The notes below the pieces were generated by a model, which saw only the letters and a list, made by a program, of their open reading frames with translations, was not told where the DNA came from and did no database searches. This document shows positions 1 through 64,000 of a DNA stretch of 64,000 bases, piece by piece (position 1 is the stretch's first letter; each line of letters starts with the position of its first letter). Both the position numbers and the translations under genes were made by a program. The stretch covers positions 24,010,517 to 24,074,516 of the forward strand of contig OX419755.1 in assembly GCA_948567375.1 (NCBI GenBank). The letters run 5' to 3'. The DNA comes from Lunularia cruciata. Its lineage: Eukaryota > Streptophyta > Marchantiopsida > Lunulariales > Lunulariaceae.

Positions 1-2562
1 AAAAGGCATGACCTTGAAAGCATAAGTTCCCCAAGGTGTGGTGAATGTGGTGAGTTGTTGATGCTCTGGTGCAATCTTGATTTGGTTATATCCACTATAA
101 CCATCTCCAAAACTGTACCTCTCATGACCTGAAACCTCCTCCAAGATCTCATCAATGAATGGCAATGGGTAGTAGTCCTTCCTTGTAATAGCATTGAGCT
201 TCTTGTAATCTACACATACTTGAAGCTTGCCATTTTTTTTTTCACAATGACAATTGGAGACACCCATTCTGAATTCTTCACTTCAAAGATAAATCCAGCC
301 TCCTTGAGCTTATCAATTTCCTCCTTCACAACCAAAGATATTGGTGGGCTAATGCAACATTGCTTTTGGTGGATTGGTCTTGCATGTGACTCCACCTCTA
401 TCTTGTGCTCCTCCAAGGTGACTTCCTTCAAATCCTTGTAACTAAAAGCAAACACATGGATGAACTTGCGGAAAATCTCCTTAAATCTCACCTTCTCCTC
501 CTTGGTAACATTTGGGCCATACTTGAGCGTAGCTAACCTCTCTCTACCTCCTCAAGTGTCAATGGTGATTTATCTGAGTCCTTCAAAACCTCTGGCTTAG
601 GTGCAAAATGTATAGCACACAAGGGATACACATCTGAATCAGATTTAGATTCATCCTCCTCCGTGGAAGTCTCCTCCTCCATGCTTGTGTCTACACCTAC
701 AGCTCCTTCTTTAAAATCTGATTCCCAATAATCAGAAGATGGTGTATCTGAATGTGAAGTGTTGGTGGTGTTACTCACAGGAATTGTGACCCTATGGTTT
801 GATAGCCCAATCCTCAAGTACCCTTTGTGCCATCTATCAGTTGTGCATGCTGCTCTCAACCATGGCCTTCCAAGAAGTAAGTCATAGCTTGAATCCTTCA
901 AGACTTGGAAAGTCATGAGATTTTGAACTCTCATAACTGAAACTACCACTTTATCCATCACCCCTACTGGTCAAACTTGTTGCTTGTTTGCCATCCTCAC
1001 CACAAATGTTGAAGGTCTTGAGGGTATCATACCCAAATTTTTCATCAACCTTTCTGACATGGCATTTACTGCTGATCCTCCATCAACCAATGCATCCTTG
1101 ACGTTGTGACCATTCATTCTCACATCAATCTTGGAGGCATATTCTCAAGCCTCCCATGGTGATGGCTTGGCATCCACCACCCCCATTGATACTAGAGCTT
1201 TTGCCTTCTTCTTCTTCTTGCTCCTTGTAGAACTCAAACCACCTCTAAGCTCCTTTCTCAAGGTAGGGTTCAAAGCAATCAATTGGCCCATTGTGATATT
1301 AGCCTTGTGACTACATCCTCCAATACATTGTAGTTCCATTATTGCTTTGAAATCAAGAAATCCTCCATTCCCAACTTCTTCCTTGGAGTCTTTGTTGTTG
1401 ATGGTGTTGAGGTGCGAGTGCTCCTAGTAGACATAGGAGTATCCTTGCTTGGAGTAAATCCTTGAGAAGAGTGAACATCCTCTGCAAAACGAGCTCTCTT
1501 CGTCTCTTGTGCCAAAAGCTCCAAATTAAGACTCTTGGAGTTTGAGTACTATCCCTTCTCATACTTGCTCTCAACCACATCTATGGATGCTATCCGCTTA
1601 CCTTTGTTTGGATTAGGAGCCACTTGGGTTTCACTACCACCCTCTTTCCCTCTATTGGCTCCCTCATAACCTCTTCCTCCATTCCTTTGGATATGGCCTC
1701 TTCCTCCACAACCAAAACAATTTCTATCATTGAAATTGTAGGCTGGTTGACCTCCTCTATATAAATAGTTTCTATAACTCTTAGGTCCTCTCCCTACATT
1801 CTGATCCACCTCTCTCTTCTCCCATAGTTGCACCACATTGATCTTGAGATCCACAAGTTGTTTTGTGATGGTTTGAAGTGGATCCTTTGGTGGAGGTGCA
1901 AGAATTGGAGCAACTACTACTTGTGGTGCAACCCTTGCCACCAAAGTATCAGAAGTTCCACCATAATTGTAGCCTTGAGGAGGATGCACAACCTCTTTCA
2001 CCACCAAAACACTCTCATCTCCTTCCAAACTCTCCTCCATACAAATTGCGATTTTGATAGCTTCAACCTTGGAAGAAGGTTTTTCATATCTCACCTTGAT
2101 TCTAATTTGTGGTCTCAACCCTCCCACAAAATTTGTGGTGAGCATGGCCCCTATGCCAATCATAGTAGTCTCCACATCATCTCCACCCTTCCTCAACACT
2201 ATACAAAATTTGGACTCTAACTTTTCCACTCTTTCCACATAGACCTTCAATTTCTCTCCATCTCCTTGCTTGAGAAAGGTAACCTCAATCATCAATCTCT
2301 CATAACTCTCATCAGGAAGAAAGTTCTCAATGAGTGTTGAAGTCAAAGTCTCCCAATACTCTTCTTGCCCATCTCTCCTCTCTCTCTTTTGGTATTCTGA
2401 CTCATACCATGTAAGTGCTGCATCCTCAAAGAAATCTAGTAATAATGAGGCCCACTCATTCTTCCTCCTCTCATTGTTTCCTATGCAAGCTCTCTTGAAG
2501 TCTCTCACAAAGGCCTCCACATCTTCTCCATCATTGCCAAAGAAAACCGGAAGTTTCCCCAT
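1..2562 (-). pseudogene. A1 gag-protease-RT, degenerate
   Basis: This is the counterpart of the first ~850 codons of the A2 polyprotein. The start at 2562 begins MGKLPVFF as in A2. The retrotransposon gag domain is readable at 2562-1549, the protease/spacer region at 1339-533, and RT begins at 491 and runs off the window edge. Several stops and frame changes break it. A 21-bp deletion in the zinc knuckle near 1680 removes the last Cys, leaving CFGCGGRGHIQRN without the closing C. No function is expected beyond possible trans-complementation by relatives. Confidence 0.85.
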
Positions 2563-2792
2563 CTTAACCTCTCATTATCTTTCTTTCTCTCAATTTTTTT
2601 TCTTTTCTTTTCTCTCACTCCATAACTAATAGAGTATGTACATGACTAACACCATTTGAGAGTAATCCACCCTAGGGGACACAAAAGGCTCAGGTTCCTC
2701 CAAGATTTCTATAGCAACATCAAATCCTAGAGTGCATATTAATTGAACCCTCATGGATAGTTTATCCATAAGTTGAAAGATTATCTCCATCA

Positions 2793-3266
2793 CTAATCTT
2801 GAGAACTAGCTGATGAAGGTGGTAGTATTTTTGTAGTTGTACTAAGACTCTCTCCAAGATCCTTCACCAAAGCCTCCAAAAGCGATTTTACTCCACTACA
2901 CTCATGTCCTTTTGGAAGTCCTTCAACTCCACAAACCTCACACAACTCCTTGGTCTTAGATCTTCTCCCTCCCAATCTTGGTAAAGAAGGTCCAACATGC
3001 AAACCCAAGACAAGTAAGCCTCTCCATTGCCTCAATCTCTTGCTCTCAGAAGTCAATGGACATGAACTTGCTTTATGTCCCTTCTCTCCACATAGAAAGC
3101 ACTTAGACTCACTCTTTCCTCCAAGTGGTGTAGTTTTTTGGATCCTCTCAACACTCTCTTCAAATTCTATTGTAAACTCTCTTTTCCTCAAATCCACCCC
3201 TACAATCACCTCAAACCCTTGGAGAACCTTGCATAGTCTCATCTTCCACTCTTGGTGACCTTCCAT
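2793..3266 (-). CDS. A1 upstream zinc-knuckle ORF (157 aa)
   Basis: Open minus-strand frame upstream of gag, homologous to 17723-18220 in A2. The start is the Met of MEGHQEW, which both copies share; A2 has eight extra upstream codons. It carries a CCHC knuckle (CFLCGEKGHKASSC) and a second Cys/His cluster (CEVCGVEGLPKGHEC), then an acidic Ser-rich tail ending SSASSQD. CCHC knuckles bind nucleic acid, so an accessory nucleocapsid-like role is plausible but inferred. Codon-level conservation between copies is high, but the copies are young, so selection is not shown. Confidence 0.55.
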   Translation of the reverse strand: MEGHQEWKMRLCKVLQGFEVIVGVDLRKREFTIEFEESVERIQKTTPLGGKSESKCFLCGEKGHKASSCPLTSESKRLRQWRGLLVLGLHVGPSLPRLGGRRSKTKELCEVCGVEGLPKGHECSGVKSLLEALVKDLGESLSTTTKILPPSSASSQD

Positions 3267-3830
3267 GTTCCCAAGACGAATCTAAACACTCAAACATGCT
3301 TTTTGTTGCTCTCAAACTCCTCATGCATGAGATCTCCACTCTGCAGAATTGACCCTTCCTCACAATTTCACTCAGACCTCTCAACTTGTATGTGACAATC
3401 CTCTGAATTTTTTGACACGTGATTAAAACTCCAAGGTGTCTCTCCCTGCAAAATTTCAGATCTTTTCATCAAGCCATTTGACCTAGACATCTTTTCATTC
3501 AACACATATATTTCAGATTTGGTCTGAAAACCACCCCCCCCTTCACTTCAAAACTCATAACTCCCTGCTCAAGAATAATCTCTCTCTAATTTTTGTGGCA
3601 GCAAGTAGGATACATTGCACTTCCAGAGAGCATGCAGTTGCAGGAGCAGTTTACCCTATCAACTTTCAAAAATTCTAACCCAGTGCGCACAGTAACTCTC
3701 ACAATAATTTCAAGTGTGCTCACTGAAAGATAACCTAAGCTATTATGTGTAGAAATTTCAAATCCAGATCTCAAACTTGAGATTTTGCCCAAAATCTATA
3801 ATCCACCTCACACAATCTCTCCAAATCCTC

Positions 3831-4001
3831 TCATGTGTACAAGATGTACAAAATCACTTCAAAGACATCATAATGAACCACAGGGTATACAAATGGATCT
3901 TGGTTCTCTAACATAAGTTCAGCCCTCTCCTCTCCTAATGTTCTCTCCAAGTGAGCTCTCATAGCCTCATTTTGTCTAATGCAGAATTGAACGCGGAACA
4001 T
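3831..4001 (-). CDS. A1 short leader ORF (56 aa)
   Basis: A short frame starting MFRVQF, just after the primer site, ends at 3831. It is nearly identical to 16928-17098 in A2 and 29915-30085 in A3. It contains a charged helical stretch (RAHLERTLGEERAEL). It may be the remnant of an N-terminal gag-like segment or an upstream ORF. B1 inserted immediately upstream of its start, separating it from its LTR. Coding status is uncertain. Confidence 0.35.
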   Translation of the reverse strand: MFRVQFCIRQNEAMRAHLERTLGEERAELMLENQDPFVYPVVHYDVFEVILYILYT

Positions 4002-4007
4002 TATCTT

Positions 4008-4460
4008 TGTCACGCCATTTGTAGTTCCGCATCTAGATGCTTGGACACTGGAGTTCCAATGATAGTAGTTAGAGTTATTCTAGCAGTTTCTCAGAGACTA
4101 CTTTCGGACGGTTAGATTTTGTGTTTGGGGTACTGACTTCACAGTGGGGCCCACCGTCACTTTGCATCGTTTGCACCGTCGAGTGTGCCATCAGCGGGAC
4201 CGTTAGGGTTTCAGTGCTAGCTCGAGTCCATGGGGGTATAGTTTTGAAGTGAGCTCCAGAGAGCTCACTTCTCTGATGTTGAGCCTTTGAAATCTTGGCT
4301 ATGGTGGACAGAGGCCGGCGAGCGTCACCTGGATTCTCTATGCTTGAGTGGGTGTGGCTTGACTGTAATCAGTGCCCAATTGTTGGCAGTTTATAGAGTG
4401 ACAGATCAAGTACTGATCTGAGTTGAGTTGAGTTGAGTTGAAAGTGTTAAGCAATCTGAT
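4008..4460 (+). repeat. B1 5' terminal repeat X
   Basis: Starts TGTCACGCC and is homologous to 13332-13770 with roughly 3% substitutions plus small indels. It contains a (GAGTT)n microsatellite near 4419-4440 that is longer than in the 3' copy. After CTGAT the two copies diverge completely: this one runs into ACATCAGAG and the leader. The weak ATCAGAG match is all I see of a tRNA-Met-like primer site. Confidence 0.85.
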
Positions 4461-5653
4461 TACATCAGAGAAGTGAAGTCAAGAGGAAATCGGGTGCAGG
4501 AACGTTGAGTGTTGGTGGTATCTCCAAGCTTGGTGGATCGTGGTAGCTCAATTCAAGTTTTGTGTTTCCCTAGTGTGCAGAAGCTCGTTCAAGTGATGCA
4601 GATTTGGCAGTTAGGCGGACGGTGTGCGGAAGCGCTGGCCAAATTTCAAGCAAAGAAGGAGCAATTTTTGAGCAGTGTTGTGATTTTGAGCTCAAGAGGT
4701 GAAGGCATGACCAATTTGCTACGAGTTGGGCTCAGAAAGTCAAATTGAAGGTAGAGTTGGGAAGCTCTTCTCATGAAATTGTGATTTGGCTATTGTGAAA
4801 CCCGTTTTGATTGTGAAACCCGTTTTGTCAATTTGGCTCGAGTGGAAAGTTAGCGGGGGATTTGGCGGACAGCCATCTTTAGGGTTTACGTCAGATTTTA
4901 CGTCAGATTTTGGGCCAGATTTGGAGAAGTTTTGCCAATTTTGGAGGAGGTTTCGAAGTGGCAACAAGAAAGGCCTCATTTGGCTGAATTTTGGCGTTTA
5001 GAGGCATAGGGCTGTGGGCTATGAGAGGCTACGAAGGCCTAGAAGGGCCAGCAAGCCAGCTTGCTGGCATGAGGCTAGCTAGTTTAGAGTAGATCTTGGT
5101 CATTGGTTAGCAAAATCTGCCTTTCTTGCTAGATTGTGCGCAATAGGGTTTGACCCCTAGATCTCTTGTTCCTAGACTGGTGCCCTAGCCAACTGGTCCA
5201 CCCTCACTTGTTGTCCTAGTGATTGCGCCACTGTTATCTATACGCATGTAGCTTTGGCTAGGAGAGGCAGTTTGATCCCATTCTTGGTGATCCTGGTAGC
5301 TTAGGACTTAGATACGAACAGCTCTTATGTCAAATGCCAAATGGTGGCAGAGTCAGTCCCGTGTTGTGTTATGAGATGGAGGGTTTTTGTTTAGATTTCT
5401 TGTGATTGGATCCCCTCCATTCTCTACTTCCTATTTGTGTGAGGTGCCTTGACTTTTGAGCGTTGGTGCTCTAGTGTGCTCTTGGTGGTGAGGCTGGAGT
5501 GATGACTAGTCAGACTACCTTTGTTTCTCTCCGGTGAGGCAGGAAGTGATGACCTGCAGACCGTGAGAGTGCGTGTTATGATGGCAGGTTACAGGTTGCC
5601 TTTCCCCTAGTGTAGTTATCTCGGTTAGAGTTACATTAGTGGGTGGTGTCTAG
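4461..5653 (+). other. B1 untranslated leader
   Basis: About 1.2 kb between repeat X and the gag frame with no persuasive coding. Bm carries the same leader in reverse at about 37140-38150, and 63745-64000 holds a divergent copy. It contains the tRNA-like segment described separately. Short open frames at 4509-4748 and 4786-5001 show no family resemblance. Confidence 0.6.
5146..5232 (-). other. tRNA-like (SINE-head-like) segment in B leader
   Basis: Read on the minus strand this has GGACCAGTTGGCTAGGGC, resembling a tRNA D-arm/A-box, and about 30 bases on GGGGTCAAACCC, resembling a T-arm/B-box. Anticodon-arm spacing is roughly tRNA-like, but a proper acceptor stem directly flanking it is not evident. 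The Bm leader keeps it at about 37580-37655. It is more likely a tRNA-derived fragment than a working tRNA. Confidence 0.4.
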
Positions 5654-7890
5654 TTGGTGTTTGCACGTGGTGGTGTTGGCAGTTGGTGGGGCACTTGTGG
5701 TTGTGACTTGCGGTTGCAGTTGGTGGTTCGGGTTTGCTGTTGCAGTTATGTGGTCACGACAGAGTTCTTTGGAGATTCCAAAGGAGTTAGCTCTGCAGCA
5801 CGCAGTGGGTTTACTTGGAGGGGTGCTCGGTATCAGCCTGTATCTCAGGTCCCAGTGAGGGAGGAGATTGACTCTGAGTTGGAGTTTGACACAGGAGCTG
5901 ATTCAGTTGAGAGTGCACTTGGTGTGTCCGCACCATTGTTGTGGGACATGGACAAGATTTATGGGGTCTCCAAAGGCCTTAGGTGTTACTTTGGTATAAT
6001 GGGTACCATTGAGTTAGATGACTTCATCCAGGAGTTCGATAGTTGGTGTGATCTACAGCAGATGCGGAACCCGACTTTGTTCACACCCTTCATGGCATGG
6101 AAGGGGTTGTTTCAGTATCTGGAGGGTCCGCCGATGGATGATTACCATGAGTTCATGAGAGCTCATTTGGAGGAGATTGAGTTATGGAGATAGTATTGGT
6201 CCCCACACTATGTTTCCATCACTTTAGACTTGGTGGCCAGGAGTAGATCAGCTGTACCCACGAGTTCTAGCTCGAGTAGTGTTGGTGGAGCTAGTGGAGG
6301 TGCACTAGCTGGAGATAGTGCTACTACGAGTGGAGGTACCCTTGCAGGAGGTGGTGTGGTACCAGGGTTTAACCCCATGGTGGAGTTCTTCCTATGTTTG
6401 AGGCAGAACTACCAGGGAGTGTGGACTGACAAGCTGAGGAGCTTGCAGGAGTTCCAGCAAAAGGCTGGAGAGAGCCTACGCGAGGCATACACTCGCATGA
6501 GGCGGCTGATTAGTTTCACTCAGGGAGTTATTGAGGCCTAGGCAGTCCAGTTTTGGAATGGGATACTGGACAGGGAGTTGCGACGTAGAGTTCGTGAAGC
6601 TACGTTGCTGTAAGCTACTTTGCCCACTTTGGCAGTAGTCTTTGGTTTGGCTGAGCGTATTGAGCTCAACATGGTGGAGGAGAGAGTGGTGACATCTGGA
6701 TTTGGTAGGGAGACCTCATCCACGGCTGTGACTTCTTCTAGAGTACAACAGAGTGCACCACGCCCAGTTGGTTTTTGAGGATAGGGTGGACATCCCAGAT
6801 GCTATGGAGCGAGTGGAGGGCCTAGTGGAGTTAGACCCTTACCCTCATTTTTGGGTGAGCAATAGCCAGTGAGTGGTGGTGTTGCTTGTTGGACTTGTGG
6901 TGGACCTCACCATAGGAGAGAGTGTACTCAGGGCAGCGGACCTGATACCTTTGGTGCATCACAGCCAGCACAGAGGCAGTGTGAGGACTACCACAGATTT
7001 GGTCACACTAGTGACCTGTGTTTTGACCTACACCCGGAGTTACGGAGTGGTAGGGCTGCTATGGCAGGTAGTAGAGGAGCTCCAGTTCATGGAGGACAAG
7101 GTGGTAGAGGTGGTGGTAGAGGATCTACACCTAGTAGGGGTGTAGTACCTGCCCTTACTTCTAACACAGCTATGGCTACTCGGATTGAGGAGTTGGAGCA
7201 GAGATTGGCTAGTATGGCTATTGCTCAGAGGAGATCAGATTCGGGTGCTGAGGCTTCCACCTCATATGCTGGTGATAGAGATGCTTTGGACTTCATGTGC
7301 GGAGCAGCATAGGTGGATGCATCTACAGCAGTGACTAGGAGTGCAATACGTGCTCTAGAGCCTAGAGGAGCATCAGTGGAGTTGGACCCATAGAGAGGAG
7401 AGGTTGGGAGACACGTCAGACTTCCCCAGTCTTTCACGCTATCTGAGGCATTGTAGACGACATCCATGGTTCCTAGACGTCCCAGTGCAGGTGTGGTAGG
7501 TGGTGATGGAGTACATGATGGACTACCTGCTAGTCAGCCACCTACTACTACACAGACTGAGTCTAGCATGATGTTGGGGGCGGCTCAGCCGATTATGCGG
7601 CGTCCTTTGTTTCCAGCCAGTGACATGCTTACATTGGGAGTTGACCCAGCCCTAGTGTTCCGGTTGGCTGCCACATTGTGTGAGAGTAGAGATGGTGCAG
7701 TTCCTACTACTAGAGTAGAGGTGGTTGGTAGTGGAGCTGACTTGGTTGAGGAGCATGGGATTCGTTCAGCAACCAATGGTTTATGGCAGGCAGTAGCGGC
7801 TAGACTGGAGGAGTTGCCAGCTAGACCGGCCTTTGAGAGAGCGCGGTTTACACCTGGTGTTGTCCTATTGGATAACCAGAGGGGGATTTT
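5654..7890 (+). pseudogene. B1 gag (capsid + CCHC), broken
   Basis: Reading frame 2 gives a retrotransposon gag: an N-terminal segment (FIQEFDSWCDLQ), a Ser/Gly/Ala-rich linker (6250-6350), a capsid-like core (FQQKAGESLREAYTRMRRL, near 6440-6520) and a nucleocapsid with CWTCGGPHHRREC near 6890. A second knuckle, CEDYHRFGHTSDLC, has Tyr where Cys is expected. A Gly/Arg-rich tail and a short coiled-coil (IEELEQRLASMA) follow. Stops lie at 6191, 6539, 6611, 6776, 6782, 6863, 7310, 7391 and 7454. A run of seven T at 7887-7893 has one more base than Bm and shifts the frame. Confidence 0.82.
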
Positions 7891-8333
7891 TTTGTTTGGT
7901 GGGACCTTCAAGGAAGGTCTTTACACCACAGAGAGTCTTGTTAGACTCTGGTGTGCAGCTCCTTATGTTGGAGAGGGCTGCAGTTGTTGGTCTGGAGTTA
8001 CGGAAGACCAATGTGGAGAGATGTCCATTTCAGATCCAGACATCTCTAGGTGGTGGTTTGACACAATACATCACATGTGGGGAGCTTGTTGTCCAGGTTT
8101 AGCCTGGTCATCCGACTGATAGCTCGGTGGTGAGAGCTCAAGCTATTGCGACAATAGCTGAGTCATATGATGTGCTAGTTGGGGGAGCAGTGTTATACCC
8201 TATGGGTTTCAGCATTGACTATTGGGAGGAGACAGCCTCTTATAGACCCGGTTGGCAGTCTGGTGAAGGACGAGTATATCGCCTACCAGTACGCCTTAGT
8301 AGTTGCAGTCTTGGCTCACTATAGTCTGGGACC
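7891..8333 (+). pseudogene. B1 aspartic protease region
   Basis: In frame 0 the motif LLDSG, with Asp at 7944, is the retropepsin active site. Downstream ESYDVLVGGAVLYPMGF resembles the retropepsin C-terminal hydrophobic strand with a small insert. Bm reads the same protease in one frame with the preceding segment (29193-28969, then 25241 onward), which shows that the frame break in B1 is secondary. A stop at 8322 separates it from the methyltransferase. Confidence 0.72.
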
Positions 8334-9941
8334 ATGGCAGCATCAATTTTAGCTTTCAGCGGTGCAGTTACTTGGCCTGGTGACTTGTTGGAGGGGAATG
8401 CCCATGCAGAGGATACTCCAGTACCAGAGGAGATCACTCAACTTTGGAGTACAAGTGGGATTGTTCCATCCACCTTGGATGTTCCATTGTGGAGTTCAGA
8501 GGAGACATTGCAGCAACATGCAGATCAGTTGGTGCAGCAGGCTTGGAGTGGAGCCTTTGTACCATCAGGGGATGAGTGTGAGGATGAGCCTCCAGAGGCG
8601 ATGACTTTGACACCTCTGGATACCACACTCATTGCTTGGCAGTATCCAGTAGAGGAAATATGTCTATTGGAGTTGTTTGGTGGGATCAGCACCGGACTAG
8701 CTGCGGTGTTACATGTGGGTATACGAGTACAGAGGTACTTGTATGTAGAGAGAGATGAGACCGCTAGGCAAGTCTCTCTACATCATGTGGCACACTTGGC
8801 CTATCGGTATCCGGAGTTATTATCGATGTCAGCAGTCAGAGGTTACCACAAGGCCTTACCAGGAGACATTTCCTTACAAGGAGCGCATGACCTAGAGAGA
8901 CATGGGCCTATTCACTTGGTGATTTCTAGATGGCCATGTCAGGGACATACACATGCGGGCCACGGTTTGGGTCTTCAAGATCCTCGTTCTGGTGTGTTTT
9001 GGGAGATGTTACAGATACTACGACATCTCCAGGTTCATCAGTCTGTTTCTCCAGCTTACCTTTTGGAGAACGTTCCATTGATGGGTGATTCTTGCACTAG
9101 AGTGGTGGCGAGTACACATCCGGTCCATTCATGGATGGGACCTGCTGTATTGTTAGATGCAGCCAGAGTGGGATCACGGGCTCATCGTCTTTGTCTTTGG
9201 TGGACAAACCTCTTACCCAGAGAGGTTCTACAGTGTAGTTATGATGGGATTCAGCGACTAGACCACATTCTTGTTGATGATATCTTGGATGCTGGACGTC
9301 AGTCTCAGACACTGGTAGTGGCTGATAGGTCACCTATGGCAGTGGTGAACCTAGTTGGACAGCCTAGAGCTGCATTTCCCACACTCATGAGTTTCCCAAG
9401 CTCTCATGCTTTTCGAGAGGAAAGACCTGGACTTGTTTGGGACTCACAGTTACAGCATTTGGTGGAGCCCAATGCTGATGAGAGAGAGCGGGTGATGGGT
9501 TTTTGCACTGGTATTGCCGCTGTTCCAGTAGTGTCAGAGGCATCTAAGCGTCAGGTGTTAGGTCAGGCTATGGACCTAAACTATTTGACCTGGATTGTGA
9601 GCCTTGGCTTGGCAGAGCAGCATAGGATGCGCTTGATAGGCATCACCACTCGGACACTTGTGAGCCCTGTGCCTATCGAGACAATTCAGGCACATGCTGG
9701 GGGCAATGGACCGAGTGGACAGGGTATTCTTGGGACACATCCAGTAGCTACTAGGGAGAGTGGTCTACTTGGAGTCCATCCAAGTGAGCGTGGGCTACTT
9801 GGATTACACCCTTGGTCCACATGGGATGCAGCTAGAGGACGTGTGGAGCTTGCAGCCAGAGTGGAGGGAGTTTTTCACACAGAGGTTGGGACCTCTAGTG
9901 GTCGGAAGCATGACACTATTGCTCCCAAGGGCCCTGTATAG
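8334..9941 (+). CDS. B1 C5-cytosine DNA methyltransferase domain, DNMT3-like
   Basis: A 535-codon open segment between protease and RT. Motif I is LLELFGGISTGL (near 8664), the S-adenosylmethionine loop. Motif IV is RWPCQG with the catalytic Cys at codon 202 (8937). Motif VI is LENV with Glu at codon 245 (9066). Motif VIII-like GSRAHRLCLWW follows near 9170, then a target-recognition stretch with FPTLMSF, and motif IX/X-like RERVMGF...LGQAMDL near 9490-9580. The fold would transfer methyl groups to cytosine C5. Spacing and the GI-TGL form of motif I resemble DNMT3/DRM rather than MET1 or CMT. Its start Met is an artefact of a stop at 8322; it was part of the polyprotein. Whether it is still expressed is unknown. 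Confidence 0.85.
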   Translation: MAASILAFSGAVTWPGDLLEGNAHAEDTPVPEEITQLWSTSGIVPSTLDVPLWSSEETLQQHADQLVQQAWSGAFVPSGDECEDEPPEAMTLTPLDTTLIAWQYPVEEICLLELFGGISTGLAAVLHVGIRVQRYLYVERDETARQVSLHHVAHLAYRYPELLSMSAVRGYHKALPGDISLQGAHDLERHGPIHLVISRWPCQGHTHAGHGLGLQDPRSGVFWEMLQILRHLQVHQSVSPAYLLENVPLMGDSCTRVVASTHPVHSWMGPAVLLDAARVGSRAHRLCLWWTNLLPREVLQCSYDGIQRLDHILVDDILDAGRQSQTLVVADRSPMAVVNLVGQPRAAFPTLMSFPSSHAFREERPGLVWDSQLQHLVEPNADERERVMGFCTGIAAVPVVSEASKRQVLGQAMDLNYLTWIVSLGLAEQHRMRLIGITTRTLVSPVPIETIQAHAGGNGPSGQGILGTHPVATRESGLLGVHPSERGLLGLHPWSTWDAARGRVELAARVEGVFHTEVGTSSGRKHDTIAPKGPV

Positions 9942-9953
9942 CAGCCAGTCAGT

Positions 9954-11708
9954 ATGTCTTCCACTCGTACTACAGTTACAAAGGATACTTGGGAGCCAGA
10001 TCTTGGACCCAAGCTTACTAGAGAGGAAAGACGGAAGGTTTGGAGGTTCTTGAGGAGTCACACGAGTTGTTTTGCCTTCAGTATGAAGGATTTGGGTGCT
10101 CTGAAGGGACCTAGGATACGGATTGAGCTGACTAGCAACACACCAGTTTTCTGACGTCCTTATCGATATAGTGAGATAGAGAGGACATTGATTCAGAGCC
10201 GGAGTAGTGACCTTTTTGAGGCTAGTTTGGTAGAGATTTCACATGGAGAGTATGCATCAGCAACAATGATGCCAACCAAGAAGGATATGCATGGCAACTA
10301 TACAGATAGGCCGATGTGTGGAGATTACCGTCCTATCAACTGACAGACTAGGGCTAATCGGTATGCCATGCCTACACCGGAGGAGATTTTTGATGCAATT
10401 GGGCATGCAAAGGTCTTTAGTACTTTGGATCTTCGAGCGGGATATCATCAGTTGCCGATCAGGGAGGAGGATAAGTCCAAGACATCATTTTGGGCTATTG
10501 ATCCTCATGGCAAGGATGTGTTATATCAGTGGAAGTTCTTACCATTTGGGTTGAAGAACGCTCCCGCTGAGTTCCAAAGGGTCATGGATAGGATCCTAGC
10601 TGGATTGGATTTTGCTTGGTGCTATATTGATGACATTTTGGTTTATAGCACTACTGTGGAGGAGCATGAAAGACAGCTGTTGGAGGTGTTTGAGAGGTTG
10701 AGATCTCATGGACTCAAATTACATCCTGGGAAGTGTAGGTTCTTCCACAAGCAGGTTGAGTATTTGGGTCACACTATCTACCCCGGAGAACTTGGTGTTC
10801 AGCAGACCAAGGTGGAGGCTATTGCACATATTCCTTGGCCTACGGATGTGAGCAGAGTGCAAGCATTCCTTGGGTTGGCAAACTTCTATCGCCGCTATGT
10901 TAGAGGATTTAGTGCCATTGCCAAGGCCTTGACGAAGCTGACCAAGCTAACACAGGAGTGGTGTTGGGGAGATGAGCAGGAGAGAGCTTTTGTAGAGCTC
11001 AAGGAGAGGTTGACATCTGCTCCTATTTTGAGGAGACCGATCAGGGGACGACCATTTCAGGTTCATACTGATTGGAGTATGTTGGGGCTTGCAGCGGTGC
11101 TCACCCAGCATGATAATGAGGAGAAGGAGTTTGTGGTGGCCTATGCTAATCGCTCCAACAATTCAGCGGAGGCAAAGTATAGTTCATATGAGGGAGAGTG
11201 CTTGGCAGCAGTTTGGGTAGTAGCACATTTCCGATGTTACCTATTTGGTAACCCCTGCACTCTCATCACTGATCATCAGCAGCTGAAGTGGTTGATGGAG
11301 TCCGACAAGCTTTCAGGGAAGCTTGCATGATGGGCTCTGATTTTACAAGAGTATGATTTCACGGTTGTTCACAAACTTGGAGTGGTGAACCGTGATGCAG
11401 ATGGGTTGAGTAAAAACCCATGTCCCAGCCAACAAGATCAGACCGGAGCACGTTGGCATGGTGAGACAGATGAGGAGATAGTGCCAGGTTGGCATACATC
11501 GGCCTTTCTGTGTATATTTGAAGAGACTTTGGTGGTATCTCTCTCAGCGCATACAGGAGGAGTTATTGAGGTCACATATCCAGAGAGTGAAGATATTGGT
11601 ACAGTGCAGCGAGACATTCATGATGATGTTTTAGTGATGGACTATCTTTGCACTAGTGTTGTGGGTGGCACAGTTGGGGCCAAGGAGAGAGACTGTGTTC
11701 TTCAGTGA
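9954..11708 (+). pseudogene. B1 reverse transcriptase and RNase H
   Basis: Frame 0 continues into RT. The longest open part is 10368-11330. YIDD (10623-10634) is the RT catalytic centre, with LDLRAGYHQLPI upstream and FLGLANFYRRYV downstream. RNase H is visible as HTDWSMLGLAAVL (normally TDAS) and TDHQQLKWL. Stops at 10152, 10341, 11328 and 11706 break the frame. Comparison with B2 shows that most were CGA or CAG codons. Confidence 0.88.
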
Positions 11709-12650
11709 GCTAGACGGTTCAGATTGGAGGGTAGACACCTTTTGCATGTATAAGAGGATGGTAGAGTGCAAGTAGTACCACTTCCATCACAGAGACCATA
11801 GTTGGTCCGTCATGCTCATGAGGAGCTAGGACATTTTGGAGTAAAGCGTACATATAGCTTACTTCAGAGTCATTATTGGTGGCGCGGTATGCAGACCAAG
11901 GTGCAGTAGTTTGTTGCCAGATGTGTGGTTTGTGACCAAGTTAGAGCATCATTCAATGCTCCTACGCCACAGTTACACCCATTACCTATCATGGGATTGA
12001 GTTACCGTTGGAGTTTGGACTTTGCCGGACCTTTACCGCTGACTATGAGACATCATCGGTATGTTTTGGTGTTGGTGGAGCACTTCTCCAAGTGGATTGA
12101 GTTGGTGGCACTTCTTGACAAGTCTAGTGAAGGGACAACTAACTCATTCCTGGATCGAGTTCTTAGTCATTTTGGTGCACCTGCTGATGTTTTGATTGAT
12201 CAGGGTATAGAGTTCTTGGGAGAGTTTCAGGTCTTGTGTGACAAGGCTTTGATTGATCATTGTATTACATCCCGAGATCACCCTGAGGCAGATGGCTTAG
12301 CAGAGAGAGTGGTTCAGATGGTGAAGAGAGGATTGCAAAAGTATGGTTTGCAGAGAGGCCACTTGGGAGATTGGGATCTCCAGTTACCTTGGTTGGCCAT
12401 GGGCTATCGGTTCAGCCGGGAAGCCTCCTTAGCATCCTTCTCTCCATACTTTCTACTCTATGGACGAGATCCAGATTTACCTGCAGCCATTCGTCAAGAT
12501 GCTACTGTAGTTTTGGACTTGGATGATCCCGATGTATGGATGAGTGCATGTTCTCAGCGGGCAGAGATCTTTTGGAGAGTGATGCCGATGGCCTTTGAGA
12601 ACTTGGCGATTGCTCAGCATAGAGATACTTTACGCTATGCTACCATTTGA
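11709..12650 (+). pseudogene. B1 DDE integrase
   Basis: The zinc-binding HHCC region (HAHEELGHFG...CVVC) lies at about 11810-11935. The catalytic core has Asp at 12018 (LDFAGPL), Asp at 12198 (LIDQG) and Glu at 12303 (GLAERV), with 59 and 34 residues between them. This rules out a tyrosine-recombinase element. Stops at 11751, 11799, 11907 and 12648 disrupt it; the core from 11925 to 12650 remains open. Confidence 0.88.
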
Positions 12651-12668
12651 GGAGGAGGTTATAGACCC

Positions 12669-13055
12669 TTGATCTGTCGATTTCATCTAGGCGACTATGT
12701 ATATCTACAACAGATAGCATCGATGACACTTGATGTTTCTATAGGCCGCACTATCTTGAGAGTGCGTGAGGTTTTGCCATTTGGAGTCCTTGTGTTAGAA
12801 GGACGTGATGGTGTTGTTTGGAAGGATCATGTGCGCAATTGTGCACCATGCCACCTCCCAAACATTGATGGTACTATGGACCCAAGCTTGGCACTTGTAC
12901 GTGCAGGCTTGAGGTGTATGTTATGTGGCTCTTCTGGTGGAGCTGCTACTATGTTAGTGTGTGATAGCTATTTGAGAGGATGGCATATGGCATGTATGAC
13001 TCCTCCCCTCACGGTGGTTCCTCAGGAACAGTCATTATGTCCTAGATGTACTTGA
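12669..13055 (+). CDS. Integrase C-terminus with PHD-like finger
   Basis: A 128-codon open segment. The first half (RFHLGDYVYLQQ...RTILRVREVLPFGV) is the GPY/F-like integrase C-terminal domain. The second half is a C4HC3 PHD-type pattern: Cys at 12915 and 12924, Cys at 12960, His at 12984 in GWHMAC, Cys at 12993, and CPRC at 13038 and 13047. The fourth Cys is replaced by Tyr (CDSY, 12969). Copy B2 keeps CDRC there. PHD fingers commonly read histone H3 tails, so a targeting role like that of chromodomains in chromoviruses is plausible but inferred. Confidence 0.72.
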   Translation: MICRFHLGDYVYLQQIASMTLDVSIGRTILRVREVLPFGVLVLEGRDGVVWKDHVRNCAPCHLPNIDGTMDPSLALVRAGLRCMLCGSSGGAATMLVCDSYLRGWHMACMTPPLTVVPQEQSLCPRCT

Positions 13056-13210
13056 CCTATAGCTAGTTCATTCTTGATATGGTATAGATTGTAGACAGAT
13101 GACTAACGATGGGGCTCCATAGCACCTGGCCTCCTGATCTTTGCCCATTAGAGGGTATACCATATACTTAGAGTAGATGGCTATCTGGAGTTAGAAGGAC
13201 CTAACCGCCA

Positions 13211-13224
13211 GCTAGGGGGGCAAT
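13211..13224 (+). promoter_or_regulatory. B1 polypurine tract
   Basis: GCTAGGGGGGCAAT directly precedes TGTGGCAC of repeat Y. A purine tract at this place normally primes plus-strand DNA and marks the start of the 3' LTR, which would make Y, not X, the U3 start. Confidence 0.6.
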
Positions 13225-13331
13225 TGTGGCACTTTAGAGTCTATGTATGACTTACGTGTGAGTTGTGCTTCTATAGTGTATGATGTTGATAGCAATGTAT
13301 GTTGTATAGCAATGTATATACACACGACAAC
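13225..13331 (+). repeat. B1 3' repeat unit Y
   Basis: 107 bp starting TGTGGCACTTTAGAG, homologous to 13771-13875 with a handful of differences. It sits between the purine tract and the 3' copy of X. B2 has the same Y-X order at 50005-50412. It is absent upstream of X at the 5' end of B1 and of Bm. Confidence 0.82.
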
Positions 13332-13770
13332 TGTCACACCATTTGTAGTTCCGCATCTAGATGCTTGGACACTGGAGTTCCAATGATAGTAGTTAGAGTT
13401 ATTCTAGCAGTTTCTCAGAGACTACTTTCCGACGGTTAGATTTTGTGTTTGGGGTACTGACTTCACGGTGGGGCCCACCGTCACTTTGCACCATCGAGTG
13501 TGCCGTCAGCGGGACCGTTAGGGTTTCAGTGCTAGCTCAAGTCCATGGGAGTATAGTTTTGAAGTGAGCTCCAGAGAGCTCACTTCTCTGATGTTGAGCC
13601 TTCGAGTTCTTGGCTATGGTGGACAGAGGCCGGCGAGCGTCACCTGGATTCTCTATGCTTGAGTGGGTGTGGCTTGACTATAATCAGTACCCAATTGTTG
13701 GCAGTTTATAGAGTGACAAATCAAGTATTGATCTGAGTTGAGTTGAGTTGAAAGTGTTAAGCAATCTGAT
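13332..13770 (+). repeat. B1 3' terminal repeat X
   Basis: 439 bp, homologous to 4008-4460. About fourteen substitutions by eye imply an appreciably older insertion than A2. It is followed directly by Y' instead of the ACATCAGAG leader. Confidence 0.85.
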
Positions 13771-13875
13771 TGTGGCACTTTAGAGTCTATGTATGACTTA
13801 CGTGTGAGTTGTGCTTCTATAGTGTATGATGTTGACAGTGATGTATGTTGTGTAGAGATGTATATATGCACAACA
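13771..13875 (+). repeat. B1 terminal repeat unit Y'
   Basis: 105 bp copy of Y that forms the right end of the element, finishing GCACAACA. The next bases, GCTTGCC, belong to A1, so the boundary is precise. Confidence 0.82.
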
Positions 13876-13892
13876 GCTTGCCTTCTAGAGAG

Positions 13893-13910
13893 GTCTCGGC
13901 AACGGAACCA
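13893..13910 (-). promoter_or_regulatory. A1 primer binding site (tRNA-Asp type)
   Basis: On the minus strand this reads TGGTTCCGTTGCCGAGAC, four bases after the LTR end. It resembles the complement of the plant tRNA-Asp 3' end used by Athila/Tat elements, with mismatches. Confidence 0.7.
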
Positions 13911-13914
13911 AAAA

Positions 13915-14604
13915 TGTGAGCCAGCCTGTCTCTCACTCAGGATGAACCTCTGATTGCTATTATGGTAGCGCACCATGGACAAAGAAGGCAAGAAACCCCA
14001 ACTCCATCATACTCCTCCAAGGCTAACACTCCAAGACTCAAGACATTGCTCACTAGAGAACTCCATGAGAGAGAGATAGTTGCAAATGAAAGGATGATGA
14101 GTTCCTCCTTACCCCTTGTTTATATACTTGTGAAATAGCTAGGTACCAAAGTTACTAATTACCGTAGTAACTCAAGTTACTAGACTAAAAGTCAAGTAAA
14201 GTCAAAAAGTAGAAAGGAAGATCCATTCACATGGGCATATTCCCTTAAGCATGTGGTCTTATCTTGACCCAACCACTAAGTCAAGGATTCCTTCACATGG
14301 GCTATCCTTGGACTAAAGAAGAATCCAAAACAAAAAGGCTTGTGGGCCCGAGTTCTCAACTCTTTCCTCAAAGCCAAACACCTAGGAATAATACCAAGTC
14401 AACACATTAAAATCCAAAATAGTGGTGCTCATCTTTTCTACTTCCTCTAAAGTAAGGTCCCCTCTATCTTAGCTATGACTAACTTTAGCTAACCATGACT
14501 AATATAGAACCATCCTTTATCTCTATATAAATAATATCTCTTAAGTACTTGTAATACCAAGCTAAATATCATAATACCACACACATGCACAAATGGGTGT
14601 TACA
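13915..14604 (-). repeat. A1 5' LTR
   Basis: 690 bp, TGTAACACCC...GCTCACA on the minus strand (inner end TGTGAGCC on the plus strand). It matches the A2 and A3 LTRs nearly base for base, with scattered substitutions. The outer boundary at 14604 is followed by GACC and then Bm RT sequence. Confidence 0.88.
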
Positions 14605-16195
14605 GACCCAAATACTCATCTTGCTTGTGGAAGAACTTCCTAGGATGTTATTTGAGTCCATGAGATCTCAACCTCTCAAACACCTCCAACAAATGTCTCT
14701 CATACTCTTCCATAGTAGTGCTTTGGACCAAAATGTCATCAATATAGTAGCAAGCAAAATCCAATCCAACTAGGATCCTATCCATGACCCTTTGGAACTT
14801 AGCAAGAGCATTCTTTAACCCAAATGGTAAGAACCTCCACAGATATAACACATCCTTGTTATGAAGATCAATAGGCCAAAATGTTATCTTGGACTTATCC
14901 TCCTCTCTAATTGGCAATTGATGATATCCTACTCAAAGATCCAAAGTACTAAATACCTTTGCATGCCTAATCATATCAAAGATCTCCTATGTTGTAGGCA
15001 TGGCATCCCAATCAGCCCTAGTCTATTGGTTAATAGGACAATAATCTCAACACATCCACCTATTTGTGTAGTGCCATGCATATGCTTCTTGCTAGCATCA
15101 TTGTAGTTGATGCATACTCTCCATGTGAGATCTTCACCAAACCAACCTCAAAAAGGTCACTACTCCAGCTCTGAATCAATGCTCGCTCCATGTTACTATA
15201 TCTATAGGGACATTAAAAAACTGGTGTATAGCTAGTAAGCTCAATCCAAATACCAAGTCCCTTTAGAGCATCCAAATCCTTTATATTGAAGCCAAGAAAT
15301 CTTGTATAGCTCCTCAAAAACCTCCAAACTCTTCATATTTTCTCTCTTGTAAGCTTGGCTCCAAAATCTAGCTCCAAGTATCCTTTGTAACTATTGTAGG
15401 AGTGGAAGACATACTGATTGGTTGCTACACTAGACCTTTGGAAGCAATAGTGTCATGCTTCCAACCACTAGAGGTCCCAACATCAATGTGAAAAACTCTC
15501 TCTGATCTGGCTGAAAGCTCCATACATCCTCTAGCTGCATCCCAAGTAGACCAAGGGTGTAATCCAAGTAGCCCACGCTCACTTGGAAGGACTCCAAGTA
15601 GACCACTCTCCCTAGTAGCCACTGGCTATGTCCCAAGAATACCTTGCCCCCCCTGATCCATTGCCCCTAACATGTGCCTGAATTGTCTTGATAACCACAA
15701 AGCTCACAAGTGTCCAAGTGGTGATGGCTATCAAGCATATCCTAGGCTGCTCTACCAAACCAAGTCTCATAATCCAAGTCAAACAATTTAGGTCCATAGC
15801 CGGACCTAACACCTGATTCTTGGATGCCTCCAACACTATTGGAATAGCAGTAATACCAATGCAAAAACCCATCACCCTCTCCCTCTCATTGGCATTGGGC
15901 TCCACCAACTACTATAATTGTGAGTTCCAAACCAATCCACAACCTCCCTCTCAAAAAGCAAGGGAGCTTAGGAAACTCATAAGTGTGGGAAAAGTGGCTT
16001 TGGGCTGTCCAACTAGGTTCACCATTGCCATAGGTGACCTATCAACCACTACCACCATTTGAGACTAACACCCAACATCCAAGATGTCATCAACAATAAT
16101 GTGATATAGTCATTGAATCCCATTATAAGCGCGTTGTAGAACCTCTCTAGGTAGGAGGTTCATCCACCAAAGATGAAGACAATGAGCTCGTGATC
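14605..16195 (-). pseudogene. Bm methyltransferase C-part and RT N-part
   Basis: Minus-strand frames match B1 9172-10760. The motif IX/X-like NERERVMGF and LGPAMDLN are at 15908-15760, and RT up to YIDD at 14917-14648. GIAVIP-like changes and stops show decay. A2 interrupts it at 16196 with a GATC duplication. Confidence 0.82.
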
Positions 16196-16886
16196 TGTAA
16201 CACCCATTTGTGCATGTGTGTGGTATTGTGATATTTAGCTTGGTATTACAAGTACTTAAGAGATATTATTTATATAGAGATAAAGGATGGTTCTATATTA
16301 GTCATGGTTAGCTAAAGTTAGTCATAGCTAAGATAGATGGGACCTTACTTTAGAGGAAGTAGAAAAGATGAGCACCACTATTTTGGATTTAGTGTGTTGA
16401 CTTGGTATTATTCCTAGGTGTTTGGCTTTGGGGAAAGAGTTGAGAACTCTTGGGCCCGCAAGCCTTTTTGTTTTGGATTCTTCTTTAGTCCAAGGTTAGC
16501 CCATGTGAAGGAATCCTTGCTTTAGTGGTTGGGTCAAGATAAGACCACATGCTTAGAGGAATATGCCCATGTGAATGGATATTCCTTTCTACTTTTTGAC
16601 TTTACTTGACTTTTAGTCTAGTAACTTGAGTTACTACGGTAATTAGTAACTTTGGTACGTAACTATTTCACAAGTATATAAACAAGGAGTGAGGAGGTAC
16701 TCATCATCCTTTCATTTGCAACTATCTCTCTCTCATTGAGTTCTCTAGTGAGCAATGTCTTGAGTCTTGGAGTGTTAGCCTTGGAGGAGTATGATGGAGT
16801 TGGGGTTCCTTGCCTTCTTAGTCCATGGTGCTCTACCATAATAGCCATCAGAGGTTCATCCTGAGTGAGAGACAGGCCGGCTCACA
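16196..16886 (+). repeat. A2 5' LTR
   Basis: 691 bp, TGTAACACCC to GCTCACA. Only two differences from the 3' LTR were seen, near 16557 (A against G) and near 16827 (T against G). It contains a near-palindrome, AGTAACTTGAGTTACT, upstream of the TATA box. Confidence 0.93.
16675..16682 (+). promoter_or_regulatory. A2 LTR TATA box
   Basis: TATATAAA followed by CAAGGAG, about 200 bp before the LTR end. It is conserved in A1, A3 and A4. This would place transcription start, and the U3/R boundary, near 16710. This is a consensus match only. Confidence 0.55.
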
Positions 16887-16890
16887 TTTT

Positions 16891-16908
16891 TGGTTCCGTT
16901 GCCGGGAC
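16891..16908 (+). promoter_or_regulatory. A2 primer binding site (tRNA-Asp type)
   Basis: TGGTTCCGTTGCCGGGAC begins four bases after the LTR. It matches the complement of the plant tRNA-Asp 3' end at most positions. Confidence 0.72.
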
Positions 16909-16927
16909 CTCTCTAGAAGGCAAGATA

Positions 16928-17098
16928 ATGTTCCGCGTCCAATTCTACATTAGGCAGAAGGAGGCTATGAGAGCTCACTTGGAGAGAACATTAGGAGAGG
17001 AGAGGGCTGAACTTATGTTAGAGAACCAAGATCCATTTGTATACCCTGTAGTTCATTATGATGTCTTTGAGGTGATTTTGTACATCTTGTACACATGA
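16928..17098 (+). CDS. A2 short leader ORF (56 aa)
   Basis: Starts MFRVQF just downstream of the primer site and ends YILYT. A longer frame from 16865 would read through the LTR end and the primer site, so the inner Met is the better start. It is the same in A3 and nearly so in A1. Function is unknown. It could be a translated upstream ORF in the genomic RNA. Confidence 0.4.
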   Translation: MFRVQFYIRQKEAMRAHLERTLGEERAELMLENQDPFVYPVVHYDVFEVILYILYT

Positions 17099-17722
17099 GA
17101 GGAATTGGAGAGATTGTGTGAGGTGGATTGCAGATTTTGGGGATTAAGGTGATTTTGGGCAAAATCTCAAGTTTGAGATCTGGACTTGAGATTTCTACAC
17201 ATGATAGCTTGGGTTATCTTTCAGTTAGCACACTTGAAATTATTGAGAGAGCTTCTATGCGCACTGGGCTAGAATTTTTGAAAGTTGATAGGGTAAAGTG
17301 CTCCCGCAACTGCATGCTCTCTAGAAAATTGTACAGAGTCTGCCATTTCTTCAATTTTTAGTGAATTGTCCTGAAAATTTCCAAGAAAATTCAGTGCATT
17401 GTATCCTACCTGGTGCCACAAAAATTAGAGAGAGATCATTTTTGCGCAGTGCGTTATGAGTTTTAGAAGTGAGGGGGGTGGTTTTCAGACCAAATCTGAA
17501 ATATGGGTGCTGAATAGAAAGGTGTCTAGGCCAAATGGCTCGATGAAAAGATCTAAAATTTTGCAGGGAGGGATGCCCTAGAGTTGTGATCAAGTGTGGA
17601 AAATTTCAGAGGACTGTGACATATTCGTTGGGAGATTTGAGTGACATTGTGAGGAAGGGTCAATTCTGCAGAGTGGAGATCTCATGCATGAGAAGTTTGA
17701 GATCAACAAAAAGCATGTTTGA
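17099..17722 (+). other. A2 leader, no convincing gene
   Basis: About 620 bp between the short leader ORF and the zinc-knuckle ORF. An open frame at 17128-17361 is shared with A3 but lacks recognisable motifs. The point where A3's internal deletion begins corresponds to about 17605 here. Confidence 0.5.
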
Positions 17723-18220
17723 GTGTTTAGATTCATCTTTGGGAACATGGAGGGTCATCAAGAGTGGAAATTGAGATTATGCAAGGTTCCCAAAGGGTTT
17801 GAGGTGATTGTAGGGGTGGATTTGAGGAAAAGAGAGTTTACAATAGAATTTGAAGAGAGTGTTGAGAGGATCCAAAAACCTACACCACTTGGAGGAAAGA
17901 GTGAGTCTAAGTGCTTTCTATGTGGAGAGAAGGGACATAAGGCAAGTTCATGTCCATTAACCTTTGAGAGCAAGAGATTGAGGGAAAGGAGAGGCTTACT
18001 TGACTTGGGTTTGCATGTTGGACCTTCTTCACCAAGATTGGGAGGGAGAAGATCTAAGACCAAGGAGTTGTGTGAGGTTTGTGGAGTTGAAGGACTTCCA
18101 AAAGGACATGAGTGTAGTGGAGTAAAAGCACTTTTGGAAACTTTGGTGAAGGATCTTGGAGAGAGTCTTAGTACAGCTACAGAAGTACTACCACCTTCAT
18201 CAGCTAGTTCTCAAGATTAG
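17723..18220 (+). CDS. A2 upstream zinc-knuckle ORF (165 aa; inner start 157 aa)
   Basis: A separate frame ending about 235 bp before gag. It holds a CCHC knuckle (CFLCGEKGHKASSC) near codons 64-77 and a second Cys/His group (CEVCGVEGLPKGHEC). The preceding segment (GFEVIVGVDLRKREFTIEF) may form a small beta domain. The Met at 17747 matches the A1 start and may be the true one. Gag itself has another CCHC, so the family appears to encode two zinc-knuckle proteins. A nucleic-acid-binding accessory role is inferred. A3 has lost this ORF. Confidence 0.6.
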   Translation: MFRFIFGNMEGHQEWKLRLCKVPKGFEVIVGVDLRKREFTIEFEESVERIQKPTPLGGKSESKCFLCGEKGHKASSCPLTFESKRLRERRGLLDLGLHVGPSSPRLGGRRSKTKELCEVCGVEGLPKGHECSGVKALLETLVKDLGESLSTATEVLPPSSASSQD

Positions 18221-18455
18221 TGATGGAGATAATCTTTCAACTTATGGATAAACTATCCATGAGAGTTAGATTAATATGCACTCTAGGATTTGATGTTGCT
18301 ATAGAAATCTTGGAGCAACCTGAACCTTTTGTGTTCCCTAGAGTGGATTATTCTCAGATGGTGTTAGTCATGTATATACTCTATTAGTAATAGAGTGAGA
18401 GAAAAGAAAAGAGAAAAAAAAAATTAAGAGAAAAGAAAGATAGTGAGGGGTTAAG

Positions 18456-21400
18456 ATGGGGAAACTTCCGGTTTTCTTTGGCAAGGATGGAGAAGATGTG
18501 GAGGCCTTTGTGAGAGACTTCAAGAGAGCTTGCATAGGAAACAATGAGAGGAGGAAGAATGAGTGGGCCTCATTATTACCAGATTTCTTTGAGGATGCAG
18601 CACTTACATGGTATGAGTCAGAATACCAAAAGAGAGAGAGGAGAGAGGGGGAAGAGGAGTCTTGGGAGACTTTGACTTCAGCACTCATTGAGAACTTTCT
18701 TCCTGATGAGAGTTATGAGAGATTGATGAGTGAGGTTACATTTCTCAAGCAAGGAGATGGAGAGAAAGTGAGGGTCTATGTGGAAAGAGTGGAAAAGTTG
18801 GAGTCCAGATTTCGCATAGTGTTGAGGAAGGGTGGGGATGATGTGGAGACTACAATGATTGGCATAGGGGCCATGCTCACCAAGAATTTTGTGGGAGGAT
18901 TGAGACCACAAATTAGAAGCAAGGTGAGATATGAGAAACCTTCTTCCAAGGTTGAAGCTATCAAGATCGCAATTCGTATGGAGAAGAGTTTGGAAGGGGA
19001 TGAGAGTGATTTGGTGGTGAAGGAGGTTGTGCATCCTCCTCAAGGCTACAAGTATGGTGGAACTTCTGATACTTTGGTGACAAGGGTTGCACCACAAGTA
19101 GTAGTTGCTCCAATTCTTGCACCTCCACCAAAAGATCCACTCCAAACCATCACAGAACAACTTGCGGATCTCAAGATCAATGTGGTGCAACTATGGGAGA
19201 AGAGAGAGGTGGATCAGAATGTAGGGAGAGGACCTAGGAGTTATGGAAACTATCCATATAGAGGAGGCCAACCAGCCAACAATTTCAATGATAGAAATTG
19301 TTTTGGTTGTGGAGGAAGAGGCCATATCCAAAGGAATTGCCCAAATTCCACTTACCATGGAGGAAGGGGTTATGAGGGAGCCAATAGAGGGAAAGAGGGA
19401 GGTAGTGAAACCCAAGTGGCTCCTAATCCCAACAAAGGTAAGGGGATAGCATCCATAGATGTGGTTGAGAGCAAGTATGAGAAGGGAGAGTGCTCAAACT
19501 CCAAGGGTCTTAATTTGGAGCTTTTGGCACAAGAGAAGAAGAGAGCTCGTTTTGCAGAGGATGTTCACTCTTCTCAAGGATTTACTTCAAGCAAGGATAC
19601 TCCTATGTCTACTAGGAGCACTCGCACCTCAACACCATCAACAACAAAGACTCCAAGGAAGAAGTTGGGGATGGAGGACTTCTTGATCTCAAAGCAACAA
19701 TGGAACTACAATGTGTTGGAGGATGTTGGTAGTCACAAGGCTAACATCACAGTGGGCCAATTAATTGCTTTGAACCCTACCTTGAGAAAAGAGCTTAGAG
19801 GTGGTTTGAGTTCTACAAGGAGCAAAAAGAAGAAGAAGGCAAAAGTTCCAGTATCAATGGGGGTGGTGGATGCCAAGCCAGCACCATGGGAGGCTTGTGA
19901 ATATGCCTCCAAGATTGATGTGAGTGTGAATGGTCACAACATCAAGGATGCATTGGTTGATGGAGGATCAGCAGTGAATGCCATGTCAGAAAGGTTGATG
20001 AAGAAGTTGGGTATGATACCCTCAAGACCTTCAACATTTGTGGTGAGCATGGCAAACAAGCAACAAGTTCGACCAGTAGGGGTGATGGATAAGGTGGTAG
20101 TTTCAGTTATGGGAGTTCAAAATCTCATGACTTTCCAAGTCTTGAAGGATTCAAGCTATGACTTACTTCTTGGGAGGCCATGGTTGAGAGCAGCACGCAC
20201 AACTGATCGATGGCACAAAGGGTACTTAAGGATTGGGCCATCAAACCATAGAGTCACTGTTCCTGTGACTAACACCACCAACACCTCACATTCAGATACC
20301 CCATCTTCTGATTATTGGGAATCTGATTCTGAAGGAGGAGCTTCAGGTGTGGACACAAGCATGGAAGAGGAGACTTCCACGGAGGAAGATGAATCTGAAT
20401 CTGATTCAGATGTGTATCCCTTGTGTGCTATGGATTTTGCACCTAAGCCAGAGGTTTTGAAGGACCCAGATAAATCACCATTGACACTTGAGGAGGTAGA
20501 GAGAAGGTTATCTACCCTCAAGTATGGCCCAAATGTTACCAAGGAGGAGAAGGTGAGATTTGAGGAGATTTTCCGCAAGTTCATCCATGTGTTTGCTTTT
20601 AGTTACAAGGATTTGAAGGAAGTCACCTTGGAGGAGCACAAGATAGAGGTGGAGTCACATGCAAGACCAATCCGCCAAAAGCAACGTCGCATTAGCCCAC
20701 CAATATCTTTGGTTGTGAAGGAGGAGATTGATAAGCTCAAGGAGGCTGGATTTATCTTTGAGGTGGAGAATTCAGAATGGGTGTCTCCAATTGTCATTGT
20801 GAAGAAAAAGAATGGCAAGCTTCGGGTATGTGTGGATTACAAGAAGCTCAATGCTGTTACCAAGAAGGACTACTACCCATTGCCATTCATTGATGAGATC
20901 TTGGAGGAGGTTGCAGGTCATGAGAGGTACAGTTTTGGAGATGGTTATAGTGGATATAACCAAATCAAGATTTCACCAGAGCATCAACAACTCACCACAT
21001 TCACCACACCTTGGGGAACTTACGCTTTCAAGGTCATGCCTTTTGGGCTTTGCAATGCTCCAGCCACATTCCAACGGTTCATGAACAAGGTATTTGAACC
21101 TTTCATTGGGAAATTTGTGAGAGATTTCATTGATGACTTTTGTGTCTATGGGAGCAAGGAGGAGCACTTTGAGCACCTAATCAAAGTCTTGCAACGCTTG
21201 GATGAGGCAAATGCATCACTCAACCCAGAGAAGTGCATTTTTGGATGTGAAGAAGGTCTACTTTTGGGGCACATCATCTCCAAGGATGGAATAGCAGTTG
21301 ATCCTGAGAAGGTGAGGAAAATCTCAGACCTTCCATTCCCTTCAAGCTTGACAAAGTTACGCCAATTCTTGGGAATGGTTGGGTACTATAGGAGGTTCAT

Positions 21401-23282
21401 CTTCTCATTTTCCAACAAGGCTTATGCATTGACCATCTACATGAAGAAGGGTGTAGATTACATGGTGATTTTGGAAGACAAGGAGGCTCTCAAAGCTTTT
21501 GAGGAGCTCAAGCAATCCCTTGTTGTAGCTCCAATTCTTGCTAAACCTGATTGGAGTAAGCCTTTCATCCTCTACACTGATGCTTCTAATGTAGCTATAG
21601 GATGCACTCTTAGTCAATTAGACCAAGATGGGCATGATCATCCAATAGCTTATGCTAGTAGGCAGATGGTTTCAGCAGAGAAGAACTACTCTGTCACAGA
21701 GAGAGAAGGGTTGGCAGTGATCTTTGGTCTCAAGAAGTTTAGACACTACTTGATTGGAGGGAAAGCCACAATTGTCACGGATCACAAGGCTTTGAAGTAC
21801 ATTTTCAACAAGCCTAATGTTGAAGGGAGACTAGCAAGGTGGATGATACTCTTGTCTGAGTATGACTACACAATTGAGGATAGGCCAGGAAAGAAACATG
21901 CAAATGCTGATTTGTTATCTAGAGCCTATGATCATGATGGAGATGAGCCAGTAGATGATTCCTTCCCGGATGAGGAGCTCATGACAATCTCAGTCACTCA
22001 AGAGATTCCAATGGAGTACAAGGAGATTGTGGATTTTGTGACAAGAGGTAACTATCCAGAAGGGATGCATGCTAGGGAGAGGAAGGCCCTTGCAGCAAGA
22101 TCTAGACCTTACACAATGGTGGAGGATATTCTTTTTCACCAAGGAGCAGATGGTCTACTTCGAAGAGCAGTGGGTAAGGAAGAGTCTATCCTACTCATAA
22201 AGGAGTTTCATGAAGGTTTAGTATGTGGAGGACACTTTGCAGGAAAGGTGACTGCTTTCAAGATTCTAGATGCAGGTTACCATTGGAGAGGGATTTTCAA
22301 GGATTGTCTTGATTATTGCAAAACTTGTCATGTTTGTCAAGCTTTTGCTAGAAAGTCTACATCCACTCCACCACTTAGATCAATTCCATTGCTAGGACCT
22401 TTTGAGAAGTGGGGAATTGATTTTGTAGGACCTCTCAATAGAACCCCAAGGAACAATCGGTACATTGTGGTAGTTACTGATTACCTTACCAAGTGGGTTG
22501 AGGCTAGACCATTGAGGGACAAGAATGAAGATGAAGTGGGTAGATTTCTTTATGAACGCATTATCACTAGGTTTGGATGCCCTTTGGAGTTGGTTTCTGA
22601 TAGAGGAGGAGAGTTTACAGGAAGCATTACTACAGCCATGCTACGACATTTCTCTATCACACATAGAGTAACTACATCCTATAAGCCAAATTCCAATGGC
22701 TTGGCAGAGAGAACCAATCAGACCTTGTGCATGATGTTGGCCAAAGATGCAGAAATGGAGGGGGCTAAACATCATTGGGACAAGAGGATTCATGCAGTTT
22801 TGTGGGAGTATAGGACAACCATGAAGACTTCCACTGGATATTCTCCATTCCAATTGGTGTATGGTATTGAGTCTACCTTACCTATTCACTTTGATCTTCC
22901 TACCTTCCAAAGCATTCATAGGAGATTGAAGAAAGCACAAGGAAGTGATGCAGAGAAGTCAAGGAAGGATCAACTCATGGAGTTGGAAGAGGCAAGAGCA
23001 GTTGCTATGGTTCGAGTGGAGCAAGCCCAAAGGAAACAAAAGGAGAGCTATGACAAGAGGCAAGGCAAGAAGAAGGTGGAGCCTTTCAAAGAAGGTGATT
23101 GGGTAATGTTGTTTGATTCCATTCGATTCAAGAGAGTACAAAAGAAGTTTTTGCCTAAGTACTTTGGACCTTTCATAGTAGAGAAGGTGTGGGGAAATTA
23201 CACTTATGATCTCAAGGAGTTGGGAGGAAGACACTTTGATAGGATTAACCATGATAAGTTGAAGATGTACCATAGAAGGTAG
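18456..23282 (+). CDS. A2 gag-pol polyprotein, intact (1608 aa)
   Basis: One uninterrupted frame, starting ATGGGGAAACTTCC after a purine-rich stretch. Gag covers about residues 1-340, with a CCHC knuckle (CFGCGGRGHIQRNC) near 282-295. The protease active site LVDGGSAVNAM has Asp502. RT shows VCVDYKKLNAV and FIDD with Asp893/Asp894. RNase H has YTDAS with Asp1042. Integrase has the HHCC region (residues ~1250-1295) and a perfect D-x59-D-x35-E triad at Asp1322, Asp1382 and Glu1418. It ends shortly after the GPY/F-like region (FLPKYFGPFIVEKV) with no chromodomain. The protease has DGG where DSG/DTG is more common; several plant families tolerate this. Gag and pol are fused in one frame, so a gag excess would need another mechanism. 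Confidence 0.95.
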   Translation: MGKLPVFFGKDGEDVEAFVRDFKRACIGNNERRKNEWASLLPDFFEDAALTWYESEYQKRERREGEEESWETLTSALIENFLPDESYERLMSEVTFLKQGDGEKVRVYVERVEKLESRFRIVLRKGGDDVETTMIGIGAMLTKNFVGGLRPQIRSKVRYEKPSSKVEAIKIAIRMEKSLEGDESDLVVKEVVHPPQGYKYGGTSDTLVTRVAPQVVVAPILAPPPKDPLQTITEQLADLKINVVQLWEKREVDQNVGRGPRSYGNYPYRGGQPANNFNDRNCFGCGGRGHIQRNCPNSTYHGGRGYEGANRGKEGGSETQVAPNPNKGKGIASIDVVESKYEKGECSNSKGLNLELLAQEKKRARFAEDVHSSQGFTSSKDTPMSTRSTRTSTPSTTKTPRKKLGMEDFLISKQQWNYNVLEDVGSHKANITVGQLIALNPTLRKELRGGLSSTRSKKKKKAKVPVSMGVVDAKPAPWEACEYASKIDVSVNGHNIKDALVDGGSAVNAMSERLMKKLGMIPSRPSTFVVSMANKQQVRPVGVMDKVVVSVMGVQNLMTFQVLKDSSYDLLLGRPWLRAARTTDRWHKGYLRIGPSNHRVTVPVTNTTNTSHSDTPSSDYWESDSEGGASGVDTSMEEETSTEEDESESDSDVYPLCAMDFAPKPEVLKDPDKSPLTLEEVERRLSTLKYGPNVTKEEKVRFEEIFRKFIHVFAFSYKDLKEVTLEEHKIEVESHARPIRQKQRRISPPISLVVKEEIDKLKEAGFIFEVENSEWVSPIVIVKKKNGKLRVCVDYKKLNAVTKKDYYPLPFIDEILEEVAGHERYSFGDGYSGYNQIKISPEHQQLTTFTTPWGTYAFKVMPFGLCNAPATFQRFMNKVFEPFIGKFVRDFIDDFCVYGSKEEHFEHLIKVLQRLDEANASLNPEKCIFGCEEGLLLGHIISKDGIAVDPEKVRKISDLPFPSSLTKLRQFLGMVGYYRRFIFSFSNKAYALTIYMKKGVDYMVILEDKEALKAFEELKQSLVVAPILAKPDWSKPFILYTDASNVAIGCTLSQLDQDGHDHPIAYASRQMVSAEKNYSVTEREGLAVIFGLKKFRHYLIGGKATIVTDHKALKYIFNKPNVEGRLARWMILLSEYDYTIEDRPGKKHANADLLSRAYDHDGDEPVDDSFPDEELMTISVTQEIPMEYKEIVDFVTRGNYPEGMHARERKALAARSRPYTMVEDILFHQGADGLLRRAVGKEESILLIKEFHEGLVCGGHFAGKVTAFKILDAGYHWRGIFKDCLDYCKTCHVCQAFARKSTSTPPLRSIPLLGPFEKWGIDFVGPLNRTPRNNRYIVVVTDYLTKWVEARPLRDKNEDEVGRFLYERIITRFGCPLELVSDRGGEFTGSITTAMLRHFSITHRVTTSYKPNSNGLAERTNQTLCMMLAKDAEMEGAKHHWDKRIHAVLWEYRTTMKTSTGYSPFQLVYGIESTLPIHFDLPTFQSIHRRLKKAQGSDAEKSRKDQLMELEEARAVAMVRVEQAQRKQKESYDKRQGKKKVEPFKEGDWVMLFDSIRFKRVQKKFLPKYFGPFIVEKVWGNYTYDLKELGGRHFDRINHDKLKMYHRR

Positions 23283-23317
23283 AGAGACCTTCACTTTGAG
23301 GACAAAGTGAAAACTTA

Positions 23318-23330
23318 GTCCGGGGGTAAA
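23318..23330 (+). promoter_or_regulatory. A2 polypurine tract
   Basis: GTCCGGGGGTAAA immediately before the 3' LTR; A3 has the same sequence at 33618-33630. Confidence 0.65.
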
Positions 23331-24021
23331 TGTAACACCCATTTGTGCATGTGTGTGGTATTGTGATATTTAGCTTGGTATTACAAGTACTTAAGAGATA
23401 TTATTTATATAGAGATAAAGGATGGTTCTATATTAGTCATGGTTAGCTAAAGTTAGTCATAGCTAAGATAGATGGGACCTTACTTTAGAGGAAGTAGAAA
23501 AGATGAGCACCACTATTTTGGATTTAGTGTGTTGACTTGGTATTATTCCTAGGTGTTTGGCTTTGGGGAAAGAGTTGAGAACTCTTGGGCCCGCAAGCCT
23601 TTTTGTTTTGGATTCTTCTTTAGTCCAAGGTTAGCCCATGTGAAGGAATCCTTGCTTTAGTGGTTGGGTCAAGATAAGACCACATGCTTAGGGGAATATG
23701 CCCATGTGAATGGATATTCCTTTCTACTTTTTGACTTTACTTGACTTTTAGTCTAGTAACTTGAGTTACTACGGTAATTAGTAACTTTGGTACGTAACTA
23801 TTTCACAAGTATATAAACAAGGAGTGAGGAGGTACTCATCATCCTTTCATTTGCAACTATCTCTCTCTCATTGAGTTCTCTAGTGAGCAATGTCTTGAGT
23901 CTTGGAGTGTTAGCCTTGGAGGAGTATGATGGAGTTGGGGTTCCTTGCCTTCTTAGTCCATGGTGCGCTACCATAATAGCCATCAGAGGTTCATCCTGAG
24001 TGAGAGACAGGCCGGCTCACA
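23331..24021 (+). repeat. A2 3' LTR
   Basis: 691 bp, same ends and length as the 5' LTR, followed by the GATC duplication and Bm sequence. Confidence 0.93.
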
Positions 24022-25241
24022 GATCCCACTCTAGTTGCATCTTAAAACACAATAGGTCTCATCCAATAATGGACCTGATGTGTACTTGCCACCACCCAAG
24101 TGCAAGAATCACCCATCAAAGGGATGTTCTCCAAAGTTAAGTATGAGAAACAAACTAATGAACTTGGAGATGTTGCAATATTTATAACATCTCACAAAAC
24201 ACACCAAAGCAAGGATCTTGAAGACCTAAACCTTGACCAACACGTATATCTCCCTAACATGGCTATCCAAAAATCACTAAATGAACAGGCCGATGTCTCT
24301 CCAAATCATGCGCCCCCATTAAGGAAATAGTTGATGGTAGGGCCTTTTGGTAACCCCTAATTGCTGACATTAGTAATAACTCAGGATATCAATAGGCCAA
24401 GTGTGCCACATGATGGAGAGAGACTCATCTAGCAATCTCATCTTTCTCCACATACAAGTACCTATGTACTTGTATACCTGCTTATAGTACCATAGCTAGT
24501 CTAATGCTAATCCCACCAAACAACCCTAATAGGCATGCTCCCTTTATTTAGATATTGCCAGGCAATGAGTGTGATATCCAGAGGTGTCAAAGTAATCAAT
24601 TCTAGAGCCTCAACCTCACACTAGTCGCCTAGTGGTACAAAGGCTCCACTCCAAGCATGTTGCACCAATTGATTTTCATGCTACTGCAATGCCTCTTCTT
24701 AACTCCACAAAGGAACATCCAAGGTGGATGGAACGATCCCACTCATACTCCAAATCCAAGTGATCTCCTTTTGTATTAGAGTATCCTCTGCATGGGTGTT
24801 CTCCTCCAATAAATCACCAGGCCAAGTAACAAAACCATTGAAAGTTGAAACTAAAGCCGCCATTGTTCCAAACTGTAGTGAGCCAAGATTGGCACTATTG
24901 AAGCATACTGGTAGACAATATACTATTCCTTCACCAGACTGCCAACCTGGTCTATAGGAGGTTGTCTCCTCCCAATAGTCAAAATTGAAACCCATGGGAT
25001 ACAACACTACTCCCCCAACTAACACATCAAATGACTCAGCTAGCCATAGTTAAAATAGCCTAAGCTCTCACCACAAAGTTATCAATCACATGACCAGGTT
25101 GAATCTAGACAACAAGCTTTCCACATGTGATGTATTGTGTAGAACCACCTCCTAGAGATGTTTGGATCTGAAATAGACACCTCTCCTTATTGGTCTTTCG
25201 TAACTTCAAATTGACAACTATAGCCTCCTCCAACATAAGGA
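24022..25241 (-). pseudogene. Bm protease C-part and methyltransferase N-part
   Basis: Corresponds to B1 7960-9175. The minus frame at 25025-24699 reads LVGGVVLYPMGFNFDYWEE, matching the protease tail, then the linker LWSMSGIVPSTLDVPLW. The methyltransferase start follows towards 24022 with stops. C1 cut it at 25242. Confidence 0.8.
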
Positions 25242-28200
25242 TGTGACAACCTGGCAAATATCACTTTTGCGATAATCAGATAAGTAAAGTTTGTTCCCCC
25301 AGAGATACGATTCAAAATTGGTCAAATACAATGCAAAGTAGCAATGTAGTTCTTCTTGGTTGTGTCTTTAATCTCTTAGGTATAAACTACATGCAAAAGA
25401 GAGTAACAAGTACTAACTTGCAGTCTTGTCACAAATTAACACCCCTTAATCACTACTCATTCAATTTTGTCCAAACAAATCTTGATTGTGATTATTCAGT
25501 CCTTCCCAAAAATGACTACTTTGTTGCAAAACACCTTTGCCTCAAAATTGTGTTCCACCCCTTCACTAAAGGCACAACTTCCTTGATCAAAATTGCTTCA
25601 CATCAACTCAACACTGCACTCACAAATGCAAAATACTACCAACACTACAATTCTTCTCAAATCTGTCAAGGCATTGTTTTGATTGCACTTTGCTCAAGAT
25701 CAAACACAAAATGAAGATCAAGGTTGCAGAATCCAACATCCAACAAGCACACTAACTTGCAATTCAAAATTCTCCCAACACTCACAAACATAGAAACACA
25801 GAATCAATATTGGAAATTAGGCTCAAGCAACAAGCACTAAACTTTGCACTTTGCTTTATCTATTCTCTGGAATATGAATACTAAACAACATAAGAATAAG
25901 AATGCCTCTTTTAAATAGTAAAGCAATTGATAGTTACTAACAAAAATACCATTCTACAACAACTTGACCAATCTACAGATCCAAAATGACAATACAACTC
26001 TTCATATCTCAAATTTGTTACTAATCCGAGCCGATGTCCACCTCAACTTCTACTTCCAAACCCGACATTCCTTCAAGTATTTCTCCTTCTTTGGGTCTAC
26101 TTAATTCCACTCCTAACTATTTCTACTATTTCTTCACTACAAACTACAATTGCACTCCTATCTACTCCATCTACATCAATATCTACTAATCCATTCCTTT
26201 TTACTATCTCAAGTAACTCATCCAAAGATACTTGTACTCCTACTTCTACTACTTTGGGCTTCTTGGCTAATTTTACCTCACTACAAAGTCTATCCAAGTC
26301 TGTTCTAACAAGATTTAATTTGAGACAGACATTATCTCCTACCTCTAACATTTTCCTATCTATGCAATCTCATAGATGAATCAACAGATTGTTCAACTTT
26401 GTGTCCTTTGCCTTCCTCTTCCTCATCTCTTGCACCAACAACTTCAACTTGTGCACTCTGGCTTCTTCCAACTTCCCTTCAACTTTAGTGCTAAGTAGTG
26501 CATTCATCTTGCTTACCACTGCTCCCACTACATCCAATTCCACCATTGGCTCTACCTTCTCTTTCTTTCTTTCCTCCTCCAAGTCATTGCAATACATTTG
26601 TAACTTGTCCTCAAACTCAGCCTTCATTGCCTCCTTCTCTTGTCAATTCAACACGAGTTGATCTTCCGCCACTCTCAATAATCATCGCAATTGTTCTCCT
26701 TCAGACTATGCTCTGATAATTCCCGCTGCCATGCTTGATCTTTATTGGCTGCCTTCTTCCTTAGACTCTCCACTTCTCACTCCATCATTACTACACTTGC
26801 CTTTGAATGTATCAGCTCTACTTGCGCATTAACAATTTTGCCCTTCAGCATGTCAACCAACACCATCCTCTCTTTTACTTCCTCTTGACACTTCACCAAA
26901 TCTTCCCTCATTGCTTTTGAGTGCTGACTCCAAAGAATTTCGTCCACCCAAAGTTCTTTGGCTTCCATTTCTACTTGCATTAGCTTACATCTCAGCATTC
27001 CACTTTGTCACAACTGCTAATTCATCCTTCCCATCAAGGTTAGCACTTGCCATCTCTACTTTCTTTTGCTGCAAAAACACCAATAAGGGACACACTACCT
27101 TTGACAGATACTCCACTCTATCATATTGCCTATCATTGGCTTTGATATCTTTGCCCTCTGCAAGTAACTCCTCTACTGGCACCTTGCCCCAAAGATGCAA
27201 CTTTGTACCTTCAATGTTTCTTCCTCCGAGCTCTCCTCCTCCTTAGTGGTAACCCTACTGGGTCCAATGTCAACTACTTGAGCACTTCTCTTCCCTTTGG
27301 CACTTCTTGGATACACCAAGACACCTTCTTCTTCCTTCTTGCATCCCTGCTTGATTGAAGGCACCTCCGGACTTGTCTTCTCTGCTTTTATGACTCTTCC
27401 TCTTGTTGCTGAACCTCAGCCTTGCCTTTACTACCACTACTCGACTCCTCACTTTGTAGTATGCACTCTTCTTCTCCTCCCAAGACTTCTCTCTTTGACT
27501 TGATTTCTCCTTCTGATTCTTCCTCCTTTGGAGTTGATTCCTTTACCTTCACCAACATTGCCTTTGGATTAGGATTTTGCATCTTCTACGACTGTACTAA
27601 CACAATTTGTCCTTCAAATTTATCTCTCTTTCTTGGCTTGGGGATGTTGACTCCTACAATCCTCTCCTTTCCACTCTTCTTGTAATACTCATCTCCTTCT
27701 CAAACCCGCTCCATGTAATACCATTCATCCGCATCTGCCTCCTTGTGCAAATTTGGATGAAAGTGCGACTACATTCTATTCTCTCCTCCAAAGTCAACAA
27801 ATTCAACCCAAAGTAGAAGTGAGCTGCAAAGGGTAAAAAGTAGTGTGGTTGGATATCATTCTCCAACCCATAATCATTTGCCCTATTTGTGGATGCAAAC
27901 ACTTTGCCCAATTCATTGCTTCTCTTGCAAACATCTGATGAAAGCAAATTGCCTGCAACATCATGACATAGGTAGTTTTCTCTAGCTTGAACATTTCCAT
28001 CATCACGCTCACAATCCCTCTCCACATGGGGTCTCTATAACTACCCACTTTATACCTATTCTTGGTGTGCGGTTGATTAAAAGAATTCCTCACCTTGGTA
28101 GTCTCTTTTGATGCATAACACTTCCAATAGAAGGTGGTACTCCCTACCTCTCCTGCTTCTCTACCTAGGACTCTCTACCTCCTACCTTCTCTTACTTCTC

Positions 28201-28968
28201 TATCCTATAATCTCCAATGCAACTCAGTCCATCAAGCCGGATTCCCTCACTTTCCTTTGTGCTTTGGCCAATCCTTGCAATCACTTGCGGTGATCTTTGT
28301 CATAAAACTTGGAAAACTAAAATTCCAATTCCAAGCCAGAAACATGATGCAAAGTCTTGATAAGACCTCAATCCTTGCCACTACATCTAATCTATGCATT
28401 GCAAGACTCCTGATCGCACTCTGCTTACTCACTTTCACTTTTGTGTGTTCCTCACTCTCTTCTTGTGAAAGATCATACTCCAGATTCTAACCCACTCTTC
28501 TTGCATATTAAAAATTTTCATTCCTTCAGGTCAACTCTGGAAAGGAACAAGGTAGCATTTAGACATTGCAGTGCTTCCTCATAAAAATCTCAATTTTATA
28601 GTCCTTCACTGATCGGTCATTCTTCAGTCGTTGCTCCACACCACTCACCAATTTTGTGAAGTTGTTTCTTGTCACTATCAAGAACGTCTTGGTCCTGAAG
28701 TAGTCACTTTCTTGACTAGCAGACCCCAAAGAAGTTTGTTACACATTCTTCAGATCAGGTTGCGCTACCCTATACAAAGTCCTCATCTTTGTATTTCTCT
28801 CTTTTCCACCCTGATCCCTTGGACTTGATCCAAGGTCAACTTCAGGTTTATGCCAAACACACAATTCTTCTCATTTCTTCCCCGTTTAGCCCTCCTTTGG
28901 CTTTACCAACACACTTCTTCTTCAAAACTTTAACAAAACAAACCAAAACAAAAAATGTGGGTACCACA
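25242..28968 (-). mobile_element. C1, solo LTR of family D (3.7 kb)
   Basis: On the minus strand it runs TGTGGTACCCACA to GATATTTGCCAGGTTGTCACA. Its ends match the D LTRs. It is flanked by AAGGA (25237-25241) and AAGGG (28969-28973), a 5-bp duplication with one mismatch, inside Bm's protease. No internal gag-pol is present, so it is a solo LTR left by LTR-LTR recombination. It is the longest copy and appears to hold the most complete LTR ORF. Confidence 0.85.
26040..28440 (-). pseudogene. LTR-borne ORF in C1, broken
   Basis: Pieces in order on the minus strand: 28438-28247 (ARIEVLSRL...LAWNWNFSFPSFM), 28093-27654 (YRDPMWRGIV...FAREAMNWAKC), 27582-27173 (Lys/Glu/Ser-rich), 27200-26777 and 26627-26370 (heptad-rich, EFEDKLQMYCNDLEEERKK), 26351-26097 (LEVGDNVCLKLNLVRTDL). 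The same blocks recur in C2, in D's 3' LTR (first two) and 5' LTR (last two). It is broken by stops and frame changes. I do not recognise the family; it may be a gag-like or plant transposon-associated protein with a coiled-coil tail. Confidence 0.6.
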
Positions 28969-29181
28969 AAGGGGCTATGCACCAGAGTCAAGTAAGACTC
29001 TGTATGGTGTATAGACCTTCCCTAAAGGTCCCACCAACCAAAAAATCCCCCTTTGGTTATCCAACAAGACAACCCTAGGTGTGAACCGTGCTCGCTCAAA
29101 GGCCAGTCTAGTTGGTGACTCCTCTAATCTAGTTGTTGTTGCTTGCCATAAACCATTGGTCGCTGAGCGGATCACATGTTC
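28969..29181 (-). pseudogene. Bm gag/protease junction
   Basis: The minus frame reads VIRSATNGLWQ...RVVLLDNQRGIFW...YRVLLDSGA in a single frame, joining the gag tail to the retropepsin DSG. This piece shows that B1's frame change near 7890 is a secondary one-base insertion. A3 abuts at 29182 and C1 at 28968. Confidence 0.82.
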
Positions 29182-29873
29182 TGTAACACCCATTTGTGCA
29201 TGTGTGTGGTATTGTGATATTTAGCTTGGTATTACAAGTACTTGAGAGATATTATTTATATAGAGATAAAGGATGGTGCTATATTAGTCATGGTTAGCTA
29301 AAGTTAGTCATAGCTAAGATAGATGGGACCTTACTTTAGAGGAAGTAGAAAAGATGAGCACCACTATTTTGGATTTTAGTGTGTTGACTTGGTATTATTC
29401 CTAGGTGTTTGGCTTTGGGGAAAGAGTTGAGAACTCTTGGGCCCGCAAGCCTTTTTGTTTTGGATTCTTCTTTAGTCCAAGGATAGCCCATGTGAAGGAA
29501 TCCTTGCTTTAGTGGTTGGGTCAAGATAAGACCACATGCTTAGGGGAATATGCCCATGTGAATGGATATTCCTTTCTACTTTTTGACTTTACTTGACTTT
29601 TAGTCTAGTAACTTGAGTTACTACGGTAATTAGTAACTTTGGTACGTAACTATTTCACAAGTATATAAACAAGGAGTGAGGAGGTACTCATCATCCTTTC
29701 ATTTGCAACTATCTCTCTCTCATTGAGTTCTCTAGTGAGCAATGTCTTGAGTCTTGGAGTGTTAGCCTTGGAGGAGTATGATGGAGTTGGGGTTCCTTGC
29801 CTTCTTAGTCCATGGTGCGCTACCATAATAGCCATCAGAGGTTCATCCTGAGTGAGAGACAAGCCGGCTCACA
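29182..29873 (+). repeat. A3 5' LTR
   Basis: 692 bp. It shares GGATGGTGCTA with the A3 3' LTR against GGATGGTTCTA in A2, so both A3 LTRs derive from one source copy. A few differences between the two A3 LTRs were seen, for example near 29240, at 29862 and a CT-repeat indel. Confidence 0.9.
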
Positions 29874-29877
29874 TTTT

Positions 29878-29895
29878 TGGTTCCGTTGCCGGGAC
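29878..29895 (+). promoter_or_regulatory. A3 primer binding site (tRNA-Asp type)
   Basis: TGGTTCCGTTGCCGGGAC, identical to A2 and four bases after the LTR. Confidence 0.7.
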
Positions 29896-29914
29896 CTCTC
29901 TAGAAGGCAAGATA

Positions 29915-30085
29915 ATGTTCCGCGTCCAATTCTACATTAGGCAGAAGGAGGCTATGAGAGCTCACTTGGAGAGAACATTAGGAGAGGAGAGGGCTGAACT
30001 TATGTTAGAGAACCAAGATCCATTTGTATACCCTGTAGTTCATTATGATGTCTTTGAGGTGATTTTGTACATCTTGTACACATGA
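29915..30085 (+). CDS. A3 short leader ORF (56 aa)
   Basis: Identical in layout to 16928-17098 in A2 (MFRVQF to YILYT). It is retained although the rest of the gag side is deleted. Function unknown. Confidence 0.4.
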   Translation: MFRVQFYIRQKEAMRAHLERTLGEERAELMLENQDPFVYPVVHYDVFEVILYILYT

Positions 30086-30582
30086 GAGGAATTGGAGAGA
30101 TTGTGTGAGGTGGATTGCAGATTTTGGGGATTAAGGTGATTTTGGGCAAAATCTCAAGTTTGAGATCTGGACTTGAGATTTCTACACATGATAGCTTGGG
30201 TTATCTTTCAGTTAGCACACTTGAAATTATTGAGAGAGCTTCTATGCGCACTGGGCTAGAATTTTTGAAAGTTGATAGGGTAAAGTGCTCCCGCAACTGC
30301 ATGCTCTCTAGAAAATTGTACAGAGTCTGCCATTTCTTCAATTTTTAGTGAATTGTCCTGAAAATTTCCAAGAAAATTCAGTGCATTGTATCCTACCTGG
30401 TGCCACAAAAATTAGAGAGAGATCATTTTTGCGCAGTGCGTTATGAGTTTTTGAAGTGAGGGGGGTGGTTTTCAGACCAAATCTGAAATATGGGTGCTGA
30501 ATAGAAAGGTGTCTAGGCCAAATGGCTTGATGAAAAGATCTAAAATTTTGCAGGGAGGGACGCCCTAGAGTTGTGATCAAGT

Positions 30583-33582
30583 GTGGAAAATTCAGATACC
30601 CCATCTTCTAATTATTGGGAATCAGATTCTGAAGAAGGAGCTTCAGGTGTGGACACAAGCATGGAAGAGGAGACTTCCACGGAGGAAGATGAATCTGAAT
30701 CTGATTCAGATGTGTATCCCTTGTGTGCTATGGATTTTGCACCTAAGCCAGAGGTTTTGATGGACCCAGATAAATCACCATTGACACTTGAGGAGGTAGA
30801 GAGAAGGTTATCTACCCTCAAGTATGGCCCAAATGTTACCAAGGAGGAGAAGGTGAGATTTGAGGAGATTTTCCGCAAGTTCATCCATGTGTTTGCTTTT
30901 AGTTACAAGGATTTGAAGGAAGTCACCTTGGAGGAGCACAAGATAGAGGTGGAGTCACATGCAAGACCAATCCGCCAAAAGCAACGTCGCATTAGCCCAC
31001 CAATATCTTTGGTTGTGAAGGAGGAGATTGATAAGCTCAAGGAGGCTGGATTTATCTTTGAGGTGGAGAATTCAGAATGGGTGTCTCCAATTGTCATTGT
31101 GAAGAAAAAGAATGGCAAGCTTCGGGTATGTGTGGATTACAAGAAGCTTAATGCTGTTACCAAGAAGGACTACTACCCATTGCCATTCATTGATGAGATC
31201 TTGGAGGAGGTTGCAGGTCATGAGAGGTACAGTTTTGGAGATGGTTATAGTGGATATAACCAAATAAAGATTGCACCAGAGCATCAACAACTCACAACAT
31301 TCACCACACCTTGGGGAACTTACGCTTTCAAGGTCATGCCTTTTGGGCTTTGCAATGCTCCAGCCACATTCCAACGGTTCATGAACAAGGTATTTGAACC
31401 TTTCATTGGGAAATTTGTGAGAGATTTCATTGATGACTTTTGTGTCTATGGGAGCAAGGAGGAGCACTTTGAGCACCTAATCAAAGTCTTGCAACGCTTG
31501 GATGAGGCAAATGCATCACTCAACCCAGAGAAGTGCATTTTTGGATGTGAAGAAGGTCTACTTTTGGGGCACATCATCTCCAAGGATGGAATAGCAGTTG
31601 ATCCTGAGAAGGTGAGGAAAATCTCAGACCTTCCATTCCCTTCAAGCTTGACAAAGTTACGCCAATTCTTGGGAATGGTTGGGTACTATAGGAGGTTCAT
31701 CTTCTCATTTTCCAACAAGGCTTATGCATTGACCATCTACATGAAGAAGGGTGTAGATTACATGGTGATTTTGGAAGACAAGGAGGCTCTCAAAGCTTTT
31801 GAGGAGCTCAAGCAATCCCTTGTTGTAGCTCCAATTCTTGCTAAACCTGATTGGAGTAAGCCTTTCATCCTCTACACTGATGCTTCTAATGTAGCTATAG
31901 GATGCACTCTTAGTCAATTAGACCAAGATGGGCATGATCATCCAATAGCTTATGCTAGTAGGCAGATGGTTTCAGCAGAGAAGAACTACTCTGTCACAGA
32001 GAGAGAAGGGTTGGCAGTGATCTTTGGTCTCAAGAAGTTTAGACACTACTTGATTGGAGGGAAAGCCACAATTGTCACGGATCACAAGGCTTTGAAGTAC
32101 ATTTTCAACAAGCCTAATGTTGAAGGGAGACTAGCAAGGTGGATGATACTCTTGTCTGAGTATGACTACACAATTGAGGATAGGCCAGGAAAGAAACATG
32201 CAAATGCTGATTTGTTATCTAGAGCCTATGATCATGATGGAGATGAGCCAGTAGATGATTCCTTCCCGGATGAGGAGCTCATGACAATCTCAGTCACTCA
32301 AGAGATTCCAATGGAGTACAAGGAGATTGTGGATTTTGTGACAAGAGGTAACTATCCAGAAGGGATGCATGCTAGGGAGAGGAAGGCCCTTGCAGCAAGA
32401 TCTAGACCTTACACAATGGTGGAGGATATTCTTTTTCACCAAGGAGCAGATGGTCTACTTCGAAGAGCAGTGGGTAAGGAAGAGTCTATCCTACTCATAA
32501 AGGAGTTTCATGAAGGTTTAGTATGTGGAGGACACTTTGCAGGAAAGGTGACTGCTTTCAAGATTCTAGATGCAGGTTACCATTGGAGAGGGATTTTCAA
32601 GGATTGTCTTGATTATTGCAAAACTTGTCATGTTTGTCAAGCTTTTGCTAGAAAGTCTACATCCACTCCACCACTTAGATCAATTCCATTGCTAAGACCT
32701 TTTGAGAAGTGGGGAATTGATTTTGTAGGACCTCTCAATAGAACCCCAAGGAACAATCGGTACATTGTGGTAGTTACTGATTACCTTACCAAGTGGGTTG
32801 AGGCTAGACCATTGAGGGACAAGAATGAAGATGAAGTGGGTAGATTTCTTTATGAACGCATTATCACTAGGTTTGGATGCCCTTTGGAGTTGGTTTCTGA
32901 TAGAGGAGGAGAGTTTACAGGAAGCATTACTACAGCCATGCTACGACATTTCTCTATCACACATAGAGTAACTACATCCTATAAGCCAAATTCCAATGGC
33001 TTGGCAGAGAGAACCAATCAGACCTTGTGCATGATGTTGGCCAAAGATGCAGAAATGGAGGGGGCTAAACATCATTGGGACAAGAGGATTCATGCAGTTT
33101 TGTGGGAATATAGGACAACCATGAAGACTTCCACTGGATATTCTCCATTCCAATTGGTGTATGGTATTGAGTCTACCTTACCTATTCACTTTGATCTTCC
33201 TACCTTCCAAAGCATTCATAGGAGATTGAAGAAAGCACAAGGAAGTGATGCAGGGAAGTCAAGGAAGGATCAACTCATGGAGTTGGAAGAGGCAAGAGCA
33301 GTTGCTATGGTTCGAGTGGAGCAAGCCCAAAGGAAACAAAAGGAGAGCTATGACAAGAGGCAAGGCAAGAAGAAGGTGGAGCCTTTCAAAGAAGGTGATT
33401 GGGTAATGTTGTTTGATTCCATTCGATTCAAGAGAGTGCAAAAGAAGTTTTTGCCTAAGTACTTTGGACCTTTCATAGTAGAGAAGGTGTGGGGCAATTA
33501 CACCTATGATCTCAAGGAGTTGGGAGGAAGACACTTTGATAGGATTAACCATGATAAGTTGAAGATGTACCATAGAAAGTAG
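30583..33582 (+). CDS. A3 pol (RT-RNase H-integrase), gag and protease deleted
   Basis: A 999-codon open frame that begins at the deletion joint, so its Met comes from leader sequence. It matches A2 codons from about 611 onward with a constant offset of 10300 bp. FIDD lies near 31432, the integrase Asp/Asp/Glu at 32719, 32899 and 33007, and the frame closes at the same place as A2. Differences from A2 are few (for example Gly to Arg in the segment before WGIDF). With no gag or protease it is non-autonomous. Confidence 0.9.
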   Translation: MENSDTPSSNYWESDSEEGASGVDTSMEEETSTEEDESESDSDVYPLCAMDFAPKPEVLMDPDKSPLTLEEVERRLSTLKYGPNVTKEEKVRFEEIFRKFIHVFAFSYKDLKEVTLEEHKIEVESHARPIRQKQRRISPPISLVVKEEIDKLKEAGFIFEVENSEWVSPIVIVKKKNGKLRVCVDYKKLNAVTKKDYYPLPFIDEILEEVAGHERYSFGDGYSGYNQIKIAPEHQQLTTFTTPWGTYAFKVMPFGLCNAPATFQRFMNKVFEPFIGKFVRDFIDDFCVYGSKEEHFEHLIKVLQRLDEANASLNPEKCIFGCEEGLLLGHIISKDGIAVDPEKVRKISDLPFPSSLTKLRQFLGMVGYYRRFIFSFSNKAYALTIYMKKGVDYMVILEDKEALKAFEELKQSLVVAPILAKPDWSKPFILYTDASNVAIGCTLSQLDQDGHDHPIAYASRQMVSAEKNYSVTEREGLAVIFGLKKFRHYLIGGKATIVTDHKALKYIFNKPNVEGRLARWMILLSEYDYTIEDRPGKKHANADLLSRAYDHDGDEPVDDSFPDEELMTISVTQEIPMEYKEIVDFVTRGNYPEGMHARERKALAARSRPYTMVEDILFHQGADGLLRRAVGKEESILLIKEFHEGLVCGGHFAGKVTAFKILDAGYHWRGIFKDCLDYCKTCHVCQAFARKSTSTPPLRSIPLLRPFEKWGIDFVGPLNRTPRNNRYIVVVTDYLTKWVEARPLRDKNEDEVGRFLYERIITRFGCPLELVSDRGGEFTGSITTAMLRHFSITHRVTTSYKPNSNGLAERTNQTLCMMLAKDAEMEGAKHHWDKRIHAVLWEYRTTMKTSTGYSPFQLVYGIESTLPIHFDLPTFQSIHRRLKKAQGSDAGKSRKDQLMELEEARAVAMVRVEQAQRKQKESYDKRQGKKKVEPFKEGDWVMLFDSIRFKRVQKKFLPKYFGPFIVEKVWGNYTYDLKELGGRHFDRINHDKLKMYHRK

Positions 33583-33630
33583 AGAGACCTTCACTTTGAG
33601 GACAAAGTGAAAACTTAGTCCGGGGGTAAA

Positions 33631-34320
33631 TGTAACACCCATTTGTGCATGTGTGTGGTATTGTGATATTTAGCTTGGTATTACAAGTACTTAAGAGATA
33701 TTATTTATATAGAGATAAAGGATGGTGCTATATTAGTCATGGTTAGCTAAAGTTAGTCATAGCTAAGATAGATGGGACCTTACTTTAGAGGAAGTAGAAA
33801 AGATGAGCACCACTATTTTGGATTTTAGTGTGTTGACTTGGTATTATTCCTAGGTGTTTGGCTTTGGGGAAAGAGTTGAGAACTCTTGGGCCCGCAAGCC
33901 TTTTTGTTTTGGATTCTTCTTTAGTCCAAGGATAGCCCATGTGAAGGAATCCTTGCTTTAGTGGTTGGGTCAAGATAAGACCACATGCTTAGGGGAATAT
34001 GCCCATGTGAATGGATATTCCTTTCTACTTTTTGACTTTACTTGACTTTTAGTCTAGTAACTTGAGTTACTACGGTAATTAGTAACTTTGGTACGTAACT
34101 ATTTCACAAGTATATAAACAAGGAGTGAGGAGGTACTCATCATCCTTTCATTTGCAACTATCTCTCTCATTGAGTTCTCTAGTGAGCAATGTCTTGAGTC
34201 TTGGAGTGTTAGCCTTGGAGGAGTATGATGGAGTTGGGGTTCCTTGCCTTCTTAGTCCATGGTGCGCTACCATAATAGCCATCAGAGGTTCATCCTGAGT
34301 GAGAGACAGGCCGGCTCACA
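33631..34320 (+). repeat. A3 3' LTR
   Basis: 690 bp, ends GCTCACA, followed by the GTTC duplication and Bm gag sequence. Confidence 0.9.
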
Positions 34321-37300
34321 GTTCCTCAACCAAGTCAACTCTACTATCAACCACCTCTGTTCTAGTACTAAGAACCACATCATCCTTACTATCTATCACA
34401 AAGCATGGCAGCCAACCAAAACACTAGAGCTAGGTCAACTCCTGATGTACACATGTCATTGGCTGAGAATAATGGAAAGTGCATAATCAGCTAAGTTAAC
34501 CCCAACATAGTGCTAGACTCAATTTTTATAGTAACAGGTGGTTAACTCGTAGGTAGTCCATCATGCACCCCATGACCACCTACCACACTTGCACTATGAC
34601 GTCTAGGAGCTATAGATGTTGTCTGTAGTACCTTAGAGAGTGTAAAGGATTGAGGAAGTATGACCTGTCTACCCATCTCTCCTTTATGTGGGTCCATCTC
34701 CACTGATGCTCCTCTAGACTATGGAGCATGTACTGCACTCCTAGTCATTGGGGCAGATGCATCCACCTATGCTGCTCTGCACATGAAGTCTAAGATGTCT
34801 CTATCACCCGCATATGAGGTGGAAGTCTTAACACCAAAATCTGATATCCTTTGAGCTATGGTGTAATACTCCGAGGACAAGAGAAGAGAGAAAACACAGA
34901 TTTCACACTCAAACATTTGATGCCCCAAAGGAGCACCTTCTCTTTATTATATAGACAAAGAGGATCTCCTCCAAGGAAGCTCTACCATAGGATTAGGGAC
35001 ATAGATAGATGACATGTCAGCAAGCTCCACCCTTGGATTACTTACTTGGATGGGCGACATGTCTGGTCTAGGTCCTATCTAGTTGGTCAAACAAGCTTTG
35101 ACCGGAGGGAGTCTTTTAGGGAATCTTCTTGTAGGAATCTCAGAATCACGTGAGGAAGGTACCATTGGAAAGCTCTTGACTAGACAAAGCAGAGGGGGAG
35201 TAAAGGCTAGCCTTGCCTCTATTGGGGGGGGGGATTTGCACATTTTTGAGGCCTAATTCATCCGTTTAGGCCTCCAAAATTGCCTTCAAAGATTTCAGGC
35301 ATATTTCGGTTCCTACTCTATTAGTAGAAGTTCCCTTCTGGTGATACCTCTTTCTAATCTTTTTAGTCCATCATGTGTAACATCCTTCTAGATGTTACCA
35401 AACCAATTCTTCAACCTTTAAATCATATGTCTAGCTATTGGTTCTAAGGTTCTCAAGTCTATTTTGGTTTCTGCCCTATTAGTAGAAGTAGTCTTTTGGT
35501 GATACTTCTATCTTATCTATTTTGACCATCAAGTATAACATCATTCTAGATGTTACCAAACCAAATTTCACATCTAGATCATATGGCTAGCTCTTGGTAT
35601 TACATATGGCCAAGTTGACCAATGTCTGCTCCAACTACTCAATCCAAGTAGCCATGGTTGTATCATAAGTAAGGGCTGGTACAACACCTCTACTAGGTGT
35701 GGATCTTCTACCACCACCTCTACCATCTCATCCTTCATGACCTGGAGCTCCTCTACCACCTACCATAGCAGCCCTACCACTCCGTAACTCTGGGTGTAGG
35801 TCAAAGCATGAGTTACTTGTGTGACCAAATCTTTGGCAATACTCACACTATCTTTGTGTTGGCTGAGATGCACTAGAGATATTAGGTCTATTGCCCTAAG
35901 TTCACTCTCTCTTATGATGAGGTCTCCCACAAGCCCAACAAGTAACACCACCACTCATTGGCTATTGTTGACCCAAAAACAAAGGTAAGAGTCTGGCCAC
36001 TCTATGCCCTCTACTCACTCCATAGGGTTTAGGGTATCCATCCTGTCCTTAGAAACCGGCATGGCGTGGTGCACTCTAGAAGAAGTAACAATTGTGGATG
36101 AGGTCTCCCTACCAAATCCAAATGTCACCACTCTTTCCTCCATCATGTTGAGCTCAATATGCTCAGCCAAACCAAAGACCACTGCCAAAGTAGGCAAAGT
36201 AGCATGTAGCATGTAGCATCACAAACTCTACATCACAACTCCTTGTCCAATATCCCATACCAAAACTAGACTACTTGGGCCTCAGTACCTCCCTAAATAA
36301 AATTGATCAGCTATCTCATGCAAGTGTATGTCTCTTGTAGGCTCTCTCCAGCCTTCCATTGAAACTTCTACAAGCTCTACAAACTGTCAATCCGCACTCT
36401 TTGGTAGTTTTGCCTCAAACATTAGAAGAACTCCACCATGGGGTTAAACTTCAATACTACACCACCTCTTGTAATAGGACCTCCATTCATAGTAGCACCA
36501 TCTCCAAAAGATCCACTCTAATGCTACTAGAGCTATAACTTGTGGGTATTTCCAATCTACCCTTAGAAACTATGCTTGAAGTGATAGAAATATAGTTCAT
36601 AGACCAATACTATCTCCATAGCTCAATCTCCTCCAAGTGAGCTCTCCTGAACTCATGGTAGTCATCCATCAATAGACCCTCCAAGTGTTGAAATAAACCC
36701 TTCTATGCCATGAAGGGTGTGAACAAAGTTGGGCCCCGCATTTGGTACAGATCACACCAACTATCAAACTCTTAGATGAATTCATCCAACTCAATGGTAC
36801 CCATTATACTAGAGTAATGCTTGGGACCTTTGGGTCCCATAAATCTTGTCCATGTTCCACAACAATAGTGCGGACACACCAAGTGCACTCTCAATTGAAT
36901 CAGCTCTTGTGTCAAACTCCAACTCAGAGTTAATCTCCTCTCTCACTAGGACATGAGATATAGACTAATTACAAGCACCACTCCGAGTAAACCCACTACG
37001 TACTATAGCACTATCTCCTCCAAAATCCCCAAAGAACTTCGTTGTGAAAAAGTAACCAAGAGCTACAACTTGCAACCAAAACCTCCGCAAGTACCCCACC
37101 AAGTGCCAACACCACCAAGTGCCAACACCTCCAACTAAATAGAGCTCAACTAATGCAACTCTAACTACAAAAACTATACTAGGAGAAAGAGAAACCTATA
37201 ACCTACCATCACAACACGCACTCTCATGGTCTGCAGTCATCACTTCTTGCCTCACCAAAGAGAAACATAGGTAGTTTGACTGGTCATCACTCCAACCTCA

Positions 37301-38595
37301 TTACCAAGAGCACACCAGAGCACCAACGCTCTAAAGTCAAGGCACCTCATACCAACATAGTGCACAAATAGGAATCAAAGAATGGAGGAGGTCCAATCAC
37401 AAGAAAGCTAAACAAAAACCCTCCATCTCATAAATCAACATTGGATTGACTTTGCAACCATTTGGCATTTTACATAAAATGAGTTATCTACTTCCAAGCT
37501 ACCAAGATTACCAAGAATGAGATCAAATTATCTCTCCTAGCCAATACTATAGATGTATAGATAATAGTAGAAAAATCACTAGGACAACAAGTGAGTGTGG
37601 ACTTATTGGCTAGGGCACCAGTCTAGGAACCAAAGATCTAGGGGTCAAACCATGTTACATACAATCTAGCAAGATGTGCACATTTTGCTAAATAATGACC
37701 AAAACCTACTCTAAACTAGCTAGCCTCATGCCAACAAGCTGGCTTGCTGGCCCTTCTAGGTCTTTGTAGCCTCCCATAGCCCTATGCTTTGAAGCCTCTA
37801 AATACCAAACAAGGTCTTTTTTCAAATCTGGCAAAACTCCTCCAAATCTGTCCAAAATCTTCAATTTTACTTTATGAGCCCAACTCGCACCAGATCCCAT
37901 GCTTTCACCTCCTAAGCTCAAAATCACAACCATTGCTCAAAAATTTCTTCTCTTTGCTTGAAATTTGGCCAGTGCTTCTGCACACTATTTGCATCATTGC
38001 CAAATCTACATCAATTAAACAAGCTTTTGCACACTAGGGAAAACCTAAACTCCGATCGAGCTACCAATGATCAGTGAGTCTTGGAGATATCACAAACACT
38101 CTCAATTCTTACATCCAATTTCCCCCTAACCTCACTTCTCAGATGTAATCAGTTTGTTTACACAACTTGAATCACAATCAATCAAATTAATACTTGATTT
38201 GTCACTCAATGACCTGCCAACAATTGGGCATTGATAACAATCAAACCACATCCACTATATCTAAGAGAATCCAGGTGATGCTCACCGGCTTCTGTCCACC
38301 ATAGCCAAGAACTCAAGGGCTCAATATCAAAGAAGTGAGCTCTCTAGAGCTACACTTTGAAAGTATACCCCCAAGACTTGAGCTAGGTCTCAAACTCTAA
38401 CGGTCTCGCTAAAGGCCCACCCAATGGTCCAGACAGTGCAAGTGACGGTGGGCTGCACCATGTAGTTAGTATTCCAAACACAAAATCTCTCCGTCAACAA
38501 AAATTCTATGAGTAACTACCAAAATACTCCTAACTACCAACACTACTACTCTAGAGTCTGAGCAATCTAAGTGCAATGCTACAAATAGCATGACA
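34321..38595 (-). pseudogene. Bm 5' half: repeat X, leader and gag, interrupted by F
   Basis: Repeat X runs from 38595 (TGTCATGC on the minus strand) to about 38160, then the leader with the tRNA-like segment, then gag to 34321. Gag traces include LRSGRAAM near 35780, AMERI/AERIELN-like LAEHIELNMMEERVV near 36150 and the CCHC segment near 35930. Stops are frequent. The 5' end starts at the same TGTCA as B1 with no Y in front, confirming B1's terminal layout. Confidence 0.8.
34862..35604. mobile_element. F, 743-bp solo LTR
   Basis: TGTAATACTCC...GGTATTACA with an inverted terminal TGTAATAC/GTATTACA and a perfect 5-bp duplication TATGG (34857-34861 and 35605-35609). It interrupts Bm gag. A ~154-bp segment is tandemly duplicated inside it (about 35297-35450 and 35457-35600; both copies contain CTAGATGTTACCAAACCAA). 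There is a G homopolymer near 35225. No coding was seen, and strand cannot be set. Confidence 0.75.
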
Positions 38596-39796
38596 TTAGC
38601 CATGGTGGGAGCTCTTATTGCCATTGCACATCAATGAAAGACCAATGCTTGTAAGCTCTATAAGGTGATAAAGGTCCATTGGCAAAAGTAGGAGGTGAGA
38701 ATGATTGGGAAGATACACATGGCTTCTCTTCTTTATAGAAGTCTCATGTTGTCTCTTTATGAAGACCATCAAACTGATGATGAAGACAAAAAAAAGCCTC
38801 CAATGCTAACCAAATGAAGTTATTGAATGCAAGCCATGGTTTATTATGGTTCTCCTTCTCCTTGGTGGTGATGATCAATGTTGCTCTTGCTTGCATGTTA
38901 GCTATTATTGAGAACTTTGATCATAGTGGTTTTGCTACCAACACATCAAATAAGGCACATTGGCCATCTATGAATGAGACAATATTTTCTTTTACCCTCC
39001 AAGGACGTGGGCCTAGCAGGTCTAACCATCACTCAATCTAAACCTAAGAAAAGTAAATTGTAAGATTTGGTCCCATTGCATCTCAAATAGCATTATAAAG
39101 TCTAGTGGGTTCTCCATATTTGGCACAATAAAAATATGGATTCCATGTGTGTTGCACAATCTGCTTCACACTATTCTAGTAGTCTTAGCCCTAAAAGTGC
39201 TGGATATGATTGTCATAATCAAAGGCAAATAGTTGTGGTAAAATCCTTTCATATGTACTCAATAAATAGAGAGGCATGGAGCCAAGCACAATAGCCTTTC
39301 CTTCTACAAGAAAGAATCCTAAGTCTATTATGTTAAGGCACATCAATGCAGATGTTGTAAAGGGTGTGAGTGTGTGTATATTCACTAAGATTTGCCTAAA
39401 TCTTCATAAAGTTTGGGGATACAAAGTCCAAAAATAGGAAGAGTGTTGCGCATGCAAGTCTTGGTAGAAGGTCACAAGCAAAACAAAGAAATGTCTAGAA
39501 AGCATGGGTGCATAAATCTATTGTCATGAAAGAAGCCAAAAAAGGACAATTCTTGTATAAGAAACTATTTGCCAATAAAAGAGCCACTAGGGTCCATGAT
39601 CTTAAATAGGTTATTGGTGCAATAGCCTCTTTCAATATGAGACCACAACCTCCCATGACTATGTGAAGATCTATCTACAATTTGCAATCTACACCACTTC
39701 TTTGAGAATTATAAGAGCATACTTACTCCTAATAAAATAGAGAAAATATGGCATATAGCATTATCAAGGGCACATAGACAAGGTACAAATACCAAT
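38596..39796. other. Unassigned 1.2 kb
   Basis: DNA between the 5' end of Bm and the truncated start of B2. Open frames are short (38814-39041 plus, 39385-39191 minus) and show no motif I recognise. Weak minus-strand reading such as LLGPRPWRVKENIVSFIDGQ is broken by stops. It is probably an old element remnant or ordinary intergenic DNA that received Bm. Confidence 0.4.
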
Positions 39797-40232
39797 GTTA
39801 TGACATCTCCAAGTTCATTAGATCGTTTCTCCAACTTACATTTTGGAGAACGTCCCTTTGATGGATGATTCTTGCACCCACGTGGTGGTGAGTACACATC
39901 AAGTCCATTCTTGGATGACACCTATTATTTTGTTAGATGTAGCCAGAGTGGGATCACGGGCTCATTGTCTTTGTCTTTGGTGGATGAACCTCTTACCTAG
40001 AGAGGTTCTACAAATGTGCTTATGATGGGATTCAACGACTATACCACATCATTGTTGATGACATCTTGGATGTTGTGCGTTAGTCTCAAATGGTGGTAGT
40101 GGCTGATAGGTCACCTATAGCAATGGTGAACCTAGTTGGACAGCCTAGAGCCACTTTTCCCACACTCATGAGTTTCCCAAGCTCTCATTCTTTTTGGGAG
40201 GGAGGTCATGGATTGGTTTGGGACTCACATTT
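39797..40232 (+). pseudogene. B2 methyltransferase middle part
   Basis: Keeps LENVPLMDDS (motif VI) near 39843 and the motif VIII-like GSRAHCLCLWW near 39950, then the target-recognition stretch ending FPTLMSFPSSHSFWE. Stops interrupt it near 40024. The start is truncated within the domain. Confidence 0.82.
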
Positions 40233-40618
40233 TGTGGTGCCCACATTTTTTGTTTTTTTCAAAATAAAGGAGAAGAAGTGTATAGAGAAGTCGGATTGTG
40301 CCTGTATGGCCAAAGAAGGCGAAGAAAATTGTCTTCGGGATGAAACCCAAAGTAAAGTGACTTTGGGTCATAAAGCGAAGTACTCGGAAATGCCATGTCA
40401 GCATACAATACGAAGTAAATTGTCTTCGGATCGGGGGGAGCTCAACCCGAGGCAAAGACAGTCTAACAACCTTTCATCGGGGCGAGAAATTCAAGAAGGG
40501 GCCATTTCAAAACTGGTGGCTCATACGCGCAAAGGTTGATTGACAGTGATAGGTGCATGCAGGAGGTGTGATTTCTCGGTAGAAACTCAAAGCAACGGAA
40601 GACAAAGAAGTGCAACTC

Positions 40619-40627
40619 TATAAAAAT
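40619..40627 (+). promoter_or_regulatory. Family D LTR TATA box (C2)
   Basis: TATAAAAAT lies about 165 bp before the ATG of the LTR ORF. It is conserved in D's 3' LTR (minus strand 52946-52938) and, changed, in C1 (near 28590). Transcription from here would make the LTR ORF the first frame on the RNA. Confidence 0.5.
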
Positions 40628-40783
40628 CAAAACTGCAACGATGAAATGTTGAGCAATTTTCCTTCGCCATTGAGAAGTCGTCTTGCAGGTGATTGGGGGA
40701 AGGGAAATAGAGTTGTACTCGGGTTAGTGTGCAAGGGAGAAGTCGCGAGAGAGAAATCAAGAGATAGTAAGAAAGCAAAAGAG

Positions 40784-42565
40784 ATGGGAGGAGGGAAGAA
40801 AAACTCTGAATTTGCAGTGAGAAATCATGCGATTCGGAGAATAGATGTAGTAGCGAGGATCGAAGTCTTGAGCCAACTTTGGATCACTTTTCTGGCATGG
40901 AACTGGAACGTAAGTTTTCCAGGATTCATGATAGAAATCATCGAGAGTAAGTGTCTCAATGGGCCCAAGGAAGAAGGGCCGAGGGATGGTGGTGATTGAG
41001 TCAGAAGATGAAGACTCAAAAGGAGAAGCCGAGCTCAAAACGGAGGACTCGGAACGTGAGGAGGAACCTGAGCTGACACTGCAGAGTGGAGATACTAGCA
41101 GTGACAGTGAAGACGGTGGAGAAATGACCTCGGCACCAGCGGCTGAAGCATACAAAGAAGAAGTGCAAGCCAAAGTAGAAGCCGAAGACAATGCGGCGCT
41201 GGAAGACGACGTACCGGTGCCAGAGGAAAGAAGATCGTAGTACAGCGAGGAGTTTGCTCAAGACGTAAGGCAAAGTGTGAAGTAGGGCCGAGTAGAGTGA
41301 AGGAAGAGGTAGAAGAAAGCTCGGGTAGTGAGGTGTCGATTCTGATACGAAGACTCTAGAGAAGAAGGCGAGTATCGGGAGAACACGAAGAGAGAAGAGA
41401 GACTACTCCACGGGAGGAAGAAGTTGCCAGTAATGGAGTAGATTACCTGCAAGAAGTAGTGTGCCCGCTGTTGGTGAAGTTGGAATAGAAGAAGAAGGAG
41501 ATGCAGTCTACTTGTCCAGAGGTAAAGATTGTTTTACAGGTCTTATCAAGATTAGAAGAAGAAAACTCGGAGTTGAAGAAGAGTGTAACCCGAGGTGAGG
41601 AATAAAGAGAAGTACTGTGAGCAGAAGCAGTAGAGAGAAGTCAGGTTATCAAAGACCTGAAGAGAGAAGTGAGTTATCAAGAAGATCTTGCAAGGAAGAG
41701 TGACATCGCAAGGGAGAGATAGGTAGCGGAGCACAAAATCTTGAAGCAGCAGTTTGCTGATTCAAGAGTAGAGCTTATCCATGCTATGGCGAGGGTAGCA
41801 TCAAAGGACCAAGAGCTCGATCAAGTGATGGAGAGTATGGAGGAGAAGAAGCAACTCTGGCAAAGAGAGTTGTCTGTGCGGTATAGAGAAGAAGAGAGAT
41901 TACGAGAATTACTTCGTAATCAGGAAGAGAAAGTCGTACAGAAGGAGAAAGAGAAGGAGGCGGTGAAGGCCAAGTTTGAAGAAGAGTTGGCGATGTACAG
42001 AGAGGAATGGCTTGCAGATTGGGAACGAGAACGAAAGACAAGATTGGAGCCATTGAAGGAAATAGTCCTCATAGTGAACACAATGTTAAGTACAGAAGCC
42101 AACGTTTGAATTGAAGAAGCGCGACTGCACGAGTTGAAGTTGTTGGTGCAGGAGACGAGGCAAAGACAAGCAAAGGACACTGATTTGAATGCCTTGTTAA
42201 TTAATCTCAGAACTTGTGTAGATAGGAAGATCTTAGAAGTAGAAGACAATATTTCAATTAGATTAGACTTAGTGAAAATAGAGTTAGAAAAGCTTTGGCA
42301 GGATGTTAAGGCAAAACCTGAAGTAGATAACATAGGAATCCAAATGTCTTTGGAGTTGCCATCAGAGACATTAGAGAAGAGTGGGTCAAGAGATAAGGAG
42401 TTAGATAGATTACCCACTAGTGCAATTTCAGATCAGGAAAGAGAATTGCTGGATCTGGTAGAAGCTATAGGAGTTGTGAAACCCGAGGAAAGAATAGTAG
42501 GAAGTAAGATTACTTCAGGTTCAGGTTTGAAAGCCGAGGAAGAAGTAGACATCGGATCGGATTAG
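40784..42565 (+). pseudogene. LTR-borne ORF in C2 (N-part, acidic part, coiled coil)
   Basis: Starts MGGGKKNSEFAVRNHAI, then LAWNWNVSFPGFM. Near 40970 the frame changes where the middle block present in C3 is deleted, joining to RGMVVIESEDEDS and an acidic Glu/Ser stretch to 41240. The segment 41741-42109 is strongly heptad-like (MEEKKQLWQRELSVRYREEE...). 42134-42565 continues KLLVQETRQRQAKDTD and LEVEDNISIRLDLVKIEL and ends EEEVDIGSD. Copies C1, C4 and D's 5' LTR share the C-terminal part. Probably a 600-800 residue protein in the intact form. I cannot name the family. Confidence 0.6.
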
Positions 42566-43358
42566 TAACCGATTTGAGATTTGAAGGGGCAGATATGAAG
42601 AGGTGCATTGTCATTTTGGATCTGCAGGTTAGAACAGTTGTGGTAGAACGGTGTAGTTGTTAGAATTGTCGATTGCTTCACTATTTATGAGTGGCGTTCG
42701 CAGTATTATGTTGTTCAGTGCTCATTATTTCTGAGAATAGATAAAGCGAAGTGCTGTGAAGCAGTGCTCGTTGCTTGAGCTTGATTCCAAGTATCAACTT
42801 TGCAATTGTGTTTGTGAGTGTTTGGAGAAATTTGAAGTGCAAGTCAGAGTGCTTGTTGGATGTTGGATTCCACAGCCTTGATCTTCATTCTGTGTGTGTT
42901 GATCCTGAGTGAAGTGCAATCGAAGCAATGCCTTGACAGATCTGAGAGGAATTGTAGTGTTGGTAGTATTCTGCATTTGTGAGTGCAGTGCGAAGTTGAT
43001 GTGAAGCAGTTTCAATCAAGGAAGTTGTGCCTTCAGTGGAGGGGTGGAACACAATTCTAAGGCGAAGTCGTTTTGCAGTGAAGTGCTATTTTTGGGAGAG
43101 CCTGAATCATCACAATCAAGATTGGTTGGAAAGATTTGATGGAGTTGTGATTATGGAGTGTTAATTTGTGACAAGACAAGAGTCAGTGCTTGTTACTCTC
43201 TTCTGGATGTGGTTTCTACCTGAGAGATTGAAGACGCAACCAAGAAGAACTGAAATTGTTACTTTGCTTCGTATTTGGACATTTCTGACTCGTATCTCTG
43301 CGGGAACGAACTTTACTTACCCAATTACCGCAAAAGTGATATTTGCCGGGTTGTCACA

Positions 43359-45749
43359 CATTTATAGCAGTTGGTGGAACCCAATGCCGATGAGAGAGAG
43401 CGGGCAATGGGTTTTTGCACCAATATTACCATTGTTCCAGTAGTGTCAAAGGCATCTAGGCGTAAGGTTTTAGATCAGGCTATGGACTTGAACTATTTGA
43501 CTTGGATTATGAGCCTTGGCTTGGTAGAGCAACATAGGATGTGCTTGATAGGCATCACCACTTAGACACTTGTGAGCCATGTGTCTATTGAGACAATTCA
43601 AGCACATGTTGGGGGCAATGGATCAAGTAGACATGGTATTCTTGGGACATAGCCGGTAGCTACAAGGGAGAGTGGTCTACTTGGAGTCCATCCAAGTGAG
43701 CATGGGGTACTTGGATTACACCCTTGGTCCACTTTGGATGCTACTAGAGGACGTGTGGAGCTTGTAGCCAAAGTGGAGGGAGTTTTTCACACTAAGGTTG
43801 GGACCTCTAGTGCTTGGGAGCATGACACTATTGCTCCCAAGGGCCTAGTGTGGCAGCCAATTAGCACGTTTTCCACTCCTACTACAATTATAAAGGATAC
43901 TTGGGAGCCAGATCTTGGACCCAAGCTTATAGGCAAGGAAAGACTAAGAGTTTGGAGGTTCTTGAGGAGCTACACAAGTTGTTTTGCCTTCACTATGAAG
44001 GATTTGGGTGCTCTAAGGGACTTGGTATTTGGATTGAGCAGACTAGCGATACACTAATTTTTTGACATCCTTATTGATATAGTGATATGGAGAGGACATT
44101 GATTCAGAGCCAGAGTAGTGACCTTTTTGAGGTTGGTTTGGTGGAGATTTCATATGGAGATTATGCATCAGCAATAGTTATGCCAGCCAAGAAGGATATG
44201 CATAGCAACTACATAAATACACAGATGTGTGGAGATTACCATCCTATCAACCGATAGACTAAGGCTGATCAATATGCCATGCCTACACCGGAGGAGATCT
44301 TTGATGCAATTGGGCATGCAAAGGTCTTTAGTACTTTGGATGTTCAAGCAAGATATCACCGGTCGCCGATCAGAGAGGAAGATAAGTCCAAGATAGCATT
44401 TTGGGCTATTGATCCTCACAACAAGGATGTGTTATATTAGTGGAGGTTCTTACCATTTGGGTTAAAGAATGCTCTTGCTGAGTTCCAGAGGGTCATGGAT
44501 AGGATCTTATTTGGATTGGATTTTGCTTGGTGCTATATTGATGACATTTTATCTGTAGCACTATTGTAGAGGAGCATGAGAGTCATTTGTTGGAGGTGTT
44601 TGAGAGGTTGAGATCTCATGAACTCAAATTACATCTTGGGAAATATAGGTTTTTCAATGAGCAGGTTGAGTATTTGGGTCACACTATCTACCCTAGAGGA
44701 CTTGGTGTTTAGCAGACCAAGGTGGAGGCTATTGCATGTATTCCTTGACCCGGATTTAAATAGAGTGAAAGCATTCCTTGGATTGGCAAACTTCTACTAT
44801 TGTTATGTTAGAGGAGTTAGTGCCATTGCCAAGGCCTTGACAAAGCTGACCAAGCTTACATAGGAGTGGTGTTGGGGAGATGAGTTGGAGAGAGCTTTTG
44901 TAGAGCTCAAGGAGAGATTGATATCTGCTCTTATTTTGAGGAGATCAATCAGAGGATGACCATTTCAAGTTCACACGGATTCAAGTATGTTGGGCTTGGA
45001 GCAGTGCTCTCCCCACATGATGATGAGAGGAAGGAGTTTGTGGTGGTTTGTGCTAGTTGCTCCAACAATTTAGCGGAGGCAAAGTATAGTTCATATGAGG
45101 AGGACTACTTGGCAGCAATTTGGGCAATAGCACATTTCCAATGTTACCTATTTGGTAACCCCTTACTCTCATCACTGATCATTAGACATTAAAGTGGTTG
45201 ATGGAGTCCAACAAGCTTTTAGGGAAGCTTGCACAATGTGCTCTGATTTTATAGGAGTATGATTTCAAGGTTATTCATATACCTAGAGTGGTGAACCATG
45301 ATGCAGATGGGTTGAGTAGATGTCCCTGCCAACAAAATTAGAAAGGAGCACGTTGGCATGGTTAGACAAATAAGGAGATGGTGGCAGGTTGGCATGCATC
45401 TACCTTTCTCTATATATTTGTTGAGACTTTGGTGATTTCTCTCTCAATGCATACAAGAGGAGTTATTGAGGTCATAAATTCAAAGAGTGAAGATATTGGT
45501 ACAGTTTAGCAAGACATTCATGATGATATCTTAGTGATGAACTATCTTTGCACTGGTGTTGTGGGTGGCACGGTTGGGGCCAAGGAGAGAGACCATGTTC
45601 TTTAGCAAGCCAGACAGTTCAGATTGGATAGCAGACACCTTTTGCATGGATGTGAGGATGGTAAAGTGAGAGTAATACTACTTCAATCTCAAAGACTACA
45701 GTTGGTCTATCATGCTCATGAGGAGCTAGGACATTTTGGAGTAAAGCGA
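43359..45749 (+). pseudogene. B2 methyltransferase end, RT, RNase H, integrase start
   Basis: DERERAMGF at 43390 continues the methyltransferase motif IX/X region cut by C2. RT follows from 43860, with the equivalent of YIDD near 44538 (YIDDIL), FLGLANFYY near 44775 and RNase H DHxALKW-like near 45175. Integrase begins before 45749 (HAHEELGHFG). Stops such as 44257 (TAG where B1 has CAG) show decay. Confidence 0.85.
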
Positions 45750-46195
45750 TGTTGTCGGGAAAATAGCCCACGTGTACCCTTGAGGCTTTTGGTGTGATAA
45801 ATTTTCTTTTCTCTTTTATTTGTTGTAAGGAACAGGGATTTATGATAATATGTCTCGGGTGTGGTTTTGCTACCTGGTTTTGGGAGAAAGTGAGGAGACA
45901 GAGAAGGGCTGAGGGTTTTCACAAAATGCCAAAAGATTTCGAGAGGGTTTGGCAGAGGATTTCGAGCGGAGTGGCAGAAATTTTCGGGAGAAGAAAGGAG
46001 TAGGGTTTTTTTTTTGAAAAGGGACAGAGGAGTTTCGAGAGAGAAAGGGGGTTTTTTTTTTTTTGGGAATGACAGGAGGAGTTTGGGGGCAGAGGACAGA
46101 AGGTGGGCAGGAAGGAAGTGAATCGAAAGGGATTGGAATGATCATGAAGGAGTAGTCAGGAAGGCTTTTTAGGGACAGAGGAAAAATCAGGAGAG

Positions 46196-46665
46196 GAAAT
46201 TTTGAGTTGGACAGGAGAGGGTTTGGCAGGAGGAGAAATTCTCGAGAAGCTGGAGGGTTTGGACAGAGGAACACACACAAGAGAGAAAATTTCAAGTTGG
46301 ACAGGAGAGGGTTTGGCAGGAGGAGAAATTCTTGAGAAGCTGGAGGGTTTGGACAGAGGAACACACACATGAGAGAAATTTTCGAGTTGGACAGGAGGGG
46401 GTTTGGCAGGAGGAGAAATTCTCGAGAAGCTGGAGGGTTTGGACAGAGGAACACACACAGGAGAGAATATTTTGAGTTGGACAGGAGGGGGTTTGGCAGG
46501 AGGAGAAATTCTCGAGAAGCTGGAGGGTTTGGACAGAGGAACACACACAGGAGAGAAATTTTTGAGTTGGACAGGAGGGTGTTTGGCAGGAGGAGAAATT
46601 CTCAAGAAGCTAGAGGGTTTGGACAGAGGAACACACACATAGGAGAGAAATTTTAGAGTTGGACA
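46196..46665. repeat. E array 1: ~90-bp tandem repeat, about 5 copies
   Basis: Units share GTTGGACAGGAG and the GAGGAACACACACA segment at a spacing of exactly 90 bp (46206, 46296, 46386, 46476, 46566) and then 92. Because 90 is a multiple of three, open frames run through on both strands without being genes. Confidence 0.88.
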
Positions 46666-46789
46666 GGAAGGGGCTTGAAAGTGCAGGGACAGAAAGGAAA
46701 TTTTTGCAGGAATGTGAGGGCTTGAAAGTGCAGGGCAGAAAGTGTTTCATGAAGGAAATTTTCGCAGGAATGTGAGGGCTTGAAAGTGC

Positions 46790-47740
46790 AGGGCTGTGCT
46801 TGGACCAGGAGAGGAATTTCGAAATGTGAGAGTGCAGGGCTGTGCTTGGACCAGGAGAGCAATTTCGAAATATGAGAGTGCAGGCTGTGCTTGGACCAGG
46901 AGAGCAATTTTGAAATGTGAAAGTGCAGGCTATGTTTGGACCAGGAGAGGAATTCTGAAATGTGAGAGTGCAGGTCTGTGCTTGGACCAGGAGAGCAATT
47001 TCAAAATGTGAGAGTGCAGGCTGTGCTTGGACCAGGAGAGCAATTTCGAAATGTGAGAGTGCAGGCTGTGTTTGGACCAGGAGAGGAATTCTGAAATGTG
47101 AGAGTGCAGGGCTGTGCTTGGACCAGGAGAGGAATTTTGAAATATGAGAGTGCAGGCTCTGCTTGGACCAGGAGAGCAATTTCGAAATGTGAGAGTGCAA
47201 GCTATGTTTGGACCAGGAGAGGAATTCTGAAATGTGAGAGTGCAGGTCTGTGCTTGGACCAGGAGAGCAATTTCAAAATGTGAGAGTGCAGGCTGTGCTT
47301 GGACCAGGAGAGCAATTTCAAAATGTGAGAGTGCATGCTGTGTTTGGACCAGGAGAGGAATTCTGAAATGTGAGAGTGCAGGGCTGTTCTTGGACCAGGA
47401 GAGGAATTTCGAAATGTGAGAGTGCAGGGCTGAGCTTGGACCAGGAGAGCAATTTCGAAATGTGAGAGTGCAGGCTGTGTTTGGACCAAGAGAGGAATTC
47501 TGAAATGTGAGAGTGCAGGGCTGTGCTTGGACCAGGAGAGAAATTTCAAAATGTGAGAGTGCAGGGCTGTGTTTGGACCAGGTGAGGAATTCTGAAATGT
47601 GAGAGTGCAGGGCTGTGCTTGGACCAGGAGAGGAATTCTGAAGTGTGAGAGTGCAGGGTTGTGCTTGGACCAAGAGAGGAATTTCGAAATGTGAGAGTGC
47701 AGGGCTGTGCTTGGACCAGTAGAGAAATTTCAAAATGTGA
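46790..47740. repeat. E array 2: 45-46-bp tandem repeat, about 21 copies
   Basis: Unit contains GAGAGTGCAGGGCTGTGC and TTGGACCAGGAGAG; GGACCA recurs every 45 or 46 bp from 46801 to 47711. Units alternate between a 45-bp form (GCAGGCTGTG) and a 46-bp form (GCAGGGCTGTG). Confidence 0.88.
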
Positions 47741-48235
47741 AAGGAGTCTTGAAGGCTGAAGGTTTTGGAGATGCTTTAGGACTGTGTTTTGGACCAGGAT
47801 AGGAATTTTCGAAATGTGAAAGGAGTCTTGAAGGCTGAAGGCTTTTGGAGATGCCTTAGGACTGTGTTTTGGACCAGGATAGGAATTTTCAAAATGTGAA
47901 AGGAGTCTTGAAGGGCTGAAGGCTTTTGGAGATGCCTGAGGGCTGTGTTTTGGACCAGGAGAGAACTTTCCAAAATGTGAGAGGAGTCTTGAAGGGCTGA
48001 AGGCTTTTGGAGATGCATGAGGGCTGTGTTTTGGACCTGGACAGAAATTTTGAAATGTGAAGGAGTTTTGAAGGGCTGAAAGATTTTGGAGATGCCTTAG
48101 GACTGTGTTTTGGACCAGGATAGGAATTTTCGAAATGTGAAAGGAGTCTTGAAGGGCTGAAGGCTTTTGGAGAAGCCTTAGGACTATGTTTTGGACCAGG
48201 ATAGGAATTTTCGAAATGTGAAATGAGTCTTGGAA
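47740..48235. repeat. E array 3: ~80-bp tandem repeat, about 6 copies
   Basis: Unit has AAAGGAGTCTTGAAGG and the shared TTTTGGACCAGGATAGG core followed by TTTTCGAAATGTG. The core links it to array 2, so the arrays likely grew from one ancestral motif. Confidence 0.82.
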
Positions 48236-48626
48236 GCAGATTTGTGTTATGAATTGTGACTAGAGTTGAGGAAACTCCATTCTAGGATCTCTCAGTCTGG
48301 TCCAGGTGAAAAGCATAATTAAATGATCTGAGTGCCGGATTTATGTTCAGTTAGATCACTCAGTTGTTGTTTATTTTATTTTATCAAAGGGCCACCGGAC
48401 CTAGGTCTATGAACTGCCAGATCCCAAACCATAGCTTGAACCTGACAAGAAAATAGGATATGAGACCAAGCAGAGGTAGAAACCATAACACCAGCCTTGC
48501 ATGACAAGATTGGTTTTACGAAAGTCAAGGATAAAACAAAATCTTCAGGGTGAGTCAACCTCAGAAAACTAAGCACAAGCAGCCATGTGCTCGGCGCACT
48601 CTCAAGACCGAACGTTCCCCACGACA

Positions 48627-50004
48627 GCGGACATATAACTTACTCCAAAGTCATTATTGGTGACATGGTATGCAAACCAATGTATAGTAGATTGTTGCTA
48701 GATGTGTGGTTTGTGATCAAGTTAGAGCATCATTCAATGCTCCTATGCCACAATTGCACCCATTACTTATCATGGGATTGGATTACCACTGGAGTTTGGA
48801 CTTTGTTGGACCTTTATGGTTGACTATGACACATCATTGATACATTTTGGTGATGGTGGAGCACTTCTCCAAGTGGATTGAGTTGGTGGCACTTCCTAAC
48901 AAGTCCAATTAAAGGACGGCTTATTCATTCTTAAATCGAGTTCTTAGTCATTTTGGTGCACCAATTGAGGTTTTGATTGATCAAGGTACAAAGTTCTTGG
49001 GGGAGTTTCAGGTCTTGTGTGACAAGGCTTTGATTAATCATTGTACAACCTTCCAAGATCACCCTGAGGCAGATGGCTTAGTAGAGAGAGTGGCTCAGAC
49101 AATGAAGAGAGGATTACGGAAGTATGGTTTGTAGAGAGGCCACTTGGGAGATTGGGATCTTTAGTTACCTTGGTTGGCCATGGGCTATCGGTTCAGCTGG
49201 CAAGCCTCTTTAGCATCCTTCTCTCCTTACTTTCTACTCTATGGATGAGATCCAAATTTACCTATAGCTATTTGTTGAGATGCTACTATAGTCTTGGACT
49301 TGGATGATCCAGATGTTGAGTGAGCGCATGTTCTCAACAGGCAGAGATCTTTCAGAAAGTAATGTTGATGGTCTTTGAGAACTTGGTGATTGCTTAGCAT
49401 AAGGATACCTTACATTATTCTACTATTTGAGGAGGAGGTTATAGACCTTCAATCTATCAATTTCATCCAAGTGACTTTGTATATCTATACCAAATAGCAC
49501 CAACGACACTTGATGTTTTGATAGGCCGCACTATCTTGAGAGTGCACAAGGTTTTGCCATCTAGAGTCCTTATGTTAGAAGGACGTGATGGTGTTTTTTG
49601 GAAGGATCATGTGTGCAATTGTGCGCCATGCCACCTCCCAAACATTGATGGTACTATGAACCCAAGCTTGGCACTTGTACACACAAGCTTGAGGTGTATG
49701 TTATGTGGCTCTTCTTGTGGAGCTGCTACTATATTAATGTGTGATAGGTGTTTGAGAGGATGGCATATGGCATGTATGACTCCTTCCTTCATGGTGATTC
49801 CTTAGGGACAATGGTTATGTCCTAGATGTACTTGACTTATAGCTAGTTCATCCTTTATATGGTATAGATTGCAGATAGGTGACTAACAATGGGGCTTGAT
49901 AGCACCCAGCCTCTTGATCTTTGCCCATCATAGGGTATACCATATATTTGGAGTAGATGGCTATCTGGAGTTAGAGGGACCTAACCGCCAACAAGAGAGG
50001 CTAT
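48627..50004 (+). pseudogene. B2 integrase and PHD-like finger
   Basis: Integrase core continues from array E (WSLDFVGPL near 48795, LIDQGTKF near 48975). The C-terminal part at 49518-49805 has CMLC, then CDRC, GWHMAC, with CPRC beyond a stop near 49804. Here the fourth Cys of the C4HC3 pattern is present, unlike B1. A purine-rich GACCTAACCGCCAACAAGAG precedes Y. Confidence 0.82.
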
Positions 50005-50412
50005 TGTGGCACTTTAGAGTCTATGTATGACTTATGTGTGAGTTATGCATCTATAGTGTATGTTGTGTAGCAATGTATATATGCATGACAATTGTCATGC
50101 CATTTGTAGTGTTGCATCTAGATTGCTTGGACACTGGAGTTGCAATGAAAGAAGTTAGAGGTATTTTAGCAATTACCCATAGACTACATTCTGACAGTCA
50201 GATTTTGTGTTCAGGGTATTGATTTCATGGTGGGGCTCACTGTCACTTTCACCATTTGCACCGTTGGGTATGCTATTAGTGGGACCGTTAGGGTTTCAAA
50301 CCTAGCTTGAGTCCAAGGATATACTTTCAAAGTGTAGCTCTGAAGAGCTCATTTCTTTGATGTTGAGCCTTTGAGTTCCTGGCTATGGTGGATAGAGACT
50401 AGAGAGTGTCAC
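50005..50412 (+). repeat. B2 3' repeats Y and partial X
   Basis: Y at 50005-50092 and X from 50093 (TGTCATGCC), truncated at 50412 by the left end of D. Same Y-X order as B1. Confidence 0.8.
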
Positions 50413-53347
50413 TGTGACAACCCGGCAAATATCACTTTTGCAGTAATCAGGTAAGTAAAGTTTGTTCCCGTAGAGATACGAGTCAGAAATTTCCAAATAC
50501 AAAGTCAAACAGTAACAATGTAGTTCTTCTTGGTCACATCTTTAATCTCTCAGGTAGAAACCACACCCAGAAGAGAGTAACAAGCACTGACTCGCAGTCT
50601 TGTCACAAATTCACACTTCTTAATCACAACACAATTCTTCAATTCTTTCCAAACAATCTTGATTGTGATGATTTAGGCTCTCCCAAAAACGGCACTTCAC
50701 TGCAAAACGACTTTGCCTCAGAATTGTGTTCCACCCTCCACTGAAGGCACAACTTCCTCGATCAAAATTGCTTCACATCAACCTCGCACTACACTCACAA
50801 ATGCAGAATACTACCAACACTACAATTCCTCTTGGATCTATCAAGGCATTGCTTTGATTGCACTTCACTCAGGATCAAACACACAGTATGAAGATCAAGG
50901 CTATGGAATCCAACATCCAACAAACACACTGACTTGCACTTCGAATTTCTCCAAACACTCACAAACATAGACACAAAGTTGATACTCAAAATCAAGCTCA
51001 AGCAACAAGTACTACTTCACAACACTTTGCTTTATCTATTCTCAGAATTAATGAGCACTGAACAACATGTGACTGCAAATGCCACTCTTAAATAGTGAAC
51101 AAATTGACAGTTCTAACAACTATAATGTTCTACCGCAACTCTTCTAACCTGCAGATCCGACATGACAATGCACCTCTTCATATCTACCTCTTCAAATCTC
51201 AAAATTGTTACTACTCAAATCCAATGTCTACTTCTTCCTCGGCTTTCAAACCCAAACCCGAAGTAATCTTACTTCGTACTACTCTTTCCTTGGGTTTCAT
51301 ATCTTCTACCTCTTCTACCAAGTCTAATAGTTCTCTCTCTTGATCTCAAATTGCACTAGTGGGTAATCTATCTAACTCTTCATCTCTCGACCCACTCTTC
51401 TCCAATGTCTCCATCTCTAACTCCAAAGACATCTGCACTCTATGTTATCTACTTCAGGTTTTACTCTAACATCTTTCCAAAGTTTTTCTATCTCTTTTTT
51501 TACTAAGTCTGATCTCCTTCTTTACCTCTTCTTCTCCCGATACTCGCCTTCTTCTCTGCAGTCGTTGTATCAGAATAGACGCCTCACTTCTTGAGCTTTC
51601 ATGTGCTTCTTCCTTCACCGTACTCGGACCTGCTTTTTACTTCACTTCACGTCTTGAGCAAACTCATCTCTTTACTACAATCTTCTTCTCTTCGGGCTCA
51701 GTTACTTCGTCTTCCAACTGTGTGTTGCCCTCGGCTTCAATTTCTGCCGGCACTTCTTCTTTTGCAACAGCTTGTGCTGATGTTATTTCTCCTCCTTCAT
51801 CGCTATTGCTACTTGTATCTCCACTCTGTAGCATTAGCTCGGGCTCCTCTTCATGTTCTGAGTCTTTGGTCTTGAGCTCAGCATCACCTTCCGAGTCTTC
51901 ATCTTCCGACTCGATCACCACCATACCTCGCCTTGGGTTGCCTCTCCTAGTCTTCCAAGGTTTCTTTGTGTCTTTGGCTTCACCCTGCAAACTTCTCTTC
52001 TTTGAGTTCAGAGTACTCACTTTGATCTCCATGTTCTTCCCTGTCTTTGTATAGTAGTCATCGGTGCTCTTGATTTGCAAAATGTATTGCTGCTCCTTGA
52101 CATTGATCTCCTTTCTCAAATCAGGATGGAAGTGCAACACCATCCAAGTTTGCTCCGCCAAGTTCAGCAAATTCAACCCGAGGTAGAAATATGATGCAAA
52201 CGGCATGATGTAGTGTGGAGGCGATTTATCCCATAGATTCCACACCATTTGTCTCGTTCTACCATGGAAACACCTCGCCCAATTGATCGGTTCTCTTGCA
52301 AATAATTTGTGAAAGAACACCGCTTGGTGTTTCATCACATACGTGGTTCTCTCCGGCTTCAGGATGGCCATTAGCGCACTCACAATTCCTCTCTTCATAG
52401 GGTCTTTGTAGCTCTCAACTTTGTACCCATTCTTTGTTTGCTTTGACGAGAATGCATCTCTTACCTCTTGAGTTTCTTGAGCTATCTCTCCCTTCTCCAA
52501 GAACGTGGCCCCTTGCTCCGAGCCTGCTTCCTTCTCGAGTACGAGTCTCCAATCCAACTCTGTCCAGCAAGCCGGATTTCCTCTCTTCCCTGCCTCCTCG
52601 GGTCCATCGAGACACTTGCTCTCAATGATTTCTGTCATGAAACTTGGAAAGCTCACATTCCAGTTCCATGCCAAGAAAGTGATCCGAAGTCGGCTCAAGA
52701 CTTCGATCATAGCGATCACATCTAACCTCCAATTGCATGATTTCTCACTGCAAATTCAGAGTTCTTCTTTCCTCCTTCCATCTCTTCTGCCTTCTCACTA
52801 TCTCTCAATTTCACTCTCGCGACTTCTCCCTTACACACTAACGCGATTCCAACTCTCTTTCCCTTCCCACAATCACCTGCAAGACAACTTCTCAACAGCA
52901 AAGGAAAATTACTCAACATTTTGTCATTGAGAGTTCAATTTTTATAGAGTTGCGCTTTCTTTATCTTTCTTCACTTTGAGTTTCTACCAAGAAATCACAC
53001 CTCCTGCATGCACCTATCACTGTCAATCAACCTTTGCACGTATGGGCCACCGGTTTTTTGAACGGTCCCTTCTTGAATTTCTCGCCTCGACAAAAGGTTG
53101 TTAGCTTGTCTTTGCCTTGACTTGAGATTCCCCTGATACAAAGACACCTTACTTCGGGTTGTATGCTGACAAGGCATTTATGAGTACTTTTCCTTATGAC
53201 TTTGCCTTATAACCCAAAGTCACTTTACTTCGGGTTTCATCCCAAAGACTCTTTTCTTCGCCTTCTTTGGCCATACAGACGCAATCCAACTTCTCTATAC
53301 ACTTCTTCTTCTTTATTTAAAAAAAAACAAAAAATTTGGGCACCACA
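50413..53347 (-). repeat. D 3' LTR (C3)
   Basis: 2935 bp from TGTGGTGCCC (53347) to GGGTTGTCACA (50413). It contains a TATA box at 52946-52938 and most of the LTR ORF N-terminal half. It lacks the coiled-coil block seen in C1 and C2. Same ends as C1, C2 and C4. Confidence 0.87.
51664..52800 (-). pseudogene. LTR-borne ORF in D 3' LTR, N-terminal and middle blocks
   Basis: An open frame of 351 codons runs 52719-51664; upstream, GGKKNSEFAVRNHAI continues past one stop. Order: LAWNWNVSFPSFM, a middle domain (YKDPMKRGIVSALM, FHKLFAREPINWARC, MPFASYFYLGLNLL), a basic stretch and an acidic tail (VVIESEDEDSEG...). The middle domain is shared with C1 and missing from C2. It looks globular, with conserved Trp and Cys. 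A relation to gag or to plant transposon-associated domains is possible, but I cannot confirm it. Confidence 0.6.
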
Positions 53348-53362
53348 TACCTCCTCCCTCAA
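53348..53362 (-). promoter_or_regulatory. D polypurine tract
   Basis: On the minus strand TTGAGGGAGGAGGTA directly precedes the 3' LTR start TGTGGTG. Confidence 0.7.
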
Positions 53363-54502
53363 ATGTGAGCGTCCCCGCAAACATAGACCTCGGGTGTCTT
53401 AGAAACTTCCGAGTCTATGGTCCAATATCTCCAACCTCTCCACCCGTTTACTCGAGTGGCAAAAGGATTACCTTCCAAGTCTACAAGCTGCATGGACCCA
53501 TTTTTGTAAAGATGAAGAACTCGATAGGGACCCATCCATCTCAAATGCAACTTGCCTAGAAAACATATTCGGCGATTGTCATATAACAAAACCAAATTGC
53601 CTTCACATATAGTTACAGGCTTGATTCTCTTATCGTACCTGACTTTCCTCTGTGCTTGTACTTCTTTCGTGGTTTGAATTGCATTGTCTCTTTTCTCTTC
53701 TAACCACATCAGTTGATGAATCCGAAGATCCGGACTTTCCTCTTCCAACATTCACTCTTTGCAAAGAACCCGATATGTCGGTACTTCAAATTCAACAGGC
53801 AGTATGGGATGCAAGCCATATGTATGGAGTTTGTTTGGTTGTAATCTTTTTTGTCGTTCAGTATGCCCACAACGCGGCTGGTAATTTTGTATCCCAGTCA
53901 TATGCATAATTGGAAGTCACCTTATTCAAAATTTTGCAAAGTAACCCATTCACTTTTTCCGTTAAGCCATTTGCTTTTGGGTTATAAGGAGGCATCTTCC
54001 GATGTTTAATCTGAAAGTACTTGGTTAATGCCTCCATTATAGAGTTCAAAAAATGTGTTCCTTGGTCACTGACCAATTCCAAAGGACACTCATATCTGGA
54101 GATGATGTTTTGAAAGAAGAATTTTGCCACAGTTTCAACATCATCTCTATGAGTTGCTTCAGCTTCGACCATCTTGGTAGCATAGTCAGTGCAAACCAAA
54201 ATGTATTGCTTTCTTGTGACTCGGGTCACTGGTTGAATGGGACCCACAAAATCAATCCCCCATTTCTCAAATGGAGCCAAAGGCAAAATTGGTCTCAAAG
54301 GCCATTGAGAAGTAGCCGTCGGCTTCCCCGTTCTCTGACAAGCATCACAGCTTTGGATATGAGCATGCACGTCTTTGTACATTGTAGGCCACCAATAACC
54401 TGCCAAAAGAATTTTCTTTACAGTATTCTTCAGAGCATAGTGTCCTCCCGATGCTTTGGAGTGTAAAGATTCAATCACTCCTTGTACTTTGTATGACTCC
54501 AA
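53359..54502 (-). pseudogene. D integrase
   Basis: 54502-53858 carries the zinc region (LHSKASGGHYA...CDACQ) and the core residues in WGIDFVGP, LVSDQGTHF and NGLTEKVN. After a stop and a frame gap, 53751-53359 holds the C-terminal domain (GKLHLRWMGPYRVLHL). All three catalytic acids are present, but the frame is broken near 53858. No chromodomain or PHD-like finger is seen. Confidence 0.82.
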
Positions 54503-54532
54503 GCATCACCGAAGTACTTTGTCTTTGCCCAT

Positions 54533-56149
54533 CTAAAATAAAATGTTGTGTTTGAGCTGGTATGGCCCCATTTTCCTAAGGAAGACTGCCCTCTCCTCCG
54601 GGTCTATCTCTTCATGACAATGGAGAGTATGCAGATAATGATATTCAGCTGCATACCTTGTACTTCGCATTGCTGATAAGTGATACAACTCTTTGTTAGG
54701 GAACCAATCGTCAATTTCCCACTCTTGGTCTTGAGTTTCTAACCTGGACAGGAAGTCCGCATTTGAATGCAAAGCTCCCTTCCTTACTTGTACAGTATAC
54801 ATGAACTCTTGTAACAACAAGATCTATCTTGCAATTTGCCCGGATAAATCTGCCTTCTTGACCAAATGTTGCAATGCGTAATGGTCAACATAGAAGACAA
54901 ACTTGTACCCCAACAGATAATGGCAAAATTTCTTGCAAGCATACACCATTCCGAGTGCTTCTCTTTCAGTCATCAAATAGTTTTTTTTGGAAATTGAAAG
55001 TTGTTGGCTGGCATAATACACCGGGTAGTCCTTCTTCTTTTCGTCCTTCTGACTTAAGACGACTCCAATGGCCATAGACAAAGTGTCCACATATACATGA
55101 AAAGGGACGTCCCAATTTGGGGCCCTCATAAATGGTGCTTCAACCAGCTTCTTCATCAACACCTGGAAAGCTTCTTCTTGATTTGCTTCCCATAGATAGT
55201 CTTTGGATTTCTTCATAAGCTTTGTAAGTGGTGCAGCAAGCACTGCATAGTTTGACACAAAGCGTCTGTAATATCCAACATGTCTCAAGAAGGCTCTCAG
55301 CTCCCGGGTGTTCTTTGGGGATTCCAAAGCTGCGATTATCTTGACCTTCTCAACATCAACTTCAATACCTCGGCTTGACACTTGATGCCCCAGAAGAATT
55401 CCTTCCTTCATTGCAAAGAAGCATTTCTCCGGGTGTAATGACAAGCCGGCAAAATGACACCTTTCAAAAGTTTGGCGAAGGTAATCTAAATGTACATCTC
55501 TTCGCCCAAACACACAAAAGTCATCAATGAAAACTTCCACAAATTTGCACAGGAAATCTTTGAAGATTGAATTCATCATCTGCTCAAAAGTAATGGGAGC
55601 ATTACACAACCCAAAGGGCATTTGATTGTAAGTGAAAGTGCCCCAGTCGGTCGTGAATGTAGTTTTATCCTTGTCCTCTTCTCGAATGGATACTTGATTG
55701 TACCCTGAAAATCCATCAAGAAAACTATAACAAGGATGACCAGCTACCTGATCTAAAATTGTATCGGTAAAAGGCAAGGGATGATGATCTTTCCTTGTGA
55801 CTGCGTTCAACTTCCGGAAGTCTTGGCACACTCGGATCTTCCCTGTTTTCTTCTTCAGGACAATGACAATGGGGGAAACTCATGTACTGCTTAAGACAGG
55901 GAAGATGATTCTGGCCCCTAAGTACTTATCGATTTCATCTTTCACCAACGGCAAGTACTTCGGGTTCAGGTGGTATTGTCTCTGCCAAACCGGAATTGCA
56001 CCTTCAACCAAATAAATCCGGTGTTCTCCAAATTCACATGGAATACCTGGCATTTGATCAATAGACCAGGCAAATACATCTTTGAATTCTATAAACAGGG
56101 CAGTGTATCCTGCCAGGTCCTCTGAAGTGACTGTCTTTGAAATTTTCAA
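54533..56149 (-). pseudogene. D reverse transcriptase and RNase H
   Basis: RT starts in 56149-55880 (VFAWSIDQMPGI, the pre-RT motif) and continues in 55831-54824 with FIDDFCVFG near 55525 and FLRHVGYYRRFV. RNase H shows YVDTLSMAIG and VDHYALQHL, both altered from TDAS and TDH. Stops near 55870 and 54823 replace Trp codons (AR*ILLLQEF), as expected from G-to-A change. Confidence 0.84.
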
Positions 56150-56218
56150 AAATTTTCCTTCGGTTAAGACAACATCTTGACAATCATTGGGGTTAATGAC
56201 TCCTTCAACGTGACTTAC

Positions 56219-57363
56219 TCAGCTTAATCCAAGTTGAGCTGCCATCAAACCTCCTTCCTCCAAGTCATGTTCACCCGAGGCAAGGTCATACAGGTCGTTG
56301 TCTTCTACGTCTACCTCATAACATTCCAAGTATTTGACTTGGACTTTGTCTTCGGAGTCTTTTGAGGACAATGATGAGGTGTCTTTGGATTCATCCTCGT
56401 CTTCTGATGAACTTGTTTCCCCTAGATGGAGAACCTTTGTCCAACTCACTGTCACCAGCTTTTGATCTTTGGACAAAATGTCCTTGAACCGTAGCTTCTG
56501 CTGGTGCCAATCCACCACAACTTGGGCACTATACAGCTAGGGTCTTCCAATCAACAGTGGGTAACTAGTTTTGGTCACTGGTTGCAACACAATGTAATTC
56601 AACTTGAAGGGCACCCTTCCAATGATCATGGTAATGTTTGACAGCATGCCTAATGGCCGTCTCTTGGTTTGGTCTACAAATTTCAATACTCGGGGTGTTG
56701 GCTCAAACATATGATACCCCAACCAATTTGCAGTATCTTTGGTCATGAAATTCACACCGTAACCCAAATAAATGGGTAGTAATGTGATCATGCACCTTGC
56801 AATCTTTGCATCAACCTCGAGAGATCTCAGATCCTCTTGTTCAATATGATATATGGCAGGTATGTCTTTCTTAGACATTGCCCTTACTTTCTTGAGGGCA
56901 GAATTCATATGCCTCTTCTAGAACTTATTGTCTTCCCACAATTGCTTAAATGTGACATTTGCAATTGTGGCTACCAAATCCGCTACAATATTGTATTGGG
57001 GTACTCCCCCTAATTTCATTATCTTCACCTTTGGCTTTGTATTCAAAATCTCTCCACGTTCAAATTTGACTTTGGGGCGCTTCATGATGGTGATGGGAGT
57101 ACTAGTGGTCTTGACCTGAGGTTCCTTGAGTTGGCCCACTTTGGCTTGGATCAGATCCTTTAATTTGGATCAGATGTCCACCGGAAAAATTGGAGGCTTT
57201 GCCTTTGTCTCCTCCTCCAAACTCAGTTCTTGGGTCCTGAGTACCACTTCCTTGAGTTTTTTCTGCAAGGCTTTAGCTTTGGCTTTTGCAAGGATCTTTT
57301 CCTCCTTGGCAGAAAGGATTGACTTTGGGTGCAGCCTCTTTGCCTTTTGTGAGGACAAAGAGA
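56219..57363 (-). pseudogene. D protease region and spacer
   Basis: 57358-56918 is a Lys-rich linker. 56908-56537 resembles the retropepsin region (CMITLLPIYLGYGVNFM then YPLLIGRP), but the DSG/DTG active site cannot be read; LGYG stands there. 56518-56219 is an acidic Ser/Asp spacer. Stops divide the parts. A4 begins at 57370, just upstream in coding order. Confidence 0.65.
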
Positions 57364-57832
57364 TCTTACTGTAACACCCATTTGTGCATGTGTGTGGTAT
57401 TGTGATATTTAGCTTGGTATTACAAGTAATTGAGAGATATTATTTATATAGAGATAAAGGATGGTTCTACATTAGTCATGCTTAGCTAGAGTTAGTTATA
57501 GCTAAGATAGAGGGGACCTTACTTTAGAGGAGGTGGAAAAGTTGAGCACCACTATTTTGGATTCTAGTGTGTTGACTTGGTATTATTCCTAGGTGTTTGG
57601 CTTTGAGGAAAGAGTTGAGAACTCTTGGGCCCGCAAGCCTTTTTGTTTTGGATTCTTCTATAGTCCAAGGATAGCCCATGTGAAGGAATCCTTGACTTAG
57701 TGGTTGAGTCAAGATAAGATCACATGCTAGTGGAATATGCCCATGTGAATAGATATTCCTTTTTACTTTTTGACTTTACTTGACTTTTAGTCTAGTAACT
57801 TGAGTTACTATAGTAATTAGTAACTTTGGTAC

Positions 57833-59733
57833 TGTGACAACCCGACAAATATCACTTTTGCGGTAATCGGGTAAGTAAAGTTAGTTCTTGCAGAGATACA
57901 ATTTAGAATTGGTCAAATACATAGTCAAATAGTAACATATAGTTCTTCTTGATTTCTTCTTTTATCTCTCAGGTAGAAACTACACCTAGAAGAGAGTAAC
58001 AAGCTCACAATCTTGACAACTTGTCACAAATACACACACACATAATCACAACATAGCAAATTCTGTCCAAACAACTCTTGATTGTGATGATTCAGATTCT
58101 TCCAAAGATGGCACTTCACTATGAAGAACAATTTTGCCTCAGAATTGTGTTCCACCCTCCACTGAAGGCACAACTTCCTCGATCAAAATTGCTTCACATC
58201 AACTTTGTGCTGCACTCACAAATGCAGAATACTACCAACACTACAATTCCTCTCAGATTTGTCAAGGCATTGCTCTGATGCACTTCACTCAGGATCAAAC
58301 ACATAGAATGAAGATCAAGGCTATAGAATCCAACATCCATAGACACACTAACTTGTACTTCGGAATTCTCCACACACTCACAAACACAAACATAGAATTG
58401 ACAATCAGAATTAAGCTCAAGCGACAAGCACTGGAAACAACACTTTGCTTTATCTATCTTCAGAAATATGAATACTGAACAACATAGTACTAAAATACTG
58501 AAGCAAACAGCTGTTCTTCCTACTTATGCACCGCTTTTTAACATCTCTTCCTACCTATAGATCCAAACTGACAATCCATCTCTTCATATCTGCCTCTTCC
58601 TATCTCAAAATTAGTACTTACACTGATCCGATGTCTACCTCATCATCGGCTTCCAAACCCGATGATCTTCCTACTACTTCTCCTTCTTTGGGTATATCTA
58701 ATTCTACCAATTCTTGCACTAATTCTACTACTTCTACACTAGGGTCTACAATTTCACTGAGGAGTGACTTATCTAACTCTTTATCTCCTGACCCACTCTT
58801 CTCTAATGTCTCTAATAGTAAGTCCGATGACACCTGAATTCATACTTTTGCAACATCGGGTCTAATTACAATCAATTCCTTTGCTAATTCTACTATATCC
58901 TCATCACAAATTGTAATTGAAAGCATGAGTATACTATCTACGTCTTCAATTTGTAACTCACTTTCCCCTAATCACTCATGTTACTGACTCGAAGATACTT
59001 ATAGTCTGATCTTGCACTTCGGGTTTATTCACTACTGCTACTTCTCCTTCAATTCATGTTCCATCTTCAATCAAAACTAAAATTGAAGTCATGGGTATCC
59101 TAACTATCTATTCTTTCTCTATCCTAACTCTCTCTAATGCCTCTAACAATTTTCCAGAAGTCATCTTCGTTGCACTCTGAGGTCCGACTATCTCAAATAC
59201 AGTCATCTTTGTCTTGAGGCAAACAGCCTTCTAACCCAAAGTTGTGTAAAGCAGAGTCCAAAGTCCAAAGTCTGAAGTCCAAAGTCACAAGTCCAAAGTC
59301 TAAAGTCTCAAGTCCAAAGTCCAAAGTCTCAAGTCCGAAGACACTAACTTACTATGTACATCTACTCCCAAAACTTCAAATACTTTTAACTTCTTCTACA
59401 AACCTCCAAACTTTGCAATTTTGGAGGCAACGGAAAGCACTAAACGTGACGCTTCCAACAAAATATAGCACGCTTGATTTGGACTTGTGAACATTGAGAT
59501 ATAGCCCCCGCAATAATTTTGACCTGTAATTTCCATTCCTCCTTCGGGTCTGCCCTCTTTCAATCTTGGCTAAGTCCATCTTCATCTGACACAAAGTTTA
59601 CTTCCTCGGGCTTGATCAAAATACAAATTTCCTCTCATTTCTTCTCCATTTGGTTTCAATTTGGTTTCAATTTGGTTTCAGCAAGGCACTTCTTCTTCAA
59701 AACTCGTCCAAAATGAAAAGTGTGGGTACCACA
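57833..59733 (-). mobile_element. C4, short solo LTR of family D (1.9 kb)
   Basis: Ends as in C1-C3 (TGTGGTACCCACA to GTTGTCACA on the minus strand) with a perfect 5-bp duplication GGTAC (57828-57832 and 59734-59738). It keeps only the C-terminal end of the LTR ORF (58833-58618, ending DDEVDIGSV), then unrelated AT-rich sequence. Internal deletion accounts for its length. Confidence 0.88.
59242..59341. repeat. Short tandem motif array in C4
   Basis: About ten copies of a 7-10 bp motif of the AAGTCCAAAGTC type with variants (AAGTCTC, AAGTCTG). It lies in the diverged half of C4. A slippage-type expansion. Confidence 0.75.
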
Positions 59734-60012
59734 GGTACGTAACTATTTCACAAGTATATAAACAAGGGGTGAAGAAGTACTCATCATCCTTTCATTTGCA
59801 ACTATCTCTCTCTCATTGAGTTCTCTAGTGAGCAATGTCTTGAGTCTTGGAGTGTTCACCTTGGAGGAGTATGATGGAGTTGGGGTTTCTTGCCTTCTTA
59901 GTCCATGGTGCGCTACCATAATAGCCATCAAATGTTCATTTTGAATGAGAGACAGGCCGGCTCACAGTACTTAGTTGTTTGGGATCACACTTCTTCTTAC
60001 TTTGCACGTGTC

Positions 60013-61996
60013 TCAACCTTCAAAATTTTGAGGTTGGCCATTCTCCTTCCAAGGCCGGGCTTCCCTCTTGAGGTCTCTCCTCCTCAAGTGTGACACAATT
60101 ACATTTGTGTCACCCTTTGCTTGAAGCGTAGCACGCTTAGCCAGGGTCTGTACATATTTTATAGGCGGCTTCAGGTTTGGTGGATGCGAGCATTGGTTGC
60201 ATGTATGACCCAATCCTTTAAAATTTCCACACAAGGGAACATACCCAATTTTTTGTCTTGGCTCTGGACAGTTTGGAGACCAATGTCCCATCAACCCACA
60301 ATTGTAACATGCTCCAAGTGCAACATTTTAAGGTCTATTTTGGTTGCTCATCGGTGGTCTTCATGAGGGAGCATTGGGGTTATACTCCCTTGGTCCATAC
60401 CTCGGACCTTGGTACGATGTGCTTGCATGAGGCGGTACCTCTTGGGTTTGGTACACCGCTTCCTCTTCCTCCTCTTGATTCCATCTCAGAATCCAATCCA
60501 TCTGCTGCACTGGAAATGCATTACAAGTATTGCATTCTGTATCTGTATGGCTTGACTTGCCACATGCAGTTCACCATACATTGGATCTGCCAAATGATGG
60601 AGGCTTCCTTTGGTCCTTTGCCCCAATCATCTAGATCTTAAAATCCAAAAACTCCTTTATGAGGGCATCTAGCTTGGTATCAACCTTATGTACACTCTTT
60701 GCTAGAGGTGTCAATGGTTTCTTACCTCCACGTCTTTGTATTCTTCTTGGCTTTGATTCTTCTTTGGACTCCAAAGAAGAACTTGAAGATGTGGAGGATT
60801 CCTCCAAAGAAGGGGATGTACTGTGAGAAGCTACCCTTATGGGCTTCTTGCCTTCCTTCTCTCAATTTCTTCAATTGTTGGCAGAGTGAGAGTGATCCGC
60901 CTCATATTGGGCGACATGTTTGAGTACCTTGTCTAGGGAAGTTACATTCCTCTCCCTAGCAAAGACCAGAATCTCTGGTGAAAGTCATCCTAAGAACCAG
61001 GTAATGGCTTGGGCATTAGAGTAACCCACCACACCCAATTGCTTCAAGATTCTATTCAAAAGTGCCATGAACCACTCAGAGTAGTCTCTCAACTTCTCCT
61101 TCTTGCCTCTATCCAAATTTTTGAGCGCCGTGAAGACACTTATGTCATAATCAACTTCCCGAAAGCGTTCTAGGAAATTGTTTCTCAAGTCCGCCCAATC
61201 TGCCAATATGAACCTCTTTTGGGTTACATGGGTATACCAGCTCCGAGCTTTCTTGCAGAGCAAACTTGGGAAAATTCTCAGTCAATCTGCCAAGTCATGT
61301 TCCTTGTTATCAAAGGAGATGACTTCAAATTCTTTGATGAATTCATCGGGATCTTCATCTTGTTTTGTCCCCTTGTAGTTTTGATAGGCGTGTCAGGTGA
61401 TAAGTAACAAAGTCATTGTTTGACTTGGTGTGATCGGCTAGGGTAAGTTTGAACTTGATGGAACCAAGGGATTGGCTGGTATCAACACCGTGTTGTCAAC
61501 CTAGGGGTTCCAATTAGTCAAGTTCACAGTAGTGTCTTCCTCAACAATTTCTTCTCTAAGTATGTTGACTTCAACCCAAGCGGAAGACTCAAGCTCAACC
61601 TTTGGAGTGTTCTTCAAAATTCCTTTGAGACAATCGAGGAATTGTACATAGAAGGTGTTGACATTCTTCTTCCATTAGTGTCCGTGCTATCTTTTCTCAA
61701 ACAAAGTTCTTTAGAAACGTGACTTCCTTTACAGCTTTAGGGGAAGTCGATCTACTTGGTCATAGTGAATATGTTTGCCCGCTCGAGTCTTTCTTCTTCT
61801 TGGAAGATGGAGATGCAAAGTAGCCTTGCCAACTGCCTTTGTGTTTCCTTTGGTCAAGTTCTCATAGGGCTTCTTGCACTTTGTGAAGAAGTTGAAAGTC
61901 CAACGCCTCGTGTTCAGTTTTGTCAAAAGTGGATTGGATCTTCAGGCGTTCTTCTTCTTCACCCTGCAACTTTCTCTTTGAACTCTCTCTTCCCAT
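60013..61996 (-). pseudogene. D gag with zinc knuckles
   Basis: The likely start is the Met at 61996 (MGRESSKRKLQ). The gag capsid core reads DPDEFIKEFE near 61340 and KARSWYTHV...WADLRNNFLERFREV at 61263-60985. A CCHC knuckle CYNCGLMGHWSPNC lies near 60310-60270, followed by a degenerate second one (CGNFKGLGHTCNQC). Several stops break the frame. A4 inserted just downstream of the knuckles. Confidence 0.75.
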
Positions 61997-62076
61997 TGTT
62001 CTCTCAATGCAGACATTCATATTGTTTTAACACCCCAATTCAAAATTGGCTTTGTATTCTTCCACTTCCAAGATTT

Positions 62077-62096
62077 TATCCCCAGCAGCGGTGCCA
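62077..62096 (-). promoter_or_regulatory. D primer binding site (tRNA-Asp type)
   Basis: Minus strand TGGCACCGCTGCTGGGGATA, a few bases after the 5' LTR end, resembles the complement of the plant tRNA-Asp 3' end with about three mismatches. Confidence 0.7.
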
Positions 62097-62103
62097 AAAA
62101 ACA

Positions 62104-63612
62104 TGTGACAACTCGGAAAATATCACTTTTGTGGTAATCAAGTAAGTAAAGTTTATTCCCACAAAGATACTAGTCAGAATTGATCAAATAGGAAGCAAAG
62201 TAACAACTTCAGTTTTTCTTGGTTGCGTCTTTAATCTCTCACGTAGAAACTACACCGAAAAGAGAGTAACAAGCATTGATTTGTAGTCTCGTCACAAATT
62301 AACACTCCTTAATCACAACTTCAACAAATCTTTCCAATTAATCTTGATTGTGATGATTCAAGCTCTCCCAAAAATGGCACTTCACTGCAAAACAACTTTG
62401 CCTCAAAATTGTGTTCCATCCCTCCACTAAAGGCACAACTTCCTAAATCAAAATTGATTCACATAAACTTTGCACTGCACTCACAAATGCAGAATACTAC
62501 CAACACTACAATTCCTCTCAAATCTGTCAAGGTATTGCTCCAATTGCACTTCACTCAAGATCAAACACACAAACTTAAGATCAAGGCTACAGAATCTAAC
62601 ATCCAACTGATTTGCACTTTGAAATTCTCCCAACACTCACAAACACAAGCATAGAATTGATACTTGGAATTGAGCTCAAGCAATGAGCACTGCTTCACAA
62701 CACTTCACTTTATCTATTCTTAGAAATTATGAGCATTGAACAACATATGACTGCAAATGCCACTCTTAAATAGTGAAGCAAATGACAATTACCTAACAAC
62801 TATACCATTCTACAACAACTTTCCTAACCTACAAATCCAAAATGATAATGCACCTCTTCATATTTGCCTCTTCAGATCTCACAACTGTTACTACTCCAAT
62901 CCAATGTCAACCTTGACCTTTGGTTCCCAAACCCGATGATCCCTCAATAATCACCATCCTTGGGTCTATCTAATCCTACTCCTAACTCTTCAAATTCTAC
63001 AATTTCTTCACTACAAACTACAATTGAGGTCTCAGGTAATCTTTCTAAGTTGGTATCTCTCGACCCACTTTTCTCTAAAGATTCATAGAGCAACTTTGAA
63101 GACACTTGTACTCCTACTTCTACAACTTCGGGTCTTTGTACTTCTTGTATTTCACTACGAAGTTTATCTAACTCTGTTCTAACAAGATCTAGTTTGAGAC
63201 ACACATTGTCTCCTACCTCTAACATCTTCATATCTACACGTTCTCGCAGACAAATTAATAAATTATTCGACTCCGTGTCCTTTGCCTTTCTCTTGCGTGT
63301 CTCTTGCACCAATAACTTCAGCTCATGCAATCTTGCCTTCTCAAGTTTACCTTCAACTTACATGCTCAGCATTGCCTTGATTTCATTGACAACTCCATCT
63401 ACCTCATCAGCTTCTCCTACGACCTCAAGCTTCTCCTTCTTCCTTTCTTCCTCCAATTCACTACTATACATCTGGAGCTTGTCTTCAAATTTGGCCTTCC
63501 ATGGCTCCTTCTCCCTCTGATTCACAAAGATTTGCTCCTTTGCTACCCAATCCTTGCAACAGATCTTCTTCTCTACCACTATCGTACTTTTCTTTTCTCT
63601 CTCTGGGAACAC
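62104..63612 (-). repeat. D 5' LTR (C5), truncated
   Basis: From TTGTCACA at 62104 upward it matches the inner part of C1. Homology fades near 63600-63620, so the outer half, with the TATA box, is missing or displaced. Its loss would silence D. Confidence 0.78.
62944..63612 (-). pseudogene. LTR-borne ORF in D 5' LTR, coiled-coil C-terminal part
   Basis: 63612-63358 (KAKFEDKLQMYSSELEEERKK) and 63330-62944 (HELKLLVQETRKRKAKDTE, LEVGDNVCLKLDLVRTELDKL) match C1 and C2. One stop (63355) separates them in the same frame. Heptad pattern and charge suggest a long coiled coil. Confidence 0.65.
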
Positions 63613-63639
63613 ACAGGGTGCCTAGCTGTGGAGACTACA

Positions 63640-64000
63640 GATCAGAGGCCTGAGGTAAACCCATAATGACTTGACTGAACACACGTGTGATCCTATCATC
63701 GGAACCCTCCTTTCTCATAAATAATATTCTTGCTATTGAGAAGGGTAGTACCAGGCAACCTAACCTGTCATCACAACACGCACTCTTGGTTTGTTGGTCA
63801 TCACTTCCAACATAACCAAGGAGAAATACACAACACTCCTAGAAGGAAATAATCTAAGCACAATGCCCGCACACCAATCCAAGCCAATTGGGCGTACAAA
63901 TAGGCATACAAGCACAAAGAGGATCCAATCACAAGAATAAGGCAACAACTCTCTGTACTTTTTGTCGGAAAAGAGCTTCAAAGCCTTCTTGCTCTGTAAT
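63640..64000 (-). mobile_element. Diverged family-B leader fragment
   Basis: On the minus strand, GTGATTGGATCC, GAAGTGATGACC and GAGTGCGTGTTGTGATGACAGG match the B1 leader at about 5400-5600. Either it is an insertion into D's 5' LTR or the DNA next to a truncated D; the window edge prevents a decision. Confidence 0.55.

Follow-up and report, generated by a model that had tools for sequence, protein, structure and literature searches.

Klebsormidium nitens has a Gypsy element, and dinoflagellates have DIRS elements, in which Dnmt3-type cytosine methyltransferases (MTs) have been described (de Mendoza et al. 2018, PMC5890265). In the K. nitens element, KnitGypsy-Dnmt3, a Dnmt3-related MT with unrearranged motifs lies inside the Gypsy Pol polyprotein of a streptophyte host, and purifying selection acts on its MT domain (Ka/Ks < 0.2). 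The repeats of this element are DIRS-like in arrangement and its authors place the acquisition in the K. nitens lineage; the accessible part of their paper mentions neither a PHD finger nor a leaky stop for it, and has 0 occurrences of 'Marchantia' (PMC5890265). SymbioDIRS-Dnmt3 and SymbioLINE-Dnmt are also retrotransposons with cytosine MTs, but belong to other classes. SymbioDIRS-Dnmt3 produced de novo CG methylation in yeast; KnitGypsy-Dnmt3 produced no methylation there, a result that the authors call inconclusive (PMC5890265).

A 2025 survey cites DNMT3 in LTR Copia and DIRS elements, with streptophytes and dinoflagellates as hosts (PMC12344493). A 2019 paper listed many further eukaryotes, green algae and charophytes among them, whose retrotransposons have methylases of adenine or cytosine type, and stated that transposon DNA methylases are absent from land plants such as tracheophytes (PMC6338049). 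The accessible text of a Marchantia review has 0 mentions of 'retrotransposon' (PMC9516144). In the titles and opening abstracts that our searches of the openly licensed PMC literature matched, we found no land-plant case of such an MT element, of a PHD-ended gypsy or of stop suppression in one, and reports elsewhere are possible.

Here we describe a family of this kind from Lunularia cruciata. The window, that is the whole stretch analysed, comprises 64,000 nt (GCA_948567375.1, contig OX419755.1, 24,010,517-24,074,516, forward strand), and sequence comparison confirmed that its positions 8334-9941 encode a C5-cytosine methyltransferase domain within a Ty3/gypsy element. The element has ordinary LTRs, where KnitGypsy-Dnmt3 has DIRS-like repeats, and its family spans bryophytes, Closterium and a Mesostigma-labelled sequence, where the acquisition of KnitGypsy-Dnmt3 was placed in a single lineage. 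Compared by description only, KnitGypsy-Dnmt3 is the nearest published case, and the two may be one family.

The element and its methyltransferase

The host element of the MT ORF, copy B1, is an LTR Ty3/gypsy retrotransposon at about 4008-13770 (Table 1). It has paired LTRs and the Ty3/gypsy order of protease (PR), reverse transcriptase (RT), RNase H (RH) and integrase (IN), with PR recognized by its LLDSG motif only. The same order is present in protein P0090 and in L001, the one DNA relative reported among genome contigs; none was reported in viral contigs. L001, a contig of 9285 bases with an overlap of 127 bases between its ends, belongs to a cyanobacterial MAG, and by its content it is evidently eukaryotic contamination of that MAG. 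B1 is 62.5% identical to ORF2 of L001 over 459 columns of RT-RNase H, and 65% identical to L001 over 405 columns of integrase plus PHD finger.

Table 1. Features of element B1 and of the copies Bm and B2 in the window
Feature	Position	Strand	Basis or remark
5' LTR of B1, without about its first 100 bases	4008..4461	+	94% identity to 13332-13771
gag region, CCHC-like knuckles (CWTCGGPHHRREC), stops within	5654..7312	+	frame reading; likeness by eye to P0074, P0078, L001
Aspartic protease (PR) region, VLLDSG, frame shared with MT ORF	7935..8330	+	frame reading
MT ORF (P0001) of B1	8334..9941	+	single ORF exactly, 535 aa; Pfam and PDB matches
MT domain proper, motifs I to X	8628..9620	+	family profile envelope 99-429 of ORF; dN/dS
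Stop TAG CAG CCA in UAG CAR YYA (TMV type I) context	9939..9947	+	divides Gag-PR-MT from RT, one frame
RT and RNase H, in MT frame, stops present	9942..11330	+	PF00078 4.5e-31, PF17919, PF17917
Integrase: H2C2 region (by eye), core, C-terminal part, stops	11802..12860	+	PF00665 2.1e-9
PHD finger, integrase C terminus	12897..13052	+	PF00628 3e-6, 27.6 bits, cut-off 24
Likely polypurine tract AGGGGGGCAAT, directly before 3' LTR	13214..13224	+	read from sequence; inference
3' LTR, start TGTGGCACTTTAG	13225..13770	+	repeat comparison; exact ends inferred
Bm PR and first MT part, stops	24022..25241	-	81.6% identity to 7960-9175
Bm remaining MT, stop site TAG CAA CCA, RT start	14605..16195	-	85% identity to 9172-10770
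Bm LTR and gag part	35619..38595	-	blastn to 4008-4750 and 5016-7208
B2 middle of MT, cut by insertion	39790..40232	+	85% identity to 9010-9451
B2 MT end, TGG CAG CCA at leaky-stop site, RT-RH	43357..45748	+	87% identity to 9445-11848
B2 integrase, PHD region, 3' LTR	48626..50397	+	blastn to 11845-13628

B1 is a fossil, as it has several stops in pol, and it is not a new insertion, as its LTRs (4008-4461 against 13332-13771) share 94% identity; of the 454 aligned columns 13 are mismatches, and the other differences are gaps. The bases just upstream of 4008 show no match to the start of the 3' LTR. Pfam matches cover 10368-11330 for RT and 11925-12650 for integrase. The gag region of B1 gave no Pfam gag match, and the gag match of P0078 is under its cut-off; at PR, PF13650 scores above its cut-off in P0076 and P0144 and below it in P0074 and L001. 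For the primer-binding site, the searched part of the initiator-Met tRNA complement had no exact match in window positions 4401-4700 or in L001. No tRNA genes or Rfam families were found in the 64-kb window.

The initial annotation had read C5-methyltransferase motifs, in order, between protease and RT, and this reading stands: the LLDSG protease lies upstream, RT downstream and motifs I to X between them. The proposed search with PF00145 gave 23.8 bits (E 3.5e-5), above the curated cut-off of 22. Searched as a single sequence with phmmer, the ORF had DNMT3A as its top PDB match (1.3e-6), and 29 of its 30 PDB rows were DNMT3A, B or C, the remaining one being HaeIII at 0.34. The motifs run LELFGGISTGL (I), WPCQG (IV), LENVP (VI) and AHRLCLWWTN (VIII), followed by ERERVMGF and LGQAMD, and they align to DNMT3A, the final part weakly. 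In plant DRM enzymes the motifs are rearranged, whereas in the B1 MT they stand in the unrearranged order I to X, as in DNMT3.

A profile of the family, built from a 55-row alignment of the window domain and 54 relatives, was run against the PDB. DNMT3A, B and C occupied ranks 1-29 of its 56 matches, at 85 to 62 bits, and the next row scored 39. This was 4onj (39 bits), followed by 4onq (34), HaeIII (31), DRM2 and HhaI (24 each) and DNMT2 (16); the PDB rows of 4onj and 4onq say only 'DNA methyltransferase', and we take both to be tobacco DRM. No row among the 56 was named DNMT1, CMT or MET1. By family profile, then, the C5 class nearest to the element MTs is DNMT3. P0147, the Mesostigma-labelled protein, searched alone had 0 DNMT3 rows among 44 PDB matches; its top row was 4onj (20 bits), followed by HaeIII and HhaI (18 bits each). 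No ADD or PWWP domain was found in the sequences scanned with Pfam, which sets the element MTs apart from cellular DNMT3, their nearest PDB profile kin with the same motif order. The label 'DNMT3-like' given by the initial annotation is thus apt for the family profile and the motif order, but not for motif IV, which is PCQ or ECQ where DNMT3A has PCN, nor for P0147 taken alone.

Motif counts bear on what the enzyme may do. Among 65 full-length domains, motif IV reads PCQ in 56 and ECQ in 4, the EN of motif VI is present in 54 and the AHRxR of motif VIII in 52; these are pattern counts, and they include pattern artefacts in one reading of motif IV and in some of motif VI. ECQ also occurs in P0147 and in the partial Closterium protein P0070. 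To our knowledge the Pro of the motif IV dipeptide is near-universal in C5 enzymes. The captured enzyme might therefore have taken on another role in the particle, such as nucleic-acid binding or RNA methylation, in place of DNA methylation, and the departure of motif IV from PCN and the lack of DNA methylation by KnitGypsy-Dnmt3 in yeast (PMC5890265) point the same way. We consider this unlikely, because the catalytic motifs are mostly kept and because the nearest profile kin are DNA enzymes, the tRNA enzyme DNMT2 reaching only its 16 bits.

In a 41-row MT tree, from which cellular plant DNMT3 and K. nitens are absent, one DNMT3A row and P0150 side with the element MTs against P0135 and P0151 (100/99), with long branches and a warning from the tool. 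The 37 element MTs group together at 84/82, a value that the program did not star and to which the same long-branch warning applies. The cellular parent of the element MT is not fixed by this tree; two profile searches for relatives returned no sequence named as a cellular plant DNMT3 or as K. nitens.

Copies, constraint and relatives

Three copies in the window, B1, Bm and B2, all carry the MT at the same place. Bm and B2 were broken by later insertions. The MT of Bm (minus strand) lies in two pieces, 24863-24021 and 16193-15428, parted by such an insertion, and that of B2 (plus strand) in the pieces 39795-40227 and 43356-43850, with the first part missing. Each has several stops and a frame change, and only B1 has the MT ORF open. 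The claim that the MT is a family trait of a Ty3/gypsy element was borne out by the Pfam match, the PDB profile ranks, the three copies, dN/dS and the relatives with a like arrangement. A host methyltransferase gene caught in the element by chance, or an assembly chimera, has next to no probability and was ruled out, since in the three copies, as in relatives on other contigs, the MT recurs at the same place and shares an ORF with PR or RT.

We estimated dN/dS between the copies, omitting codon pairs with a stop (14, 4 and 10 in the MT domain). For the MT domain the three pairs gave 0.34 (bootstrap 0.25-0.48, 315 codons), 0.46 (0.30-0.74, 198 codons) and 0.46 (0.29-0.78, 191 codons). RT gave 0.37, 0.37 and 0.54 for the three pairs, integrase 0.39 for one pair, and the part of the ORF ahead of the MT domain 0.46 for one pair. 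Constraint was not clear in the protease (0.58, 0.35-1.01, one pair) or in the C-terminal tail of the MT (0.60-0.88). The RNase H end and linker gave 1.02 (one pair), and the PHD finger 1.32 (0.48-4.63, 51 codons, one pair), which is likewise no clear constraint. These estimates rest on three old copies and, as the copies are old, include some neutral decay after insertion. The constraint on the MT domain resembles that on RT and integrase.

B1 itself has probably decayed, since its motif VIII reads AHRLC, with the second Arg gone, and SR stands ahead of WPC at a site where most relatives have AG. It is fairly probable that the three window copies carry the MT as a dead remnant with no present consequence: pol has stops or frame changes in all three copies, and both AHRLC and the 94% identity of the B1 LTRs fit this reading. 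It is compatible with the model proposed below, which concerns the family. Against it stand the long open frames of relatives (L001, P0090, P0074 and P0144) and the Marchantia branches in a 33-row tree, which are 0.012-0.19 long. These branch lengths are consistent with recent activity.

Relatives were sought in three protein searches, each scoring the 8000 candidates that share most words. Among the scored candidates they returned 72, 81 and 23 matches, in overlapping hit lists. Of the 72 entries in the first, 49 are without an organism name, one comes from a bacterial MAG and 22 are named as plants or algae: Marchantia (11), Calypogeia fissa (4), Sphagnum (3), Closterium (3) and Riccia (1). 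The later searches added three Marchantia proteins, for a Marchantia polymorpha total of 14, and one labelled Mesvir1, presumably Mesostigma viride. Many of the named entries are partial gene models, so their number is no count of element copies. Since the relatives with a name come from bryophytes and streptophyte algae, the comparison with flowering plants made in the initial annotation has no bearing here; that annotation did not include this distribution, nor the leaky-stop layout and the PHD finger described below.

The 33-row tree was rooted on two selected relatives. In it, the window copy and copies from liverworts and Sphagnum form one group (100/99), with the window copy close to its base. 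The 31-row set in question has 13 liverwort rows, 3 Sphagnum rows and 15 in neither group, the window copy being counted there. The 41-row tree agrees, with a window, liverwort and Sphagnum group of 9 rows (100/100). By its clade alone, the element would place its host among land plants, and no more narrowly. An RT tree of only 7 rows separates two other gypsy elements of the window from those with the MT (100/100).

The MT does not hold the same position throughout. It is placed after PR, as in B1, in P0074, P0076, P0144 and L001. A second layout is seen in P0136, where the order is RT, RNase H, MT, H2C2, integrase core and PHD finger. P0138, which starts behind RNase H, continues from MT to H2C2, integrase core and PHD finger, and P0065, its front cut, has MT then H2C2. 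The MTs of P0136 and P0138 have no PF00145 match but score 330 and 354 bits with the family profile, and P0136, P0138 and P0065 form one clade in the 41-row MT tree (100/99). The RT of B1 is 41% identical to that of P0136 and 33-34% identical to those of the two other window gypsies; its integrase and PHD finger are 41-45% identical to those of P0136 and P0138 over 406-415 columns, against 31% to the second gypsy over 211. This kinship suggests that, within one element clade, the MT has moved or was captured twice. A further protein, P0122, has an MT piece beside the integrase core; it matches neither of the two layouts and is presumably a damaged copy.

The stop codon and the PHD finger

In L001 the open frames can be read without interruption but for one stop. 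ORF1 encodes gag, CCHC, PR and MT, the last with a PF00145 score of 45.9 bits; a TAG follows, and ORF2 (RT-RH-IN-PHD) continues in the same frame. The sequence at this site is TAG CAA TCA in L001, TAG CAG CCA in B1, TAG CAA CCA in Bm and TGG CAG CCA in B2. CAR YYA is thus present in all four copies for which DNA is available and UAG in three of them, B2 having TGG with the hexamer kept. B1, Bm and B2 are one family in one window, so the stop context represents two separate lineages. For comparison, CAR YYA follows 5 of the 2121 TAGs found on the two strands of the window, counting those of B1 and Bm, and 2 of the 190 in L001, counting the one at this site.

In three of the four copies, then, UAG CAR YYA stands between two ORFs of the same frame, as in the type I site of TMV. 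The TMV methyltransferase is of an unrelated, RNA-capping type. What is common to both is the signal and the order, a methyltransferase upstream and a polymerase downstream (TMV 126K/183K), and the CAR YYA that follows UAG is essential for TMV readthrough (PMC2754532). Stop suppression is also described for the plant retroelement SIRE1, but there it serves the envelope-like ORF (PMC2829016).

We considered restart at a Met after the stop in place of readthrough. In B1 a Met lies five residues past the stop, so that a restart is conceivable there. In L001, however, no Met occurs for 116 residues; the first is residue 117 of ORF2. L001 and B1 align from residue 7, so a restart at Met-117 would lose conserved sequence. 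P0074, P0076 and P0144 are PR-MT proteins without RT, P0074 and P0144 with a gag-like front, and all three appear in keeping with a Gag-PR-MT layout. The leaky stop is not universal, since in P0090 and P0069 the MT continues into RT without a stop.

The PHD finger at the integrase end is also found in L001, P0045, P0136 and P0138; that of B1 has lost one zinc-binding Cys (CDSY for CDxC). Among the best 60 of 89 PDB matches of the L001 finger, the top ones are CHD4, PHF12, Cph2, KMT2D, an MLL3 homolog, KDM5A and UHRF1. Unmodified H3 tails are ligands of several of these PHD fingers, and the L001 finger, judged by eye, is without the Trp of the H3K4me3 cage. A histone-reader domain at the integrase end is, as a design, shared with chromoviruses, but theirs is a chromodomain and the one here a PHD finger with no chromodomain; the main text of a chromovirus survey has 0 mentions of PHD or methyltransferase (PMC6317226).

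A proposed model for the family

Based on these observations, we propose a model for what we consider an old green-lineage Ty3/gypsy family; on balance we believe it to be the best explanation, and a reasonably probable one. Its steps (readthrough, packaging, MT activity, substrate, histone binding and chromatin targeting) we infer from sequence. The first part of the model concerns expression. The main, abundant product would be Gag-PR-MT, encoded by ORF1, and at the TMV-type leaky UAG a minority of ribosomes would read on to make Gag-PR-MT-RT-RH-IN-PHD. As the MT is part of the ORF1 product, upstream of the leaky UAG, it may be packed into the particle at about the level of Gag and so be present where cDNA is made.

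The second part of the model involves the MT and the integrase. We propose that the substrate of the MT is most likely the newly made double-stranded cDNA, whose cytosines it would methylate ahead of integration; the copy would then arrive already marked like silent host DNA. The PHD finger of the integrase may lead the element to nucleosomes with an unmodified H3 tail. It is also conceivable that the MT acts on the host, either on chromatin near insertion sites or on host silencing, and not on particle or cDNA, as the same polyprotein carries a PHD finger and the MT is predicted to be in excess over RT and IN. We regard this as improbable, because fusion of the MT behind Gag and protease points to the particle. 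Methylation of the element's own DNA and modulation of host silencing had both been raised as possible functions in the initial annotation.

Beyond marking of the cDNA in the particle, a broader history can be put forward, although only tentatively and as something we would sooner doubt than accept. A single capture of a DNMT3-class enzyme by a PHD-ended gypsy, at or before the base of the streptophytes, could have founded a lineage that is still alive in land plants. Its MT would be made in the Gag product through the leaky stop and pre-mark the cDNA as silent, its PHD-integrase would steer insertion, and in a sister lineage the MT would have moved between RNase H and integrase.

DNMT3-bearing retrotransposons are already known from Klebsormidium and dinoflagellates, and the bryophyte relatives contrast with the statement that land plants lack transposon DNA methylases, as given in the accessible part of that paper (PMC6338049). 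The family poses a paradox, that of a mobile element making the very mark used for its silencing. The 14 Marchantia polymorpha entries, many of them partial gene models, bring this question into a genetically tractable plant. Two predictions follow from the layout: synthesis of the MT, controlled by readthrough, should reach the level of Gag, and the integrase should carry a histone reader.

Position and motif IV of the methyltransferase in relatives

In the sister clade formed by the protein relatives P0136, P0138 and P0065, the same DNMT3-like methyltransferase domain occupies another position in pol, where it follows RNase H and precedes integrase, and the PHD finger is retained in P0136 and P0138. 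RT is absent from P0122, where the methyltransferase piece continues straight into the integrase core; we take this relative to be a deletion copy.

Motif IV reads WECQ instead of WPCQ in P0090, P0136, P0138 and P0146, and also in the partial P0070 and P0147. This is an unusual substitution adjoining the catalytic cysteine.

Neighbouring repeats and a second gypsy family

The window also holds two copies of a different gypsy family, one of which has an open polyprotein of 1608 codons. The repeats of 690-730 bases are probably the LTRs of this second family, and they flank the insertions that split the minus-strand methyltransferase copy. Directly adjoining the 3' LTR of B1, the first methyltransferase element, its LTR starts a second time (~98 bases); this arrangement resembles an LTR-LTR junction, and the next element starts after it. 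By eye, the minus-strand overlapping ORFs, built from recurring phrases (SHFEIALLVQAQ, CPNPPASREFLLLPNPLLSN), form a tandem-repeat tract.

Repeats and elements in the window
Feature	Position	Strand
Second start of B1 LTR	13769-13866	
Copy of second gypsy family	18456-23282	+
Copy of second gypsy family	30583-33582	+
Repeat of common kind	13877-14606	
Repeat of common kind	16194-16924	
Repeat of common kind	23331-24021	
Repeat of common kind	29180-29911	
Repeat of common kind	33631-34320	
Overlapping ORFs	45870-47733	-

Retrotransposon sequence in bacterial MAGs

Retrotransposon sequence (contig L001, CADCWO010000201.1, and protein P0034) is deposited under cyanobacterial and Obscuribacterales MAGs, evidently as eukaryotic contamination of these public MAGs.
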